Below are positions 1 through 64,000 of a DNA stretch of 64,000 nucleotides, in pieces. The position numbers were made by a program, and so were the translations under genes. The DNA is taken from IMG/VR virus record IMGVR_UViG_3300042463_000890, positions 22,649 to 86,648 of that record; one strand, 5' to 3'. The stretch's first letter is position 1, and each line of letters opens with the position of its first letter. The notes below the pieces were generated by a model. The model was not told the origin of the DNA. It worked only from the letters and a program-made list of their open reading frames with translations, and searched no databases. The stretch is from a virus.

Positions 1-1408
1 GCTGAGAAGGTTCTTTTTTACCTTTAACAACAGTATAAGTTTGTTTTATGTCAATATCAGAAAAATTAATCTCCTTTGGAAAAATGTCGTATGATATAGG
101 AGTAAATGGAATTGATATTTGTTTTGTTTTTCCGTTAATCGTATATTTCCCTTCCTTACCTACCGTAGGATTTTCCTCAAGTATCTTTTTATATTTTTCG
201 ATTATTTTTTTTAATTCAGGAATTGCAACTTCTTCTTGTTTTTGTTTTGATTTAAATTCTTCTTTAAAAGGATAAACTGTTGTTTTATTTTTATCGTTTA
301 AAACAAATACATTTTTTTTATCCAAATATTTATCAATCCAAGACGAACCCGCAGCGTAGTATACTTCCTTACCAAAATTATTTAATGATTTTTGGTAATC
401 TTCACAATAAGTTAAAGGGTCTAAATTTTCTTTTGTAAAAGAATCTAATACATTTTTGACAAAATTTTCAATTCTGTCTTTCATTTGTATAACCGTAATT
501 TCAGGAAAATCCTCAGGAATTAATCCTTTGGACTTATATTCGCTATACATTTCCTTAACTTTTTGATACCCTCTTTCAACAATCGCATCATCAACAGGTG
601 AAAACTGAGAAGCGTTACCTTGTAATGTTTGTATTTTAACTCTTGATTTATACATGTGAGGAGTTGCTAACAAATATCCCATACTAATTTCTTTGAGTAC
701 TGTATATTTGTAAGTGTAAAACTCTAATGTTATATCAAAATTTCCTGAATATGAGTTATAGGAAGAGGTAAAACTATTTAACATCAATGCCAACCTAACG
801 GCTTTACCATAAAATCCTTTAATAGTTAGATAAAAGGTTGGGTATGGTAAATTAAAAAAGGCCGCGTATGGAGAATTATCCGCCCCTTCAAATAAGGCTC
901 TACCTTTAATATCGACAAGTCTCACAGTAATTTTAGGGGTGAATGCCGTATTTGTTTTAATTGAGATGTTCATTATCCCTAACAACCCATTGTCAACCGC
1001 ACCAGGTTTTCCACCTGAAGTTATAGTCTGTCTGATAAAAAAGTCGTCATCTTTTTTGGGGTTAGATATTGAGGTGGATTTAGGTTGATTAACTCCCTCT
1101 CCTTTAAGAGTATCTTTACCTGTTATTTCATCAGTGTAACTATTATCTAAAAATGTTTTACCTCCAGGTTTTAAAAAGTTAATTGACGCAACCGATACTG
1201 TTTGTATCGCGTCTCTATTATCAACTCCAACCGCTAATTTTGTTCTTGGTAAAACCTTACATTCCAAATTAGCATACATAACCAAATCTTCATGTCTAAC
1301 AAGGCGTTCTTTAGCCGCCCCGTTTTCGTCAATTACTTTGTTCGGGTCTATTACAATAATGTTATTGTAATCAAATTCTACTAAAATATTTTCTTGGTTA
1401 TCTGCCAT
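1..1408 (-). CDS. Putative baseplate/virion structural protein, C-terminus cut by window edge
   Basis: An open frame of about 469 codons runs from ATG at 1408 off the left edge, so the C-terminus is missing. The product starts MADNQENILVEFDYNN and is rich in beta-forming segments such as KITVRLVDIKGRALFE and YPTFYLTIKGFYGKAVRL, with a lysine-rich, probably helical part further on. There is no signal peptide or membrane segment. Its start overlaps the end of the gp53-like gene by 11 bases, so the two are co-transcribed and probably translationally coupled. From its position downstream of gp53 and the giant hub-like gene I infer a baseplate component. I do not recognise a specific T4 counterpart. 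Confidence 0.6.
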   Translation of the reverse strand, partial: MADNQENILVEFDYNNIIVIDPNKVIDENGAAKERLVRHEDLVMYANLECKVLPRTKLAVGVDNRDAIQTVSVASINFLKPGGKTFLDNSYTDEITGKDTLKGEGVNQPKSTSISNPKKDDDFFIRQTITSGGKPGAVDNGLLGIMNISIKTNTAFTPKITVRLVDIKGRALFEGADNSPYAAFFNLPYPTFYLTIKGFYGKAVRLALMLNSFTSSYNSYSGNFDITLEFYTYKYTVLKEISMGYLLATPHMYKSRVKIQTLQGNASQFSPVDDAIVERGYQKVKEMYSEYKSKGLIPEDFPEITVIQMKDRIENFVKNVLDSFTKENLDPLTYCEDYQKSLNNFGKEVYYAAGSSWIDKYLDKKNVFVLNDKNKTTVYPFKEEFKSKQKQEEVAIPELKKIIEKYKKILEENPTVGKEGKYTINGKTKQISIPFTPISYDIFPKEINFSDIDIKQTYTVVKGKKEPSQ

Positions 1409-1721
1409 AATAGAAGAAGTGGTTCTCTAATTCGTTTTTATAGTCTTGTAATGAAGCTACTAAAGGAAATGGAATTGTCAATATTGCACCATCAGGAATG
1501 TTCCATTCTTGTCCACCATAATTAGAATTCGCCACTAAAATTAACCATCCAAACACGGGAGTATCATAATATTGTTGCGACACTTTATCTAATCTTGATT
1601 GTCCAACTTTATAAATAAATCTCTTATCAGTTGTTTTAGATGGTAAATTAATATAAGGAACAACAGTTTGTTGTCCATTTATTACGAAATCGGTATATCT
1701 ATTATAAGTTTGTCTTGCCAT
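1398..1721 (-). CDS. 53: Baseplate wedge protein, T4 gp53-like
   Basis: This 107-residue protein resembles the short gp53 baseplate wedge subunits of T4-like phages, which help join wedges around the central hub. Visible features are the N-terminal RYTDFVINGQ segment and a LysM-like core: FIYKVGQSRLDKVSQQYYD, then FGWLILVANSN, then IPDGAILTIPFPL. LysM-like folds are known in the gp53 family. The length is short compared with T4 gp53 (about 196 residues), so only the core appears to be present. It lies 2 bases downstream of the large hub-like gene and overlaps the next gene by 11 bases. Function is inferred from family resemblance and context. Confidence 0.7.
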   Translation of the reverse strand: MARQTYNRYTDFVINGQQTVVPYINLPSKTTDKRFIYKVGQSRLDKVSQQYYDTPVFGWLILVANSNYGGQEWNIPDGAILTIPFPLVASLQDYKNELENHFFYYGR

Positions 1722-1723
1722 TG

Positions 1724-4700
1724 TTAATCAAATTTAATTTTACCATCAAATGTTGATTTATTTGTATCAACATTAACCGTTTTATATAAATCAGAAATTA
1801 ATTTCTTTTTATCATCATCAGTTGGTTGTGGTTCTGTACTATATTCAAATTTTCTAGCCTTTCCTTTAGGATACATTAATTCATCTAATCCTTCAGTAAG
1901 TTTTTTGAATTGTGTTTCTTTTTTAAGTTTTTCAAATAATTTTTCTTCTTCTTTAATTTCTTTTTCATAAGTTTTACCTAAATCGTCAACAATTTTTTCA
2001 AATTTATTCATTAATTTTACAGGGTTTTTCCAATCAACTAAATCACCTTTTATAACATAATTAATAAATTCATTTTTTTTGTTTTTGTCAGATAAAATTC
2101 TTGCCATAAACAAATAGAAAGTTTTATCAGGAAGTGATGAAATGTCATCTTTAAATGTTATAAAATCACCAGAATTGTATGTATCGCTACCAAAGGCGAT
2201 GTGATAAGGAAAGTCCCCAATTAATTTGTTAAATCCTCCAGTCCCAACAGTGACATTTTCTAATGTTCTAAAATCATAAATCAATTCTTCATAAGTATCA
2301 TTAGGAATACTTGCACTTTGTTTACTTGAATCGCTAACTTCTGTAGTTCCTGACAGGTTATAAATTCTAGGAAGATTAGTTTCTAATAATTTACCATCAG
2401 TTTTTTGAGCTACAACATTTATTTTTCTTATTATCTGTACATAATTTTGTTCTTCAACAACAATTTCTTGGACTGTTGTTGCGACACCGTTCTTATATGT
2501 AGTCGCTAAATTTTCCAAATAAGCTTTGATATTGTTTTTAACATCTCTTATTGGTTTACTGTCATCATCTATGTTAAAAAAACTTCCTAATTTTTTTATA
2601 ATAGGGTTATTGTTTGCATCAATATCATCCAAGGCAAAGGCTAATCGGTTATCAATTTCTTTTTCCCATTCTTTAGGCTTACCATAAATTTCAATTAATA
2701 CTCCTTGTCCTGGAATAGTATCTCCTGTAACAACTGTACCGCCACTAAAATCTCTAACACTATTTAATAGTTGTACAAGACCATAGTTGTATGATGAATT
2801 AATACTTTCTAATTTGTTAGTAATAAGTTCAAAATAACTTTTCGTACCATCAATTAAATTATCCATTATTTTTTGGTAACCTATTTCACCTGTTTGTCCA
2901 CTTGGTGTTGGTATGTTTGTGACAATCTCTCCTATCGTTGACCCTCCGTCATTAGTTGATGTTGTATCCACGTTATTTTGAGTTGCGGGAGTTTGACTTG
3001 CTAATATTGCGTCAACAATTTGTTTATCTAATGCGGAAGTGTCTTCAGTCCAAACCGCTCTTTCATCATATATTTCAGTGTTACCATAATAATTAAATGA
3101 TAACGCATTTTGTAATTGTTCTACAGGTCTTGCAAGTCCATGACCTCCGATAAAATCAAAACCCAGTGTAACATTCGCAATCATTGGTTGGATACCAATC
3201 CCTTCAGGATTTATATCAAAAACTAAAGGTTCATAAGTAAATGAAACAGTTTTAGGCACTATTTTAGTATGGTAGAAATCTCCAATTCTTAATACCAAAA
3301 TAGGTGGAGCACCAAATGATGTATTAACCGCGTCGTTAAATTTAGGTTTACCATCAGTACCAATTGTTGGTATTGTTTCACCAGGTCTTACACATTGATT
3401 TAAAAAAGTAAGTCTTGCGTTTAATCCTTCGGGTGTCATGGAATGGAAGACAGGATTAAAATATTTAATTTTCTCCTTTATCGTATCCAAAACCATTGGA
3501 TTTGATTCTTTAATTACTTCAAAATAATCACACTCAGAAAATAAATTTCTTAATATTTTTTTACTAATACCTTCTTTAATTTTTTTAATATAATCAACAG
3601 TTGGTTGTGGTTTTGGAACTGGTACATTTTGTTCAGGATTAGGTTGTGGTAATACTGTAGTTGTTGTAGTTGTTGGTTGTGGAGGTAATTCAACTTTGAT
3701 ATCTTTAATTCTAACTCTTCTACAAGCCATTGCGTTAACTGAGTAGATTTGAGAGTTTGAATTCACAGTCCCTGTTCCACCTGTAATATTTTTAGTACAA
3801 TTTACATCAAAGAAACTCTCACCACTTTCAGATTTAGGAATTGAAATCTCTTCGCCTTTTGCGTCAGTTAAAACTACTTTAAATTTTTGGCTATCGATAT
3901 ATTCCGCCAAATTAGCGTCACCAATCTTATATTCCTTAAAAAATTTGATAACTGAATCGTTTCTTCTTTTAGATAAATTTTGGTTATAACTAACTGAAGC
4001 GGGTGCGGACGCGGAACCTATCATAGATAATGTTATTGTTCCTCCTTGTTTTAATATATTGAATGCTTCAACTACAAAGTTTTTATCATCTTTAGCAATC
4101 TTATTATAGTTAGATACGACTACAGAGTCGAAAAACTCTCCAACTTTTTTAGCTCTACTGCAATATTCCGAATACGTTACCGATTCTCCAGGTACTGTTC
4201 CTGTTTTTTTACAAAATGAAGAATCCTCACTAAATGTTGAATTAGCTCTATCAATATATGTTGGTTTTAATCCGATGTATGAATCAAAGGTTTGATTATA
4301 TGGAACTGAAGAAGTTGTTGAATTACTATTTGGGTCGGGAATATCATTATGGAAATAAAATGACAATCCTTCGTAAGTAGACTTAAAACTAGCCGCATCA
4401 ACATTATCATTTGGTGCGGTATTATTATTAGTGTTCTGAGTTCCTGTAGTATTAATTGGGTCGTTATCTTTAGGTATCGATTTATTAATACCCGCAAGTT
4501 CTTCATCCGTCAATCTTGGATTATTTAAAATTTCCTGATATGTGAACAAATCTTTTACAGGTATAGTATTAAACTTTTTAGCTAATTCATAAATGTCATA
4601 TTTAACACATCCCGCAAAAAATGAATCTATAATTGAATTAATTCTTTCTTTTGCCTGACCTTTTAATTGTTTTTCAATTAAAGTATTCATTACTGAAGGG

Positions 4701-6811
4701 TGGTCAACAATTATCTTCCAACTTATACTACCAGTTCTTGTTGAATCTTTATAAGTATAAATTGGTTCAGGTCTACCTAAGAAACTTGTTTGTGACCAAT
4801 TGGCTTGGCTTGTGTCGTTAAATTTTAAATCATATGGCGGAAACCACATAACTCTACCTCCATTAGGACCTTTTTCACAAGTAGGTAATTCATCGTAAGT
4901 AAATCCAGGTCTGCTTGATGTCCTCCAAGCTAAGTTCTCGATTGAGAACATGTATTTTTTTGCATATCCTCCTCGTCCAACATCATTATCAGGAATGATA
5001 TTAGTTGAACCAGGGTTTCTAAGTGGTGCGATGTTTAAATTATATGTATTATCAAATACTGAGTTTGTAAACCTTCTTCCTGAAGTTGTAATACCATCTG
5101 TTTTTTGTAAATCTGCGTAAGTATAATAAGGAGTATCTTTTTGGAATACTCTACAATACTCAATACCTGCTTCGCCACCTGTTGTATTATCAGTATAAGA
5201 AACCACTTGAGAACCTTTGGTCATTTCTTTGTACCCATCGTTAAAGACTTTACTAACTTGATTAATCGCATTACCAACATGTTTTAATCTCGCAATTCCT
5301 GAAACATTATCTGCGGAATCAATAAGTCTTTGAGTTTGGTCTAATATTGAACTTTGTTTAAAAGTAATATTTGTTGATTCATTACTTAAATAACTTGAAC
5401 TTATTATATTAAATTCTTCATCTAAAGAACCTGAGCCTCCGCCAGGTGTTGATTTAAACCCTGCGTTTCCTTTATATTTTGGTGAAGTCCACACGAATTG
5501 ACCGTCAATACCTCCTCCATCAGTATAAGACTTCCCTTTTAAACCAAAATTAATTTTTTCGTCATTACCTTCAAATAAAATACCCAATTCAGAAGGTCCG
5601 TATACAGGGACTTGGTCTTGTTGTCCAAATGGATTAACAGGAATTTGATTTGGTGGTGATGTAATTGTGGATGGTTCGGCATTTCTACTACCAACATAAT
5701 ATCCGCCAATTAGAGTTCCGTTGTCAGGATTAATAAGGTTAACTGCTAAATTAATTAACCCTTGAGCAACTCCTAATAATCCACCAAAATTTTTGTCGTA
5801 CCCTGGTTGATATCTATTATAATTAATGTTTGCAAATAATGCAGACCTTTGTCCGTTACCTGTGTTAGCTAAAAATATTTGTGAAGGATTTCTTTTAATA
5901 TTTAAAATAGGTCCTAAAAAACCACCTGTTAATTGATTAATAACATTAAGAGCGGTTGATGTTTGTTGAGTTTGAGCTCCATTAGCAGTGTTTTCATCAA
6001 AATAATCACCAGGGATTGGTGATACAGGCCAATAAGCTCCACCTAATCTTGTTAAAAAATCAGCGGCTGCTAATAATGGATTTTCAGGTACTGTTATCCT
6101 CCAATTTTTATATACTAATGGTTCTTGTCCTGTAACAATTAAACTAGCCTCAAAAGGGTCTGAAAGTGACTCTAAATTTACAAGACCAACTGTATTTTGG
6201 TAAATTTCAGCGTCAATTCTATCTTGGAAAAGTTTCTTTAAAGTTTGTGCACCTAATCTGGCCAAATAAGAATCTTGAGACAATGTACCATCAGAACCTG
6301 TCGGATTATCAGATAATAAAATTTCATATGGTGAATATGATGAGGGTCTAAAAGTTGGTGGTTCCCAATAAGGTAGGTATATTTTATTGTTATTTTGAAT
6401 ACTGTCAATAACAACCATCTGATTGAATCCTCCTTCAGGCCCGTATATATTTTCGATATATGCAGCATCGATGTAAAATTCATTTACAATGTCTAAAATT
6501 GTATCATTTGGGTCGTACTCACCTTTGTTAGGTTCAACAGGTAATGGTGGTCCGTTATACGTTATTTCGGTATTAAACCCTCCTTCAGGTCCGTATTCGT
6601 TTAACGGATATAACTGTTGAGCAAAAACTCCATCACTAATTAATTCATCAGGAGAATCTATTACAGGACTTACTGTTAAATTTGTTTCATAGTTTACCGC
6701 TCCCGTAGGTGGTGAGAATACACCATTAACGGAATAGGGTGGCAAGTTTTTATTAATTAAAGAATTTCTAAAACTTGATGAATTTATAAATGATAATGAA
6801 CTTTCTGACAT
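1724..6811 (-). CDS. Giant baseplate hub-like protein with internal OmpA-like peptidoglycan-binding domain
   Basis: A 1695-residue virion protein. Around residues 900-1050 it holds an OmpA-C-like module. The signs are a long helix after EFFDSVVVSNYNKIAK, a beta strand ITLSMIGSASA, the diagnostic NQNLSKRRNDSVIKFF stretch (family pattern N-x2-LS-x2-R-x3-V), and a closing CRRVRIK strand. OmpA-C domains bind peptidoglycan. Just after it comes a PPQPTTTTTTVLPQP linker. A later segment (PPILVLRIGDFYHTK, then VSFTYEPLVFDINPEGIGIQP) resembles hub proteins that trimerise around the tail tube. The C-terminus is a charged, Lys/Glu-rich helix. A TATTTAT element lies 15 bases upstream of the ATG. I infer a hub or central baseplate role that contacts the host wall; this is not proven. 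Confidence 0.6.
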   Translation of the reverse strand: MSESSLSFINSSSFRNSLINKNLPPYSVNGVFSPPTGAVNYETNLTVSPVIDSPDELISDGVFAQQLYPLNEYGPEGGFNTEITYNGPPLPVEPNKGEYDPNDTILDIVNEFYIDAAYIENIYGPEGGFNQMVVIDSIQNNNKIYLPYWEPPTFRPSSYSPYEILLSDNPTGSDGTLSQDSYLARLGAQTLKKLFQDRIDAEIYQNTVGLVNLESLSDPFEASLIVTGQEPLVYKNWRITVPENPLLAAADFLTRLGGAYWPVSPIPGDYFDENTANGAQTQQTSTALNVINQLTGGFLGPILNIKRNPSQIFLANTGNGQRSALFANINYNRYQPGYDKNFGGLLGVAQGLINLAVNLINPDNGTLIGGYYVGSRNAEPSTITSPPNQIPVNPFGQQDQVPVYGPSELGILFEGNDEKINFGLKGKSYTDGGGIDGQFVWTSPKYKGNAGFKSTPGGGSGSLDEEFNIISSSYLSNESTNITFKQSSILDQTQRLIDSADNVSGIARLKHVGNAINQVSKVFNDGYKEMTKGSQVVSYTDNTTGGEAGIEYCRVFQKDTPYYTYADLQKTDGITTSGRRFTNSVFDNTYNLNIAPLRNPGSTNIIPDNDVGRGGYAKKYMFSIENLAWRTSSRPGFTYDELPTCEKGPNGGRVMWFPPYDLKFNDTSQANWSQTSFLGRPEPIYTYKDSTRTGSISWKIIVDHPSVMNTLIEKQLKGQAKERINSIIDSFFAGCVKYDIYELAKKFNTIPVKDLFTYQEILNNPRLTDEELAGINKSIPKDNDPINTTGTQNTNNNTAPNDNVDAASFKSTYEGLSFYFHNDIPDPNSNSTTSSVPYNQTFDSYIGLKPTYIDRANSTFSEDSSFCKKTGTVPGESVTYSEYCSRAKKVGEFFDSVVVSNYNKIAKDDKNFVVEAFNILKQGGTITLSMIGSASAPASVSYNQNLSKRRNDSVIKFFKEYKIGDANLAEYIDSQKFKVVLTDAKGEEISIPKSESGESFFDVNCTKNITGGTGTVNSNSQIYSVNAMACRRVRIKDIKVELPPQPTTTTTTVLPQPNPEQNVPVPKPQPTVDYIKKIKEGISKKILRNLFSECDYFEVIKESNPMVLDTIKEKIKYFNPVFHSMTPEGLNARLTFLNQCVRPGETIPTIGTDGKPKFNDAVNTSFGAPPILVLRIGDFYHTKIVPKTVSFTYEPLVFDINPEGIGIQPMIANVTLGFDFIGGHGLARPVEQLQNALSFNYYGNTEIYDERAVWTEDTSALDKQIVDAILASQTPATQNNVDTTSTNDGGSTIGEIVTNIPTPSGQTGEIGYQKIMDNLIDGTKSYFELITNKLESINSSYNYGLVQLLNSVRDFSGGTVVTGDTIPGQGVLIEIYGKPKEWEKEIDNRLAFALDDIDANNNPIIKKLGSFFNIDDDSKPIRDVKNNIKAYLENLATTYKNGVATTVQEIVVEEQNYVQIIRKINVVAQKTDGKLLETNLPRIYNLSGTTEVSDSSKQSASIPNDTYEELIYDFRTLENVTVGTGGFNKLIGDFPYHIAFGSDTYNSGDFITFKDDISSLPDKTFYLFMARILSDKNKKNEFINYVIKGDLVDWKNPVKLMNKFEKIVDDLGKTYEKEIKEEEKLFEKLKKETQFKKLTEGLDELMYPKGKARKFEYSTEPQPTDDDKKKLISDLYKTVNVDTNKSTFDGKIKFD

Positions 6812-6826
6812 TTATTTCATTTTATT

Positions 6827-6833
6827 ATAAATA
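6827..6833 (-). promoter_or_regulatory. Putative late promoter element TATTTAT for the hub-like gene
   Basis: Read on the minus strand the sequence is ACTATTTATAATAAAATG, with the core 15 bases before the start codon at 6811. It is one of fifteen copies of the same element found just upstream of gene starts in this window. Confidence 0.55.
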
Positions 6834-6837
6834 GTAA

Positions 6838-8733
6838 TTAACCAAAATTATAAGAGTTTAATTCACCACTTTTTATTTGTTGATTTAATTGGTTAGGATT
6901 AGAATTAGGGTTCATACCTGTAATAACCGCTTGAACAATTTGTTGTTTAACCGATAAGTCATTTAATGCCATTGATAATGAATTAGTATCAATTCCTTGA
7001 GATGTAACATTTACTGTTATGTTTCCATCAACAGAAATTTTTTGATTAGATTCAGTCGGGGGTGTGTTAGTATTATTACCTAAATTTGTACCTCCAACAA
7101 TCGCATTGTTATAAATTCTTAATTGGTCTTGTTCAAATGGTATTACAAAATCTTTAACTTCAGTTGTTTTAGGGGGTATTAATTTTTCTTTTTCACCAAC
7201 ATAAGTTGCGGTTTTTTCGGCTAGTCCTGTAAATAATTGTGTTAATGGATTAGTTGATTTGGTTAAATCGTCAATTGCGGTCTTACTATTCTTTAAAGCC
7301 TCGTCAAACGCTCCTTGAATATAGGTACTAGTACTCGTCAATGCGGTTGTAAATCCTCCTAAGGCGTCTCCCTTATTTATACTATCAAGTAAATTACTTA
7401 GTCCACTACCTAAAGCTTCTCTTAACGTATCAATTTGTAATTTTTCACCACTCGCCGCTTTACCCAAAACATTATATCCCTCTACTGTTGCCTGTCTACC
7501 CTGCTCAACAATCCTTGTACCCGCCAAAGCAGTTCCTGTTCTGTTCTTCATAGACTCCAATATACCAGCAATTCTTTCACTAGTTTTTAATTGTTCTTTC
7601 GCCAAATCTTCCATACTTTTTTCAGTATCAGAAGCTTTACCTAATTGTTCAATATCTTCTTTACTTAATTCTGTAATCGCCTTTGTTTGAGTTTTACCTT
7701 CTTTATCTTCAAATGTAACTTGATATTGTCCTCCCTCTCCCATTTCAGCGAGATTAGCAATCATTTTTTGTTGTTCTTCAGTTGCAAAATCAGGGAAACT
7801 AATTTTACTTAATTTGTCATCTAATTCTGCACTACCTAACGCCATTTTAGTCAATTCATCTGCGGTCATGCCAACAAGTGGAGCGATTTCTCTTAATTGT
7901 CGTCTAGCTCCTGGCATTATTTCAAATTGACCTTTTTCATTTAATTGGACAAATTGTTTTGACATTTCAGCAATTTGATTTTGTAATTCAGCAGGGTCAT
8001 TTTGAGCCAAATCCATTAATCTTAATGGGTCTAACAAATCACTTTGGGTAACTCCTAACCTTTGTAACCCTGCCGCCATATCAATCGCTTTCTCGGGACT
8101 AAATAAACTATCCGCGAGAGTAAGGGTTTTATTCATGTCTATTCTCAAGGCGGTAGCTTGAGCAGCCATTTTTGCAAGTCCCTGAACACCATTTTCAAAT
8201 CCAAACTTATTTAAAGCGGACATATTTTCTAAAACTTTGTCTGAAACCGCAACCGCACTAACACCTTGTTGTCTAGCAACATCAACTACGCTTTTCATTT
8301 CTTTATTAATATGTGAAATAGAAAATCCTGCGTCTTTGAACCCTTTAACTAATTCTGCGGTTGATTGTTCTGTTACTTTAGTAACCGCATATATTTCTTC
8401 AATTGTTTTACCTTGTGTTATGACATTTCTTCCAAGTTCCTTTGCTACGTTAAACATGATGTCTGAAATTTCTTTCATACCACCACCCATCTCTTTTACT
8501 TTGATGGCTGCATCCCCCATTGCTGCCTGCATTGCAACAACATTTTCTCTACCTTGTCCAAATTGGTGGGCAATACTAGTCGCATACCCTTCCATTTCCT
8601 CCATGGTTTTGATTATTTCGGAACCTTCAAAATTGGTCATGATAGCATCCCCAATATCTTTACCCAAACTTTTAAGATAATCCCCAAAACCTTGGATTGG
8701 GTTTGTTGTTCCTGTAGATGAACCTGCTTGCAT
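6838..8733 (-). CDS. Tail tape measure protein
   Basis: This 631-residue, mostly helical protein lacks Cys and has the low-complexity Ala/Gly/Met-rich helical texture of tape measure proteins. The segments MEEMEGYATSIAHQFGQGR, VTKVTEQSTAELVKGFKDAG, SALNKFGFENGVQGLAKMA and AAGLQRLGVTQSDLLDPLR resemble TP901-type tape measure cores. Tape measures fill the tail tube and set its length, so at about 1.5 angstrom per residue this one predicts a fairly short tail. It lies 33 bases downstream of the chaperone extension ORF, the usual chaperone-then-tape-measure order, and has its own TATTTAT element. The C-terminus (NQKISVDGNITVNVTSQ) resembles a small beta motif common in such proteins. Confidence 0.75.
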   Translation of the reverse strand: MQAGSSTGTTNPIQGFGDYLKSLGKDIGDAIMTNFEGSEIIKTMEEMEGYATSIAHQFGQGRENVVAMQAAMGDAAIKVKEMGGGMKEISDIMFNVAKELGRNVITQGKTIEEIYAVTKVTEQSTAELVKGFKDAGFSISHINKEMKSVVDVARQQGVSAVAVSDKVLENMSALNKFGFENGVQGLAKMAAQATALRIDMNKTLTLADSLFSPEKAIDMAAGLQRLGVTQSDLLDPLRLMDLAQNDPAELQNQIAEMSKQFVQLNEKGQFEIMPGARRQLREIAPLVGMTADELTKMALGSAELDDKLSKISFPDFATEEQQKMIANLAEMGEGGQYQVTFEDKEGKTQTKAITELSKEDIEQLGKASDTEKSMEDLAKEQLKTSERIAGILESMKNRTGTALAGTRIVEQGRQATVEGYNVLGKAASGEKLQIDTLREALGSGLSNLLDSINKGDALGGFTTALTSTSTYIQGAFDEALKNSKTAIDDLTKSTNPLTQLFTGLAEKTATYVGEKEKLIPPKTTEVKDFVIPFEQDQLRIYNNAIVGGTNLGNNTNTPPTESNQKISVDGNITVNVTSQGIDTNSLSMALNDLSVKQQIVQAVITGMNPNSNPNQLNQQIKSGELNSYNFG

Positions 8734-8750
8734 ACTTTTTAAGTTTTAAT

Positions 8751-8757
8751 ATAAATA
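8751..8757 (-). promoter_or_regulatory. Putative late promoter element TATTTAT for the tape measure gene
   Basis: Minus-strand reading is CCTATTTATATTAAAAC, with the core 17 bases before the ATG at 8733. It sits just after the stop codon of the chaperone extension ORF and belongs to the window-wide TATTTAT set. Confidence 0.5.
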
Positions 8758-8766
8758 GGTTCCGAT

Positions 8767-8874
8767 TTAATTTTTTGGAGTATTTTCTTCTATGATTTTG
8801 TTGATTAGAAATTTTCGAGCGTATGTGGGGATATTAAGAAATTCATAATATGAAGTTCTTAATATTTTAGCCAT
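8767..8874 (-). CDS. C-terminal extension of the tail assembly chaperone (35-codon ORF, probably reached by frameshift)
   Basis: A 35-codon open frame begins MAKILRTSYYEFLNIP and ends at TAA 8769-8767. The same frame stays open upstream of its ATG, through the last ~90 bases of the gp26-like gene, back to a TAG. Frame relation to the upstream gene is +1 (equivalently -2). Tail assembly chaperones of most long-tailed phages are made as a short form and a frameshifted long form, encoded just before the tape measure. The position here, 33 bases before the tape measure, matches that layout. The extension would add ALSSDYRLFLLEEFYV before the MAK. Independent initiation at 8874 or at an upstream TTG cannot be excluded. 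Confidence 0.5.
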   Translation of the reverse strand: MAKILRTSYYEFLNIPTYARKFLINKIIEENTPKN

Positions 8875-8908
8875 AACATAGAATTCTTCAAGTAGGAATA
8901 GTCTGTAA

Positions 8909-9673
8909 TCAGAAGAAAGGGCGAAAAAATTCAGCCCCAAAGGTAATCTCGAAAGATACCAATTCTCCTGACGGGGCTATAACTTGTCTTCTTAAGTCTA
9001 AAGAGATTTGATTTTCTCTCATAAAATTTCGAATGTGTTTAGAATCCATAATTGGTAACGATGCAACAAATTGAGCGATATGTCCTCTATCTGAATTACC
9101 GTCAACTTCTTGGATTTGTCTTTCTAATCTCCATGTTATTTTTGGAGCAACTCTACCAACGGGATATTGTTCTACCATTTTTTCAATATCCATAATTTCA
9201 CCATAAGTTAATGGTTTCAATTTAACTGTTGAGCCACTTCTTGGTAGTTTAGTAGTAAATAATCCGTTCTCATCAGGTGCGTTTGGAATACGTTTAATAT
9301 TTAACTCATCCAAAAGGATTTCGGTATCAAACGGTTTACCTGTTTTTGGGTCGGTAACTGATATTTTATATTCAGGCCCAAATGAAGTATTTCGTAAAAA
9401 TATGAGAATCGCTTCAATATCCCCTTCAAGCATTTCATCAGGTCTGATGTCGTGTTCGTATATTTTGTTTCTTAATAATGATAGTACTATATTTGTAGAT
9501 GAGCCAGGTTGTGACGCAACTGATACTAAAAAGTTTTCATCATTAGCGGTTAAATAACCAACTTTAACTGATTTCTTTTTTGATTTATAAAAAATACCCC
9601 CTGTTGGTAATTGTACCACATCATGTGGTAAATTAAAATTTTCTTGTCCTACGGTATATGCGTTTTGTTCCAT
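8909..9673 (-). CDS. 26: T4 gp26-like baseplate/tail assembly chaperone
   Basis: This 254-residue protein matches the T4_baseplate (gp26-like) family. It has a start LPTGGIFY, then VKVGYLTANDENFL, a helical ILSLLRNKIYEHDIRP-like stretch, the strongly family-typical ILIFLRNTSFGPEYKISV, a target-binding-like strand DTEILLDELNIK, and TVKLKPLTYGEIMDIEKM. In T4 gp26 acts in hub assembly, and the family is regarded as the chaperone equivalent for the tape measure. The gene lies directly before the tape measure, separated only by the frameshift extension ORF. It ends at TGA 8911-8909, and a slippery TTTTTT lies just before. No strict TATTTAT copy precedes it; the nearest is a degenerate TTTTTATAATA near 9700. 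Confidence 0.72.
   Translation of the reverse strand: MEQNAYTVGQENFNLPHDVVQLPTGGIFYKSKKKSVKVGYLTANDENFLVSVASQPGSSTNIVLSLLRNKIYEHDIRPDEMLEGDIEAILIFLRNTSFGPEYKISVTDPKTGKPFDTEILLDELNIKRIPNAPDENGLFTTKLPRSGSTVKLKPLTYGEIMDIEKMVEQYPVGRVAPKITWRLERQIQEVDGNSDRGHIAQFVASLPIMDSKHIRNFMRENQISLDLRRQVIAPSGELVSFEITFGAEFFRPFF
8921..8932 (-). promoter_or_regulatory. Candidate programmed frameshift site in the chaperone gene
   Basis: The minus strand reads GAA TTT TTT CGC, four codons before the TGA at 8911-8909. A +1 slip of the Phe tRNA from TTT to TTC is free of mismatch, and it would be favoured by the following CGC, an arginine codon that looks uncommon in this AT-rich window. It joins the gp26-like frame to the downstream 35-codon ORF. 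A -2 slip on the T6 run gives the same frame. Confidence 0.4.
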
Positions 9674-9709
9674 GTTTTTCTTTTAAAAATAATTTGACTA
9701 TTATAAAAA

Positions 9710-9838
9710 TCAATCTTTCTTTTTAGAATCTGATTGTTTATTATTTTTTTTCTTTTTTTTATGTCTATTGTCAAACTCTTCTTTAGTTTCAAATATTTTA
9801 CCACAAGTTTGACATGTATATCCTGTTAAGTTTTCCAT
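9710..9838 (-). CDS. Small zinc-finger-like basic protein
   Basis: A 42-codon frame starting MENLTGYTCQTCGKIF contains a C-x2-C pair (C9, C12), then a ...KEEFDNRH stretch with His26, as in the first three ligands of a C2H2 finger. The second His is absent and is replaced by a run of five lysines. The tail (KKKKKNNKQSDSKKKD) is highly basic, suggesting nucleic-acid binding. The gene sits between the tail tube terminator and the gp26-like gene, with no strong promoter of its own visible. Length, composition and clean placement in a gap support it as real. Function is unknown and metal binding is inferred. Confidence 0.6.
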   Translation of the reverse strand: MENLTGYTCQTCGKIFETKEEFDNRHKKKKKNNKQSDSKKKD

Positions 9839-9853
9839 AATTATATAATAAAA

Positions 9854-9881
9854 AAAGTTCCACGTTTGTACATGGAACTTT
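9854..9881 (-). terminator. Rho-independent terminator after the tail tube gene
   Basis: A perfect 9-bp stem (AAAGTTCCA / TGGAACTTT) with a 10-base loop is followed, on the minus strand, by a further TTT run leading into ATTATAT. It lies 24 bases after the tail tube stop codon, so it should end the abundant tube transcript before the zinc-finger-like gene. Confidence 0.75.
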
Positions 9882-9904
9882 AAATTTTATGTTAATTCTA
9901 AATT

Positions 9905-10393
9905 TTAGTATACTAATACACAACGGTCCATCTGAAGTGTTGCAGAAATTGTTGCAATACCATCGGTTGAATATCCTAAAGAGTCAAAGTTAACTGAAGT
10001 TAAAAATGTCCCTTCAATAATCCATTTTTCAACAACAACACCTGTTGGGTCTAACATTTCAAGGTCCACATTCTTTTTATAACCCGCAGCGTAACCCATA
10101 CGACCTGTTACAGATTCCGCACATAAACGAACCCACTCCATAAGAGCTTGTGATGCTGAAGGACCAATAGGGTCACGGAATTTAACGTTAATAGGATTCC
10201 ATTTAAATCTACCAGCAACATATGTCGAGGTATTTAAAAACGGTATCTCTGTAGCGTTAACTGTGATTGACGGTCTAGCGGCGGTTTCTACAAACCATTC
10301 ATTGATACCCAATGTAGATGGAAATCTCATGATGAACCTGTTCTGTCTTTTAGGTTCATAAGGTATCGGCATTTTCATTAATAAATCAGCCAT
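9905..10393 (-). CDS. 19: Tail tube protein, T4 gp19-like
   Basis: A 162-residue protein of the T4 gp19 tube family. It begins with PKRQNRFIMRFPSTLGIN, the conserved N-terminal strand that lies inside the tube. This is followed by ETAARPSITVNATEIPFLN and the family-typical KFRDPIGPSASQALMEWVR stretch. The C-terminal half (DLEMLDPTGVVVEKWIIEG, then FLTSVNFDSLGYSTDG, then ATLQMDRCVL) completes the two-sheet tube fold. The length equals T4 gp19 (163). It stacks as hexamers to make the inner tube that is driven into the host on contraction. The gene has its own TATTTAT promoter and its own terminator, consistent with very high late expression. Confidence 0.9.
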   Translation of the reverse strand: MADLLMKMPIPYEPKRQNRFIMRFPSTLGINEWFVETAARPSITVNATEIPFLNTSTYVAGRFKWNPINVKFRDPIGPSASQALMEWVRLCAESVTGRMGYAAGYKKNVDLEMLDPTGVVVEKWIIEGTFLTSVNFDSLGYSTDGIATISATLQMDRCVLVY

Positions 10394-10427
10394 TTTGTTG
10401 TATTTTTTTTTCTTCTTTTATTTTATT

Positions 10428-10434
10428 ATAAATA
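10428..10434 (-). promoter_or_regulatory. Putative late promoter element TATTTAT for the tail tube gene
   Basis: Minus-strand reading is GATATTTATAATAAAATA, 34 bases before the ATG at 10393. This is one of the best matches to the extended motif TATTTATAATAAAA. Confidence 0.6.
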
Positions 10435-10501
10435 TCCCCAAGTAAAATTTTTCTCTTTACTTTTGGTTTTTTAATTTTAATCTTCCATTATAAGTATCTA
10501 G

Positions 10502-11320
10502 TTAATATAATTTTTTCTTTCCTCCAGCAGTTGAATAAGTTTTAAGTATCGGTTCTTTTTCAAAATGTTGTTTCATTTTTTCTAAATTTCTAACATCATC
10601 ATCTGAAAATCCAATTGTAGGTAAGAAATTATTAGATACTTTGTTCTTTAAAAAAGCTTTCTTTTGAAGGTGGGAAGCCATATCTCTAACATACGAAATA
10701 AATTCTTTCATCGCTTTAACTTTACCTTCTTCAGGATTTGTTGCAGAACCTTCTCCATAACTTACAGGGTAAAATTTACACATATCTAAATACTCTCTAA
10801 TCATTTCTCTTGGGGAAGACTCCTCTTCGTCCGTTAAATTTCTATATTTTGTTAAATTTTTAACCAACTCCTTTGCAGATATCCCTCCTGTATTTGAGAC
10901 AATTAAATTATAAACTGCCTCTTTTAATACATTTGGTGTATGTCCTCTTGCAGTGATTATGGAAAAAATAGACCCGTTATTTATCGCCTCCACAAAATCA
11001 TCCCATGCAGGTCCTTGCTTTGCCGTCAAAGAATCTACAATAAATTGTTTATCTCCTTTAACCCCAAAATATCTAAACGGTTCTTCTGCAAAACCTACTA
11101 TGGTATGACCTTCATACTCAAATGGTTCTTTACCTATTTCAGTTCTATATTCCGCAAAGTCTTCTGTTGACATACCAACTTCATTACCACCTTCGTCTTT
11201 AAGGATTATCTTTGTTGGCATAACCATAATATTATCATCCCAGTCGAATGAATAATATTTCATGTCAGGAGTACCCTCCTCATCAATTCCCTCTTTAAAA
11301 ATTCTTCTATTAACTTTCAT
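10502..11320 (-). CDS. HAD-superfamily hydrolase-like protein encoded between tail tube and sheath
   Basis: This 272-residue protein carries the HAD phosphohydrolase signature. Motif I is YYSFDWDDNIMVMPT (D-x-D), motif II is SIFSIITARGHTPNVL (Thr), a conserved Lys may be KVKAMKEF, and motif IV is PTIGFSDDDVRNLEKM (the acidic DDD). A cap-like insertion lies between motif I and II (GKEPFEYEGHTIVGF...). HAD enzymes usually dephosphorylate small molecules, nucleic-acid ends or proteins, and the substrate here is unknown. The gene is flanked by a hairpin after the sheath gene upstream and the tail tube downstream, an unusual place for an enzyme. There is no TATTTAT element of its own, so it may depend on read-through from the sheath. 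Confidence 0.65.
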   Translation of the reverse strand: MKVNRRIFKEGIDEEGTPDMKYYSFDWDDNIMVMPTKIILKDEGGNEVGMSTEDFAEYRTEIGKEPFEYEGHTIVGFAEEPFRYFGVKGDKQFIVDSLTAKQGPAWDDFVEAINNGSIFSIITARGHTPNVLKEAVYNLIVSNTGGISAKELVKNLTKYRNLTDEEESSPREMIREYLDMCKFYPVSYGEGSATNPEEGKVKAMKEFISYVRDMASHLQKKAFLKNKVSNNFLPTIGFSDDDVRNLEKMKQHFEKEPILKTYSTAGGKKKLY

Positions 11321-11336
11321 ATAATTAAATGGCTAA

Positions 11337-11360
11337 AAGGTGGGGAATAAACCCCACCTT
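11337..11360 (-). terminator. Hairpin terminator after the tail sheath gene
   Basis: A perfect 9-bp GC-rich stem (AAGGTGGGG / CCCCACCTT) with a 6-base loop lies 11 bases after the sheath stop codon. On the minus strand it is followed by only a short T run (CCTTTTAG), so termination may be partial and let some transcripts enter the HAD-like gene. On the plus strand it is followed by ATTTTTTG. Confidence 0.65.
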
Positions 11361-11370
11361 ATTTTTTGTT

Positions 11371-14300
11371 TTAGATATTTTCAAACGACGCTCCTGTTGG
11401 AGTAATGTAGAATGTGATATCAATGAATTCAAGTGACTTAGTTGGTTTGATGTAAATCTTACCTGTCATTTGGTTTCTATCTAAGTCAGCAGCATCTGAA
11501 GAAACTGTTACACGGAAATCGTATACCCCTCTGTCTCTTCTAATTGCGTCTAAGATAGGATTCACCGCATTTAAGAAGTCTTGTCTTACTTTCTCGTCAT
11601 TCTGTTCGAATAGTAATCTTACAGAAACCGCTGAAATCAACTTACGAGCTTGTAGTAACAATCTTCTAACGTTTATTCTGTCAAGTGCAGACTCTCTAAT
11701 CTGTAAAGTTTTGTTACCCCAAATAACCGTACCAACATCAGAGAAAGTAGCGATTGGGTTAAGTCTACCTTTATATAGAGTATCTCTATCTTCTTGAGTT
11801 AACTTCTTACGTGCTTTAATTGCGTTTACTATACCACGAGTGTAACCCGCTGATGCGAACCATGGGAAAGCGATATTATCTGTTAACGCTAAGTTTCTAC
11901 AAACTTCAGCAGTTGCTGGAATGTAAATCTGAGTGTTATTTACAGTATCACGAGTTAGAACCCAAGGGTAGTAAGTACATGTATAGTTAGAATCGATTCC
12001 CGCAGTTTCTAAGTTGTCAACCGCTTCTTGAGGATAAATCAAGTCTAATTGGTCACCTGTTTGAGGTACAAACATATTGTAGTCAGGTGTAGTACAGATG
12101 TACAAGGAATCCGCTCTATCGTTTTCAACCATGTCAATCGCGGTACCTACCAATCCTGGATGATTTAAATAATCAATACCTGGTGTTACAAATACGTTAA
12201 TATTAACCGCTTCAGGATTAGCAAAAGTTCTTTGTCCTAATAAGTATGCGTAGTAGTCAGTGTTTGCCCAATCTTGAGTATTGTCACCAACTGTGATTTG
12301 TTTAAACGCTCCCCACCCTGATGCAGTTGGGTATCTAAACGAAGGACACGCTCCTTTTAAATAACCTGACCTACCTAGAACAAAACGGTCTTGGTTGGTT
12401 CTATATTCTCTGTAAATATCCCAACCGTCAAAACCTCCTGAACATAAGAATGAGAACTTACGTGCGAATAATCTATAGTATTGGTTAGTTTCATCTTCAG
12501 GGTCTTGAGTAAATTCAGATGCTCCAACAAAGAATGCTGGTGTTCCACTTGTACTAAATGCTCCTGAAATTGTAATTCCACTTGCGTTTTTATCCATGTG
12601 GTAACCTCTAGTTTTGTATGCCCATTCATCACCTGAAACATCAGTACAAACATCCAATGGTAATTGTTTACCTTTATAAGTGTAAAAATCAACGTCAAAA
12701 CCAATAGTGTCAGAAATACCCAAATATGTTCTTCTCACATTATCTCCTGCACTTCTTACGATATCGTCCGCTCCTGAAGATAAACCAAATGGTGGGTTAT
12801 AAACAACCTCACCTGGGAAGTCATATTTAGTTTTGTATATTGGGAATGGAGGTCTAAGACCTGCGTATTCTCTAAATGCGTAACCTTGGAATCCACAAGG
12901 TAATGCGTCTACAGGAGCGTCAGGATTAAGTTCCAACATTATAAATTTAGAGTTTAATTCATATTCACCGTCTACTGAACCAACTTTTTTACCAACGAAA
13001 TTGTTGTTACTTGGGTCAAGTGAACAGTTAGTGAATTTTTCTAATACTGTAGGTGCTGAATCAGAGTCAAAGAAATCTCTAACAAATAAATCAAATGTTC
13101 CGTTTCCAAATGAAATGTTAGCAATTGAAATCTTAACCTCGATATTAGCCGCGTCACCGTCAGCGATTGTTGTTACTTTGAACAGGTTGTAAACTTTATT
13201 ACCTCTAAGTTCAGATACAACCCAAGGTGACATAGGTGATTGATATTTTTCAAGGTACCACGCGATTGATGTAGGGTCATTACCTTGTCTTGCGTCAGGT
13301 AAAGCGGTTAAACTACAATTTAATCCTCTAATGTATCCTTTTCTCCATGCGTAATTTAATAACGCTTGGAACCTTTCTTCGACAAATAAAGGAACTTCTC
13401 TTCTTGGTTTTGCGAAGTTAGATGCTCCAAACACTTTAGAAAGATATTTAGGGTCTGAGTTTTGGAATGATGTTTCAAAGAAGAAACTTTGACCATCATT
13501 ATTAGTTACGTTTAGACCAAAAGTTGCATATGGGTTTTTAGTAACCGCACTATAACCATTTGTACAATCCATTGATACGTCAGTTAATCCTGTAACTTCG
13601 TATACCGCTCCGTCATCAGAAGAATACGTTGCCAATCCTCTTGAACGGAATGTTGCGATTACTAAATCGTCATAGTCAGTGTAAGCAACACCATCAAACA
13701 CATATAATGTACCAATCAATTTACCTGTGTAACAATTTACAGGAACAGGTGAAGGTGTTGGTGTTACATTAGGAAGTGGTGTTGGAGATATACATGGATT
13801 AACAGGTGATGGTGAAGGTGTTGGTGTGGTTAATGGTACTGTTGTTGTAGTTGTAACAGGTACAGGTTGTAAATCTGATACAACACTAAAGAATGAGAAT
13901 CCACTATAAATTGCGTTTCCTAAGTTATCAAAAGTTGCATAATACCATGGGTCGTTTTGAGATGCACAATAATTAATCTCAGAAGCGTTAACGTTCTCAA
14001 CACCGAATACGTTAGTTTCCGCGGTAAATGTTGTTGACAACGCACTATAAACATCTCCTGAAATTGGTCCGTAGTAGTAAATAGAAGTTGCCTCTGTAGA
14101 TGGAGTTCTTAACACATCAAAAATTTGATTAATCATATTTTCATATAATGTAGAAGTACTACCATCAAAATTCTCATATGGTAAATATAATTTTTCTAAA
14201 AGGTAATCAGGAATGTCTGCAGTGTCTAAGACAATGGTCGATGAATTATTTGTACATCCTGTAAAGTCAATTGCATAATCTATAGTTAGATATTCATCAC

Positions 14301-14703
14301 ATTGTTCAACACAGTTTACAGTGGTGCTAGACAAACAATAAAAATCAACCGTACTACAGTCAACGTTAGCCTTTGTACTTATAGACCAAGAAGGTCCAGC
14401 GTCGTAACCCGAAAGTCCTAAAACTCTAGTTACAAACAACTGATTAGATTGTTGTAAATATGATTTAGCAATGTATGCCGCCTCATACTTAGGAATTTGG
14501 GTGTTTATGAATTTCTCTGGAGACGTTCCTCCAAAATATGTAGAGAATTCATCAAAGTTTCTAATAAAAATAGGTTCAAATGCAGGTCCTTTAATTGTTT
14601 CACCCACAATACCTAAAGTAGTAACCCCAACGCTTTGGGCTACGAAACTTAAATCTACTTCTGATGTATATACCCCAGGGGATACGAATACTTTGTTTGC
14701 CAT
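11371..14703 (-). CDS. 18: Tail sheath protein, T4 gp18-like, greatly enlarged
   Basis: A 1110-residue contractile sheath subunit; T4 gp18 has 659. The N-terminus VFVSPGVYTSEVDLSF and GTSPEKF are sheath-typical. The C-terminal third carries the conserved core: TYYPWVLTRDTVNNTQIYIP, NIAFPWFASAGYTRG, KARKKLTQEDRDTLY, GTVIWGNKTLQ, NVRRLLLQARKLISA, and a closing KSLEFIDITFYITPTGASF. The extra mass lies in the middle, including Cys-rich stretches at roughly residues 110-260 and a Thr/Pro linker (TTTTTVPLTTPTPSPSP) near residues 285-320. Such insertions project outward in sheath structures. The subunit contracts to drive the tube through the envelope. Promoter element at 14743-14749; hairpin terminator downstream. 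Confidence 0.9.
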   Translation of the reverse strand: MANKVFVSPGVYTSEVDLSFVAQSVGVTTLGIVGETIKGPAFEPIFIRNFDEFSTYFGGTSPEKFINTQIPKYEAAYIAKSYLQQSNQLFVTRVLGLSGYDAGPSWSISTKANVDCSTVDFYCLSSTTVNCVEQCDEYLTIDYAIDFTGCTNNSSTIVLDTADIPDYLLEKLYLPYENFDGSTSTLYENMINQIFDVLRTPSTEATSIYYYGPISGDVYSALSTTFTAETNVFGVENVNASEINYCASQNDPWYYATFDNLGNAIYSGFSFFSVVSDLQPVPVTTTTTVPLTTPTPSPSPVNPCISPTPLPNVTPTPSPVPVNCYTGKLIGTLYVFDGVAYTDYDDLVIATFRSRGLATYSSDDGAVYEVTGLTDVSMDCTNGYSAVTKNPYATFGLNVTNNDGQSFFFETSFQNSDPKYLSKVFGASNFAKPRREVPLFVEERFQALLNYAWRKGYIRGLNCSLTALPDARQGNDPTSIAWYLEKYQSPMSPWVVSELRGNKVYNLFKVTTIADGDAANIEVKISIANISFGNGTFDLFVRDFFDSDSAPTVLEKFTNCSLDPSNNNFVGKKVGSVDGEYELNSKFIMLELNPDAPVDALPCGFQGYAFREYAGLRPPFPIYKTKYDFPGEVVYNPPFGLSSGADDIVRSAGDNVRRTYLGISDTIGFDVDFYTYKGKQLPLDVCTDVSGDEWAYKTRGYHMDKNASGITISGAFSTSGTPAFFVGASEFTQDPEDETNQYYRLFARKFSFLCSGGFDGWDIYREYRTNQDRFVLGRSGYLKGACPSFRYPTASGWGAFKQITVGDNTQDWANTDYYAYLLGQRTFANPEAVNINVFVTPGIDYLNHPGLVGTAIDMVENDRADSLYICTTPDYNMFVPQTGDQLDLIYPQEAVDNLETAGIDSNYTCTYYPWVLTRDTVNNTQIYIPATAEVCRNLALTDNIAFPWFASAGYTRGIVNAIKARKKLTQEDRDTLYKGRLNPIATFSDVGTVIWGNKTLQIRESALDRINVRRLLLQARKLISAVSVRLLFEQNDEKVRQDFLNAVNPILDAIRRDRGVYDFRVTVSSDAADLDRNQMTGKIYIKPTKSLEFIDITFYITPTGASFENI

Positions 14704-14742
14704 TATTAATTTCTTTTTTTAGCTATTGATTTATTTTTATTG

Positions 14743-14749
14743 ATAAATA
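14743..14749 (-). promoter_or_regulatory. Putative late promoter element TATTTAT for the sheath gene
   Basis: Minus-strand reading is AATATTTATCAATAAAAATA, 39 bases before the ATG at 14703. It belongs to the window-wide set and precedes one of the most abundant virion proteins. Confidence 0.55.
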
Positions 14750-14786
14750 TTAGATAAAAAACCAAAATACTTTACTTTGTAGTAAC

Positions 14787-14793
14787 TATTTAT
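14787..14793 (+). promoter_or_regulatory. Putative late promoter element TATTTAT for the ribbon-helix-helix gene
   Basis: The plus strand reads AACTATTTATAAATTGGG, 35 bases before the ATG at 14829. A hairpin leader follows immediately. It lies back to back with the sheath promoter on the other strand. Confidence 0.4.
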
Positions 14794-14799
14794 AAATTG

Positions 14800-14828
14800 G
14801 GTAGAATAAATTCTGCCTTTTTTCTACC
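14800..14828 (+). promoter_or_regulatory. Two-state hairpin leader (attenuator-like) before the ribbon-helix-helix gene
   Basis: GGTAGAA at 14800-14806 can pair with TTCTGCC at 14811-14817 (one G-T pair), giving a hairpin followed by six T's, a terminator shape. It can instead pair perfectly with TTCTACC at 14822-14828, which directly abuts the ATG. The two folds exclude each other, as in attenuators. This is seen in sequence; regulation is inferred. Confidence 0.4.
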
Positions 14829-14990
14829 ATGTCTGACAATAAGAAAATAAAGAATTTAAAGATATCAGTTGAGGTTCACGATATACTTAAAAAATATTGT
14901 GATAAAAAGGGAGTAAAGATGTATAGGTTTTTAGAAAAACTTATAACTGATAAATGTAAAGAAAAACCTGATATATACGGGGAGAATTAA
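14829..14990 (+). CDS. Small ribbon-helix-helix (Arc/MetJ-type) regulator-like protein
   Basis: A 53-codon frame, MSDNKKIKNLKISVEVHD followed by ILKKYCDKKGVKMYRFLEKLITDKC, has the ribbon-helix-helix pattern. A short strand (KNLKISVEV) supplies alternate residues for the DNA major groove, and two amphipathic helices with a G-V turn follow. Such proteins bind operators as dimers. It is the only plus-strand gene within the 18-kb minus-strand virion block and overlaps the end of the convergent gp15-like gene by four bases. Its promoter region overlaps that of the sheath gene, so it could regulate sheath transcription or itself. Assignment of the fold is good; the target is unknown. Confidence 0.65.
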   Translation: MSDNKKIKNLKISVEVHDILKKYCDKKGVKMYRFLEKLITDKCKEKPDIYGEN

Positions 14991-16024
14991 ATTAGATTAA
15001 TAAACAACTCTAATTTAGACTCTAAAACATCGTCATTTTTTTCTATTATAATTTTTAACACATCGTTTGTGTTAATTTGAATTTCACTAACATCTGAACC
15101 ATAATAATCGTTGTTAATATAAACATCAAAAGTATTAATATTTTCACTTAACCCGACAAGGATATTCGCGGTATAATTAAATAATTGAGACAAGGTTGTA
15201 TTACCAATAACAAAAATTAAATTTTCAGTAAAACTTGATGGGTCATCATCTTTTTTAACTTTTCTTTTTGTTGTTCTAGTATCAACTTCCACAACTTGTA
15301 GTAGTCTATTTATTGCAGGAGACACCTCAAATTCATCTTCATCAATTAAAAACCCTAACATAGTAAATTCATAACTTTGGATATAATATTTTCTTTTCTC
15401 AGCATCTAAAACAGATTCATCAGAAATATTATTCATAACTATTGGGATATAATGTCCTTTAATTACTTGATAGGCTTGTCTTGATGAAAATTTCTCTAAA
15501 ACAATTTTATTAAACTTATTTAATTCCCTCATTCTGTTACAAAGTATTTTAACTTGATAAGTAATATCGACAGGAACAGGTTGAGGTATTTTATATATGT
15601 CCATACCATGTCTATTACCATCCCATGTAGGAACTTGAGCATAAAAATATTGTCTTCTATTTGGTATGGTATATAATAAAGACGGGTTTGTACCATACTT
15701 AACTTCGGGAACTCTTACCGTTGTAATAAAAGGTAATTCAACATTTTTGTCTAAATTTTGTATATCCCAAGTTTCAGTAAACTGAGACCAATTTTGAGTT
15801 GTAACAATTATATCTATAGTCGGGACTGTTTTCCCTTCAACACTTAGTTTTAACTCGTCTTTTACAAAATCTAAAAACCCCCTATCCAAATCAGCGTGTA
15901 AAATAGATTTTGGCAGATATGTACCATCTTTATTAATTTTTTCAACTAATTCTTCCCTTCTAGGTAAAAGAGTTTTAGATGAGGTTAAAGGTATATTCTT
16001 TTTTATTTTTTTTGGTAATGGCAT
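14987..16024 (-). CDS. 15: Putative tail sheath stabiliser / tail completion protein, T4 gp15-like
   Basis: A 345-residue protein that matches the overall pattern of gp15-like tail completion proteins. It has a central strand pair PVDITYQVKILCNRMRELNK, where the family has an ITYELSIFTRYEDD-type segment. Next comes a helix NKIVLEKFSSRQAY, then HYIPIVMNNISDESVLDAE and YYIQSYEFTMLGFLIDEDEF, matching the conserved R-x2-E-x-S-x-T-F-E-x-x-G-W/F pattern. T4 gp15 caps the tail tube and sheath and joins the tail to the head. The C-terminal 80 residues form an extra beta-rich domain not expected in gp15. Placement upstream of the sheath and beside neck genes supports the call, which stays moderate. 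Confidence 0.5.
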   Translation of the reverse strand: MPLPKKIKKNIPLTSSKTLLPRREELVEKINKDGTYLPKSILHADLDRGFLDFVKDELKLSVEGKTVPTIDIIVTTQNWSQFTETWDIQNLDKNVELPFITTVRVPEVKYGTNPSLLYTIPNRRQYFYAQVPTWDGNRHGMDIYKIPQPVPVDITYQVKILCNRMRELNKFNKIVLEKFSSRQAYQVIKGHYIPIVMNNISDESVLDAEKRKYYIQSYEFTMLGFLIDEDEFEVSPAINRLLQVVEVDTRTTKRKVKKDDDPSSFTENLIFVIGNTTLSQLFNYTANILVGLSENINTFDVYINNDYYGSDVSEIQINTNDVLKIIIEKNDDVLESKLELFINLI

Positions 16025-17514
16025 TATTTTAAAATTTGAGGCATTTCATTAAAAATCGCCATTGTCTTTGAAACGACTTTGTAATTACGATTATCAAAAA
16101 TTAATATCTCATCATTTTTTGAGAAAGCTATTTTATCTACTTTTTTACCTGAATAATCTCTCATACCATAAGTATTAATTGTAAACACCCCGTTTTTATC
16201 GGTATAGGAAGATAAAGGTTTTATTTGATAACTAACACCGTCAATTATAACATCAACACCTCCCCATCTATCCATTTTAGAACCAAAAGGAAAATATACA
16301 ACGTTATTGGTATTCATTTTATTTAAAAACTTGTCAACCGAATCCTTTTCTAATTTAAATCCCCTTTCAATTGATTTCCATTGTCTATCAACTAAAAGTT
16401 TGACAAAGTTTTTATCTTTTTTAAATAGTTTTACCATCCAATCAACAATATCCCCTTCAAAAACATCATCAAAATATTTTAAATAAATTAAATTGTGTAT
16501 TTCTTCTTTTGTATCAAAAAAATTCATTATCGACCAATCTTCTCTAGGGTCCCCAATTTTACTACCTATTGTGTGTATACCTCTCAAACCTGGTGAAAAA
16601 ATGGGTGTCTCCGCTTTCCAATGTCTAGGAAAAGCTTTTTCTAACGCAGTTCTAATATTTGATGAAGTTATACCAATCTCTTCTGTTTTTTTAACTCCTT
16701 GATATTTCGGGTATGCTAATTCAAAATTTTCTTTAGTTATTGCAATAGTATTTTTTTCAGGGTTTATTATTAAATCCCCTTTGTTAAAAATGAAATCTCC
16801 TGACGCTCCTTCAATCTTTATTTTTCCATCAATTGGGTCGGGGTCATTAACTGGTAGAACACTATTAAAATAATATCTTTTAGTTGTGCCTTTTTCAAAA
16901 AGACCTAATGTGGTGTAGGTATATTTTGTCGGTTCTGATTCAGAGGTTTCTTCAGACTCTATCAATCTACTTGACACAATTTCAGAAATTACAAATAATT
17001 TGTTTTTTTGATTTATCATGTCAACTTCCTTGGCGGTATAAACAGGTTCTTCAGTGTCTTTATAAACAAACGAATCATATTTATATGGGTTATATGTAAC
17101 AATTTTACTTGACGATTCTTCAGGTATGTTATCACAAGGATATTCACAATAATCTACTAAAGTACCAATCACAAAGGCGTGAACATTCTTTGACATTTCT
17201 TGTCTAACACGTTGTTTCCCGCCCTGTCTAACTCTAAACTCAACATTTTTAAGTTTTACATAATCGGCATGTAAAATAACTTTTGACTTATATGTTACAG
17301 AAAATGTGTGTTTATGTAAATTATAATAAACCATAACTTTTTTACCTCGGTAATCTTCTTCAGAATTGTTATGACCACATTTATGACAAATAAACGGGTC
17401 ATTACCACCATCACTTAAGTCCCAAGACCAACCACAATTATCACAAATAACTTCTTGATTAGAAATTTTTTCTAATAATTTTGTTTTTTGTTTTTCTGTA
17501 ATTAATATTTTCAT
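16024..17514 (-). CDS. Zinc-ribbon protein with PD-(D/E)XK nuclease-like C-terminus
   Basis: A 496-residue protein. Residues 24-48 form a zinc ribbon (C24-x2-C27 ... C43-x2-C46, with W29/W31 and the GGNDPFICHKCGHNN run). The middle (residues ~60-270) is beta-rich and unrecognised. The last ~150 residues end in a nuclease-like core: RWGGVDVIIDGVSYQIKPLS, an Asp on one strand and Q-x-K on the next, as in PD-(D/E)XK enzymes, followed by a strand with DEILIFDNRNYKV. The SOD-fused protein at 20177 has the same C-terminal pattern. The N-terminus MKILITEKQ resembles that of the downstream gene (MNIIITENQ). The role is unknown: it may be packaged and act on DNA, or be a head-tail completion nuclease. 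Starts overlap neighbours by 1 and 4 bases. Confidence 0.5.
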   Translation of the reverse strand: MKILITEKQKTKLLEKISNQEVICDNCGWSWDLSDGGNDPFICHKCGHNNSEEDYRGKKVMVYYNLHKHTFSVTYKSKVILHADYVKLKNVEFRVRQGGKQRVRQEMSKNVHAFVIGTLVDYCEYPCDNIPEESSSKIVTYNPYKYDSFVYKDTEEPVYTAKEVDMINQKNKLFVISEIVSSRLIESEETSESEPTKYTYTTLGLFEKGTTKRYYFNSVLPVNDPDPIDGKIKIEGASGDFIFNKGDLIINPEKNTIAITKENFELAYPKYQGVKKTEEIGITSSNIRTALEKAFPRHWKAETPIFSPGLRGIHTIGSKIGDPREDWSIMNFFDTKEEIHNLIYLKYFDDVFEGDIVDWMVKLFKKDKNFVKLLVDRQWKSIERGFKLEKDSVDKFLNKMNTNNVVYFPFGSKMDRWGGVDVIIDGVSYQIKPLSSYTDKNGVFTINTYGMRDYSGKKVDKIAFSKNDEILIFDNRNYKVVSKTMAIFNEMPQILK

Positions 17515-17807
17515 TTTTTCTTTCTAACTTTATTAAATCCCCTTCTAATTTTATCATTATATTCTCCCCCTACAATCGTTAAAAAATTGTATCTTTCAAA
17601 ATCAATGTCAGGGTACTTAGTTTTAAATATTCTACTAACTCTTTGTATCACCCAATTTTCATAAACTCCAAAGTTGTCAGGTTTATTTCCTGGCCCACCT
17701 TGTTTAATGTCGTCATTCAAACTATCAATAGCATAATTAACAAATTCACCTATTTCATATATTCTTCTTAATACACCAATCTGATTTTCTGTAATTATTA
17801 TATTCAT
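17511..17807 (-). CDS. Hypothetical protein of the neck/completion block
   Basis: A 98-residue protein that I do not recognise. It starts MNIIITENQIGVLRRIYEIG, ends in a strongly basic KIRRGFNKVRKKK, and has a predicted helix-rich middle (FVNYAIDSLNDDIKQ; VYENWVIQRVSRIF). It overlaps both neighbours (4 bases with the zinc-ribbon gene, 1 base with the gp14-like gene), so it is surely translated as part of this operon. The N-terminal I-I-I-T-E-x-Q motif is shared with the neighbouring 496-residue protein and may be a common targeting or cleavage sequence. Confidence 0.6.
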   Translation of the reverse strand: MNIIITENQIGVLRRIYEIGEFVNYAIDSLNDDIKQGGPGNKPDNFGVYENWVIQRVSRIFKTKYPDIDFERYNFLTIVGGEYNDKIRRGFNKVRKKK

Positions 17808-18322
17808 TATAACCCTCTAAATTCATTGTCAATAACCGCCGATGCGGTAATTGTTCTGTAAAATGGTTTATACCCTGCATAGGTATGTTTGTTGTCAGAT
17901 ATTACACGACCATCATTATTTACAGTATAATACCTAACTCTATTCTCAGTTTCATAATATCCAATATAATCTCCATAGTTTATATCAATACCTAATTCAT
18001 CCAATTGTCTTTGATAGATTGATATTCTGATGTTACCAGGTTCGGTTTGATTTATTTTAGAATTTCCTAAGTTTTTATTTTCAGGGGCTGAAATTTGTAC
18101 AAATGCTTTAAACTCAACAGGGGGTAAAAATTTTACACCATCTTTTACAGTTTCACCATAAACATCATCTGTTTTTGTTTTTAATCTATCTACCCTGTAA
18201 AGGACTAAAGTAAAGTTCATATCACCATATAACCACTCCTCACCTATTGAGAGGTCTAAGTTATAATCTTCGGCACCGAAAAACTTACCTATTCTTGTTA
18301 TTGGAACTTTATTTGTTGACAT
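17807..18322 (-). CDS. 14: Putative neck / head completion protein, T4 gp14-like
   Basis: A 171-residue beta-rich protein. Its order of elements (LPPVEFKAFVQISAPE, then NIRISIYQRQLDELGIDINY, then GDYIGYYETENRVRYYTVNN, then YKPFYRTITASAVIDNEF) follows gp14-like neck proteins. There, a strand reporting an upper-limit GD-x-I-x-Y turn is followed by a tyrosine-rich strand. Neck proteins gate the portal and connect head and tail. The gene is the first of a four-gene minus-strand operon with the gp15-like gene. A gp13-like gene lies on the opposite strand at 21736. A TATTTAT element ends only 4 bases before the ATG, so the transcript may be nearly leaderless, or the real start may be further in. 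Moderate confidence. Confidence 0.45.
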   Translation of the reverse strand: MSTNKVPITRIGKFFGAEDYNLDLSIGEEWLYGDMNFTLVLYRVDRLKTKTDDVYGETVKDGVKFLPPVEFKAFVQISAPENKNLGNSKINQTEPGNIRISIYQRQLDELGIDINYGDYIGYYETENRVRYYTVNNDGRVISDNKHTYAGYKPFYRTITASAVIDNEFRGL

Positions 18323-18323
18323 A

Positions 18324-18352
18324 TTGATAAATATCCATTCAATTGTTATTTT
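18324..18352 (+). promoter_or_regulatory. Candidate early promoter for the helicase gene
   Basis: TTGATA at 18324-18329 and TATTTT at 18347-18352 are separated by 17 bases. The same bases read as TTG-N20-TATTTTTA, one mismatch from the Bacteroidetes -7 element TAnnTTTG. It overlaps the minus-strand TATTTAT element of the gp14-like gene. Confidence 0.35.
18327..18333 (-). promoter_or_regulatory. Putative late promoter element TATTTAT for the gp14-like operon
   Basis: Minus-strand reading is GGATATTTATCAATATG, with the core 4 bases before the ATG at 18322. The spacing is the shortest in the set together with the copy at 55489. Confidence 0.4.
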
Positions 18353-18373
18353 TATTAAAACGTAAAACGAATA

Positions 18374-20134
18374 GTGTCTGAAAATATATCAAATCTAATT
18401 GAACAGAGAGCACTTTCAATCTTGGATTCATATTCAGGGGCGAATAACTATATACTAAAATTAAAAAATCAGAAAGATAATAATAAAAAATTTTATCCGA
18501 CTAGGTCTCAATCAGACTATATTATATCTTTTCATGATAAGTCCCCAAAAGTAGGAAAAAAATGGGTTGACTTGGACCCTTATTTCGCAAAGAAAATCGC
18601 AGATGAAAAACTCTACATGGAAATTCCAAAACAAATTTGGGTAGAGAAATTATTAGCCGAAAAAGAAAAATCATATCATATATGGGGTAAAATATTCGAG
18701 TCTCAAGAAAACCATGATTTTTGGGTCCCTAAAGCCGCGTTATTAAAAACCCATAAAGTTGAAAAGATTGATATAGATTATTCTAAATATTCTCATAGAC
18801 CTCCTCTTGAGCACCAAAAAGAAGCTATTGAAAAATTAGCAGGGTCAAAGAGATTTATTTTAGCGGATGATATGGGATTGGGTAAAACTACATCAACGAT
18901 AATCGCCGCTTTAGAAAGTAATGCGAAAAGAATATTAATAATTTGTCCTGCATCACTTAAAATAAATTGGGAAAGAGAGATTAGAAATTATACCGATAGA
19001 AGTGTTTATATTGCCGAAGGGAAGAATTTTTCAACTGAACATGATTTTGTTATTGTTAATTACGATATTCTAAAAAATTTTTATGATATTAAAGAAAAAG
19101 AACAATCACTAATATATCAATTTGACCCCGAATTAATCATTATTGATGAAGCTCATTATATTCAAAACGCTCAAGCCCAAAGAACCAAACTTGTTAATAA
19201 TTTTTCTAAAAAAGTAGACAAACTTTGGTTACTGACAGGGACTCCAATGACATCAAGACCTATGAATTATTACAATTTATTAAGTCTAATTGAAAGTCCT
19301 GTCGCCCAAAATTGGATGGCTTACGCAATTAGATATTGTCAAGGGTATCAATTTAAAGCTGGTAATAGAAAAGTATGGAATGTGACAGGAGCTTCTAATT
19401 TAGAAGAGCTTAGAGACAGAACCTCCAAACAAGTATTAAGAAGATTAAAAGAAGATGTATTAGATTTACCTGATAAAATAATAACACCTGTATACTTGAG
19501 ATTAAAATCTAAAATGTATGAAGGTTTAATGGGCGAATACTATGATTGGTATGACAATAAAACCGACGAGTCAAATTCATTAACAGTCCAATTTTCAAAA
19601 TTAATGAAAGTTAGACAAGTTATCGCAAATGAAAAAGTCGACTCTACTATAGAATTGGCTCAAAATATAATAGACCAAGACAAAAAGGTTATTATTTTTA
19701 CAAACTTCACTGACACGTTAACAAAAATTAAAGACCATTTTGGTAAACAAGCCGTTTTTTTAGACGGTAGTTGTACTAAACCACAAAGACAATATGCGGT
19801 TGACCAATTTCAAGAAAATGAAAAAATAAAAGTTTTTGTTGGTAACTTAAAAGCCGCAGGAGTTGGTATTACATTAACCGCTGCGGAGGCGGTTATTATG
19901 AACGACCTGTCATTTGTACCATCAGACCACTCTCAAGCTGAAGACAGGTCATATAGATATGGTCAAAAATCTAATGTTTCTGTATATTACCCAATCTTTG
20001 AAAACACGATTGAAGGGATTATTTATGATATGTTAAAAAACAAGAAAAATATATTTGAAACTGTGATGGGGGACAATTTAAACAAGTCTGACATCATCGA
20101 AGAAATGATGAATAAAATTAATACGCTGAGATAA
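18374..20134 (+). CDS. SNF2-family DNA helicase/translocase
   Basis: A 586-residue superfamily 2 ATPase of the SNF2 (SMARCAL1/HARP-like) type. Visible motifs in order are: Walker A ILADDMGLGKTTST near residue 165, motif Ia IICPASLKINWEREI, Walker B IIIDEAHYIQN near residue 257, motif III WLLTGTPMTSRP, and in the second lobe VIIFTNFTDTLTKI, VFLDGSCTKPQRQYAV, VGNLKAAGVGITLTAAEAVI and motif VI HSQAEDRSYRYGQ. The N-terminal ~130 residues are unassigned. Such enzymes anneal or remodel branched DNA; in phages they serve in replication and repair. It starts with GTG, 51 bases from the divergent gp14-like gene, and its promoter region carries a TTGATA/TATTTT pair rather than a strong late motif. Confidence 0.9.
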   Translation: MSENISNLIEQRALSILDSYSGANNYILKLKNQKDNNKKFYPTRSQSDYIISFHDKSPKVGKKWVDLDPYFAKKIADEKLYMEIPKQIWVEKLLAEKEKSYHIWGKIFESQENHDFWVPKAALLKTHKVEKIDIDYSKYSHRPPLEHQKEAIEKLAGSKRFILADDMGLGKTTSTIIAALESNAKRILIICPASLKINWEREIRNYTDRSVYIAEGKNFSTEHDFVIVNYDILKNFYDIKEKEQSLIYQFDPELIIIDEAHYIQNAQAQRTKLVNNFSKKVDKLWLLTGTPMTSRPMNYYNLLSLIESPVAQNWMAYAIRYCQGYQFKAGNRKVWNVTGASNLEELRDRTSKQVLRRLKEDVLDLPDKIITPVYLRLKSKMYEGLMGEYYDWYDNKTDESNSLTVQFSKLMKVRQVIANEKVDSTIELAQNIIDQDKKVIIFTNFTDTLTKIKDHFGKQAVFLDGSCTKPQRQYAVDQFQENEKIKVFVGNLKAAGVGITLTAAEAVIMNDLSFVPSDHSQAEDRSYRYGQKSNVSVYYPIFENTIEGIIYDMLKNKKNIFETVMGDNLNKSDIIEEMMNKINTLR

Positions 20135-20149
20135 TTCAAAGTTTTAGAT

Positions 20150-20156
20150 TATTTAT
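20150..20156 (+). promoter_or_regulatory. Putative late promoter element TATTTAT for the SOD-fusion gene
   Basis: The plus strand reads GATTATTTATAGTATATT, with the core 20 bases before the ATG at 20177. It suggests late expression of the fusion protein. Confidence 0.5.
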
Positions 20157-20176
20157 AGTATATTAATTTTAGCCAC

Positions 20177-21715
20177 ATGAACAAATTAGAAGAAAGAGTT
20201 CATTTACTTAACGAACAAATACTCTTACAAGAAAAAAACCAAGACAAATTACATTTCCTTAATGAAATGAAAAAGATTGGTATAGAAAAATTACCATATT
20301 CTTATTCATCTTTAAAACAATTTATCGATTCTGAGACTATGTCTTATCACTATAACAAACATTATAAAGGTTATGTTGATAAACTAAATAAAGCTCTGTC
20401 AAAAAAGGATTACGGTGATTTAGAATTAGAAGAAATTATTAAATCAATTAGTAAATACAATACCACAATTAGAAACAATGCGGGAGGAGCGTTCAATCAC
20501 GCTTTGTTTTGGAAAATGTTATCCCCAAAAAAACAAACTCCTAAAGGAGACTTATTGAAAAAATTAAAATCCGATTTTGGAAGTTTTGAAAAATTTAAAA
20601 CTGAATTTGAAGAAATTGCTAAAGAAAGATTCGGTTCAGGTTGGGTTTGGTTAGTTTTAACTAAAAAAAATCAATTAAAGATAATGTCCACCCCTAACCA
20701 AGATAACCCATTAATGAATGTTGTTAAAAGTGGTGGGTACCCAATATTAGGGTTAGATTTATGGGAACACGCATATTATCTAAAATACAAAAATAAAAGA
20801 GACGAGTATATCTCTAACTTTTGGAAATGTGTTAATTGGGATTTTGTAGACGAATTATTTTCATTACGCTCTAATAGAAAATTAAATGAAGGGAATATTA
20901 TTAAACAAGTAATTAGTGAAGGTATTTCTGAAAGATGTTCGAGAGAAGAAAATGAAGCAATACGATTTATTTTTAACATTAATCCAAAGGTTAAACAAAT
21001 TTTTAGATTAAAAATAGATTCTATTTTAAAAGAAGTCTTCAAAGAAAATTACTATGAAAAAGGTGAATATGGTGAAAATGAATCTTCAGGTATCTATGAT
21101 TTAGAGACTGAAGGTAGGTCAGTAATTAATAAACTTAACACTAACTACACTTGTTTTTGTATTTTATTAAATGATGTTAATAAAGTTTTAGAATATGAAA
21201 AACAACCTAAAATTAAATTGATTGGACAACCTCCCTTTGTTCAGATTAGTGAAACTAAAAAATTTGTTAATGTAATTGAAAAATACAAAGACAGAATTTT
21301 TAACATACAGTCACCAACGTTTTCAAACCTAATGTCAACTTTAACTAAAACAAATTCAATTGGAGATAAAACTGAAAACTCAACCGTTAATATTTTAAAG
21401 AAAAAATTTGGTGAGGAAAACGTTGTTCAGATTGGTAAATTAGGGAGTACTGAAGACATGGTTGGGGGTGTTGATTGTGAGATAGTAATTGATTCCATAA
21501 CTTACACCGCACAAATAAAACCTTACACTAATTTTAAAAAGATTGATGATAGTTATGTGGTTTACGGCACAGGTCAAGTTAAACCGTATAAAACAGACTT
21601 TTTAATTTTTACTAAAAGTAATAAAGATGTTTTAGTTTTTAAAAATGAATCTACTAAAATCATAAATGGTAATTTTGTTTTACCTGTGGGTAATTTAATT
21701 TATCAACTCAATTGA
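20177..21715 (+). CDS. Fe/Mn superoxide dismutase fused to a PD-(D/E)XK nuclease-like domain
   Basis: A 512-residue fusion. Residues ~35-230 form a complete Fe/Mn SOD, which converts superoxide to oxygen and peroxide. Metal ligands are H58 (SYHYNKHYKGYV), H108 (RNNAGGAFNHALFW), D194 and H198 (LGLDLWEHAYYLKY), with Y66 and H62 also present. Gly104 and Gln175 (STPNQDNPLM) match the Mn type. The N-terminus is extended by ~35 residues and lacks a signal peptide. Residues ~235-390 are helical and unassigned. The last 120 residues show MVGGVDCEIVID followed by YTAQIKP, a D...Q-x-K pattern like the zinc-ribbon protein at 16024. It has a late-type promoter element. A virion-packaged enzyme that protects injected DNA is one idea, as inference only. 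Confidence 0.85.
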   Translation: MNKLEERVHLLNEQILLQEKNQDKLHFLNEMKKIGIEKLPYSYSSLKQFIDSETMSYHYNKHYKGYVDKLNKALSKKDYGDLELEEIIKSISKYNTTIRNNAGGAFNHALFWKMLSPKKQTPKGDLLKKLKSDFGSFEKFKTEFEEIAKERFGSGWVWLVLTKKNQLKIMSTPNQDNPLMNVVKSGGYPILGLDLWEHAYYLKYKNKRDEYISNFWKCVNWDFVDELFSLRSNRKLNEGNIIKQVISEGISERCSREENEAIRFIFNINPKVKQIFRLKIDSILKEVFKENYYEKGEYGENESSGIYDLETEGRSVINKLNTNYTCFCILLNDVNKVLEYEKQPKIKLIGQPPFVQISETKKFVNVIEKYKDRIFNIQSPTFSNLMSTLTKTNSIGDKTENSTVNILKKKFGEENVVQIGKLGSTEDMVGGVDCEIVIDSITYTAQIKPYTNFKKIDDSYVVYGTGQVKPYKTDFLIFTKSNKDVLVFKNESTKIINGNFVLPVGNLIYQLN

Positions 21716-21722
21716 TATTTAT
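21716..21722 (+). promoter_or_regulatory. Putative late promoter element TATTTAT for the gp13-like gene
   Basis: The plus strand reads GATATTTATATAATAAAAAA, with the core 13 bases before the ATG at 21736. It is a close match to the extended consensus. Confidence 0.6.
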
Positions 21723-21735
21723 ATAATAAAAAACT

Positions 21736-22857
21736 ATGGCAATTATAGCAGAACCAGAAAGAAGTCAACTTTACACAAGACTTAGACATATTTTAGGTGC
21801 TCCTCTTAGAAGTGTTGAATTGGAAGATGAGCAATTGGATTCTCTTTTAGAGATTGCAATCGAGGATTATTCTCAATATGTCCAAGATTGGTTAATTGAA
21901 TCTCAATGGACTGCATTATATAATTTAAATTTAGACACCCAATCTTTAGCTAAAGCATTTGTTACTAAAAGTTTAGATTATGAACAAAGATATACTTACG
22001 CATATTCTAAAATAGTGGGTTTACAGACCAACGGTGATTCCGTTCTAAAAAAAGATTACATCCAATTAGTTAGAGGGCAACAAATATATGAAATTCCTGC
22101 GGGTAGAGAGTTAAATGAATTATTGTGGTTTACTCCCGCAGAACTTAATAATTTATTATTTGACCCTTGGACTTTCGGAGCTTTAGGTGGTGTTGGTTTA
22201 GGAGGCCCTGGGGGTTATTCACAAATGGGAATGTCTGGGTCATATTTTATGATGCCCGCGTTTGATATGTTACTGAGAATGCAAGAAATTAATATTCAAA
22301 GAAGAATTATTGCTGGTGATTTAACCTATAGAATGACGGCATTACCTGAAGGTAAAAAGGCTATTCATCTAATGAATGTCCCTGGAGGTAAATTTGATTT
22401 TGGTAACGCTACTTTAATGAGAGGTAAAGTTTGGTATTGGTATTATGAGGCGGAAGGTTCTGATAGAGACAAATGTCTAAAAGACAATCCTGACATTATT
22501 AAACTACCTTCAGATGTACCGTTTGAAAAAATCTCTTGGGAGGATTTAAACAACCCTGCTCAGATATGGGTTAGAAGATATTTTTACGCAAGCGCTAAAG
22601 AAACTTTATCTAAAGTTAGAGGTAAATTTAGTGGTAACATTAAAACTCCTGATTCGGAATTAACTTTGGATTATCAATCATTAGCGACTGAAGGTAAAGA
22701 TGAAAAAACTAAATTGATTGAGGAATTAATTGGTGCTGAAGGTAGACTTACAAGACTAAGACCTGAAAAGGTTATGGAGAGAGAAGCTTTGTTAGCGGAA
22801 AACCTTAACAAACAAAAAAGATTTACTGCAATGCCAAGACAAATTTACGTTATTTAA
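21736..22857 (+). CDS. 13: Putative neck protein, T4 gp13-like
   Basis: A 373-residue protein with the N-terminal plan of gp13-like neck/head completion proteins. It opens with a helix ERSQLYTRLRHILGAP, then LEDEQLDSLLEIAIEDYSQYVQDWL, in which an acidic D-x-L-x2-L-I-E-x-A-I-x-D-Y element matches connector proteins that dock on the portal. A glycine-rich hydrophobic loop (FGALGGVGLGGPGG, then YSQMGMSGSYFMMP) follows near residues 150-180. A beta-rich half with WYWYYEAEG and WVRRYFYASAKETLSKVRGK completes it. A tail helix follows. It forms the collar that closes the filled head. A TATTTAT promoter precedes it. The family match is moderate, supported by the gp14- and gp15-like genes nearby. Confidence 0.6.
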   Translation: MAIIAEPERSQLYTRLRHILGAPLRSVELEDEQLDSLLEIAIEDYSQYVQDWLIESQWTALYNLNLDTQSLAKAFVTKSLDYEQRYTYAYSKIVGLQTNGDSVLKKDYIQLVRGQQIYEIPAGRELNELLWFTPAELNNLLFDPWTFGALGGVGLGGPGGYSQMGMSGSYFMMPAFDMLLRMQEINIQRRIIAGDLTYRMTALPEGKKAIHLMNVPGGKFDFGNATLMRGKVWYWYYEAEGSDRDKCLKDNPDIIKLPSDVPFEKISWEDLNNPAQIWVRRYFYASAKETLSKVRGKFSGNIKTPDSELTLDYQSLATEGKDEKTKLIEELIGAEGRLTRLRPEKVMEREALLAENLNKQKRFTAMPRQIYVI

Positions 22858-22858
22858 T

Positions 22859-23197
22859 ATGAAATCTACATTAGTTAGGAAAAAAATTGGCGATAAAATC
22901 TATCAAGAATTTACACAAGAAAGAATGGTAAAAATTGTTACTAATAGTTCATATACCACAAATGGGGAATCTATTTTAATTATAAAAGACTCCCCTATTT
23001 GTAATCTATATTTAGATAGGTCAACAACTAAAACTATAAAAATTAAAGCGATGACTAAAGTTTCAATCATACCAAAAAACTCATCAATTGATGAGTTTTA
23101 TGATGAACTTGTAATTGAAAAAGGCGCTTGTGTAGAATTAGAGTTTGTAGATAATAGTTGGTATATATTATCTTCAGATGGTCTAAAATTAAACTAA
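22859..23197 (+). CDS. Small beta-rich hypothetical protein after gp13-like gene
   Basis: A 112-residue protein that I do not recognise. It is composed of short strands (KIVTNSSYTTNGESILII; CNLYLDRSTTKTIKIKAM; ACVELEFVDNSWYILSSDG), a pattern that resembles the small beta-roll or jelly-roll trailing domains of decoration or fibre proteins. It begins one base after the gp13-like stop, so it is part of the same late transcript, and it overlaps the convergent DNA polymerase gene by 9 bases. There is no terminator between them. A structural role is likely from context only. Confidence 0.6.
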   Translation: MKSTLVRKKIGDKIYQEFTQERMVKIVTNSSYTTNGESILIIKDSPICNLYLDRSTTKTIKIKAMTKVSIIPKNSSIDEFYDELVIEKGACVELEFVDNSWYILSSDGLKLN

Positions 23198-25978
23198 TTC
23201 TTCCCATCCTTCTGACGCCAACTTATAAATGTAGTCAGGGTCTAACCCTCGTTTTTCCCAATATTTAATTTCACCTTCAGATAAAGCCAATACCTCATCT
23301 AATTTATCTTGGTCTTTTTCTTCAAATGGAACGCCATTAATCAATTCACATTGGTCTTTAGTAAAGAAACTTCTATCTTCAGGTTTATTAACTAACAACC
23401 CATCTCTAATTTCTTCTTTGAAGACCACCAATAAAGGTTCTATTCTTTTATTAAATGTTGCAATTGCTCTCGGAACATTGTAATCTCCCTTCATTTCAGG
23501 ATTATTTTCAATTTCAGATTGGTCCAACATATAACAATTAATTTGTACCATTGATGTAACAGAATCGTCAGGATATTTTCCATGGTCATCAAAATAATAT
23601 TTAAGTTGTTCCTCGCTCCATCCTCGTTTAAGTTTACTGACTTTCTGAACATCCCCTTGAGACGCCTTGGTTCCGTTATTAACATAATAAATAACATCCC
23701 CCAAGCTTACATTTAACTTATTTTTTGCCGCAAGTTCCATATGAGCCATCATACTCATCGCTCCACCTGATTTTGTTTTTTGGTTAGAACGTTTTTTATA
23801 ATCTTCCATACTTAACTTAACCTTTGCCCTTTGAGCAATTTTCATAAGTGGAATTTGTTTATCATGGATTTTGGTAAGGTATTCATAGTACCACTCAACA
23901 AATTCTTGACCCTTACCTTCAAGTAATTGCTTCACTCCTTTATCTAAGAAATCCTCAATATATAATGGTAATTTTTTGGACTTAATTGTATTACCTGTCA
24001 ATTTAATTTTACCACTCGCTTCCATAACCGCATAGTTCTTACGAGCTAAATTAATACATGACGGCCATGTACCATCGGTGTCCAAAGCCATTTCACCTCT
24101 CATGAAAGTATCGTTAAATTCCGCAACGTCAGCATCATCCCCTGTATATTCTTTACCTTCTTTAACTTTCCAATTAAGTCCTTTACCAATATACCTACGA
24201 TTCTCCCATCCTTCAGGTTTAGAGAAGTTAACACCATCCGTATCCATTACAAGAGGAGTATAACCTTTTTTCATAAAGAACTTAATCATTTGTCGAAGAT
24301 ATTGTCTACCTGTACAAGTAATTTGTTCACCCATATACATATCACCCCAAGCAAATACTTGTGGAGCAGATAACGCACCGAACATCGAGTTGATGAAAAT
24401 CTTAATTGGTAACTGTTTTCGGTCATATGATAGGGATTTCTTTTTGTCTTTATCGTACCATTCACCCGCCAAATTTTTGTATTTAATACGTGTTGTTCTG
24501 AAATAAGATAACATACCTTTCATTGCTCCTGTAATATCACATTCAGGGAATACATCATGTACTAATTGTATTGAGGGATATAGTGACGAGTAGTCAAGTT
24601 TTAATACGTTTCTTGAATAACCTACTTTAAGTAATCTAGATAAACCACCAACAAATTCTGTTTTTTGTTGTTTTTCAGGAATTGCCAATTTGTACTTATA
24701 ACTCCAAGCCAACATCAACATCTTCCATAATGTTGCGGTACCCATTGTGGATACTCTTTCATATGTTGTTGGTACCATTGAAGCCAATAAAAATGTCCCT
24801 TGATTGAACTCATCATCGACTAATAAAGTTTCCTCCAAGTCATCGTCAAGATATCTCTCAACAATATCATCACCTGTTGTTTTAATATATGTTCCTGGAA
24901 ATCTTGTATCTAAATTATCAAACTTAGGGTTATCGGCTCTTTTATATTTACCGTTTGTTACGTTTAACCAAAATTCTTCTTTCTTTGCATACATCGGACC
25001 AATTTTATCGTGGTCAATATATATTCGGTCAGGAGCCTCAGCATTAATGTATTGAGTGATATACTTCAACCCAGCAGATTTGATACTTGAGTTAATTGCT
25101 TGAGCTCTTCTAACTGAATGCAAAATGTCAATATTATTGTAACCCCACATACCAATTTGATTATACTTCTCAACCTCATTTGCAAGTTTCAATAAACTTT
25201 CACTTTGTTTGATGTTAATATTTGGGTTTAACGTCCTACATATCTTTTTAATATCCAAATTAAGTGCTTTACATCTTTCAAATATCCAATACCAGTCGAA
25301 GTTAAATGAGTTATATCCTCCTATAATTGACGGTTTAAGTTCATTTATGTGGTTAAAGAATTGTACTAACCCTCTTCGTTCTTCATCTTCATTAGAACAT
25401 TCAATAACCTTTCTAAAACCTTTATTGGTTTTCATACCTATCATGAATATACGACCGTCTTTTGGTTCTAATGCGGTCGTCTCCAAGTCGAATACAAATC
25501 TTGTGATATCATTGTATTCCTCAAAACCTTTAAATAATCTTTTTTCTTTTTGAATTAAGTATTGTTCTACAGGAGGTAATATTAGAATTTTGTCTTTTGT
25601 TCGTTCCCCCCATGGGTCAACCCCTCCATCTCTAAAAAATTGAATTAATGAACGATAACCTTTTAGTGACTTAACCATAAATTTAAGTCCGTTTTCCATT
25701 CGTTCATTATCACCTGTCTCTAATTTTTCAATCATTATACCATGTGTTGACATGGCTTCTTTTTGTAATCCTTTAGATGATTGATAAAAATTTAGACCTC
25801 GTAAATCCCCTACCCAAGCAAATGGGGTGAATGTATCTTTTCGGATTTCTTTTCCTTTACCAGGAATTTCTTTAATCTTATAGATTGAATCTGACGCATA
25901 ATCAAATTCTATCGCAACAATGTGTTCTTCAGGGTCGTTTCCGTGTAAGAACGATTCAATTTCTTCTTGAGTAATCAT
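23189..25978 (-). CDS. 43: Family B DNA polymerase with 3'-5' exonuclease, T4 gp43-like
   Basis: A 929-residue replicative polymerase (T4 gp43 has 898). Exonuclease motifs: FVFDLETTALEP near residue 163 (D-x-E), GGYNSFNFDWYWIFER (Exo II), and an Exo III-like region further on. Polymerase motifs: A, LKLDYSSLYPSIQLV, near 460; B, LPIKIFINSMFGALSAP, near 523; and C, LVMDTDGVNFS, near 577, where Gly replaces the usual Ser after DTD. The N-terminal region resembles gp43 (IVAIEFDYASDSIYKI). It sits alone with no accessory replication genes beside it. Upstream is a TTGACT-N17-TATACT pair and no TATTTAT element, consistent with early expression. Confidence 0.93.
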   Translation of the reverse strand: MITQEEIESFLHGNDPEEHIVAIEFDYASDSIYKIKEIPGKGKEIRKDTFTPFAWVGDLRGLNFYQSSKGLQKEAMSTHGIMIEKLETGDNERMENGLKFMVKSLKGYRSLIQFFRDGGVDPWGERTKDKILILPPVEQYLIQKEKRLFKGFEEYNDITRFVFDLETTALEPKDGRIFMIGMKTNKGFRKVIECSNEDEERRGLVQFFNHINELKPSIIGGYNSFNFDWYWIFERCKALNLDIKKICRTLNPNINIKQSESLLKLANEVEKYNQIGMWGYNNIDILHSVRRAQAINSSIKSAGLKYITQYINAEAPDRIYIDHDKIGPMYAKKEEFWLNVTNGKYKRADNPKFDNLDTRFPGTYIKTTGDDIVERYLDDDLEETLLVDDEFNQGTFLLASMVPTTYERVSTMGTATLWKMLMLAWSYKYKLAIPEKQQKTEFVGGLSRLLKVGYSRNVLKLDYSSLYPSIQLVHDVFPECDITGAMKGMLSYFRTTRIKYKNLAGEWYDKDKKKSLSYDRKQLPIKIFINSMFGALSAPQVFAWGDMYMGEQITCTGRQYLRQMIKFFMKKGYTPLVMDTDGVNFSKPEGWENRRYIGKGLNWKVKEGKEYTGDDADVAEFNDTFMRGEMALDTDGTWPSCINLARKNYAVMEASGKIKLTGNTIKSKKLPLYIEDFLDKGVKQLLEGKGQEFVEWYYEYLTKIHDKQIPLMKIAQRAKVKLSMEDYKKRSNQKTKSGGAMSMMAHMELAAKNKLNVSLGDVIYYVNNGTKASQGDVQKVSKLKRGWSEEQLKYYFDDHGKYPDDSVTSMVQINCYMLDQSEIENNPEMKGDYNVPRAIATFNKRIEPLLVVFKEEIRDGLLVNKPEDRSFFTKDQCELINGVPFEEKDQDKLDEVLALSEGEIKYWEKRGLDPDYIYKLASEGWEELV

Positions 25979-26041
25979 ATTATACTATTTAGACGGTTCA
26001 TTTGCTGCCGAACTTTTGCCGACATTTACCTTGTCTATATA

Positions 26042-26070
26042 AGTATAAAAATCATATCGATTTAAGTCAA
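26042..26070 (-). promoter_or_regulatory. Candidate early promoter for DNA polymerase
   Basis: On the minus strand TTGACT (26070-26065) and TATACT (26047-26042) are spaced by 17 bases, 63 bases before the ATG at 25978. It is the best sigma70-like pair noticed in the window. It can also be read as TTG-N20-TATACTTA, two mismatches from the Bacteroidetes -7 element. Confidence 0.4.
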
Positions 26071-26088
26071 ATATCTTACAATTTTAAA

Positions 26089-26154
26089 TTACACTGTAAC
26101 ATTTTCAGCAACTATAGTTCCTCCACTTAAAAAAGTAACATACACACTACCCAT
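26089..26154 (-). CDS. Possible 21-codon ORF after the Thr/Pro-rich gene
   Basis: A short frame, MGSVYVTFLSGGTIVAENVT plus Val, ends at TAA 26091-26089. The same frame is open about 45 bases further upstream, in the -1 frame across the 3' end of the Thr/Pro-rich gene. The amphipathic strand pattern looks protein-like rather than random. It could be a tiny virion gene, or the remnant of a longer C-terminal domain lost by a frameshift in the Thr/Pro tract. Weak evidence. Confidence 0.2.
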   Translation of the reverse strand: MGSVYVTFLSGGTIVAENVTV

Positions 26155-26165
26155 ATTATCTTTAA

Positions 26166-26756
26166 CTATATTGGTGTAGGTGTTAAAGTTGGGGTCGGTG
26201 TAGGATTAAATGTTGTGGTTGTAGTAGTTGTAGGATTAAACGTAGTTGTTGTTGTAGTATAATTAGGTGTTGGTGTTGGTTGAGGGCAAGTAGGACAACT
26301 TGGACATGGAGAAGTTGTTGTTGTGGTAGTGTAAGGTCCGTTTATACAACAAGGGAATTCTGACACATAACAACTGTCATACGGTAAATCATCAGCAATA
26401 AAAGATTCTTGAATATTAATATACAGTTTTTCCCTTATTGGTAAGATTAAAACCCCGTCATCATTTCTTAACATAAATTGACCTTCATATCGGCCAACTT
26501 TATTTGTATCTCTATTTTGAAATTGATAGTAAATATAGTATTCAGGTTCTGCATTTGGGTCTATAAAAGTTTTCTCTACAAACCCTGCAGGTCTTGATGT
26601 TACTTTAGATACACCTGTTGCAGTGTCAACCATAGAAAAGAAAATTGCGGATAATTCTATGGTTTTCATAAAATTATCGAAATCACTTCTACCGTCTTTA
26701 ACTACTTGTAATTTTAATAAAGGAAGAGTAGCATTTTTTTTAATGAAAAATTCCAT
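26166..26756 (-). CDS. Virion protein with mucin-like Thr/Pro C-terminal tail
   Basis: A 196-residue protein. Residues 1-135 form a beta-rich domain (FFIKKNATLPLLKLQVVKDG; YYIYYQFQNRDTNKVG; YEGQFMLRNDDGVLILPI) that resembles small phage neck/collar appendage or fibre-attachment domains. It contains a CYVSEFPCC cluster. The last ~60 residues are almost only Thr, Pro, Asn and Phe: YTTTTTTSPCPSCPTCPQP, then repeats of TTTTTTFNP, ending [12 protein letters not shown]. The TTTTTTFNP unit recurs in the 1033-residue protein at 34850. A TATTTAT element precedes it. Location next to the glycosyltransferase operon suggests the tail may be an O-glycosylation target, as inference. Confidence 0.7.
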   Translation of the reverse strand: MEFFIKKNATLPLLKLQVVKDGRSDFDNFMKTIELSAIFFSMVDTATGVSKVTSRPAGFVEKTFIDPNAEPEYYIYYQFQNRDTNKVGRYEGQFMLRNDDGVLILPIREKLYINIQESFIADDLPYDSCYVSEFPCCINGPYTTTTTTSPCPSCPTCPQPTPTPNYTTTTTTFNPTTTTTTTFNPTPTPTLTPTPI

Positions 26757-26773
26757 CCAATCTATTTTATTCT

Positions 26774-26780
26774 ATAAATA
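26774..26780 (-). promoter_or_regulatory. Putative late promoter element TATTTAT for the Thr/Pro-tailed protein
   Basis: Minus-strand reading is AGTATTTATAGAATAAAATA, with the core 17 bases before the ATG at 26756. It lies in the gap after the glycosyltransferase operon. Confidence 0.55.
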
Positions 26781-26804
26781 CTTTACTTGTATAAAATAAA
26801 CAGA

Positions 26805-28511
26805 TTAACTTTCTTTTCTTAATTTTCCATCATAGTGGTCAAACCTATTATGTTCAGTTGGTGTCATTAATAACAAACCTGAGGATATATGACCTTTAAT
26901 TGTTTCTTGATACATATGACTCATCCAAGTCTGCTCAAATGGGTGTCCCCACTTTGTTTCTAAAAACATTTTTTTGTTTCCTTCTTTTGAAACTATTTGA
27001 GGCCAATTACAATAATATACCTCACCTAAAGCATAAGGAACATCTTTATGTATTTTAATTTTTGTAAACACAGTATTTGGAGCCTCAGGGTCTAATCCTA
27101 ATTGTGGGAGTGTTGGTTTTTCGGGCCAATGGGTTTCTCTAAAATTTTGAGGTACGTTATACCAACTCCATTGTGTTGAATTGTTACCAAAAAATTCAGT
27201 AAAATTTAATTTAAGAAAATCTAATTCTTCTTTTTTTATGATTTCTAAAGATTTGTTAAATAAATCATTAACATATCTGTTAAATCCATTTTTACAAGTC
27301 TCCCCTGGTTTTGGGTAAAAAAACATGTCATCTTCAAAAAATAACATATACTCTAATTTAGTTTCGTCAAAATGTTCTGCAATCCATTGTCTTCCACCAC
27401 AGATTCCTAAGTTGTCCATTTTTATATGGGTGAATCCGTAATCGTCACAAAGTTTTTTATATTCAGGAGTTGTTGATAAATCTGTAGAGTTATTTAACAA
27501 ATATTTTTCTGTCTTATCTAAAAAATCAGAATCATATTCTTCCATTGACTTAATTAAAGTTCTAAACTGATTTGGACTATTAAATGTTAGAACATAAAGT
27601 CCTACACCTTTATTGTCAGATTGTTTTAGAACATTTATTTTTTTAAGTATATTTTTCGAATCTTTAATTTTTTGACCTTGAGTCTTCACAACTAAAGAAT
27701 CATTTTTCAAATCCTCAAAAAATTTACCAACTAATCCGTTACTTTCAATTTCAAAATAATTTATTAAATTATGATTTTTATATAACATTATTGAAAATAC
27801 AGATTCTTCAGTCCCCATATAACCTTTAGAAAGAGTATCTTTTAAAGATGAATAATATATTGTATTAATATCACTAATACTATCTTTAGGCCCTCCAAAG
27901 AACCCTCCCCTAGGAATTAATTTTACATCGGATGATGCCCATTCATTAATTTTTGGATAACTAAATCCGTGTATTTCATTATTTGCATTATACGGAAAAC
28001 AAACAAATGAAAACTTATTTATATATTTTGGTAATTTTTCTAAAACTTTATCATGTGTGAAATATCCTGAATGAACTGTGTTTGTCAACCCAGCATCAAT
28101 CCAAAACATGTATTTTGAATTAAACCTATCTAATAACTTCGCATCATGTAATAGAAATATCTTTGACATAACTAACGGGTTATACATTTCTAATTGAGCT
28201 TGTGTAGAATCTTTTAACCAACTCGCCTGATTAAACCAATTAGGGTCTTTTCTTATTTTTTGTATTAAAGGATAAAATTCGTTTGTTTTAAACCAAGTTT
28301 GACTTCTAACTATAAACTGAGTATTTTCTTTTTTTCTATGTTGCCAAACAAATGATTCTAATTCTGGTTCACCAAAAATAATCATTTTATTTTCGACCTT
28401 TAGAAGTTGGGAAAATTTGTCTTTATAATGGTCAAATGTTCTAGACCATCCTTCTTTAAGATTAACTCTTCCTATATCCCATAATCCTGTTACTAAAGTA
28501 ATTTCAGACAT
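26805..28511 (-). CDS. Two-domain glycosyltransferase (HtrL/YibB-like plus GT-A)
   Basis: A 568-residue protein. The N-terminal ~300 residues match the WlaTC/HtrL (YibB) family: ITLVTGLWDIGRVN, a conserved QLEMYNPLVMSKIFLL, and YMFWIDAGLTNTVHSG, with WIDAG as the likely metal/sugar-nucleotide site. The C-terminal ~260 residues are a second, GT-A-like domain starting GVGLYVLTFNSPNQFRTLI, with the acidic motif YMLFFEDDMFFYPK. Together they could add two sugars in sequence. It is the last gene of the operon 31791 to 26805 and overlaps its neighbour by 1 base. The acceptor is unknown; virion proteins or DNA are candidates. Confidence 0.75.
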   Translation of the reverse strand: MSEITLVTGLWDIGRVNLKEGWSRTFDHYKDKFSQLLKVENKMIIFGEPELESFVWQHRKKENTQFIVRSQTWFKTNEFYPLIQKIRKDPNWFNQASWLKDSTQAQLEMYNPLVMSKIFLLHDAKLLDRFNSKYMFWIDAGLTNTVHSGYFTHDKVLEKLPKYINKFSFVCFPYNANNEIHGFSYPKINEWASSDVKLIPRGGFFGGPKDSISDINTIYYSSLKDTLSKGYMGTEESVFSIMLYKNHNLINYFEIESNGLVGKFFEDLKNDSLVVKTQGQKIKDSKNILKKINVLKQSDNKGVGLYVLTFNSPNQFRTLIKSMEEYDSDFLDKTEKYLLNNSTDLSTTPEYKKLCDDYGFTHIKMDNLGICGGRQWIAEHFDETKLEYMLFFEDDMFFYPKPGETCKNGFNRYVNDLFNKSLEIIKKEELDFLKLNFTEFFGNNSTQWSWYNVPQNFRETHWPEKPTLPQLGLDPEAPNTVFTKIKIHKDVPYALGEVYYCNWPQIVSKEGNKKMFLETKWGHPFEQTWMSHMYQETIKGHISSGLLLMTPTEHNRFDHYDGKLRKES

Positions 28512-29140
28512 TATTTTTTAATTTTACAAACCCAAACAACTTTGGAGAATTTATCTTGGTTATAGAAGCTTAAATTGTTTTCAGATGATGATTTTGAAAT
28601 GTCATCCTCCACAATTTCACACCAATTCCATATTTTATTATTAATTTCTTTTTCAAATGTAGACTTATCAATACAATAATCATGAGCCATAATAAAGTCA
28701 CCTGACTTAATATACTTAGACAATATGTTAAACTCACCTATCTTCCATCCACCGTCACATAAAACTAATGTAACACCTTCTGATGAGACATAATTTTTTA
28801 TTTCTAATGGTATATCTTTATAATCGCCAAATATATCCTCAATCCTAACATCAATTCCTCTTTTAATCATATCATTATACCAAGGTCTTGCGCTAATATC
28901 AAAAGTTAATATATTGGTATCTAAATTTAATTCATCAATCGTTGTCTTTAAAAACATTGTAAATCCACCTAACGCGGTACCAATTTCTAAAATCCTCTTA
29001 GGTTTGACTTCTTTTATAAAATCATAAAATACTTGATATACATCGTGATGTTGTTGAGCGGAATGACCATCAAACGATGATAAACTGTCGTTCGCTAATA
29101 AATTTGTTTTTTTAGTAATTCTGTTTTTAATATTTTCCAT
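28511..29140 (-). CDS. SAM-dependent methyltransferase / CmcI-like hydroxylase family protein
   Basis: A 209-residue class I Rossmann enzyme. Motif I is RILEIGTALGGFTMFL, motif II NILTFDISARPWY, and motif IV-like VTLVLCDGGWKIGEF, followed by GDFIMAHDYCID. This order is typical of the cephalosporin hydroxylase/TylF-like methyltransferase group, which often acts on sugars in glycan clusters. It is co-transcribed with glycosyltransferases, so it may methylate a sugar of the glycan they build. A 13-base gap separates it from the upstream glycosyltransferase. No membrane segment is present. Confidence 0.75.
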   Translation of the reverse strand: MENIKNRITKKTNLLANDSLSSFDGHSAQQHHDVYQVFYDFIKEVKPKRILEIGTALGGFTMFLKTTIDELNLDTNILTFDISARPWYNDMIKRGIDVRIEDIFGDYKDIPLEIKNYVSSEGVTLVLCDGGWKIGEFNILSKYIKSGDFIMAHDYCIDKSTFEKEINNKIWNWCEIVEDDISKSSSENNLSFYNQDKFSKVVWVCKIKK

Positions 29141-29153
29141 GTTTAAAATATAA

Positions 29154-29861
29154 TTAAAATCTTATATGTGTAACCCCTGTATTTGCTACGAAACTAAAAA
29201 AATCTTTAAGTTCGTACATTTTTTTCCAATCCATGTTCATATTAGCATCTACTGCTGACATACCAATTTCAACCCCTTCAGCAAATGCCCAAATATCATT
29301 TTTAACCCCAAATTCATTTCTTTCTTTCCATTTGTTGACAAATGTTTTAAGTTTTGGGCTATTTTTAAAAACTAAAAATTGTTCATTAACTACTTGTGCT
29401 TTATCATAACGAGTGGTGTTTAACAGTCCGTAGGGTTCTACTTTGTGTCTCCAAAAACATTTGTGTGGGTCCCTTTTTGTGTCTCCTATCGAATGAGGTC
29501 TTTCGTAGATAAAATCTAAATTACTGTTTTTAAATGATTCTAAAAATGAAAGTAATTTACTTTCATTATAACCATTGAACAAATCCCAATCTGCATCAAA
29601 AAATAATACAAAATCAAAATCTAATTTTAATGATTCCATTATTGGGATGTATTTTAAATTGTAATTAAAATAATTTTTAATAAATTTTACTTCATTATTG
29701 TTAAATTTTACAAATGATGTGTTTTTAACTTCTTTATGGTTCCCGTCAGTTATTATTAATACTTTATGAGTAATTGATTTTTCATTTAATTTTTCAGCAA
29801 ATTTAATGGCTGATTTTAAATATTTTTCACCTATAGCAATAGTACAATACACATATTTCAT
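29154..29861 (-). CDS. Glycosyltransferase, GT-A fold (GT8-like)
   Basis: A 235-residue protein beginning MKYVYCTIAIGEKYLKSAIK, the first strand of a nucleotide-sugar binding fold. It has the DxD metal motif in FDFVLFFDADWDLF, and a later KAQVVNEQFLVFKNSPKL segment where GT8 enzymes place the acceptor loop. It overlaps the next upstream gene by 4 bases. Donor sugar and acceptor cannot be read from sequence. It is one of four consecutive glycosyltransferase genes in this operon, counting the two-domain gene at the end. Confidence 0.7.
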   Translation of the reverse strand: MKYVYCTIAIGEKYLKSAIKFAEKLNEKSITHKVLIITDGNHKEVKNTSFVKFNNNEVKFIKNYFNYNLKYIPIMESLKLDFDFVLFFDADWDLFNGYNESKLLSFLESFKNSNLDFIYERPHSIGDTKRDPHKCFWRHKVEPYGLLNTTRYDKAQVVNEQFLVFKNSPKLKTFVNKWKERNEFGVKNDIWAFAEGVEIGMSAVDANMNMDWKKMYELKDFFSFVANTGVTHIRF

Positions 29862-30550
29862 AATTTGTCCGCAATTTTAATTGTGTCTTCATTAAATGGA
29901 CCATTATCGTGTACGATGATTGGGTCATAACCATTAATTTTTACTTTATTATTATTCAATTCTATATTTTTTTTGGAGTTAAGTGAACTCATGAAAAATT
30001 CACAATTATAGTCTATTAAAATATCATCATGAAGGAGATACTCAATAGACCATTTACCTTGGTCATCAATACCTGTGTCGTAAACTTCTTTGATTATCTT
30101 TTCTAAATGAAAAATAATTTTATCAACGTATCCAAAATATGTCCCAGAATTTAAGTATTTGTATTCTGATGTAATATTTTTTTTGTTATAAAGATGTGTA
30201 AATGAATTTGGTGGCCATAGACATTTCTCGGCCCCCATAATTATTGAACAATTTTTTTCTTTGAACTTATCCACAATATCTTTAGGTGAGGAGTAAAAAT
30301 TTGTGTCGGTCGCATCTAAAAATAATATGTAATCATAGTTGTTAATTATATTATTTTTAATATACTCCAATAACATTACCACTTTATAAAAGTAAAGTTT
30401 GTCATAGTATGAATCACCTTTAAATAAGTTATTATGTCTTATAACATGTATATCGTTTTTGTCAAAAAAATTTAATGCGTTTTTGTAAAATAGTGGGGTA
30501 TAACTATTTGGGTAATCAAACAACACTGTTATTAATGCGATGTTTTTCAT
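29858..30550 (-). CDS. PLOD/procollagen-type glycosyltransferase-like protein
   Basis: A 230-residue GT-A enzyme. It shows YDYILFLDATDTNFY (DxD equivalent), then IIMGAEKCLWPPNSF, YKYLNSGTYFGYVDKII, then GIDDQGKWSIEYLLHDDILID and CEFFMSSLN. The combination of D-A-T-D, G-A-E-x-x-x-W-P, L-N-S-G-x-x-x-G and D-D-Q is that of the glycosyltransferase domain of lysyl hydroxylase LH3/PLOD and related procollagen galactosyl/glucosyltransferases, which glycosylate hydroxylysine in collagen. No hydroxylase domain is present here. A protein acceptor is therefore plausible, although related domains also act on other acceptors. It overlaps both neighbours by 4 bases. Confidence 0.65.
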   Translation of the reverse strand: MKNIALITVLFDYPNSYTPLFYKNALNFFDKNDIHVIRHNNLFKGDSYYDKLYFYKVVMLLEYIKNNIINNYDYILFLDATDTNFYSSPKDIVDKFKEKNCSIIMGAEKCLWPPNSFTHLYNKKNITSEYKYLNSGTYFGYVDKIIFHLEKIIKEVYDTGIDDQGKWSIEYLLHDDILIDYNCEFFMSSLNSKKNIELNNNKVKINGYDPIIVHDNGPFNEDTIKIADKL

Positions 30551-31791
30551 AAGTTACCGACTAATCTTTCGCACCAACCTTTAGAAACTGAGTGAGGCCA
30601 AACAACCCAATACTTAGGTTTTTCTTTGGTGTTGAACTCTCTCCATATTTTACAGTACTTATCAGGGTCAGTCATCATTCTATTTATTTCATTAATATCG
30701 GCATCCCTTCTGAAGATAGTTTCATCTTTTTCATCGTGGAAAGCAACAACCCAAAAGTCATAATCTTTTTCAGGTACTTGACTAAAACTAACATCAATAC
30801 AATGTTTAAAAATTGACAAGAAACTATTTTCCCATTCCTCATCAGTTTCATATATTGTTGGATTTGGCGGATAATTTTTGTCGATAGTATACTGTTGTAC
30901 CGCTCTTTTTGAAAAACTTAATCCTGCATATATTTCATACTCTTTTAAGGTTCTCTCAGTTCCGAAACCGTATTTTCCGAAATCAATCGAGGTCTCACCG
31001 TCCATCCCAAAAAGTTGTCTATTCTTTTTATGTGAACTATCATTTTTCTTAAACCATTCTTTATCGTCATCCCACTGTTTGGTTCTATTTTTTCTTGTGT
31101 ATTCGTGCCAAATAACTGTTTTGTGTGGATGGAATAAATCATATCCGTGAGTGTAAGCTCTAACCGCGATTGAAATTTCTTCTCCATGGAAATAAAACTC
31201 AGGGTCGTGTTGAACCTCTTTTGCAAATTTACCTAAAGTAAAACAAAAATGTGCGGAATAAAATCTTGCAGGAACAGGTTCAGTTAAGTTTTCCCACCCA
31301 GGAATTGTTTCAGGTAAAAAGAAAACCGCTCCTTCAGGAATAAATCTGTCAAAAGCCATTCTCCATGGTTCTTTAACTCTACCTTGTGGGTCATTATCAG
31401 GGTCAAATGATGAAACGTATGATGTTAATAAAGGTTTTTCAAAACCTTTATCTTGTAATTGTTTAACCATATTGATTAAGGTTTCATCCCAATCTTTGTC
31501 AAACCTCATATGAGAGTCTAACTGTAATGTATAGTCTTCATCTTGGTACAATTGTTGAACTTTATTTCTTGCCCAACATACTCCTTTAGATTCTGAATAC
31601 AATACGTTTTCTACTCTAAATCTTTCGTCAGATTCAAATTCAGTTAATTCGTCAAATTTATCATCAGGGTGATATTGTCTACAAATACCAATTCTTAAAT
31701 TTTCAGGATGTTTTGCATTTTCCAACATGTCTTTTAATGTTGGTATTAATTGCGGGTCTCGATAAGACGCAATCTGAACAAATATTGTCAT
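30547..31791 (-). CDS. Polypeptide GlcNAc-transferase-like enzyme (Gnt1 / GlcNAc family)
   Basis: A 414-residue GT-A enzyme of the family that contains the Skp1 GlcNAc-transferase Gnt1. The start TIFVQIASYRDPQLIPTL is the family signature, followed by IGICRQYHPDD. Then come YTLQLDSHMRFDKDWDE (D-S-H metal site, in place of DxD), PARFYSAHFCFTLGKFA, DPEFYFHGEEISIAVRAY and DLFHPHKTVIWHEYTR. In eukaryotes this family adds GlcNAc to hydroxyproline of a protein. It is the first gene of the five-gene operon and is preceded by a TATTTAT element, so I infer late expression and a virion acceptor. No Skp1 or prolyl hydroxylase is visible here. Confidence 0.8.
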   Translation of the reverse strand: MTIFVQIASYRDPQLIPTLKDMLENAKHPENLRIGICRQYHPDDKFDELTEFESDERFRVENVLYSESKGVCWARNKVQQLYQDEDYTLQLDSHMRFDKDWDETLINMVKQLQDKGFEKPLLTSYVSSFDPDNDPQGRVKEPWRMAFDRFIPEGAVFFLPETIPGWENLTEPVPARFYSAHFCFTLGKFAKEVQHDPEFYFHGEEISIAVRAYTHGYDLFHPHKTVIWHEYTRKNRTKQWDDDKEWFKKNDSSHKKNRQLFGMDGETSIDFGKYGFGTERTLKEYEIYAGLSFSKRAVQQYTIDKNYPPNPTIYETDEEWENSFLSIFKHCIDVSFSQVPEKDYDFWVVAFHDEKDETIFRRDADINEINRMMTDPDKYCKIWREFNTKEKPKYWVVWPHSVSKGWCERLVGNL

Positions 31792-31810
31792 ATTACTTTT
31801 TTATCAAAAA

Positions 31811-31817
31811 ATAAATA
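31811..31817 (-). promoter_or_regulatory. Putative late promoter element TATTTAT for the glycosyltransferase operon
   Basis: Minus-strand reading is ATTATTTATTTTTTGATAAA, with the core 19 bases before the ATG at 31791. The spacing between the core and the ATAAAA box is longer than elsewhere, so this copy is a weaker match. Confidence 0.4.
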
Positions 31818-31839
31818 ATGACATAAAAAAATAAATGTT

Positions 31840-33711
31840 TTATATTCCTCCTCCATCAGATATTGACCATAATTTTGTTCCTGTAAGATAAGTTCTACTT
31901 GCTCCTGCCGTCGCAATTGTGTACACAGAGTTTCCACCATTAAATGTTACACTTGATTGCAATGAACCTCCTAATGACGCCCATCCGTTAAGTAAAGAAT
32001 TATAATTAGGTGTTGATAATGTCACACCGTTAAACATATTAAACATTAGTACAACTGAAGAAACATTCCAAGAACCTAAATCTTGGTCAAATAATGGGGC
32101 GTTGTTAAACATATTATCCATGTTTGTGACATTAGAAACATCCCAGTTTCCTAATGGTTGGTTAAATGATGTTGCGGTGTTAAACATATTAGACATGTCT
32201 GTAACACCTGAAACATTCCATACGTCTATTGGTTTGTTAAAATTCGCCGTGTTATTGAACATTGAGGACATATTTGTAACATTAGAAACATCCCAATTAT
32301 CTAGTGGTTGATTAAAGTTTAATGCCGAGTTAAACATACTAGCCATGTTTGTAACACCTGAAACATTCCAAGTATTTAAATCTTGATTGAAACTTGATGT
32401 TATCTGGAACATCCCTGACATGGATGTTACAGATGATACATCCCAACTACTAATTGATTGGTTAAACATTGTACACTGAGAGAACATACTTGACATGGAT
32501 GTTACAGATGATACATCCCAAGAATCTATTCCTAACGACCCTCCATTATTAAATATGGTACAACTTGCAAACATACCAAACATGGTTGTAACATTTGATA
32601 CAACCCAAGAACTTAAATCTTGGTCAAATGACGAACATCCGCCAAAAGTACTAAACATACTTGTAATATTTGATACGTCCCAAGAACTAACGTTACTGAT
32701 TGTAGTTATAGATGTACATCCCCCTAAAAATCTAGCTAAATGGGTAACGCCACTTAAATTTAAAACATCACTTACTGAATTTAATGTTAGGTTAATACAT
32801 TGAGCAAAGGCGGAGTTACTTATAGTTGACGGACCTAAACTAAAACATCCCCATTGTAATATTCCTGTTATTTTTTCTAAATCCCCTGTCTGTTGGAAAC
32901 TCCATCCTTCTAATAAACCTGTAATAGTTATTGTGTAATCACCAGAAGATGAGTAAGTATGAGTAGTTTCAGGTTGATTCCATAATGTTATAGTGTCCGT
33001 AGGACCCCCATCCCCCCAATCAACAATAAAGTTATATGTTCCTAAGGAAACTAATGGTAATTTTACTTGATTTGATAACGTTGAGCCTGGAGAAGTATTT
33101 GTTGTATTCCAAGTACTTATAAACGCCAAATTAGGTGGTGTTTGAGTTGGTGTTGGAGTAATGGTAGGGGTTATTGTTTGTGTAGGTGTTATAGTTGGCG
33201 TCAAAGTTGGCGTTTGAGTAGGGGTTGCAGATGGTGGTGGAGGTATGGGGTTGCAAGCCCCTTCGGTACATGGTAATGATATGTCAAACACAACACCATC
33301 TTCCGCAAATGGTGAATTACCACAAACATATATTGTTGTTAACGCAGGAACAGAACCATAAAAATAATTTCCGTCACACTGAATGTACTCTATATTAACG
33401 GATGAAGGAGATATGTTTTCAAACTGAATACATCTACACTCTGAAGGAGTTGTTGTTGGAGTTAAAGTCGGTGTTGGGGTCGGTGTTGCGGTAGGGCAAT
33501 TATATAAATGTAAAAATTCGCACCCATTAGAATCAATCATTTTAACCATTACAGATGAAACAATATCTAACGGATACACCAAGGTATATAAAAAATTTGG
33601 CGGAAAACTAATTCCTGACCCCGCTAAAACACAATATGTGAGAGTATAATCACATACGTAGATATCATAAGGTCCTGTACCTGTCGCTCCTGTTATTTCT
33701 ATTTGATACAT
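31840..33711 (-). CDS. Adhesin-like virion protein with DUF285 (BspA-type) leucine-rich repeats
   Basis: A 623-residue multi-domain protein. The N-terminal ~75-residue beta domain (MYQIEITGATGTGPYDIYVC) ends in [18 protein letters not shown] second small Cys-rich domain follows, then a second linker (TPTQTPTLTPTITPTQ). Next comes a PKD-like or Ig-like strand set (YNFIVDWGDGGPTDTITLW, TYSSSGDYTITITG). Then come nine DUF285 repeats of about 25 residues (for example SSWDVSSVTSMSGMF, NTWNVSGVTNMASMF). DUF285 repeats are found in surface proteins of Bacteroidetes, Mollicutes and others, and bind extracellular partners. The protein is probably a tail-fibre or head-fibre tip that recognises the host surface. 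It lies 48 bases upstream of the glycosyltransferase operon. Confidence 0.8.
   Translation of the reverse strand: MYQIEITGATGTGPYDIYVCDYTLTYCVLAGSGISFPPNFLYTLVYPLDIVSSVMVKMIDSNGCEFLHLYNCPTATPTPTPTLTPTTTPSECRCIQFENISPSSVNIEYIQCDGNYFYGSVPALTTIYVCGNSPFAEDGVVFDISLPCTEGACNPIPPPPSATPTQTPTLTPTITPTQTITPTITPTPTQTPPNLAFISTWNTTNTSPGSTLSNQVKLPLVSLGTYNFIVDWGDGGPTDTITLWNQPETTHTYSSSGDYTITITGLLEGWSFQQTGDLEKITGILQWGCFSLGPSTISNSAFAQCINLTLNSVSDVLNLSGVTHLARFLGGCTSITTISNVSSWDVSNITSMFSTFGGCSSFDQDLSSWVVSNVTTMFGMFASCTIFNNGGSLGIDSWDVSSVTSMSSMFSQCTMFNQSISSWDVSSVTSMSGMFQITSSFNQDLNTWNVSGVTNMASMFNSALNFNQPLDNWDVSNVTNMSSMFNNTANFNKPIDVWNVSGVTDMSNMFNTATSFNQPLGNWDVSNVTNMDNMFNNAPLFDQDLGSWNVSSVVLMFNMFNGVTLSTPNYNSLLNGWASLGGSLQSSVTFNGGNSVYTIATAGASRTYLTGTKLWSISDGGGI
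32040..32700 (-). repeat. About nine 75-base DUF285 repeats inside the adhesin gene
   Basis: Units of about 25 codons run from SSWDVSNITSMF near 32700 to GSWNVSSVVLMF near 32040, each carrying W-D/N-V-S-x-V-T-x-M and a later F-N/D-Q. The second unit is longer (29 codons). DNA identity between units is visible by eye, which could allow recombination and change of length. Confidence 0.75.
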
Positions 33712-33712
33712 A

Positions 33713-34846
33713 TTATGGTCCTGGTTGAGCGAAAGGTGGGTAATTTAGTTTTAGATTATACGGTATTGGTAAAATACCAGGGCTTCCCGCATAAAATGAA
33801 TGGGTAAATGTGGTTATAATAGGTGAAGTACATGGGTTACCTCCAAAATTACCATCTGTTTGATAAATAAAAGTACCAACAAAATTTTCCCTTAAATGGA
33901 AATACACCGTATTACCAACAGGTATGTTTATATTACCAAATGAAATAAGTGTAGAACATTGTTGTAGTGTTTGAGTACTTAGTAAATTCCAAGTCGCACC
34001 TGTCGGAAATGGTTGTGTACCATCAAAATACGGTAATATTGCGTAATATAACCTGTACGATTGAGCTCCGTATAATGGGTCTAATGTACCTTGAATATTT
34101 AAAATGGCAACTTCAGGAGTTGGGGTTAGAGTAACTGTCGGTGTTATAGTAGGTGTAATAGTATTTGTAGGGGTAACTGTTGGTGTTGACGTATTTGTAG
34201 GTGTAATAGTATTTGTAGGGGTAACTGTTGGTGTTGACGTATTTGTAGGGGTAACTGTTGGTGTTGACGTATTTGTAGGGGTAACTATTGGTGTTGACGT
34301 ATTTGTAGGGGTAACTGTTGGTGTTGACGTATTTGTAGGGGTAACTGTTAGTGTAACTGTTGGTGTTGGCGTATTTTTACAATCCGTAGGAGTAGGAGTA
34401 GGTGTTTTAGTAGGAGTTGTAGTTGGTTTTACAGGTAAACATCCGCAAGGATTTGTACAACTAACTGTAGGTGTTGGTGTATGTGTTGGTGTAACCGTAT
34501 TTGTTGGGGTGATGCTTGGTGACGGGGTAAAACATGGGGTAAGTGTTGGGGTAACTGATGGGGTTGGGGTAGGTGTTGGGGTTTGAGTTTTTGTTGGGGT
34601 TAAAGTAGGTGTTGGTGTTGGAGTTGGTCTTGGTACATTCAAGTAATATACACAGTTGTTATATAAAGTCGTTATTGTGTAAATTCCATAAATCTTTTGC
34701 GGTGGTATTAATAATCCCGCGTTAAATGTAAAAGGTAAAATATGGTCCCCCAAATTTAAAACTAATTCAGTTCCCTGTGGATTGAATAATATATTTGCAA
34801 TCTCACCATCATAATTTATACTTTTTATGGTAATAATTTGTTCCAT
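33713..34846 (-). CDS. Mucin-like Thr/Pro-rich virion protein with two beta domains
   Basis: A 377-residue protein. The N-terminal ~75 residues ([20 protein letters not shown], ...[20 protein letters not shown]) form a beta domain like that heading the neighbouring adhesin. Next is a ~165-residue stalk made almost only of Thr, Pro, Val, Asn and Ser, containing repeats of [10 protein letters not shown] encoded by 30-base DNA repeats, interrupted by a short Cys cluster (CTNPCGCLP). The C-terminal ~130 residues form a second beta domain ([34 protein letters not shown]). The design, stalk with a terminal head, suggests an extended fibre, and the Thr density resembles O-glycosylated mucin. It ends one base before the adhesin gene starts. 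Confidence 0.75.
34161..34358 (-). repeat. 30-base tandem repeat coding the [10 protein letters not shown] stalk
   Basis: On the plus strand the unit reads GTATTTGTAGGGGTAACTGT followed by TGGTGTTGAC. Five near-perfect copies lie at 34161-34190, 34209-34238, 34239-34268, 34269-34298 and 34299-34328, with an 18-base variant between the first two and a degenerate copy to 34358. Differences are single bases, indicating recent expansion. Confidence 0.8.
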
Positions 34847-34849
34847 TAA

Positions 34850-37800
34850 TTAAAACTTATTTTCTATCGCTAAACAAATTTCACCTTGTTCGTTTATTAA
34901 TCTTTGCATATCGGAAAAACTTATAAATGCGTAACCATTCTTACCCCATGAACGACCCCAACTATTTTTAATTCTAAATAGTTTAGTTCTTAAATCAACA
35001 CCGTTTATTACGTAAGCATGTCCACCAGCAATTCTACCACTAGCTTTAATTAAACCGTTTTTATTAGGATAGAACATACCTTGATACCAGTTGGTACCAA
35101 CAACTACTGGCCCTTTAACTAAAACCGTATTTATTAAAACCGATAAATCGTATGTCCATAGATATGACGAGATTTTTCCAGTGTTTTTCAAATATTTCGC
35201 ACCTCCTCTAACAGATGTTCCATCATAATTTTCACCAACCCATTCATCTAATCTTTGTGCTTGTTTATAAATTGTAGTTGGATTTATTATTGGTGGTACA
35301 CCTCCGTGTTTTATAGGACCGTCCTCAATCCAATGAGCCCAAGCATACCCAACACATTGAGGAGTATTTCCTTGATTACCCCACCATTCCTCTGAATCCC
35401 AATATTTTGAGGTTAATGTTGTCGGCCTAAATTGTAACCTATTTTCAATTAAAAACAATTTATCTCTTTTGTCTTCAATATAAATTCTACCTAACGGTTG
35501 TGGGTCAATATTAGTCGTTGTTGTAGTTGTAGGATTAAATGTTGTAGTTGTTGTAGTTGTAGGATTAAATGTTGTAGTTGTTGTAGTTGCCGTTGGTGTC
35601 GGGGTATCTCCTGTAGTGTATCCAAAATCATCAGGTAAACATTCTAAAGTAGTACAATCAGGACAATCAGGGTTAAACATCCTAAACGTATTTTTTAATA
35701 ACAAGAAATTATGTTTAACCTCAGGTGCAGATAAAGGAGTTACGTACATTCTAAACTGAGATATCGCACCTTCAAAAGTACCTGCAAAATTTTGTTCAAT
35801 TAATATATTTGTTTTTAATCCATTAAATGTTGTTCCTGTTAAATCGTTTGTTGGGAAATTTTCAGGGTCTTGCTGATACGGGCCAAAATATAAAATCTCC
35901 TCTCTTGTTACCAATGTTAATATATTAGTACTAGATGGATTTGTTATTACAGGAGTATCATCCCATTTAGCAATAATAGTACCCGTTTCATTTGTTAAGT
36001 TTGATAAAATCTGAGGTTCACCAAAACAATCTAAATAAGTTATATCAGTTGTAACATCTCCTATTGAATAATTCCATACAGAACATGCTCTAAATGTTAA
36101 GTTTTCTCTTAACCCCTGAGTACCCCCGCCCCAAGACACATTAAATGGTACTCCTACTTGTTTTTCTTTATCGGTGTTTAAAGCTCTTGGTATAATCTCT
36201 TCAAAATCTTCAATAGTCCAAAATAACTTACCATTTATATAAATTTTAAGTCGACCTTTTCTATATTTTTTTTCTAATAACCATTTTTCATTAAGATTAA
36301 CGATTTCTATTTTTTCGGCCTCTTCCGCTTCAGGACGAGTATATGGAACAGTAATTAAAGATGAAGTATTGTTAGCCAGTGATTGTAGGTATAACTTTTT
36401 TGTTATATCACCTAACCCACCTCGATACCATAAATCACAATCATCGAACCAAGTGTATCTTTCCCAAACCGCATCGACTTGGAACCAGTGTTCTAAGTCT
36501 AACCACGCAGGGTTTATTTTAAAACAATCAGGATAAATTGGTGGTGAACAATAATCTAAAACAGTGTAACCTGTTGTATATGTTACACCTGTTGTAGAAC
36601 AAGAACCTGTTGTTTCACAATCTCCTGTAAACAACAATACTCTTACCCCTATTTGAGGATTTTTAGGTTCTCCACATAATCTAAAGGACAACGCATTAGA
36701 TAATGAATCGTATAATGGGTCTTTTTCACAAGTATCTTCTATAGAAGTAAAACCAGTGTTAGGCGGACATGTATCACAATCGTTACAAGTTTCACATTTA
36801 GTACAAGAAGGTGTACAAACAGGAGGTAATATACAACCTTCTGATATTGGTGTAGGAGATGGTGTTGGTGTTGGAGTTGGAAAAATAACCGACTCACATT
36901 TATGAGTTTGACATTCCCACCCACAAGATTCACATTTCACCTCACCACAACCGCATCCACATGAAATACTTTTACTTGGGTTACCGTTACACTTATCACA
37001 ACCATAATTAACATGTGGGTCATGAACACCACCTTCAGACCTTGGTGGGTAAACAAATATACAACGACTATCTGTTATAGTTTTATTACAACAAGCACAA
37101 GTGGTTAATCCTGTTAAAGGTGTAGTTATACGAGTGTATCCCGTAAAACAATTTGGGGTCCCGTCAGCGTGATGGTAGAATTTATTTTCCGCTCTTGTAC
37201 CAAAATAAAAAAATGTATTTTTGTTTTTTGGGTATATTTTGTTTAGAGTGGTCTCACCAGGACCTGGAAAAAATTCATCCTCTAATCTTGGTTTGAGTAA
37301 CATTTCAACAGACCAACCCTTGTTCATCCTTTCGGGGAAGATATTATAGTCGTAACCAAATAACCTATAAAATCCTTGATAAAATCCTCCATATAATTCA
37401 TGGTACCTACCCTCAAAAGGACTAAATTTACTTACAACTTCATACAATACGACATCAGGAAATCCTGAAAATCTAACTATATCAAGAGCGGTATTTGCGG
37501 TTACTTGAAATAATTTTAGTCTTCTATCAAAACTTAATCTATCAAATTTTTCTGAATTACTTAATAAACCTTGAGTAAAGGTTATTGTTTGACCTGTCAT
37601 ATACTCAACTAATCCATTATCAACACCTGTTAATCCAATGTCACAAGAAGTTGACGATGTAAAACATTTTAAATCTAAATCTTTAGGATTATAATAATTT
37701 TGGGAGACAAAAATATTATCTCTATTATAATTTTTATAAGTTAAAGTTAAATTCTGAGCAGTTTCAGGGTTATTAATATCAAAATAAAAAGGTAATCTAT

Positions 37801-37951
37801 TACCATAAGTTTGCGCAATCAAATAAGGTGAAAATACCACCTCTTGATTAAAATCCATTTCATCACTAGTCAATGACATGTCATGAGCGTCTAAAGACAA
37901 CTTAGGAAACAAATTTGGTCTTACATATTGATTTATATTTTGACTCGCCAT
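34850..37951 (-). CDS. Large virion protein with Cys-rich module, LamG-like region and papain-like protease domain
   Basis: A 1033-residue protein. Residues ~1-270 are beta-rich and unassigned. Residues ~275-400 are Cys-rich (CACCNKTITDSRCIF, CGCGCGEVKCESCGWEC, SCTKCETCNDCDTC) with a [11 protein letters not shown] linker, and look metal-binding. Residues ~430-760 resemble a concanavalin/LamG-type lectin fold (LDLEHWFQVDAVWERY; FEGAISQFRMYVTP). Then come TTTTTTFNP repeats and, at the C-terminus, a papain-family (C1) peptidase with C866 (TPQCVGYAWAHWIE), H978 (GGHAYVINGV) and N996 (FRIKNSWGRSWGKNGYAF). The Gln oxyanion residue sits just before Cys. A role in host surface degradation or fibre maturation is inferred. 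First gene of a four-gene run; late promoter at 37962. Confidence 0.85.
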   Translation of the reverse strand: MASQNINQYVRPNLFPKLSLDAHDMSLTSDEMDFNQEVVFSPYLIAQTYGNRLPFYFDINNPETAQNLTLTYKNYNRDNIFVSQNYYNPKDLDLKCFTSSTSCDIGLTGVDNGLVEYMTGQTITFTQGLLSNSEKFDRLSFDRRLKLFQVTANTALDIVRFSGFPDVVLYEVVSKFSPFEGRYHELYGGFYQGFYRLFGYDYNIFPERMNKGWSVEMLLKPRLEDEFFPGPGETTLNKIYPKNKNTFFYFGTRAENKFYHHADGTPNCFTGYTRITTPLTGLTTCACCNKTITDSRCIFVYPPRSEGGVHDPHVNYGCDKCNGNPSKSISCGCGCGEVKCESCGWECQTHKCESVIFPTPTPTPSPTPISEGCILPPVCTPSCTKCETCNDCDTCPPNTGFTSIEDTCEKDPLYDSLSNALSFRLCGEPKNPQIGVRVLLFTGDCETTGSCSTTGVTYTTGYTVLDYCSPPIYPDCFKINPAWLDLEHWFQVDAVWERYTWFDDCDLWYRGGLGDITKKLYLQSLANNTSSLITVPYTRPEAEEAEKIEIVNLNEKWLLEKKYRKGRLKIYINGKLFWTIEDFEEIIPRALNTDKEKQVGVPFNVSWGGGTQGLRENLTFRACSVWNYSIGDVTTDITYLDCFGEPQILSNLTNETGTIIAKWDDTPVITNPSSTNILTLVTREEILYFGPYQQDPENFPTNDLTGTTFNGLKTNILIEQNFAGTFEGAISQFRMYVTPLSAPEVKHNFLLLKNTFRMFNPDCPDCTTLECLPDDFGYTTGDTPTPTATTTTTTFNPTTTTTTTFNPTTTTTTNIDPQPLGRIYIEDKRDKLFLIENRLQFRPTTLTSKYWDSEEWWGNQGNTPQCVGYAWAHWIEDGPIKHGGVPPIINPTTIYKQAQRLDEWVGENYDGTSVRGGAKYLKNTGKISSYLWTYDLSVLINTVLVKGPVVVGTNWYQGMFYPNKNGLIKASGRIAGGHAYVINGVDLRTKLFRIKNSWGRSWGKNGYAFISFSDMQRLINEQGEICLAIENKF

Positions 37952-37961
37952 CTTTTTTATG

Positions 37962-37968
37962 ATAAATA
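37962..37968 (-). promoter_or_regulatory. Putative late promoter element TATTTAT for the papain-domain protein
   Basis: Minus-strand reading is TGTATTTATCATAAAAAAG, with the core 10 bases before the ATG at 37951. It is paired with a plus-strand copy 13 bases away in the same 50-base divergent gap. Confidence 0.6.
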
Positions 37969-37981
37969 CACCAAAACGAAG

Positions 37982-37988
37982 TATTTAT
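37982..37988 (+). promoter_or_regulatory. Putative late promoter element TATTTAT for the gene at 38002
   Basis: The plus strand reads AGTATTTATTGATAAAAAAG, with the core 13 bases before the ATG at 38002. Together with 37962-37968 it shows that the motif follows gene orientation. Confidence 0.6.
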
Positions 37989-38001
37989 TGATAAAAAAGG
38001 C

Positions 38002-38835
38002 ATGATAAGTTTTAATAAAGAATATTTCAGGAATAATTGTTATTTCTACTTAAAAGATAAAGGAGAAACTTTTTCTTTATATTATTCTGTTGCCGACACA
38101 TTAGTTGAGTCAAGAAAAAAAGACGAGAAAAAAGATTTTCCAAAAAATAAATTAAAAAAAGTAGAATCGTTAATAAAAAAATATTTTACATCTAAATCAA
38201 AACCTTCAAAAAAAGAAGTCGATAAGGATTTAGAGAACGTTGAGAAATCTGAAATAGATGAATTAATCGATTCTGACGGTACAATGTTAAGCTCAAGAGT
38301 ACCATTTTTGAATATGTACTTACACCCAAAGAAGACAATGGACCAAACTGTTGTTGCTTCAAGAATTTCTAATGACCCTGTAACAAGAGGTTATCGTGTA
38401 TATTGGGGTGAAAGTGAAGATGAAAAAGATAATGTTGTTTCTGAAATAGATTATTCTGACGCATTTGGTTATGAAGAAACCGAATATAAAGATTTTAACG
38501 ACACAGTTAAAACTTTAAAGAATATGGGTGTGGACAATGCCGTTGAAAGAGCTAAACAATTTGGTAAACTACCTAAACAAAAGAGAACAAAAGGTAAATT
38601 AAAACAAAGATTAGTTGAAAAGGGTTCTATAGAAGAGGAAGAGAAAAAAATGATGTCTAAAATGGTTGAAGATATTTTAGCAAAAAAATCTAAAGACTCT
38701 TCTGATGTTGTTTCTAAAAATGATGACGCGGTTAGTAAAATTCTTATGAGAAATTTAAAATCGATTAAGAAAATTGCGGAAAAAGAGGGGGTGAGTATAA
38801 ATAAATTAATAAACATCTTGAAATCAGATGAATAA
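38002..38835 (+). CDS. Hypothetical Lys/Glu-rich protein, first gene of a five-gene late operon
   Basis: A 277-residue protein that I do not recognise. It has a short N-terminal beta part (YFRNNCYFYLKDKGETFSL), a charged linker, and a middle segment with IDSDGTMLSSRVPFLNMYL and DPVTRGYRVYWGESEDEKD. A long, highly charged helical C-terminus ends KKIAEKEGVSINKLINILKS. The Lys/Glu-rich helical half is reminiscent of scaffolding or prohead core proteins, but no motif proves this. It has a clear late promoter and overlaps the next gene by 8 bases. Confidence 0.65.
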   Translation: MISFNKEYFRNNCYFYLKDKGETFSLYYSVADTLVESRKKDEKKDFPKNKLKKVESLIKKYFTSKSKPSKKEVDKDLENVEKSEIDELIDSDGTMLSSRVPFLNMYLHPKKTMDQTVVASRISNDPVTRGYRVYWGESEDEKDNVVSEIDYSDAFGYEETEYKDFNDTVKTLKNMGVDNAVERAKQFGKLPKQKRTKGKLKQRLVEKGSIEEEEKKMMSKMVEDILAKKSKDSSDVVSKNDDAVSKILMRNLKSIKKIAEKEGVSINKLINILKSDE

Positions 38836-39298
38836 AGATTTATACGGACATAAAGTACCTATACCTGAAGAAGTTGTAAATTATTTACAACAATGTCATG
38901 ATGCCGCTAAAGGGGCGGATGAAAATACTGAAGGGTACAGAAGAAACATAGATTTGAGAGATAGTAAAGAAGTGACATATCAACAATTAAAAAGAATGAA
39001 AAACTTTTTTGATAATTTTAACGGTCATGATAACGATTTACCATTTATTTTAAATGGGGGTCATTATGTCAAAGGATGGGTTGATAGAACTTTAGGGGGA
39101 ATGAGAGATGGGATTGATTTAGGCAAAGAAATTAAATCTGAAGTGTTACCTAATCAATTTATCCAACAACATGATAAAAATAATATTAAAAACTTGAATA
39201 GACCAAGTAAAAGCCATTCAGATAACGTTGGGTATTACGATTTAGCGGTAACTGAAAGTTTAAAAAGAATAAACGATTTAATGAAAAAAATAATTTAA
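38828..39298 (+). CDS. Hypothetical protein of the 38-kb late operon
   Basis: A 156-residue, mostly helical protein starting MNKDLYGHKVPIPEEVVNYL. It is rich in charged residues, with a His/Gly-containing middle (NFNGHDNDLPFILNGGHYVK; WVDRTLGGMRDGIDLGKEI). I do not recognise the family. It overlaps the preceding gene by 8 bases and ends one base before the next. Function is unknown; the late operon suggests a virion or assembly role. Confidence 0.6.
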   Translation: MNKDLYGHKVPIPEEVVNYLQQCHDAAKGADENTEGYRRNIDLRDSKEVTYQQLKRMKNFFDNFNGHDNDLPFILNGGHYVKGWVDRTLGGMRDGIDLGKEIKSEVLPNQFIQQHDKNNIKNLNRPSKSHSDNVGYYDLAVTESLKRINDLMKKII

Positions 39299-39299
39299 T

Positions 39300-39596
39300 A
39301 TGGCAGTTAATGAACCTTTAAATTTTGAGCAACCAAGTAATGAGTTGTCATCAATTGCAGAAGCGGAAAGAAAAAAACTTCTACCTAAAAATGATTTCAC
39401 TAAACAGGCAAATGAATACTCATCAGTTAATAAAGATGCGTTGGCCGATGGTGATGATTATGGTAAAGGTACGGGTGTATTCTTAGATGTTTATAATCAA
39501 GGTGCGGGAGCGATACAAGATATTCTCGAAAGAAAAGCTGAAGTAGTTATTAACGAATATCAACCAAACAAACCGTACACAACACCAAGTGCGTAA
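39300..39596 (+). CDS. Hypothetical small acidic protein
   Basis: A 98-residue protein starting MAVNEPLNFEQPSNELSSI. It has a helical first half with SIAEAERKKLLPK, a Gly/Asp-rich middle (ALADGDDYGKGTGVFLDV) and a helical end (AGAIQDILERKAEVVINEY). No family is recognised. It shares its stop and start bases with its neighbours (ATGA-type junction at 39596), so it is translated from the same transcript. Confidence 0.55.
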   Translation: MAVNEPLNFEQPSNELSSIAEAERKKLLPKNDFTKQANEYSSVNKDALADGDDYGKGTGVFLDVYNQGAGAIQDILERKAEVVINEYQPNKPYTTPSA

Positions 39597-40000
39597 TGAA
39601 ATTAACCAAAATCGCTAAATCATTAATTTTAGAGGTTGCGTCAATAGAAAATATTGTTGATGCAATTAAAAAACGCCAAAAAATTGTGATTTACTACGAT
39701 GGTGATGAACCAGGTGGTAGGGGTCTTAGAGAGATTGAACCTGTTTGTTTTGGGTATAGTAAATCGGATAATCCCGTATTAAGAGCTTGGGATTCCGAAG
39801 GAGCGTCTCACACGGGTTATAAAGGTGAACAACCTTTACCTGGATGGAGACTTTTTAGGGTCGACAAGATTTTATCATTTAAACCAACAGGAGAAACATT
39901 TAACGAACCTAAACCAAATTACAATCCAAATGGTGACAAAAGCATGAGAAGAGTTATAATTAATGTTGTATTCGATAACAATCAACAACAAACTGTATAA
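39596..40000 (+). CDS. WYL-domain-like protein
   Basis: A 134-residue protein whose core reads like a WYL domain. It has a first strand KRQKIVIYYDGDEPGG, then GLREIEPVCFGYSKSDNPVL, a strand LRAWDSEGASHTGY, and a final WRLFRVDKILSFKPTGETF, matching the R-x-F-R-x-D-R-I-x-S closing element. WYL domains bind ligands or nucleic acids and regulate transcription or defence proteins. Here there is no helix-turn-helix domain. The N-terminus MKLTKIAKSLILEVAS forms a helix. Start overlaps the preceding stop by 1 base. Confidence 0.6.
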   Translation: MKLTKIAKSLILEVASIENIVDAIKKRQKIVIYYDGDEPGGRGLREIEPVCFGYSKSDNPVLRAWDSEGASHTGYKGEQPLPGWRLFRVDKILSFKPTGETFNEPKPNYNPNGDKSMRRVIINVVFDNNQQQTV

Positions 40001-40001
40001 T

Positions 40002-40586
40002 ATGAATAGTGAAAATGAATTAATCCAAAAACTTATGATGTCTAAAAAAATAATGGACATTCATAGTAAAACACCAAGAAATCAAACTTCAGGTATGAAT
40101 ATTAATATGCCTGTTGTTGAGGAATTTTCAGCTCCACAAGCGTCTTATAATATACCTCAAGACGTTTTAACTGAAGTGAATCAATCACCTGTACCTAAAA
40201 AAATGAATCAAGAAGTTCCTACAGAACAAAGAATCATGTCATCAAAATTACCTGATGAAATTAAACGACTAATGATTGAACACCCAATTGCACAACCAAA
40301 CTCTATGTCTGGCCCTACCTTATCTAATGAGTTAGTTGAAAAGGCATCAAGATTGATGGGTACCACACCAATTCAAGAAAATAATCAACAACAAAGAAGA
40401 CAAACCTCAAATCCAAATGTAAATTTAGATGATATTAGGTCTGTTGTTAGGGAAACTGTTGAGGAGGTTTTGAAAGAAAACGGCCTTTTATTAGAGTCCA
40501 CAAGTAAATCAAGTGAAACAATAACCTTTAAAGTAGGTAAACACGTTTTTGAAGGTAAGGTTACAAAAATTAAAAAATTACAATAA
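40002..40586 (+). CDS. Hypothetical protein, last gene of the 38-kb late operon
   Basis: A 194-residue protein; the ATG at 40002, one base after the previous stop, is preferred to an upstream ATG at 39963 that would overlap. The N-terminal half is low-complexity and Pro/Asn/Gln-rich (MNINMPVVEEFSAPQ). The C-terminal third has a helix DDIRSVVRETVEEVLKENGL and a small beta unit ETITFKVGKHVFEGKVTKI. A disordered N-terminus plus a compact end is common in small assembly or core proteins. Not recognised. It is followed by a strong terminator. Confidence 0.6.
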   Translation: MNSENELIQKLMMSKKIMDIHSKTPRNQTSGMNINMPVVEEFSAPQASYNIPQDVLTEVNQSPVPKKMNQEVPTEQRIMSSKLPDEIKRLMIEHPIAQPNSMSGPTLSNELVEKASRLMGTTPIQENNQQQRRQTSNPNVNLDDIRSVVRETVEEVLKENGLLLESTSKSSETITFKVGKHVFEGKVTKIKKLQ

Positions 40587-40592
40587 AACTTT

Positions 40593-40617
40593 AACCCCTC
40601 TACATGAGGGGTTTTTT
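40593..40617 (+). terminator. Strong rho-independent terminator
   Basis: An 8-bp stem AACCCCTC / GAGGGGTT with a 5-base loop TACAT is followed by four further T's. It lies 6 bases after the stop at 40586 and closes the five-gene late operon before the sugar cluster. Confidence 0.85.
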
Positions 40618-40629
40618 ATTTTAATACGG

Positions 40630-40660
40630 TTGATTAAACAAATTAGATGACTTATATTTC
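40630..40660 (+). promoter_or_regulatory. Candidate host-type promoter for the second glycan cluster
   Basis: TTGATT (40630-40635) and TATATT (40653-40658) are 17 bases apart, 22 bases before the ATG at 40681. Read as TTG-N20-TATATTTC it matches the Bacteroidetes -7 consensus TAnnTTTG in 7 of 8 positions. It sits in the gap just after the terminator. Confidence 0.4.
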
Positions 40661-40680
40661 AATTATTATATTGAAAAATT

Positions 40681-41901
40681 ATGTCTAAAAAAATTAATGT
40701 TTTAATACTACCATCGGATAAAACTGGTGTTGGTAAATTTCGCTCTGTAGACCCTCATATTATGCTACAAAACATGTATCCTGATGATTTTCATGTGGAT
40801 ATTGATTATGAACCTAGATTGAATGACCCTAACTTTTGGAAAAAGTACCAAATTGTACATGTACATAGAAATATTGGTAATAATTATGACCAAACACCTC
40901 ATTTAATTAGAACTCTAAAACAAATGGGTATTGTTGTTATTGTGGATATCGATGATTATTGGTTACCAACTAAAGAACACCCAATTCATTCAATTATCCT
41001 ACACGATAAAATACATGAAAAAATTATTACAAATTTAAAAGAGGCTAGTTATGTTACAACTACAACAAAAATATTTGCCGATGAAATTCGTAAATTTAAC
41101 AAAAATGTTGTGGTTTTACCAAACGCAATTAACCCAGATGAACCACAATTTAAACAAGCAACAGAAGATTCAGATAAAATAAGAGTCGGTTGGTTAGGCG
41201 GTTCCTCTCACTTATACGATTTAAAACTTTTAGAAGGGTTTATTTCAAAAAATGGTAGTGATATAAATAATAATGTACAATATGTTATTTGTGGATTTGA
41301 CACACGAGGTTCTGTGACTGAAATTGACCAAAAAACAGGACAAAGAAAACAAAGACCTATTAGACCTGAAGAAACTGTTTGGGCAAGATATGAAGAAATT
41401 TTTACTAACAAGTATGGGTTGATTGACGAAAACTATAAAAAGTTTTTGTTAGAATTTAAAGAACAAGAATATAAATCAGATTATACATTACCTTATAGAC
41501 GAGTTTGGACAAAACCTGTAAATGAATATGCGATGAATTATTCTAAATTTGACATTTCATTGGCACCTATTAAGAATCACATATTTAACAGGATGAAGTC
41601 CCAACTTAAAGTTATTGAGGCTGGTTTTTACAAAAAAGCTTTAATCGCATCTCAAGTAGGTCCTTATACTATAGATTTAAAACACGCATTAAAAGAAGGT
41701 CAATTTACTGATGGTAACGCGTTATTAGTTCAAGAAACAAGAAATCACAGTGATTGGTCTAAGTTCATTAAAAAATTAGTACAAAACCCAAATTTAATTA
41801 CTGACTTGGGTGAACGTCTTTATGAAACTGTTAAAGACACTTATGATTTAAGAAACGTGACAATAACAAGAGCAGAATTTTATAAATCATTAATTAAATA
41901 A
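40681..41901 (+). CDS. GT-B glycosyltransferase (GT4-like)
   Basis: A 406-residue GT-B enzyme. N-terminal lobe: INVLILPSDKTGVGKFRSVD, then YQIVHVHRNIGNNYDQ and a strand IVVIVDIDDYWLP. The junction AINPDEPQF is followed by IRVGWLGGSSHLYDLKLL, the donor-side lobe with its conserved G-W-x-G. The C-terminus shows FDISLAPIKNHIFNRMKSQLKVIEAGFYKKALIAS, the E-x(7)-E-like nucleotide-sugar region of GT4 enzymes. It is the first gene of the long cluster, with a host-like promoter upstream. Donor and acceptor are unknown. Confidence 0.8.
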   Translation: MSKKINVLILPSDKTGVGKFRSVDPHIMLQNMYPDDFHVDIDYEPRLNDPNFWKKYQIVHVHRNIGNNYDQTPHLIRTLKQMGIVVIVDIDDYWLPTKEHPIHSIILHDKIHEKIITNLKEASYVTTTTKIFADEIRKFNKNVVVLPNAINPDEPQFKQATEDSDKIRVGWLGGSSHLYDLKLLEGFISKNGSDINNNVQYVICGFDTRGSVTEIDQKTGQRKQRPIRPEETVWARYEEIFTNKYGLIDENYKKFLLEFKEQEYKSDYTLPYRRVWTKPVNEYAMNYSKFDISLAPIKNHIFNRMKSQLKVIEAGFYKKALIASQVGPYTIDLKHALKEGQFTDGNALLVQETRNHSDWSKFIKKLVQNPNLITDLGERLYETVKDTYDLRNVTITRAEFYKSLIK

Positions 41902-41902
41902 T

Positions 41903-42376
41903 ATGGAAGCACCAAAAAAAGTTATCGGTTTTACTGCGGGTAATTTTGACTTATTACACCCTGGATACATTTATACGTTTGAGACTGCAAAACAACATTG
42001 TGATTATTTTATGGTTTTTTTACAAAGAGACCCTTCTGAAACAAGATTTACAAAATATAAACCTGTAATTCCTCTTTATGAAAGATATAAAACTTTAATG
42101 TCGATTAAGTATATTGATGAGGTTGTAACATATCAAACTGAAGAAGACTTAATTAAATTAATTGAATTTTATAGACCTGATGTTAGGATTCTTGGGGATG
42201 ATTACATTGGTAAAAGATTTACTGGTGACCATCTGCCGATTAAAGTAATATATACTACTCGTTCACATAATTGGTCTACAACAAAGATTAAAGATTTAAT
42301 TACCGTTCAGACAATCAAACAAAATCCTGAAATTTTAAATAAATTAGAAAATTATGATAAAGATACCAATAACTAA
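41903..42376 (+). CDS. Cytidylyltransferase-like nucleotidyltransferase (TagD/RfaE-C type)
   Basis: A 157-residue enzyme that activates a phosphorylated small molecule with CTP or ATP. The first loop reads GFTAGNFDLLHPGYIYTFE. Family members normally have H-x-G-H here; the second His is Tyr. Further signatures are DYFMVFLQRDPSE, IPLYERYKTLMSIKYIDE, PDVRILGDDYIGKRFTG, and SHNWSTTKIKDLI near the C-terminus. It probably makes an NDP-activated polyol or sugar for the glycosyltransferases. It starts 1 base after the preceding stop and overlaps the exonuclease by 23 bases. Confidence 0.75.
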   Translation: MEAPKKVIGFTAGNFDLLHPGYIYTFETAKQHCDYFMVFLQRDPSETRFTKYKPVIPLYERYKTLMSIKYIDEVVTYQTEEDLIKLIEFYRPDVRILGDDYIGKRFTGDHLPIKVIYTTRSHNWSTTKIKDLITVQTIKQNPEILNKLENYDKDTNN

Positions 42377-43076
42377 AATTTTATTTTTAGACATTGAAAC
42401 TGTTGGGTGTTGTCCTGACTATGAAGTTTGCCAGAATTTAAATCCTGAAATGGCTAATCAATATGAAAAGTATTTTGATTGGTTTTTAAAAAGATTTCCT
42501 GAAGATAACCAAATTGGGATGGAATCTTTAACACATCAAATGAATGAGGTCTTTAAAAAACGAGCAGGTCTTGTACCTGAATTTGCCAAAATAATTTGTG
42601 TTAGTATGGCCTTTGTTATGGATAATGGAGAGGTTAAAAAACAAACATTTGCAAGTGATGATGAAAAAGAAATCCTTACTCAAGTTCAAAAACTCTTAGT
42701 TAGATGCGGTAACTTAGATTTCTTTTTATGTGGACATAATCTAAAGAATTTCGATATTCCTATGTTGGCCAAAAGAATGATAATTAATGGATTAACTCCT
42801 CCATCAATTCTCCCATCTTATGATACCAAACCATGGGAAGTTAAGGCTATCGACACCAAAGAAATTTGGCAATATGGGTCATATACTTCAATAGGGTCTT
42901 TAGATTTATTATGTACATGTTTAGGAATTGAGTCTCCTAAAGATGGTGAAATTACTGGAGATAAAGTACATAAATCTTATTGGGAAGAGAATAAATTATC
43001 TGAAATTTCAGAATATTGTGAAAAAGATGTTAAAGTATTAATCGACATTATTAAAAAATTAAAAGAACTACAATGA
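42354..43076 (+). CDS. DnaQ-like 3'-5' exonuclease
   Basis: A 240-residue DEDD-family nuclease of the PolB-like predicted exonuclease group. Motif I is KILFLDIETVGCCPDY (D-x-E), motif II FFLCGHNLKNFDIPML (D), and motif III YCEKDVKVLIDIIKKL (Y/H-x3-D). A long insertion (EVFKKRAGLVPEFAKIICVS) precedes the second strand as in that family. It likely degrades single-stranded DNA or trims ends in repair or in host nucleotide recycling. It overlaps the dUTPase gene by 4 bases, and with it forms a small DNA-metabolism pair inside the glycan cluster. Confidence 0.8.
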   Translation: MIKIPITKILFLDIETVGCCPDYEVCQNLNPEMANQYEKYFDWFLKRFPEDNQIGMESLTHQMNEVFKKRAGLVPEFAKIICVSMAFVMDNGEVKKQTFASDDEKEILTQVQKLLVRCGNLDFFLCGHNLKNFDIPMLAKRMIINGLTPPSILPSYDTKPWEVKAIDTKEIWQYGSYTSIGSLDLLCTCLGIESPKDGEITGDKVHKSYWEENKLSEISEYCEKDVKVLIDIIKKLKELQ

Positions 43077-43663
43077 CACCAAATTTGATAGATTTACAAG
43101 AACAATTAAAGAAATTACAAGACATGGTTAATAGTGAAGAAGAGATTGACTATGATGATATAATGAATGAAATTGGTTTAGACATCAAACAATTAGATGA
43201 GGACATGAGAAATTACACTCCTCAATTACCTTTAAAATTCTCTAAATTACATCCTGATGCGGTTGAGCCTAAGTATAACTACCCAACCGACTCAGGTTTT
43301 GACTTACATTCAGTAGAAGATTTAGAGATTCCTGCTTTTGGTAGAATTTTAGTACCAACAGGACTTTCTTTCGATATTAAAGATGGATATGAAATCCAAG
43401 TTAGGTCTAAAAGTGGTTTGGCAATTAAACAAGGACTAATGGTTCTTAACTCACCAGGTACTGTTGATAACGGTTACACGGGCGAAGTACAAGTAATTGT
43501 TTTTAACACCAACAATTATTCTGTGGTCATTCCTAAAGGTATGAAAGTTGGTCAAGCGGTTTTATGTCCTGTAGTTAATGGTAAATGGGTTGAGCTGATT
43601 GAAAAAAATAAAATATCTGAAAAGGATAGAGGTAATAACGGATTTGGTAGCACAGGAATATGA
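43073..43663 (+). CDS. dut: dUTPase (trimeric dUTP diphosphatase)
   Basis: A 196-residue enzyme that hydrolyses dUTP to dUMP and pyrophosphate and keeps uracil out of phage DNA. All five trimeric motifs are present: 1, YPTDSGFDLHSVED; 2, IQVRSKSGLAIKQG; 3, NSPGTVDNGYTGEVQVIVFN; 4, GMKVGQAVLCPV; 5, RGNNGFGSTGI. The N-terminus is ~50 residues longer than usual, with an acidic coiled segment (LIDLQEQLKKLQDMV; EEEIDYDDIMNEIG). It overlaps both neighbours by 4 bases, so expression is coupled. Confidence 0.93.
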   Translation: MTPNLIDLQEQLKKLQDMVNSEEEIDYDDIMNEIGLDIKQLDEDMRNYTPQLPLKFSKLHPDAVEPKYNYPTDSGFDLHSVEDLEIPAFGRILVPTGLSFDIKDGYEIQVRSKSGLAIKQGLMVLNSPGTVDNGYTGEVQVIVFNTNNYSVVIPKGMKVGQAVLCPVVNGKWVELIEKNKISEKDRGNNGFGSTGI

Positions 43664-45156
43664 TAACTATAATTTATTCAACCCATAAAAATACAGAATA
43701 CAATAACAAGTTTAAACAACATTTGTTACAAACTGTTGGATTGAAAGATGTCCAAATTTTAGAATATCAAAATAATAACCAATATTCACTCACCCAAGTT
43801 TATAATAGTGGTATTACCGAATCAATCTATGATATAGTTGTTTGTTGTCATAATGATATCAAACTTGAAAAAAATTGGGGTAAAAAATTAATTGATGATT
43901 TTTCTAAAAACCCCGAATTCGGTATAATTGGAAAAGCAGGGTCATGTTATTTTCCTGAATCAGGGGTTTACTGGGAAAAGATGAATAAAACTATGGTTGG
44001 TCAAGTATACCATCATCCTGAAGGTCAAAATAAATGGTTAAGTAGGTATTCTGAAAAATTGCCTTTTTTAATTCCTGTTGTAACAATTGATGGTCTTTTT
44101 ATTTCATTTGATAAAACAAAAATAAAATATAAATTTGATGAATCTTTTGGTAGATTCCACTTTTATGACCATGGGTTTTGTTTACCAAATTATATTAATG
44201 ATGTTAAAATAGGTGTTACCTCATCTTTTGAAATTACTCACCAATCTGTAGGTCAGCCAAATCAAGAATTTTATGAGTCCAAAGAAAAATTTTTAAAGAA
44301 ATATGGACATATGTTACCAATGGATTTAAAACCTTCTGAAGTTTTTTACGAAAAAATACAAGAAAAATCTTTAAAAGGTGTCGGTAAAGTTGCGGTTGTA
44401 ATACCAACAAAAGGTAAAATAGAAATGTTGTTTGATTGTGTTAATTCATTTTATCAGCACTGTAACTCAAACTTATTTGAAATATTAATTGCTGACACAG
44501 GTTCTTCAGATGAAGAAAAAGAGTGGATTAAAAATAACATATTAAAATTAGGTAATGTTAAATTAATCGAATACGATTATTACAATTTCGCTAAAATAAA
44601 TAATGATGTAGTTAAAAATCATACCGATGAAACTCATGAGTTTATACTTTTTTGTAATAATGATATAAAAATTTTAAATAATGTTATTTACGGATTACTT
44701 GAAAGTTTTAAACGATTTCCACAAGCAGGAACTATTGGTTGTAGACTTCATTATGATGATAACACCGTACAACATGATGGAATTGTTGCCAAAGTAGATT
44801 CTAATAAAATGTTTAGGGTCGATAACAAATCAACAGGGTCTTATTACAATTACACAACAAATAGTAAAGAAGTTTTAGGTAATTCCGCGGCTTTATTTAT
44901 GATTAGAAAAAATGTTTTTATTAAACTTGGGATGTTTAATGAAAAGTATTCTAATTGTTTTGAAGATGTTGAAATTAACCTTAAATCAATAGTTATGGGT
45001 CATAGAAATTATATTTGTGGTAATTGCGTTGCGTATCATTACGAAAGTAAAACAAGGGAAAGGAATGCTGATGTTGAAAAACAAGACTACTATAATAATT
45101 TAATCCCATTCGTTCAAAAATATCTTGATAAATTCATCACTAAGTTATATATTTAA
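43660..45156 (+). CDS. Two-domain glycosyltransferase (GT2-like)
   Basis: A 498-residue protein. The first half (MITIIYSTHKNTEYNNKFKQ, IYDIVVCCHNDIKLEKNW, VVTIDGLFISFDKTKIK) looks like a GT-A domain with N-D in place of DxD. The second half is a typical GT2: VAVVIPTKGKIEMLFDCVNS, LIADTGSSDEEKEWI, EFILFCNNDIKILN (metal site), then GNSAALFMIRKNVF and NCFEDVEINLKSIVMGH with the E-D catalytic pair. It may add two sugars. It follows dut with a 4-base overlap and precedes the aminotransferase-like gene by 2 bases. Confidence 0.75.
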   Translation: MITIIYSTHKNTEYNNKFKQHLLQTVGLKDVQILEYQNNNQYSLTQVYNSGITESIYDIVVCCHNDIKLEKNWGKKLIDDFSKNPEFGIIGKAGSCYFPESGVYWEKMNKTMVGQVYHHPEGQNKWLSRYSEKLPFLIPVVTIDGLFISFDKTKIKYKFDESFGRFHFYDHGFCLPNYINDVKIGVTSSFEITHQSVGQPNQEFYESKEKFLKKYGHMLPMDLKPSEVFYEKIQEKSLKGVGKVAVVIPTKGKIEMLFDCVNSFYQHCNSNLFEILIADTGSSDEEKEWIKNNILKLGNVKLIEYDYYNFAKINNDVVKNHTDETHEFILFCNNDIKILNNVIYGLLESFKRFPQAGTIGCRLHYDDNTVQHDGIVAKVDSNKMFRVDNKSTGSYYNYTTNSKEVLGNSAALFMIRKNVFIKLGMFNEKYSNCFEDVEINLKSIVMGHRNYICGNCVAYHYESKTRERNADVEKQDYYNNLIPFVQKYLDKFITKLYI

Positions 45157-45158
45157 TT

Positions 45159-45788
45159 ATGGCTAACGGAATATATAAAATAACAGAGGACTTCGAAAAA
45201 GAATTGTCCGAATACACAAAAGCGCCGTATGTTGTTACGGTAGATAACCAAAGTAACGCATTGTTTTTATCATTAATGTACGAAAAAGTAAAAGGTATGG
45301 AAATTGAGATTCCTTGTCGAACTTACCCTTCAGTACCATGTGAGATAATTCATGCAGGAGGTAAAGTTAAATTTAAACCTGTCGAAGGTAAAACCATAAA
45401 AGGGTCTTATCAACTATACCCAACCAAGGTATGGGATTCAGCACTTTCATTTACTTACGGAATGTATAAACCAAATACCCATATGTGTATTTCATTTACA
45501 GGTCCATATAAACATTTTAAATTATCTAAAGGTGGGGCAATTTTAACTGATGATTATGACGCTTACTTGTGGTTTAAAAGAGCTAGATACAGTGGTAGAA
45601 GAGAATGTTCTTATCATGATGACCATTTTGATATGTTAGGATGGAATTTTTACATGATGCCTGAATTAGCCGCAAGAGGAGTTTTATTAATGAAACAATT
45701 TTATAATGTAGATGGTACTCCTAAACACAATGAAGACTTAGAATTACCATATCCTGATTTATCTAAATTTGATGTCTACAAAAAATAA
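45159..45788 (+). CDS. Compact DegT/DnrJ/EryC1-like aminotransferase-family protein
   Basis: A 209-residue protein homologous to the N-terminal PLP domain of sugar aminotransferases (usual length ~370-400). It shows VVTVDNQSNALFLSLMYE (substrate/PLP phosphate site), IEIPCRTYPSVPCEIIHAGG, KVWDSALSFTYG (Asp that grips the pyridine nitrogen), and ISFTGPYKHFKLSKGGAILT. In the family the last region carries the PLP lysine as S-F-x3-K; here an extra residue places Tyr at that site and the Lys one later. The C-terminal domain is absent. It could be a degenerate or novel compact enzyme. It likely serves amino-sugar synthesis with the NeuD-like acetyltransferases downstream. Overlaps the next gene. 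Confidence 0.7.
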   Translation: MANGIYKITEDFEKELSEYTKAPYVVTVDNQSNALFLSLMYEKVKGMEIEIPCRTYPSVPCEIIHAGGKVKFKPVEGKTIKGSYQLYPTKVWDSALSFTYGMYKPNTHMCISFTGPYKHFKLSKGGAILTDDYDAYLWFKRARYSGRRECSYHDDHFDMLGWNFYMMPELAARGVLLMKQFYNVDGTPKHNEDLELPYPDLSKFDVYKK

Positions 45789-46479
45789 ACATATCTGTAT
45801 ATTCATTTGTTACAATAATTTTGAACATATTGTAAAATGCTTTGAGTCTGTAAAAAATTTACCAATTGATTTTTTTATAATTGAAAATTTTTCTGAGAAT
45901 TCGGGTCATATTGAGGAATTTTTTAGAAACCAAAATATTAAAGGGTATGTTCAATTTGAGAAGAACATTACAAATAATGCGGTAAACGTAATAAAAAAAG
46001 ATTTTTCCGATTTATTTGAATCGTATGAGTACATCACTTTTTCGGACTGTGACTTATTAACCGCAAATTCACAGTCTTTGTTTGATGAAATTTATAAAAT
46101 TTTAGACTACGACGATGTTGGAGTTTGTTGTTCTTCGCTATCTATGAATAATTTACCTAACGTACCCGACTCCAACTCTTGGATACCTCAGCCAATTTCA
46201 TTTCACAAAGATTATATCAATACTAATACAGGTATTCATTTTATGACAATGAAACAAAAAAATTATAAATTATTGGATGATGTTAATTTCAAAGATGGAC
46301 ATATGTCATCGATAATTAGAAATAAGAAATTAAAGTGGGTATCGACAAAGTATAACAACGTTATACATCTCACATGGGATTTATATCATAAAGGTAATGA
46401 TTATTATGAATATAAAATTAAAAATAAATCGACCATTTGGAATCATTCTGAGACTTCTAATTATAAAATAGTAAAATGA
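45772..46479 (+). CDS. GT-A glycosyltransferase-like protein
   Basis: A 235-residue protein; the ATG at 45772 is preferred to a TTG one codon earlier. First strand KHICIFICYNNFEHIVKCF, then DFFIIENFSENSGHI, and the metal site YEYITFSDCDLLTANSQ (S-D-C-D, matching DxD). A later IHFMTMKQKNYKLLDDVNF and KLKWVSTKYNNVIHLTWD suit the acceptor side of GT2-type enzymes. It overlaps the aminotransferase-like gene by 17 bases and the next gene by 4. Donor unknown. Confidence 0.65.
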   Translation: MSTKNKHICIFICYNNFEHIVKCFESVKNLPIDFFIIENFSENSGHIEEFFRNQNIKGYVQFEKNITNNAVNVIKKDFSDLFESYEYITFSDCDLLTANSQSLFDEIYKILDYDDVGVCCSSLSMNNLPNVPDSNSWIPQPISFHKDYINTNTGIHFMTMKQKNYKLLDDVNFKDGHMSSIIRNKKLKWVSTKYNNVIHLTWDLYHKGNDYYEYKIKNKSTIWNHSETSNYKIVK

Positions 46480-47057
46480 AAAAAGCATTAATTGGTTTTG
46501 GCGGGCATTCTAGAGAGGTGATAGCCCAAATGGACCAAAAAATACCATGTTTTGTGGACGACCAATATGTGAGACATGAAGATGACACAATTCCACTTTC
46601 ATTATTTAATCCTGAAGAATATGAAGTAATGATTGCCATATCCAATCCAACTAATAGAATGGAAGTTGTAAATAGGTTACCGAAAAAAACTAAATTTTTT
46701 AATTTCATACACCCAACGGCATTGATAATGTCGGATGTGAAAATAGGTCATGGATGTTTTATAGGTGCTTATTCTGTTGTTACCACTAACATTACAATTG
46801 GTAACCACTGTATTTTAAATCGAGGTAACCACATAGGACACGATTCAATGATAGGAGATTTTTTTAGTTCTATGCCATGTTCAGTTGTATCTGGAAATTG
46901 TACAATAGGGAATAGAGTTTACTTAGGAACTAATTCATCTATACGTGAAAAAATTGAAATCTGTGATGACGTAACTATCGGGTTAAATTCGGGAGTTGTT
47001 AAAAACATAAAAGAAAGTGGTGTGTATGTCGGGTCACCATCAAAAAAAATTAAATGA
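46476..47057 (+). CDS. NeuD/PglD-like sugar O/N-acetyltransferase
   Basis: A 193-residue left-handed beta-helix acyltransferase. The N-terminal Rossmann-like part KKALIGFGGHSREVIAQM is the sugar-binding domain typical of NeuD/PglD. From HPTALIMSDVKIGHG onward the hexapeptide repeats are clear (IGAYSVVTTNITIGNH, LNRGNHIGHDSMIGDF, SGNCTIGNRVYLGTNSSI, CDDVTIGLNSGVV), ending VYVGSPSKKIK. The catalytic His is probably in RGNHIGHDSMIG. It transfers acetyl from acetyl-CoA to an amino or hydroxyl group of a nucleotide sugar. A second copy lies at 49886. Confidence 0.85.
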   Translation: MKKALIGFGGHSREVIAQMDQKIPCFVDDQYVRHEDDTIPLSLFNPEEYEVMIAISNPTNRMEVVNRLPKKTKFFNFIHPTALIMSDVKIGHGCFIGAYSVVTTNITIGNHCILNRGNHIGHDSMIGDFFSSMPCSVVSGNCTIGNRVYLGTNSSIREKIEICDDVTIGLNSGVVKNIKESGVYVGSPSKKIK

Positions 47058-47779
47058 TGAAAAATATAAAATTAGGTATTGTTATTGCCACCTATCGTAG
47101 AGATGATGGAAAAAGTTCTGAATTTTTATACAGAACATTAGAGAGTATAAAAAAACAAACTTATAAAAATTATAAAATATTTTTAATAGGTGATAAATAC
47201 GAAAAACCAAACGAAGTTATCCAAATAATAGAAAAACTACAATTAAAGAATATATATTTTGAGAATTTACCTGTTGCTAAAGAACGAGAAAAATATACAG
47301 GTCATACCTTATGGTCTTACGGTGGTGTGAACGCAATTAATCACGGAGTTAAAAAAGCTTTAAATGAAGGATATGAATATATCTGTCATTTAGACCATGA
47401 TGATTGGTGGTATGAGAATCATTTAGAATTAATTAATGAATGTATTAATAAAACTAACTCCGATTGGATTTGTACTAAATCTACTTACAGAAACCCATTT
47501 TTTTTCTTACCAAGAATAGAGTCTAATGATTTGTATTATCCAATAGAACCTAGGTCCTCTTCATTAATTCACTCTTCAGTATGTATGAATTTTAAAAAGA
47601 TTCCATTGTTATATAGGGATATTTATGAAGAAACAGGGGTATGTGGATTACCTACCGATGCAGACCTATGGGAAAGATGTAGAGGTTATATACAAAAAAA
47701 TAATTTAAAAAGTATATTAATAAACCGAATAACTTGTCGACACGATGAAGAAGGATACGAAAGACTTAAAAAAAATTAA
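47054..47779 (+). CDS. GT2-family glycosyltransferase
   Basis: A 241-residue GT-A enzyme. It starts IKLGIVIATYRRDDGKSS, with the usual T-Y-x-R start and SIKKQTYKNYKIFLIGD as the second strand. The metal motif is YEYICHLDHDDWWYENHLEL (D-H-D-D). The acceptor half has SRSSSLIHSSVCM-like and CGLPTDADLWERCRGYI (D-A-D-L). Overlaps by 4 bases with the acetyltransferase before it and 35 bases with the methyltransferase after it. Donor unknown. Confidence 0.75.
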   Translation: MMKNIKLGIVIATYRRDDGKSSEFLYRTLESIKKQTYKNYKIFLIGDKYEKPNEVIQIIEKLQLKNIYFENLPVAKEREKYTGHTLWSYGGVNAINHGVKKALNEGYEYICHLDHDDWWYENHLELINECINKTNSDWICTKSTYRNPFFFLPRIESNDLYYPIEPRSSSLIHSSVCMNFKKIPLLYRDIYEETGVCGLPTDADLWERCRGYIQKNNLKSILINRITCRHDEEGYERLKKN

Positions 47780-48416
47780 CATTACAAAAGAATCATTAGA
47801 TATGGTTAACCATATCATTAAAAACATGGACGGTAAATCTTTCCATAATCATTACCATATTTTATTTGATATTTGTAATGACTTGGGAAAAAATAATATA
47901 ACTTATTTAGAAATCGGAGCGTATTGTGGAGGTTCCGCATCATTAGTATCAACAAATAAAAATGTGTCTAAAGTTTATAGTATTGATATTGGTAAACCTA
48001 TTTCTAAAGAAATACCAATAAAAAATGTGAATAAATTTAAACACGATAATTGTTATTACGAATATGTTCAAGGAGATTCAATGTCTAATAATGTTATTGA
48101 TTTAGTTAAATCTAAAATAGAAAAAGTAGACGTTCTTTTTATTGATGGGGACCATACATATAACGCGGTGATAAATGATTTTAATAACTATAAAGACTTA
48201 GTAAACGAAGGAGGATTTATAGTTTTTGATGATTACAATGATAAAAACCATAGTCCTCAGGTATTTCCTGCGGTTAACGATATTGTAAAAACATTAGATA
48301 CCGATGAGTATGAAATTATTGGTAGTTTAGTTTATGATTTGTTAAAGATGACTAATATTCCTCATTTTTCGGAAAGTAATGAATTTATTTTAAGAAAAAA
48401 ATATCTTAATGAGTAA
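47745..48416 (+). CDS. Class I SAM-dependent methyltransferase (Methyltransf_24/CmcI-like)
   Basis: A 223-residue Rossmann methyltransferase. Motif I is ITYLEIGAYCGGSASLV, motif II KVYSIDIGKPISKEI, then VQGDSMSNNVIDL and motif IV DVLFIDGDHTYNAVINDF (the D-G-D-H metal/SAM site of this group), followed by GGFIVFDDYNDKNHSP. The same family as the enzyme at 28511, although the sequences are distant. It likely methylates a sugar hydroxyl in the glycan. The start at 47745 overlaps the preceding gene by 35 bases; an internal start at the MVNHIIKNMDG Met is an alternative. Confidence 0.75.
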   Translation: MKKDTKDLKKINITKESLDMVNHIIKNMDGKSFHNHYHILFDICNDLGKNNITYLEIGAYCGGSASLVSTNKNVSKVYSIDIGKPISKEIPIKNVNKFKHDNCYYEYVQGDSMSNNVIDLVKSKIEKVDVLFIDGDHTYNAVINDFNNYKDLVNEGGFIVFDDYNDKNHSPQVFPAVNDIVKTLDTDEYEIIGSLVYDLLKMTNIPHFSESNEFILRKKYLNE

Positions 48417-49227
48417 AATTATAAATTTCGCCCCAACAGGTACTCAAACTAATAAAGATAATTCTTTTGCACCACTTACACCAAATGAGATTATTGAAGA
48501 GGTCCATGAGGCCTATGAATTAGGTATTACCCTTACCCATATTCACGCGAGAGACCCGATTACTTTAGATAATACATATAAGAAAAATGTTTATCGGGAA
48601 ATTATTGAGGGAATTAGAAAACATTGCCCTGATTTATGTATTTGTGTGTCTTTAACTGGTAGACTATTTCCTGAATTTGAAAAGAGGTCTGAAGTTTTAG
48701 AGTTATACCCTGATATGGGGTCATTGACTATGTCTTCTTTAAACTTTCCAGGAGGAGCCTCAGTGAATGAACCTACTATTATTTTAAAATTAATTGATAA
48801 GATGTATGAGTATGGTGTAACTCCTGAAATAGAATGTTTTGATTCAGGTATGATTAATTACACAAATTACTTAATTGAAAAGGGGATTCTTAAAGGTCCC
48901 CATTATATTAATATGATTTTAGGTAACATGTATAACTCTCAGGCAGATTTACCGACAATATCTTCAATTTATCATAACAAACCAAAAAATTCATTGGTAT
49001 GTTTAGGGGGAATCGGGAAAGAACAACTTAAATCCAATATAATTGGTTTATTATATTTTGACGGATTAAGAGTAGGTCTTGAAGATAACTTATATTACAA
49101 CAATAAAGAAAAAACCACTAATTTAGATTTGTTAAAAAGAATCTATGGAATAATGGATTTAATAAACTTTTCTGTGATGAGTCACAATGAATTCTCAAAA
49201 AAAGGGTTTAAAAATTTTAAATTGTGA
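48409..49227 (+). CDS. Beta-keto acid cleavage enzyme (BKACE, DUF849) homologue
   Basis: A 272-residue TIM-barrel protein of the BKACE family, whose members condense a beta-keto acid with acetyl-CoA to give CoA-ester and acetoacetate, using a Zn ion. It shows IINFAPTGTQTNKDNSFAPL, LTPNEIIEEVHEAYELGITL, THIHARDPITLDN (the Zn H-x-H), VSLTGRLFPEFEKRSEV, LTMSSLNFPGGASVNEP, and PEIECFDSGMINYTN (catalytic Glu). The usual final Glu is plausibly in GLRVGLEDNLYYNN. It overlaps its neighbours by 8 and 4 bases within the glycan cluster. A role in making an acyl group or an unusual sugar precursor is speculation. Confidence 0.85.
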   Translation: MSKIINFAPTGTQTNKDNSFAPLTPNEIIEEVHEAYELGITLTHIHARDPITLDNTYKKNVYREIIEGIRKHCPDLCICVSLTGRLFPEFEKRSEVLELYPDMGSLTMSSLNFPGGASVNEPTIILKLIDKMYEYGVTPEIECFDSGMINYTNYLIEKGILKGPHYINMILGNMYNSQADLPTISSIYHNKPKNSLVCLGGIGKEQLKSNIIGLLYFDGLRVGLEDNLYYNNKEKTTNLDLLKRIYGIMDLINFSVMSHNEFSKKGFKNFKL

Positions 49228-49889
49228 TTTTATCGATTAATCAACCATATTTTTTCCCTTACATACCATTTTACCAAATGGTTAAATCCTCGGACGTTTT
49301 TATTTCCTTAGACTACGTAACATACATGAAAGGAAAATTTATTAATAGAAATTCAATAACCGATAATCGAGATAGAACTATAAAATTTGTATTAAAATTA
49401 AATAATTGTTCCTCATTTAAAAAAATAAATGAGGTTGAAATAAAAGACCTATCCTTTGAAAAGGATAACTTTTTAAAAAAATTAAGGATTGTATATGGAA
49501 CAAAAAAGGTCAACTCTGAAGTATATGATTTAGTAGATTCATGTTTTACGTCAAATTTAATTTCGGAAATATCGCACAATTCAATTAAAAACGTTTTTTC
49601 ATTTTTAGGTATTAATAAAACAATTTTATTATGTTCTGAATCCTTTCCTAATTACGTCGAACATAAAAAAGAAAATAGAATATACGGTATTTGCGAGGAA
49701 TTAAATTGTCACAAATATGTTAACTTACCTAACGGAAGTTCCATATATAACAAAGAAGATTTTACTAAAAAAAATATTGAATTATCATTTATTTTAAATG
49801 AATTTAATTATAACACTTCAATTTTAGATTTTTTATTTAGAGAAAACAAAGAACAACTAATTAATAGGTTAAATAATTATCATCTATGA
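49224..49889 (+). CDS. WbqC-like protein
   Basis: A 221-residue homologue of WbqC-family proteins, found in O-antigen and glycan gene clusters, with no firmly established activity. The start LSINQPYFFPYIPFYQMV and DVFISLDYVTYMKGKFINRN carry the family signature (Q-P-x-Y/F-P, D-D/Y-V-x-Y, N-R-N). RTIKFVLKLNNCSSFKKINE matches the W-L-T-x-P-V segment. It uses a GTG start inside the stop of the BKACE gene (GTGA), and its stop overlaps the acetyltransferase start. It probably modifies a nucleotide sugar or transfers an acyl group. Confidence 0.8.
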   Translation: MILSINQPYFFPYIPFYQMVKSSDVFISLDYVTYMKGKFINRNSITDNRDRTIKFVLKLNNCSSFKKINEVEIKDLSFEKDNFLKKLRIVYGTKKVNSEVYDLVDSCFTSNLISEISHNSIKNVFSFLGINKTILLCSESFPNYVEHKKENRIYGICEELNCHKYVNLPNGSSIYNKEDFTKKNIELSFILNEFNYNTSILDFLFRENKEQLINRLNNYHL

Positions 49890-50515
49890 AAACAGTAGTA
49901 TCAATAGGATTTACTGAACCGCACTTATTAATGGTTTCAGATATACTTTTTTCTAAAAACTTATCACCAAAAATTTTAGTATTTGATAACCAAAAAAGAT
50001 TTAATTCTGAAAAAAATTTTATTTATCATAATTACGATTTTATCAATAGTATTAAAGGTCTAAATAATCTGTTTTTTGGGTTTGCAAAACCAATAGGAAA
50101 ATATAAATTATTCGATTTGTTAGAATTAGACTCAAATAATTTTATTAATTTAATTCATAGAAACAGTGAAATTTCAATTTATTCTGAAATAGGTAGGGGA
50201 GTTAGAATTGAACCTAATACTGTTGTTGCAGCCAAAACTAAAATAGGTAATTTTGTTAATATAAATAGAAATGTGAGCATAGGTCATCACTGCGTGATTA
50301 ACGATTTTGTTACAATAAATCCAAGTTGTTCAATTGCTGGATATGTGTCAATTGGTGAGAATACTGAAATTTGTATTGGTACTACTATAATTGACGGTGT
50401 TAACATAGGTAAGAATACTATAATTGGTGCGGGTTCTTTAGTTACTAAAGATATGCCTGACAATGTGGTTGCTTATGGTAATCCATGTAAAATAATAAGA
50501 GAAAATATAATTTAA
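49886..50515 (+). CDS. Second NeuD-like sugar acetyltransferase
   Basis: A 209-residue left-handed beta-helix enzyme. The N-terminal 90 residues lack the G-x-G-G-H loop of the other copy and have VVSIGFTEPHLLMVSDILF instead. The repeats begin at SEISIYSEIGRGVRIEPN and run through VVAAKTKIGNFVNINRNVS, IGHHCVINDFVTINPSCS, IAGYVSIGENTEICIGTT and IIGAGSLVTKDMPDNVVAYG, ending GNPCKII. The catalytic His is likely in IGHHC. The pair of acetyltransferases implies two modified positions or two sugars. Confidence 0.85.
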   Translation: MKTVVSIGFTEPHLLMVSDILFSKNLSPKILVFDNQKRFNSEKNFIYHNYDFINSIKGLNNLFFGFAKPIGKYKLFDLLELDSNNFINLIHRNSEISIYSEIGRGVRIEPNTVVAAKTKIGNFVNINRNVSIGHHCVINDFVTINPSCSIAGYVSIGENTEICIGTTIIDGVNIGKNTIIGAGSLVTKDMPDNVVAYGNPCKIIRENII

Positions 50516-51151
50516 ATGTTACATATAATAACTCCATTGTATAGATTTGAGAACTTAGAACGTATATATAATTCCATTTTTATGGATGAGGATATCACTT
50601 GGCATATTTCAAAATCTAATATAAGGGAAGAACCAAATTTTGAATTTATTAAAACCGATAAAAGAGTTAAAATTTATAATGTTGACTGTCTTGACGAAGA
50701 AGCCTTTAAAAAACGTCAACATGTTTTAGAAAAAATAGACTCGGGTTATTTTTGTTTTTTAGACGACGACACATTATTTCATGAAAACATGTACGTAAAA
50801 TATAAAGAGTGTTTGGAAAATAACTTTATTGGTATGGTCGTAGGTCAACAAGTTATGGGTGATGGATATATTAGATTAACCCCGAGCGTACCAATATATC
50901 AACATATTGACGTTGGTAATGTTTTAAGTCACACCAGTTGTTTAAACCAATGTAAATGGCCTTCCACCCATATACCATCTGTAAATCAAAAAGATTTTCT
51001 TTTTTGGGAATCTGTTTATTATTTTTATAATAAAAAATGTGAATTATGGGAGAGTCCGATATCTTACTACAATAAACTAAACCCAAATAACCCCAAACAA
51101 AAGAATAAACTTTTTATCATAAAAAAACCTTATCTCAAAATTAATAAATAA
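50516..51151 (+). CDS. GT-A glycosyltransferase-like protein
   Basis: A 211-residue GT-A protein that starts with HIITPLYRFENLERIYNSIF, resembling GT2 enzymes, and has a metal motif YFCFLDDDTLFHENMY (D-D-D). A conserved middle strand is IGMVVGQQVMGDGYIRLTP. The final part has FWESVYYFYNKKCELWESPI. It begins the base after the acetyltransferase stop and is the last gene before PhoH. Donor and acceptor unknown. Confidence 0.65.
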   Translation: MLHIITPLYRFENLERIYNSIFMDEDITWHISKSNIREEPNFEFIKTDKRVKIYNVDCLDEEAFKKRQHVLEKIDSGYFCFLDDDTLFHENMYVKYKECLENNFIGMVVGQQVMGDGYIRLTPSVPIYQHIDVGNVLSHTSCLNQCKWPSTHIPSVNQKDFLFWESVYYFYNKKCELWESPISYYNKLNPNNPKQKNKLFIIKKPYLKINK

Positions 51152-51192
51152 AATTTTTGGGGTTATAGGTTAAAAAATTAAACACAATAAAA

Positions 51193-51921
51193 ATGACAAA
51201 CCGAAAAAAAACATCATCACCTACTCAAGATAATGATAGAAAAATCTCAAGAAAAGAACTAATAGGTGAAATAATAAAAAAGAAGACCAAAGAAAAATTC
51301 TTAACTATAAATCAAAAAAAGTATTATGACACTTTAATTGACAGTGAAATTACTATTTGTTCAGGTCCCGCTGGAGTTGGTAAAAGTTACATAACCATGA
51401 AAGCGGCAATTGATTTAATTTCCGACCCTAAGACGCCATACGAAAAAATAATTATTGTAAGACCTGCGGTTGAAGCCGAAGAAAAATTAGGTTCACTACC
51501 AGGTAATGTCGAGGAAAAGTTAGACCCTTATATTTTCCCATCTTATTATTTAATGAATAAAATTATTGGTAAGGAAGCAAGAGAGAAACTTAAAGACTTA
51601 GATGTTATTGAAGTTTTTGCATTGGCATATATGAGAGGAATGAATATTGACAATTCGATACTAATTTTTGAGGAAGGTCAAAACGCCTCCCCAAGTCAAA
51701 TGAAATTATTATTAACTAGAATTGGGTTTAATAGTAAGTTCTTTATTTCAGGGGATGTAGAGCAATCTGATAAATATAAAAATAAAACTCAGAGTGGTTT
51801 ATGGGACGCTATTGAGAAATTTAGAGATGGTGAAGATATTTCGGTTTTTGAATTCAAGGACAAAAAAGATATTGTAAGAAATCCAAAAATAACAAAAATT
51901 CTAGAAAAATACGAAGAATAA
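51193..51921 (+). CDS. phoH: PhoH-like ATPase
   Basis: A 242-residue PhoH-family P-loop NTPase. Walker A ICSGPAGVGKSYITMKAAID lies near residue 56. Then IIIVRPAVEAEEKLGSLPG, the PhoH-specific segment EKLDPYIFPSYYLMNKI, and VIEVFALAYMRGMNIDNS precede Walker B ILIFEEGQNASPSQMKLLLT and FFISGDVEQSDKYKN. PhoH proteins are widespread in phages and have helicase/RNase-like activities. The gene has a 41-base upstream gap with no TATTTAT element. It is an early or middle gene by inference. Confidence 0.9.
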   Translation: MTNRKKTSSPTQDNDRKISRKELIGEIIKKKTKEKFLTINQKKYYDTLIDSEITICSGPAGVGKSYITMKAAIDLISDPKTPYEKIIIVRPAVEAEEKLGSLPGNVEEKLDPYIFPSYYLMNKIIGKEAREKLKDLDVIEVFALAYMRGMNIDNSILIFEEGQNASPSQMKLLLTRIGFNSKFFISGDVEQSDKYKNKTQSGLWDAIEKFRDGEDISVFEFKDKKDIVRNPKITKILEKYEE

Positions 51922-51982
51922 TTATTTTTTGGTTGAGTGATTACAATTTTTAAAATTTTTTTATCTTATTAAAAAATAATTT

Positions 51983-52585
51983 ATGAGGATTGGTATAGAA
52001 ATTAACGGAGTTCTTAGAAATACGTTGGGTAAAATAGAACAAACCTACAATAAATTCTACGTGGAAAAAACTGAAGGTATTGAGGAGTCTGATGAATTTA
52101 AATATGAGATTATTTCAGAAATGAATACCTTAGATATTAAATCTCATTTAAAATTTAGGGATGATGAGGAGTTATTTTCTTTTTTATATGAAGAATTTCC
52201 TATGGAAATATTTGGTCACGCACAATCAACAGAGTACACCACCTTCAATGACCTGAACGACTTATATTTTAATTTAAGGGACAAACATGAGTTAATTATA
52301 GTGTCGGATGAAATAGGTAAATCTAAACCCGCATCATTGTTTTTCTTGTCAAAATTTGGGTGTCAATTTGAGAAAATTATTTTCTATAGTAACTACACCA
52401 TAAAAGAAATGTGGAATCAAATCGACGTTTTAATAACTTCAAATCCAAATCTTTTAGAAAATCATCCTGAGGATAAAATGGTTATAAAGTATAACACAAT
52501 ATATAATAAACAAAACGATTCTTTTCACTCTATAACAACTATAAAAGAGTTAGAATCTAAAATAAATGAAACTGTACTATGTTAA
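51983..52585 (+). CDS. HAD-like protein lacking the catalytic aspartates
   Basis: A 200-residue protein with the layout of a HAD (5'-nucleotidase-like) fold. The first strand is MRIGIEINGVLRNTLG. HAD enzymes have D-x-D-G-V-L here, and this protein has E-I-N-G-V-L, so both acidic residues are changed. The middle is HELIIVSDEIGKSKPASLF, which corresponds to motif II/III, and a last strand is IDVLITSNPNLLENHPED where motif IV would have D-D. It is probably a non-catalytic binding protein or a decoy of an NT5C-type enzyme. A 60-base AT-rich gap lies upstream. It overlaps the next gene by 7 bases. Confidence 0.55.
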   Translation: MRIGIEINGVLRNTLGKIEQTYNKFYVEKTEGIEESDEFKYEIISEMNTLDIKSHLKFRDDEELFSFLYEEFPMEIFGHAQSTEYTTFNDLNDLYFNLRDKHELIIVSDEIGKSKPASLFFLSKFGCQFEKIIFYSNYTIKEMWNQIDVLITSNPNLLENHPEDKMVIKYNTIYNKQNDSFHSITTIKELESKINETVLC

Positions 52586-52848
52586 AAATTTTAGGAGAAA
52601 ATTATTATCTCGATTTAGATAAAATTGAGGATTACATCAATGTTGACCCCCCTAAGGACTACACAGGTGTTCCAGAAAATCATATTAGTGTTGTAAAATA
52701 TGATATGGTTAAAGTATTAACTGAAACATTATTAACTGAAAGTGAAGAAATTGATGAGAATTTAGGGGCTAAAGCTTCTGGTTTGTCCATCCCATTCAAA
52801 ATAGCATTCAATACACTCCTTAATAAAAAATTATTAAATAAATATTAA
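52579..52848 (+). CDS. Hypothetical small protein
   Basis: An 89-residue protein starting MLKILGENYYLDLDKIEDYI, with a VVKYDMVKVLTETLLTESE helix and a hydrophobic C-terminus (SIPFKIAFNTLLNKKLLNKY). I do not recognise the family. It overlaps the preceding gene by 7 bases and is 4 bases from the next glycosyltransferase. Unknown function. Confidence 0.55.
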   Translation: MLKILGENYYLDLDKIEDYINVDPPKDYTGVPENHISVVKYDMVKVLTETLLTESEEIDENLGAKASGLSIPFKIAFNTLLNKKLLNKY

Positions 52849-52852
52849 AAAA

Positions 52853-53917
52853 ATGAATCAAGAAAATTTATTAAAATTAGAAAAATCAATCGAGAACTTG
52901 AAAAGCAAAAAAAGTAAAATTTATTTGTTGGTACAAGACACGAAAGGTAACGCAAAAGCTTCAATTGCATATATCTACAATTTAGGAATGGCGTTACTTA
53001 ATAACGGGTTTAGTCCTGTTATATTACATGAGAAACCTGATTACACTGGCGTTGCGGGTTGGTTAGGAAAAGAGTATATGGAATCTCTACCTCATAAATC
53101 AATAGAAGGAGATAATTTAGAAGTGGCTCCTGAAGATTTTATTATAGTTCCTGAATTATATGGATTTGTTATGGCTCAACTTTCTAAATTACCTTGTGGA
53201 AAAATTGTTCTATGTCAAGCGTACGACCATATGTTAGAAACATTACAACCAGGTATGACATGGGGTCAAACAGGATTCCATAAATGTATTACCACGTCCG
53301 AATTCCAAAAAGAGTTTGTCTCTAATGTAATGAGAAATGTTTCGTTTGACATTATAGAACCTTTTATTTCTGACAAGTATAAACCTCAAACTAAACCCTC
53401 TAAACCAATAGTTACCATTCATTCAAGAGAACAAAGGGACACTACCAATTTAGTAAAAACATTTTATTTAAAATTCCCTCAGTATAGATGGGTAACATTT
53501 AGAGATATGAAAGGTTTGACTGAAGACCAATACGCCCAAGCTTTCCAAGATAGTTTCTTATCAATTTGGATTGATGAGACTAGTGCGTATGGTACATTTC
53601 CACTTGAGTCTATGAAATCAGGAGTTCCTGTGTTAGGATTAGTCCCTAATGTATTACCTCATTGGATGAATGAGGAAAACGGTGTATGGGTTAATAACAA
53701 AACTCAAATCGTAGACTTTGTTGCCGATTTCCTTCAAAATTGGTTAGAGGATAATATTAGTGAAACACTTTTAACTGAAATGAAAAATACCGTAGATAAT
53801 CTACCAACAAAAGAAAACTTTGATTCTAAAGTTGTTGAGATATTTGACGGATATATAAACACAAGATTAACTTCATTCGAAGAACAATTAAATAAATTTA
53901 CAACAATCGAAGAATAA
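52853..53917 (+). CDS. GT-B glycosyltransferase-like protein
   Basis: A 354-residue protein of the GT-B type. The N-terminal lobe has SKIYLLVQDTKGNAKASIAY, LNNGFSPVILHEKPDY and PEDFIIVPELYGFVMAQL. The C-terminal lobe has FHKCITTSEFQKEFVSNV, PIVTIHSREQRDTTNLVK, and the donor-binding stretch FLSIWIDETSAYGTFPLESM, then SGVPVLGLVPNVLPHWM, with E-S-M as the usual E-A-x element. It is followed after 4 bases by a GT2-like gene. Donor unknown. Confidence 0.75.
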   Translation: MNQENLLKLEKSIENLKSKKSKIYLLVQDTKGNAKASIAYIYNLGMALLNNGFSPVILHEKPDYTGVAGWLGKEYMESLPHKSIEGDNLEVAPEDFIIVPELYGFVMAQLSKLPCGKIVLCQAYDHMLETLQPGMTWGQTGFHKCITTSEFQKEFVSNVMRNVSFDIIEPFISDKYKPQTKPSKPIVTIHSREQRDTTNLVKTFYLKFPQYRWVTFRDMKGLTEDQYAQAFQDSFLSIWIDETSAYGTFPLESMKSGVPVLGLVPNVLPHWMNEENGVWVNNKTQIVDFVADFLQNWLEDNISETLLTEMKNTVDNLPTKENFDSKVVEIFDGYINTRLTSFEEQLNKFTTIEE

Positions 53918-53921
53918 TATT

Positions 53922-54725
53922 ATGGAAAAATTTAATATCTCAGTAATACTACCAATTAAATCTATGGCAACAAGAGGATTCGATGAATACTTTGCAAAGG
54001 CCATTGAATCTATTAAAATACAAACACTACAAATCAAAGAATTAATAATTGTTCACACTGACGAAACATCTTTAGTTGAATTTTTAAACAATTTTGATTT
54101 TGGTGATTTAACAGTTAAAAAGGAAGTTTGGACAAAAGAACCTAATTATGCCGAACAAATTAATCACGGTGTTAGGGTTTCTACAGGTGAATGGGTTTCA
54201 TTGTTTGAATTTGACGATGAGTACTCCAAAATTTGGATGAAAAACGTTAAGTTATACTCTGAATCGTATCCTGAAATTGATGCGTTTCTTCCAATCGTTG
54301 TTGATATTGACGAAAAAAATCAATTCGCTGGTTTTACAAATGAAGCAACATTTGCATTAAATATCGCATCTGATATGGGTATGTTAACAAACGAAACTTT
54401 ACAAACTTATCAAAATTTCCAAATATCAGGAATGGTAATTAAAAAATCTAAATTTATTGACTTTGGTTTGATTAAACCAAGTTTTAAATTAACCTTTGGA
54501 TATGAATTCTTTTTAAGAATGACACATAACAATGTTAAATTTATGTCAATCCCTAGAATTGGATACAAACACGTAAATTTAAGAGAAGGGTCAATTTTTT
54601 GGAATTACAAAAACGGTGAAAATATTTTGACGGAAGATGAAGTTAAGTTTTGGGTTGAGTCGGCTAAAAAAGAATATTTCTTTATTAATGATAGAGCCAT
54701 AAAATATGAACCTTCTGAAGTTTAA
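53922..54725 (+). CDS. GT2-family glycosyltransferase
   Basis: A 267-residue GT2 enzyme. It shows NISVILPIKSMATRGFDEYF, KELIIVHTDETSLVEFL, NYAEQINHGVRVSTGEWVSL, then FEFDDEYSKIWMKN (D-D metal site), and a later IVDIDEKNQFAGF. The C-terminal part has FGYEFFLRMTHNNVKF, the region of the catalytic base. It ends in YEPSEV* with a 1-base overlap of the sigma factor start, linking the glycan cluster to late transcription. Donor unknown. Confidence 0.75.
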   Translation: MEKFNISVILPIKSMATRGFDEYFAKAIESIKIQTLQIKELIIVHTDETSLVEFLNNFDFGDLTVKKEVWTKEPNYAEQINHGVRVSTGEWVSLFEFDDEYSKIWMKNVKLYSESYPEIDAFLPIVVDIDEKNQFAGFTNEATFALNIASDMGMLTNETLQTYQNFQISGMVIKKSKFIDFGLIKPSFKLTFGYEFFLRMTHNNVKFMSIPRIGYKHVNLREGSIFWNYKNGENILTEDEVKFWVESAKKEYFFINDRAIKYEPSEV

Positions 54726-55474
54726 TGAATGAAGTTAATATTTTAACGGGAACAACAGATGTACTAACAAAAAAGAAAGGTAGAAAACCAAAACAAACAA
54801 ACTATTTTGATGTTCGTGAAGAATTGGCGGTAATTAAATTTTTAGAAACCGATTCCGCGGAAGAAAGAAATAAAATCTACAACGATTTTTTGAGGGGTCC
54901 TCTGGATAAAATGATATCCTCTATTATTAGAAGATATAAATTATATCGAAAAGATATGGATTTTTACGAAATTCATACTGACACTCATTCGTTTTTAATG
55001 ACTAAAATAGATAAGTTTAAGCCTTCAAAAGAGAAGAAGGCTTACTCTTATTTTGGTACTATTTGTAAAAATTACCTAATGGGTCAAATTATAAAAGACC
55101 AAAAAGAGATTAATAGAAAAATATCTTATGAAGATATATCTCCAATATTAGAAAATAATTCAGATTACTCATATTCGATTGATTCAGATTCTGTAGATTC
55201 AGAGTTAGTTATTAGAAATTTTCTATCCGAATTAGACAAGTTTTTAAAAGATGGTAATTTAAACGAAAATGAAACTAAATTAGGTTATGCGTTATATGAC
55301 CTTTTTGAAAATTACGACAGTATTTTTGAGGGTAGTTCTAATAATAAGTTCAACAAAAATATAATTCTATTGTCATTGAGGGAAATGACTAACCTATCCA
55401 CAAAAGAAATCAGAAGTTCTATGAAAAAATATAAAATCATATATGTGAACTTGGTGGACAAAATGGCCAAATAA
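54725..55474 (+). CDS. 55: Late-transcription sigma factor, T4 gp55-like
   Basis: A 249-residue sigma70-family protein of reduced length. The core region 2 is MISSIIRRYKLYRKDMDFYE, then IHTDTHSFLMTKIDKFKPSK, then KKAYSYFGTICKNYLMGQII, the Y-F-x-x-I-x-x-N pattern of gp55-like proteins. A C-terminal region (LLSLREMTNLSTKEIRSSMK) resembles a region 4-like helix-turn-helix. T4 gp55 directs host RNA polymerase to late promoters when helped by the sliding clamp. The N-terminus is basic (LTKKKGRKPKQ). It is inferred to read the TATTTAT elements of this window. It is placed just before the tail/baseplate genes. Confidence 0.75.
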   Translation: MNEVNILTGTTDVLTKKKGRKPKQTNYFDVREELAVIKFLETDSAEERNKIYNDFLRGPLDKMISSIIRRYKLYRKDMDFYEIHTDTHSFLMTKIDKFKPSKEKKAYSYFGTICKNYLMGQIIKDQKEINRKISYEDISPILENNSDYSYSIDSDSVDSELVIRNFLSELDKFLKDGNLNENETKLGYALYDLFENYDSIFEGSSNNKFNKNIILLSLREMTNLSTKEIRSSMKKYKIIYVNLVDKMAK

Positions 55475-55488
55475 AATTACAAGATAAC

Positions 55489-55495
55489 TATTTAT
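55489..55495 (+). promoter_or_regulatory. Putative late promoter element TATTTAT before the gene at 55500
   Basis: The plus strand reads AACTATTTATTATTATGG, with the core ending 4 bases before the ATG. Like the copy before 18322, the spacing is too short for a normal leader, so the transcript may be leaderless, or the start codon may be internal. Confidence 0.4.
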
Positions 55496-55499
55496 TATT

Positions 55500-55874
55500 A
55501 TGGGAAGACCGCAAAAAAAAGAAATTAATTTATCTAAGGAATCTATATTATCATTAATGCAAGAAATTTATAACGAACTTGTTGAGCAGAGGAATACTGC
55601 GATAAGAATTCAAAATAAAATGTTATCTATGATGAAAGAACCTGAAGATATGACATTGATAGGTCCTGTAATAGAAAAACAACAAAAAATTATAAATGAC
55701 TGCGTAGATAAAAAATTGTCTTTATCTAAATTACAGTCAAGTATTTGGGAAAAACAGAGTTCTAGTAAAGAATCCTTTTCAATTTCCGATATCGATATTG
55801 ATGATGAAATAATCAAAGACTTACTTGAGAAAGATATCAATAAGTCTGAAGGTAATTACAAAATGAATAAGTAA
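55500..55874 (+). CDS. Hypothetical coiled-coil protein
   Basis: A 124-residue, mainly helical protein starting MGRPQKKEINLSKESILSLM. It continues with IYNELVEQRNTAIRIQNKML, a strong coiled-coil candidate, then KQQKIINDCVDKKLSLSKLQ, and an acidic end (DIDIDDEIIKDLLEKDI). Small helical proteins with a basic N-terminus and coiled coil include small terminase subunits, but no further support is seen here. It is followed 1 base later by the 635-residue structural protein. Confidence 0.5.
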   Translation: MGRPQKKEINLSKESILSLMQEIYNELVEQRNTAIRIQNKMLSMMKEPEDMTLIGPVIEKQQKIINDCVDKKLSLSKLQSSIWEKQSSSKESFSISDIDIDDEIIKDLLEKDINKSEGNYKMNK

Positions 55875-55875
55875 A

Positions 55876-57783
55876 ATGGCTTCATTAGATTTAAATGCTG
55901 ATTATAAAGCAATTCAAGATAAAGTTAAGGCGACCCAAGCATATAAGGACGCTAAAGCAGATTATGACAAAGCCAAAAAAAGAAAAGGTGAAAGTTTTGA
56001 CAAGAAAAAATCTGAGGTAACAGAACAAATCAATAAGTTTAAAAACGAGAAAAAAAAATACCAAAAACAAATTAAATCTCAATTTGAGCAATTATTAGAT
56101 TTAAATAATGTTACAGGAGGTAAGGGTAGTAATTCATCTAAATATATTAAAAAATTACTATTACAGGCCTTAAAAAATATTGAGCCTAAAATATTAGAAA
56201 TTTTACGAACTGAAGCGATTAATGCGGTCGGTTGTGACCAACAACAATTGTTTAATGGTCAAGTTTTATATATTAAAGTATCATCAGTAGATTTAGGTTC
56301 TTTGTTAAAAAAAGACCCTACGGATGAAATAGGAAAAGTTTTATACGAAAAAAATCCAATTGCCATTCAGACGTTCCCATTTTCGATGAATAGAGAACTA
56401 TACCAAAGAATACAAAGTGGTCAACCTTACTCAGTTGATAACGGTCAGTTATATTTAGGAGCGTCGACTCAAGCATTATTTGATATACAGTATGTAGAGT
56501 TAGACAATTTAGGTCAAACAGGTCCTTGGTTTAAAATAACCCTACAAAACAGAGTGGGAGGTATAAATAAAGTAGGTGAATTTCTTGTAGATTATTACAA
56601 AACAATAAAACTTGTTGATTTTACTAATATTATCGCACAGATTATTGAAGCTCTTTGTGGTGCGATTTCAATACAAGCCAATGTAGGGTTAGTACAAGCG
56701 GAAGACGCAAGTAAATTCATGTTAATTTTACAAAGAATTCTTGGTCTATGTTTTGATTCTGTAAAAGAAATTGATGTTAGCGGGGTTGCAAAAGTTTCAG
56801 AAACTGATGGTATTGATGATTCATTTTTTGAATTTACTGAAATTGATTTAAGAAATATTGACTTAAGAATCGCAAACATTAAAAAAGGGGTTATCCAATT
56901 TGAGGATTGTGGTAACGTGGACATACCCGTTGATTCAACTTCTCTACTTAATGCTCTTAATAATCTAAATTTTGTACCCGATTCAGATTTAGAAAACGCC
57001 GCTGACCAAGTAACTAATGTATTGGCTAACAATCCTGAACTTAATGGTTTAGGTATTGAGGCTAATATCCAAGCGTCTGTTGATTTTAACTTTATTAAAC
57101 TATTGGCACAAGGTCTAATTTTTGCTCTTTTAACACCAAAAATTTTGTTACCTATAATGACAATGTTAAAAGCAATTGGCCAAAATGTTAGTGATGGGAT
57201 TAATTCGTTCCAGCAATTTGCAAAAGACTTTAGAAAATTTGTAATTAATTTAGTTTCTAAAGTAGGTTCATTATTTGTCCAAGAATTATTTAATTTAATT
57301 AAAAAAGATATTCAAAATTTGATACAACAAGTTATAATGGATTTGGTTAAAGAAAAGGCGGATAAAAGAATAACTATGATTCTAAAACTTATTCAATTAC
57401 TTTTATTATTAGCCCAATTAATTTCAGATTGGAGGAAATGTAAAAGTGTTATTGACGAGCTCCTGCAACTTTTAAATATTGCCGCCTCGGGATGGGGAGG
57501 TGAAGTTCCTTTACCTCTGTTATTTGCTTCACAGATATTAGATGGTTATTCTGAAACAAGAGCCTTTATCGGTACTATTGAAGAAATGCAAAAATTAGGA
57601 ATACCAACTGGTCCTATGCCTGACGGAAGTCCTAATTTAAATGTATTATCCAAATTCGCTCAGATGAAAGCTCAAGCTAAAGAAGAGGCCGAAAATGGTA
57701 AGGTTCAAATTGCGATTGGTGCTCTTAGTACAACTCCTGCAGGATTAACAGTACCAGCAAGTGCATTCGGTAAAAAAATGTAA
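55876..57783 (+). CDS. Large virion structural protein with hydrophobic helices
   Basis: A 635-residue protein. Residues ~15-75 are a charged coiled coil (AYKDAKADYDKAKKRKGESF). The middle has GCDQQQLFNGQVLYIKVSS and FDIQYVELDNLGQTGPWFKI, beta-rich. The region 440-560 is rich in Leu/Ile helices (FIKLLAQGLIFALLTPKILL, ILKLIQLLLLLAQLISDW), which may be membrane-active or form a buried helical bundle. Near the end is GWGGEVPLPLLFASQILDG. It lies directly upstream of a gp5-like hub gene. I suggest a baseplate hub or tail-tip role, without a known family. Confidence 0.6.
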   Translation: MASLDLNADYKAIQDKVKATQAYKDAKADYDKAKKRKGESFDKKKSEVTEQINKFKNEKKKYQKQIKSQFEQLLDLNNVTGGKGSNSSKYIKKLLLQALKNIEPKILEILRTEAINAVGCDQQQLFNGQVLYIKVSSVDLGSLLKKDPTDEIGKVLYEKNPIAIQTFPFSMNRELYQRIQSGQPYSVDNGQLYLGASTQALFDIQYVELDNLGQTGPWFKITLQNRVGGINKVGEFLVDYYKTIKLVDFTNIIAQIIEALCGAISIQANVGLVQAEDASKFMLILQRILGLCFDSVKEIDVSGVAKVSETDGIDDSFFEFTEIDLRNIDLRIANIKKGVIQFEDCGNVDIPVDSTSLLNALNNLNFVPDSDLENAADQVTNVLANNPELNGLGIEANIQASVDFNFIKLLAQGLIFALLTPKILLPIMTMLKAIGQNVSDGINSFQQFAKDFRKFVINLVSKVGSLFVQELFNLIKKDIQNLIQQVIMDLVKEKADKRITMILKLIQLLLLLAQLISDWRKCKSVIDELLQLLNIAASGWGGEVPLPLLFASQILDGYSETRAFIGTIEEMQKLGIPTGPMPDGSPNLNVLSKFAQMKAQAKEEAENGKVQIAIGALSTTPAGLTVPASAFGKKM

Positions 57784-57787
57784 AATT

Positions 57788-58000
57788 ATGACAAAAAAAG
57801 AAACCGCTGAAAAAGTATTGAGGATAGTTAAAGATTATAAATCCCATTCAAACAAGGATTTAACATTTGCTATGGATTTTATCCAAGAAGATTTTAATTT
57901 AACTAAAGAAACTCTTCTAAAATTGTCAACTCATTTAGACAAATTAGAAACTACATATAATTTAATTTTAAAAGAATACGAAAGTAGAGTTAAGAAATGA
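57788..58000 (+). CDS. Small helical hypothetical protein
   Basis: A 70-residue protein; the ATG at 57788, 5 bases after the previous stop, is preferred to an overlapping ATG at 57761. It starts [20 protein letters not shown] and is almost all helix, with a heptad-like pattern ([20 protein letters not shown]). It overlaps the gp5-like gene by 4 bases. It may be a small chaperone or a coiled-coil component. Not recognised. Confidence 0.55.
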
Positions 58001-59571
58001 ATATAACTAACGACAACCAATATCAAATTATATTTCCAGGTATTGTACTTGATGACCAAGACCCTATGATGTTAGGTAGATTAAGAGTCATGCCTGAAAC
58101 AGAAGTTTATAGAGATATAATTGCATCAGTTCCTAATTGGAATGAAGAAAAAGATAAGTGGTCAAGTAAAGACCCTTTGATATTTTTACCTTTGTTACCA
58201 TTTTTCTTAAGTCAAATTCCAAAAAAAGGAGAATACGTTAATATTATTTATCAAAATAAAAAATTTGTTTTCCAAAACCAATTTTATATACAAGGACCTT
58301 ATTCCTCACCAATGTTGTCCCCCTTCGAGTATTACCAAGGGTCAAAGAAATTTTTAGCGACAGGTGACAGAATTAAACAAGGATTAAGTATAAAAAACAC
58401 TGATGGAACTTATCGTAATAAAAATAGTTATGGAGTGTTTCCTGAACCTGGAGATAATTCTTTATTAGGAAGAGGAAGTGCGGATGTTATTGTTAAACAA
58501 GACGAAGTATTAATAAGAGCGGGGAAAACTAAAATTTTAAAGTCAACTCGGTTACCTGTTGGGAACCCTCTCAGGTCTTTTTTACAGTTGTCTTATTTCC
58601 CTCAAACAAAAAATTTAGAAAACCCTGAGTCTTTTGCAAGACTTCAAGAAGTTGTCAAAGTCGTTAAAAAATTAGTAATATGGGACATTACGAACTTAGA
58701 AAATACTCAAGATGTTTTTAATGGTTCGGTGAAACTATACAACGTTATACCATCAGAAAGTGTTAACACAAAAAATTTTAAATCGGATACAATTACTAAA
58801 CTTTCAGACGGGACAAACTACACGTTTTTATGCGGAATTAATTTTAACTCAGTTTCATTTGAATCTGCGGTTAATATCATTAATAAAACTATTCAAGGAA
58901 TATTTGCGAGTTATATTCAGCCCGACCCAAATTATCCTTTACTACCATCAACACCAAATGTTGTGGACCAATTTCCATTTATAGTAACCCCATCAAAATT
59001 AACATATGAAACAGGAAATAAATTTACCACCGCGTCAACCGCAAATGATATTGCCGAACTTGTTAATTACAAAAGATTTTATAAGAAAATAAAAATAAAT
59101 GATGGAATTAAAGAGAGTGGGTTCTTTTTAGTGTCAGAAAATAATAATGGTAAACCAAAAATAGGACCTAGCTCTCAAGTTGTTAATGAAACGGTTACCC
59201 CTGCTAATTATAGTCAAAGTTCTATAACTTATGGTATTTTAGGAGGACAACGAATTTATCTACTATCCCAAGATTCTGCAGGACCTAAAGGACAAATTAG
59301 TTTAAGTGAAACTTTATACGGTATCCCTCAAGAAAAATTTATAGGTAGTGAAAAAAGTATTCAGACCCAAACTTACCCGACTGTAAGAGGAGATGAGTTA
59401 ATGATACTACTTAGAAAGATATTTTCATATATTAAAGGTCACGTTCATCCTGAAGCAACAATGCCACCTGTACCTGTCGCTGCGGGGAACGGTCAAACAA
59501 GTACTGAGATTGACCAAATATTAGCAGAAGCTGAAAATACAATCCTAAATCAAAATATTCGAATTAATTGA
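57997..59571 (+). CDS. 5: Baseplate central hub/spike protein, T4 gp5-like, without lysozyme domain
   Basis: A 524-residue protein. The N-terminal OB-fold of gp5-like spike proteins is clear: [20 protein letters not shown], then [13 protein letters not shown], then [40 protein letters not shown]. The V/I-x-D-x-D-P-x-x-L-G-R-x-R-V start matches phage gp5 N-termini. T4 gp5 then has a lysozyme domain, and no lysozyme motif is seen here. The rest is beta-rich, ending in a [19 protein letters not shown] stretch common in spike C-termini. It acts as the membrane-piercing needle base. Preceded by a 70-residue gene with 4-base overlap. Confidence 0.65.
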
Positions 59572-59578
59572 TATTTAT
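59572..59578 (+). promoter_or_regulatory. Putative late promoter element TATTTAT for the structural gene at 59596
   Basis: The plus strand reads TTGATATTTATTAAACAAAC, with the core 17 bases before the ATG at 59596, just after the stop codon of the gp5-like gene. Confidence 0.5.
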
Positions 59579-59595
59579 TAAACAAACAACGTTTA

Positions 59596-61062
59596 ATGTC
59601 AATTAATAATTCGTATTTCAGTAAAAATAACACTATTATATCTAATAGCTTCACTAACACGGGTAGGAACCCTGTTACTGAATTATTTTTTGGTTCTTTG
59701 GCCACTTCCGAATATCCTAACGGGTACAGTCGTTTTATATTTGATTTGAATTTAGATTTACTTAAAGAAAAAGTTACTAATGGTACAATTTCTTTAGATG
59801 AAAATTGCGGACCACTACCAAAACATACTTTAAGGATGATAAACACCTCATCATTTGACCGTGAGTTACTAAACACAAGAACTTCACAAGGGAGAATGAG
59901 GGCAACTTCATTTGACTTAGTTTTATTTAGAATACCCTACATTAACGACGATATGGATAGACCACAAATTTGGGATGAGGGTGTCGGGTATGATTTTGCG
60001 GATTTAGTTTACGAATATAGTGATTTCGATAAAAATTTTTCAGATAGACCTTCTAATTGGTATCAAACCACAACTTTAGGTGTTTGGACTCAACCAGGTA
60101 TCTATAGTAATACTAACATAGGTAATGTGACATATAATGATTTAACTATTGTTGCAACCCAACATTTTGAATTTGGGGATGAGAATGTTGAGTTTGATAT
60201 GACAGATGAAATTAACTCAATTTTAAATGGTACTCTAACAAATGTTTCAGGATGGGGTATTGCTTACAAACCACAATTAGAAAAAATAACAGGATTAACA
60301 GACATATATGAAGTTCAGTTTTTTACTCGTCATACTCAAACATTCTATGAACCTTATTTAGAAACAAATTATAATGATTTTATTGATGATGATAGAAATT
60401 TGTTTACGTTAGGTAGAGTTAATCACTTATACCTTTATCTATACGACAATGGAAATCCACTTAATTTAGATTTTAATCCTGTTGTAGATATTCTTGATAA
60501 CAGTGGTGATGTAATTTTAACAGGATTACCAACTTGTAAAAAAACTAGGGGGGTCTATGAAGTCACGGTACCCGCTCTTAATAGTTATAAAACTCCTTGT
60601 ACATTCTCGGACAAATGGAGAAATTTAAGTTTAAATGGATTCCCAATAAATCCAATTCTGAATGATTTTACACTTTATCCGTTTAAAAACTCTATTCAAA
60701 TTGGTACTGAATCACAAGAACCAAAATTATACGGATTTGATTACTACGGTATTAAACAAGATGAAAAAATATTTAATACTGACATTAGAAAAGTTGGTGT
60801 TGTTATTAAACAGGCTTATACAACAAATAAACTTTTACAAAAAGTAGATGCTCTATATAGGGTCTATGTGAGAGAAGGTCAAACTGAAGTACAAGTACAA
60901 GATTGGACAAAAATAAACAGAACTCCTAATGAATATTATTTCATATTTGATACAAGAGATAAAATACCAAATGAATATTATATTGATATTCAAGTTAAAA
61001 GTTCTAGTGAAGTTAACACTTATAAAAAACAAATAAAATTCCAAATAGTTAATTACAAATAA
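59596..61062 (+). CDS. Virion structural protein, beta-rich
   Basis: A 488-residue protein without a recognised family. It has an N-terminal segment ISNSFTNTGRNPVTELFFGS, a middle DFDKNFSDRPSNWYQTTTLG and QTFYEPYLETNYNDFIDDD, and a C-terminal Ig-like part (RKVGVVIKQAYTTNKLLQKV, YRVYVREGQTEVQVQDW, YYIDIQVKSSSEVNTYKKQI). The alternating strand pattern and late promoter suggest a baseplate-to-fibre or tail-fibre connector. The next gene starts 2 bases after its stop. Confidence 0.65.
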   Translation: MSINNSYFSKNNTIISNSFTNTGRNPVTELFFGSLATSEYPNGYSRFIFDLNLDLLKEKVTNGTISLDENCGPLPKHTLRMINTSSFDRELLNTRTSQGRMRATSFDLVLFRIPYINDDMDRPQIWDEGVGYDFADLVYEYSDFDKNFSDRPSNWYQTTTLGVWTQPGIYSNTNIGNVTYNDLTIVATQHFEFGDENVEFDMTDEINSILNGTLTNVSGWGIAYKPQLEKITGLTDIYEVQFFTRHTQTFYEPYLETNYNDFIDDDRNLFTLGRVNHLYLYLYDNGNPLNLDFNPVVDILDNSGDVILTGLPTCKKTRGVYEVTVPALNSYKTPCTFSDKWRNLSLNGFPINPILNDFTLYPFKNSIQIGTESQEPKLYGFDYYGIKQDEKIFNTDIRKVGVVIKQAYTTNKLLQKVDALYRVYVREGQTEVQVQDWTKINRTPNEYYFIFDTRDKIPNEYYIDIQVKSSSEVNTYKKQIKFQIVNYK

Positions 61063-61064
61063 AG

Positions 61065-62894
61065 ATGGCAATAGAAAACGCAATAAATTGTTTTTTTCCG
61101 ACCAACATTTGGTCTATAAACTTTAATAATAACGTAATAAATGTAGGTGAATTTTGGTATTGTTCAAATTCATTAGACCCTATGGCAGCAGATAAAGTAC
61201 TATGTGCTGAAATTACATTAAATACAGATGAACCTACTTCGCAGTTTAGCGCGGTGACACAATATTCAAATTGTTACGATTGTTGGTCTAACAATTATGG
61301 TCTTTTTGTATTTGAATCTTGTAGCGGAAGTTTTCGATTTCCTTTGGTTATTGATGTTAGTGCTCTAACTGAACCGTTTTTTTCAACATTTATTGATGGT
61401 ACTTATTATATTGAATGTGAAGTAAATGGATTTCCTGTTAGTGGTTGTTTTTTTACTAAAGAACCATTTTTACCTACATTAAAACAGTATGAAGAAATAG
61501 AATTCGAACTACAAAATTTTGGCGCTGACATTGTAAGAGGTGTGGTAGGTATCACTGCCTTTACAGGATGTCAAGAATGTCTATTAAATAGTCCTGTTAT
61601 ATATGAGGTATCCAATTGTGCTATTGATGGTCAGACAGATTATGTTCAATTACCAAATAACAGTTTTGTCCTTAATGATTTAATTTCCTATACCGACGGA
61701 ATTGACGAATTTTGTGGAGTTATTGCTGGTTTATCAGAAAGTTCAGTACCTGAATACACATTTGTTAGTTATTATGGTAATGATGTTAGATGTGATGATT
61801 GTTTAGAACAAGCAAATAATAAATATTTAATAACAAATTGTGTTGATTCAAACATACAACAAGTTGTATGGGGGTCTCAATTATTTCAAAACGGAAGTGT
61901 TTCTAATTTACAATTTGGTGGAGGATGTTATGAGGTTTCAGGACAAACAACCGACCCAGTAACATTAAATTTATTTTTAGATTTTGAACCTCAACCTACC
62001 TGTACATCTTGTTTGGAATGTAATGGTATAATTTATGAATATGCTTATTGTGACGAACCAACAGTTAAAGTAGGTGAAGTCTTATCTTACCAAATAATTC
62101 CAGTAGGGTCTGTGTTTTATCACCCTAACGAAGATTTATACGTTTTAAGATTAAATGCTATCCCACAACCGATAGTTGGTATTAATTTTACATTATATAG
62201 TGCAATTATTGGTAATGATTGTCTTTCGGTAGTACCTCCTGTTGGTGTATGGAATGCTAATATTTGTGGAACAGATATTCAAATATCTTTAACCATTATA
62301 GGTGGAGTTGGTAATGTGGGTGAAATAAGACAAGTTTTATGGGGGGAAAACGAATTGTTTTGTGTAGAACTAATTAGAGAAGGTAGTTTTAATACAAATT
62401 CTTTTGTTTCAACATCCATAGTATATAATAGTTGTGAAGAATGTGCAAGTGGTACAACGATAGGTTTAAGAACCGTTAATTGTTATACACAAGAAATTGA
62501 AGTTATTGATTTATCATACTCGGCATGGACTCAGGTAACAAATTATGCAAATTTTTCAGACTTTACCCCTTTTAATTGTTTATTAGATTCAAATGGTTAT
62601 TGTAGAACTTTTCCTGAAATTTGTCCTGTAACACCTGTTGGTAATTTAGTAGGTCTTAATGACCAATATTTAAACTGCCCTATTTGTATAGCATTAAATC
62701 CTGAACCTCCTAATATGACTTTTAGTGCAGGTACAGAATATTTGGTTTGTAATATATGTGATGACTGTTGTGGTTCAGGTGCTACATCAACTTCAATAGT
62801 TCCCCCACATCCTACATGGACTCGTCCTGACGGAAATGCGGTTGTATTATTGGATGCGGTATCTTTAGGAGGAATGTTTGGGTTAAATTCTTAA
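61065..62894 (+). CDS. Cys-rich repeat fibre-like protein (paralogue 1)
   Basis: A 609-residue beta-rich protein built from repeats that each end in a C-x2-C or C-x4-C pair: YSNCYDCWSNN, GCQECLLNS, VRCDDCLEQ, TCTSCLECNG, NSCEECASG, CNICDDCCGS. Linking strands such as LISYTDGIDEFCGVI and QVVWGSQLFQNGSVSNL recur in the adjacent paralogue. Such spaced Cys pairs could bind metal or form disulphide-like clusters in the extracellular phase of a fibre. The C-terminus (PTWTRPDGNAVVLLDAV) is a small conserved end. It is in the same transcript as the preceding structural gene. A fibre or adhesin role is inferred. Confidence 0.65.
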   Translation: MAIENAINCFFPTNIWSINFNNNVINVGEFWYCSNSLDPMAADKVLCAEITLNTDEPTSQFSAVTQYSNCYDCWSNNYGLFVFESCSGSFRFPLVIDVSALTEPFFSTFIDGTYYIECEVNGFPVSGCFFTKEPFLPTLKQYEEIEFELQNFGADIVRGVVGITAFTGCQECLLNSPVIYEVSNCAIDGQTDYVQLPNNSFVLNDLISYTDGIDEFCGVIAGLSESSVPEYTFVSYYGNDVRCDDCLEQANNKYLITNCVDSNIQQVVWGSQLFQNGSVSNLQFGGGCYEVSGQTTDPVTLNLFLDFEPQPTCTSCLECNGIIYEYAYCDEPTVKVGEVLSYQIIPVGSVFYHPNEDLYVLRLNAIPQPIVGINFTLYSAIIGNDCLSVVPPVGVWNANICGTDIQISLTIIGGVGNVGEIRQVLWGENELFCVELIREGSFNTNSFVSTSIVYNSCEECASGTTIGLRTVNCYTQEIEVIDLSYSAWTQVTNYANFSDFTPFNCLLDSNGYCRTFPEICPVTPVGNLVGLNDQYLNCPICIALNPEPPNMTFSAGTEYLVCNICDDCCGSGATSTSIVPPHPTWTRPDGNAVVLLDAVSLGGMFGLNS

Positions 62895-62901
62895 ATAAAG
62901 A

Positions 62902-62908
62902 TATTTAT
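62902..62908 (+). promoter_or_regulatory. Putative late promoter element TATTTAT for the second Cys-rich paralogue
   Basis: The plus strand reads AGATATTTATTAATAAAAAT, with the core 14 bases before the ATG at 62923. It is a close match to the extended consensus TATTTATNNATAAAA. Confidence 0.6.
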
Positions 62909-62922
62909 TAATAAAAATAGAC

Positions 62923-64000
62923 ATGGCTTCAAATTCAATAGTATGTAATCCTATTTCAGTTAGTAATACAAATATAAACTTTAGTGGGCAAACGGTTTCA
63001 ACAGGTCAAACGTGGCTTGTGGTAGATGACATTACAAATCCTGAAAAATCAAATAATCAGTGTGTCGAGATTTTGTTTTTGTTGGATGACCCAAGTACCA
63101 GTTTAAGTGCGTTAACTCAATACTCTAATTGTTATGATTGTTTAACGGGTAATAGTGCGGTTGTAACATTTGACAATTGTTTTAATCGTACTCAAATTAT
63201 TTTAAATATTTCTGAATTTTCAGAATTAGAATACAATTCATTTAATTCGTCATCAGTTTTTTACTTTAAATACCTACTTAATGGGTCCTTATCTGAAGGA
63301 TGTTTTTTAATTAATAGAATTTCAGTTTTATCTATAAATGATTATAATAGATTGGTTAATTCTAATAAAATTGCGGTTTTGACTGAAAAATATTCTGTTT
63401 CTGATTGCCAAACATGTTTATCAACATACGGCTCAATGTATGAAGTTGAGAACTGTTTAACTATAGATATAGATTATATAATATTATCTACTAACATAAT
63501 AGGGTCTCTTATTTCATATACTGACGGTATTGATGAATTTTGTGGAACCGTTATAAGAGTGTCTATTGAATCCACTCCAACACGTACATTTGTCTTAGAC
63601 TATGGAGCGGTAAGATGTGATACATGTCTGGATAACGCGAATAATAAAATTTTATTAGTGAATTGTTTAGATTCTGAATATACTGAAGTTGTTTGGGGGT
63701 CTCAGTTATTTGCAAATGGTTCCGTATCAAATTTATCAAAAGATACAGGTTGTTTTGAGGTTTCGGGAGAAACTACCGACCCTGTCACAATTAATTACCT
63801 TTTAGATTTTGAACCTCACACAAACTGTGACGATTGTTTAGAATGCAATGGTGTTTACTATCAGTATTCTTTATGTTCTGATTCTGGCACAACCGTAGGT
63901 GAATTCTTATCTTATCAAATTATACCATTAAATGGTGTTTTTTATCACCCTATAATTGGTGATTGGTGTGTTAGAATTGGTGCGTCAAACACTCCTTCAG
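62923..64000 (+). CDS. Cys-rich repeat fibre-like protein (paralogue 2), cut by window edge
   Basis: The frame opens at ATG 62923 and runs off the right edge (359 codons visible). It is a clear paralogue of the preceding protein: SALTQYSNCYDCLTGN versus FSAVTQYSNCYDCWSNN, LISYTDGIDEFCGTV versus LISYTDGIDEFCGVI, and VVWGSQLFANGSVSNL versus VVWGSQLFQNGSVSNL. Then come CFEVSGETTDPVTINYLLDF and FLSYQIIPLNGVFYHP. N-terminal segments differ. It has its own late promoter, so the two genes could be expressed at different levels. The tandem copies suggest gene duplication. Confidence 0.75.
   Translation, partial: MASNSIVCNPISVSNTNINFSGQTVSTGQTWLVVDDITNPEKSNNQCVEILFLLDDPSTSLSALTQYSNCYDCLTGNSAVVTFDNCFNRTQIILNISEFSELEYNSFNSSSVFYFKYLLNGSLSEGCFLINRISVLSINDYNRLVNSNKIAVLTEKYSVSDCQTCLSTYGSMYEVENCLTIDIDYIILSTNIIGSLISYTDGIDEFCGTVIRVSIESTPTRTFVLDYGAVRCDTCLDNANNKILLVNCLDSEYTEVVWGSQLFANGSVSNLSKDTGCFEVSGETTDPVTINYLLDFEPHTNCDDCLECNGVYYQYSLCSDSGTTVGEFLSYQIIPLNGVFYHPIIGDWCVRIGASNTPS

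Follow-up and report, generated by a model that had tools for sequence, protein, structure and literature searches.

A gene on an 86,648-base virus fragment was found to encode an Fe/Mn superoxide dismutase (SOD) followed, co-linearly and in one 512-codon frame, by a predicted PD-(D/E)XK-type module, and the conserved L/I-x-E motifs of its N-terminus and linker suggest that the product is probably a late-made internal capsid precursor, which would be packaged and separated by a protease into a pair of injected enzymes. The part of the fragment that was analyzed, called here the window, is 64,000 nucleotides long, and all coordinates below refer to it. The features considered, with their support, were the following:

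20150..20157, plus strand: late-type promoter motif TATTTATA
20177-21715, plus strand: fusion gene, from the ATG at 20177 to the stop at 21715, 512 amino acids, frame unbroken
20177..20266, plus strand: N-terminal tag, residues 1-30, a putative capsid-targeting propeptide
20258-20266, plus strand: site A, L28-N29-E30 before M31; [LI]xE in 33/33 non-redundant homologs
20285..20854, plus strand: Fe/Mn superoxide dismutase domain, residues 37-226 (Pfam, PDB phmmer, invariant ligands)
20882..20890, plus strand: site B, L236-N237-E238, in the linker; [LIM]xE in 33/33 non-redundant homologs
20912..20920, plus strand: site C, I246-S247-E248, the second linker site; [LI]xE in 32/33 non-redundant homologs
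20921..21712, plus strand: PD-(D/E)XK nuclease-like module, residues 249-512 (AlphaFold, Foldseek against PDB and BFVD, invariant residues)
21374-21376, 21473-21475, 21512-21514 and 21518-21520, plus strand: catalytic-type residues E400, D433, Q446 and K448, respectively
16024..17514, minus strand: paralogous carrier, with a MKILITE tag, a zinc-ribbon-like part, an L5_gp82 domain and the nuclease module (residues ~384-485)

Both Pfam families of the SOD domain were matched full-length and above the cut-off (Sod_Fe_N, PF00081, E=2.4e-22, 79.7 bits; Sod_Fe_C, PF02777, E=2.6e-41, 140.2 bits), and phmmer placed bacterial SODs of the Mn or Mn/Fe kind at the top of the PDB matches (E about 1e-60). 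The metal ligands H58, H108, D194 and H198 were invariant among 48 aligned homologs, as was the outer-sphere pair G104/Q175, a pattern which suggests a SOD of the Mn type; the four intact ligands and the Mn-type Gly104/Gln175 of the original prediction were thereby borne out. Since all of these residues are present and invariant, the SOD domain is likely to be enzymatically active.

A scan of IMG/VR yielded 585 relatives, the best 80 of which matched over nearly the whole length with 58-100% identity. Among the loci gathered from this database, 154 ORFs, independent or overlapping, contained both halves; because many of the contigs overlap, the 33 non-redundant versions (~52-89% identity), recovered from many IMG/VR metagenomes, are the safer count. 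A frame break at residue ~235 was looked for and none was present in the 512-aa ORF, so that the unbroken frame, together with the 154 ORFs and their 33 non-redundant versions, ruled out an assembly or sequencing artefact and established that the fusion is real. Its carriers are widespread, uncultured, mostly lake-type phages.

The C-terminal module gave nothing significant in Pfam, PHROGs or PDB sequence searches and no tblastn match in cultured phages, and no relatives were found in bacterial or archaeal genomes. An AlphaFold model built with 40 homologs had a mean pLDDT of 87, and its only confident fold matches in the PDB were PD-(D/E)XK enzymes, namely I-Ssp6803I and Hjc resolvases (Foldseek probability 0.9-1.0 for the top matches, with a best E-value of just 6e-3 and none below 1e-3). 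E400, D433, Q446 and K448 were invariant; in the model, E400 lies on a helix, and the strands that come after it carry D433 and Q446-x-K448, which is the order expected for this fold. The module is thus predicted to be of the PD-(D/E)XK type with a Q-x-K variant. A C-terminus of this kind had been anticipated, and its fold was supported by the model and the invariant residues, whereas the anticipated length of 120 residues fell short: the module spans ~265 residues, of which the final ~130 form the catalytic core and the other ~130 an extra helical N-terminal part. The predicted core fold is common to I-Ssp6803I and archaeal Hjc, but the module has no sequence similarity to them, and the ~130-residue helical part is an addition.

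In BFVD, the C-terminal module matched A0A6J5L953, a 501-aa protein of an uncultured Caudovirales phage (TM 0.88, 40% identity), which is most likely the same SOD-nuclease fusion; its record describes a superoxide dismutase alone and leaves the nuclease part unnamed. The claim that no phage protein has this fusion must therefore be given up, a relative having been deposited under the name of superoxide dismutase only. A second BFVD entry, A0A8D9CCA0, from an uncultured marine phage, contained the nuclease module (TM 0.78) inside a longer uncharacterized protein of 1113 aa, and may represent another cargo arrangement of the module. In the open literature searched, no description of a SOD-nuclease phage fusion or of a packaged phage SOD was found. 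Within that literature the joining of the two domains, the conserved cut sites inside the protein and the class of tags in this uncultured lineage appear undescribed; lone phage SODs, capsid-targeted enzymes and the deposited A0A6J5L953 are already known.

The conservation of the three L/I-x-E sites stood out from their surroundings. E30, E238 and E248 were 98-100% conserved in an alignment in which the first 36 residues and the post-SOD linker otherwise drift, E30 and E238 being invariant among the aligned homologs. The AlphaFold model of the full protein had pLDDT values below 50 exactly at residues 18-46 and 233-251, and the sites would be exposed, as they sit in segments left disordered. 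The prohead protease gp21 of phage T4 cleaves C-terminal to L/I-X-E, and removes the short N-terminal capsid-targeting propeptides of the T4 internal proteins; such short sequences are enough to package even foreign nucleases (PMC9026906). Sites A, B and C are putative prohead-protease sites on these grounds. The fusion linker, KLNES...VISEG, also resembles a RLTESDL...INE tag found in relatives, a likeness which suggests that the SOD may have been inserted into an already tagged nuclease gene.

A SOD-less version of 309 aa, found at nine loci of one lineage (L147-L155), occupies the same genomic place as the fusion, between a SNF2 helicase and a neck gene. What remains in it is the N-terminal tag, including site A, then site C and a nuclease that shares ~93% identity (246/265 residues) with its counterpart in the nearest version to bear a SOD; the SOD and site B are both lacking, indicating that SOD and nuclease are separable and that tag plus nuclease form the stable core. 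The paralogous carrier at 16024-17514 matched PF25735 (E=5e-31), a domain like gp82 of Mycobacterium phage L5, and its C-terminus aligned with the nuclease alignment (hhalign E=1.8e-9); the orthologue of this gene in L155 (2760-3206) was without the nuclease. In the relative G002 a free-standing module was detected, flanked by the genes for the prohead protease and the scaffold (E=4.9e-8 over 203 columns). Each SOD-free carrier of the module in the loci examined opens with an L/I-x-E tag or with a near variant of it (MKILITE, MKITISE). As its catalytic residues are invariant and it occurs without the SOD, the nuclease-like module seems to be a self-standing enzyme.

A Peptidase_S77 (gp21) gene and a Gp23-type capsid protein were identified in four long relatives (G001, G002, G004 and G006), and a partial Gp23 match in a fifth; the gp21 homolog of G002 lies at 117245-117670 of that genome. 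The 86.6-kb record to which the window belongs, itself a fragment, yielded neither gp21 nor gp23. In all four capsid proteins the N-terminal pro-region ended at LINE, followed by AT. In comparisons confined to the proteins of two relatives, the short motif L/I-x-E was enriched in residues 2-12 in both: 73 proteins versus 38 expected (shuffle maximum 57) in one, and 56 versus 30 (shuffle maximum 43) in the other. The variants [VM]xE, [FYW]xE, [AG]xE and [LI]xD were depleted at the N-termini of these relatives; [LI]xxE was also raised, partly because tags like IITE fit both motifs. The RLTESDL tag was carried by 14 proteins of 13 body families and the MK-I-I-TE tag by 26 proteins of 17 body families, so that, with near-identical tags on dissimilar bodies, the tag behaves as a portable address signal.

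Dozens of small unrelated proteins with portable L/I-x-E N-terminal tags were observed in loci L184-L209 of G002 and G004, the tag types being MKKIIRLTESDLxRIVKRVINE, MKFIITESQ, MNLQESIRRILREE and MKNLxLISE..ILNLH. By their tags, these small proteins are candidate injected capsid proteins.

The Pseudomonas phage PA5oct offered a separate check on whether tagged proteins belong to the virion. Its lone SOD (L091, 3031-3579) has a short N-terminal extension resembling a T4 propeptide, MNDSIKKYISIAE followed by AASS, and carries an ESI-MS/MS mark in GenBank. L/I-x-E was no commoner among the MS-marked proteins of this phage (12/28 versus 24/55); this phage therefore lends no independent support, and the N-terminus of the PA5oct SOD (SIAE followed by A) was not counted as support.

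The late-type promoter attributed to the fusion gene was supported by conservation and by strand bias. The motif TATTTATA also precedes the SOD gene in the homologs compared. Counted on the coding strand within 70 nt upstream of genes, it occurred before 48 genes in G002, where its reverse complement reached 13, and before 36 in G004, against 9. Many of these genes are structural, and the set includes those for the portal, the terminase, the tail tube and the neck as well as several tagged genes.

Other regions of the window were also annotated. A 1033-aa probable structural protein (34850-37951, minus strand) ends in a cysteine protease domain of the papain family (PF00112, E=3.6e-7), and an unusual probable surface protein (31840-33711, minus strand) consists of Thr-Pro repeats and then many DUF285 (Mycoplasma-type) repeats (E=2.6e-84). 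A sugar-modification island (40681-51151, plus strand) encodes several glycosyltransferase-like proteins, along with CTP_transf-like, DegT aminotransferase-like and PglD-like acetyltransferase products; an enzyme of beta-keto acid cleavage (BKACE, E=1.7e-59) is encoded there too.

The conserved L/I-x-E sites, the gp21 gene and capsid site of the relatives and the class of tagged proteins all lend indirect support to packaging. We propose that the protein is made late, as a precursor of internal capsid proteins, and that its N-terminal tag would bring it into the prohead, where a gp21-like protease would cleave after L/I-x-E at residues 30, 238 and/or 248. The products of the 59.5-kDa protein would be a Mn-type SOD of ~24.5 kDa (about residues 31-238) and a PD-(D/E)XK nuclease of ~30 kDa (about residues 249-512), which would stay in the head beside the DNA and enter the cell upon infection. 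The SOD would then clear superoxide at entry or during early takeover, and it could shield the packaged DNA earlier, while the nuclease would act on DNA, most likely that of the host or of a competitor. We infer packaging from motif conservation and genomic context only; cleavage, injection, the two activities and the physiological roles belong likewise to the proposal.

An ordinary auxiliary role for the SOD was weighed against this proposal. A cytoplasmic enzyme could protect the infected host from reactive oxygen species, in sunlit water or during the oxidative burst of a protist, with the nuclease as an unrelated fused partner and the L/I-x-E motifs as mere linker residues; freshwater phages bear many genes for defense against reactive oxygen, SODs included, for which this role has been proposed (PMC6802176), and the catalytic residues here are intact. 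We regard this as unlikely, given that it leaves unexplained why E30, E238 and E248 are nearly the sole conserved residues in drifting, disordered segments and why the nuclease bears a like tag elsewhere, and that a late-type promoter is less in keeping with a protective enzyme needed early than with virion proteins.

Two further readings assign other roles to the parts of the protein. The nuclease-like part might anchor an uncut SOD to the head DNA and guard it from oxidation, a tethering that the original prediction had suggested and with which the fusion itself, the conserved order of its parts, the predicted PD-(D/E)XK fold and a basic calculated pI of 9.0 are compatible. The two conserved putative cleavage sites in the disordered linker between SOD and nuclease point instead to separation, the invariant catalytic residues fit an enzyme and not a binder, and the module persists without the SOD, all of which makes tethering very unlikely. 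Alternatively, the nuclease could serve head assembly or the processing of DNA ends, in the manner of a head-completion nuclease or resolvase, with the SOD as a passenger for folding or oligomerization. The nearest folds (Hjc resolvases and I-Ssp6803I), the G002 paralogue flanked by the prohead protease and scaffold genes and the survival of the nuclease after SOD loss are in its favor, but the invariance of the four SOD ligands and of the outer-sphere residues would be superfluous in a mere scaffold, and the head-cluster paralogue is patchy (15 loci, none at that position in G004); this role seems highly doubtful to us.

The packaged pair of enzymes can be put in broader terms, to which we give about an even chance: a phage polyprotein whose antioxidant and nuclease would be parted in the capsid by the phage's own head protease and then both injected, forming part of a large cargo addressed by tags in a widespread lineage of uncultured jumbo phages. 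If so, the phage would carry a ready-made superoxide defense into the cell along with its genome, superoxide would be a relevant threat at phage entry or within the particle, and SODs annotated as 'AMG-like' in freshwater phage surveys would become virion-protein annotations. The L/I-x-E propeptides on dozens of unrelated proteins would constitute a readable address tag, which could predict the injected proteins of uncultured jumbo phages.

Among known systems, the Fe/Mn SODs that stand alone in jumbo phages (PA5oct-like Pseudomonas phages and Vibrio phage 2.275.O) are likewise encoded by large phages, but have about 29% identity to the fusion, no nuclease part and no linker sites; for the SODs of freshwater phages, a role in keeping infected cells alive under reactive oxygen has been put forward (PMC6802176). 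A precedent for a virion-packaged SOD is provided by the chlorovirus PBCV-1, whose Cu/Zn SOD (A245R) is the product of a late gene, is packaged in the virion and has been tied to lower superoxide in infected cells (PMC7019647); it differs in its metal (Cu/Zn, not Fe/Mn), in belonging to an algal virus and in having no fused nuclease, and its packaging has been shown, whereas here we infer it. The closest parallel in organization is with the capsid-targeted, gp21-processed and injected proteins IPI-IPIII and Alt of T4. Their cargo is not a SOD plus a nuclease with putative cut sites in between, their packaging is not a proposal as it is here, and the tags here show no match to the T4 tag beyond the cleavage motif; the L/I-x-E cut motif, the N-terminal propeptide and the late structural context are nevertheless alike, and the four long relatives, like T4, encode proteins of the gp21 and gp23 types.
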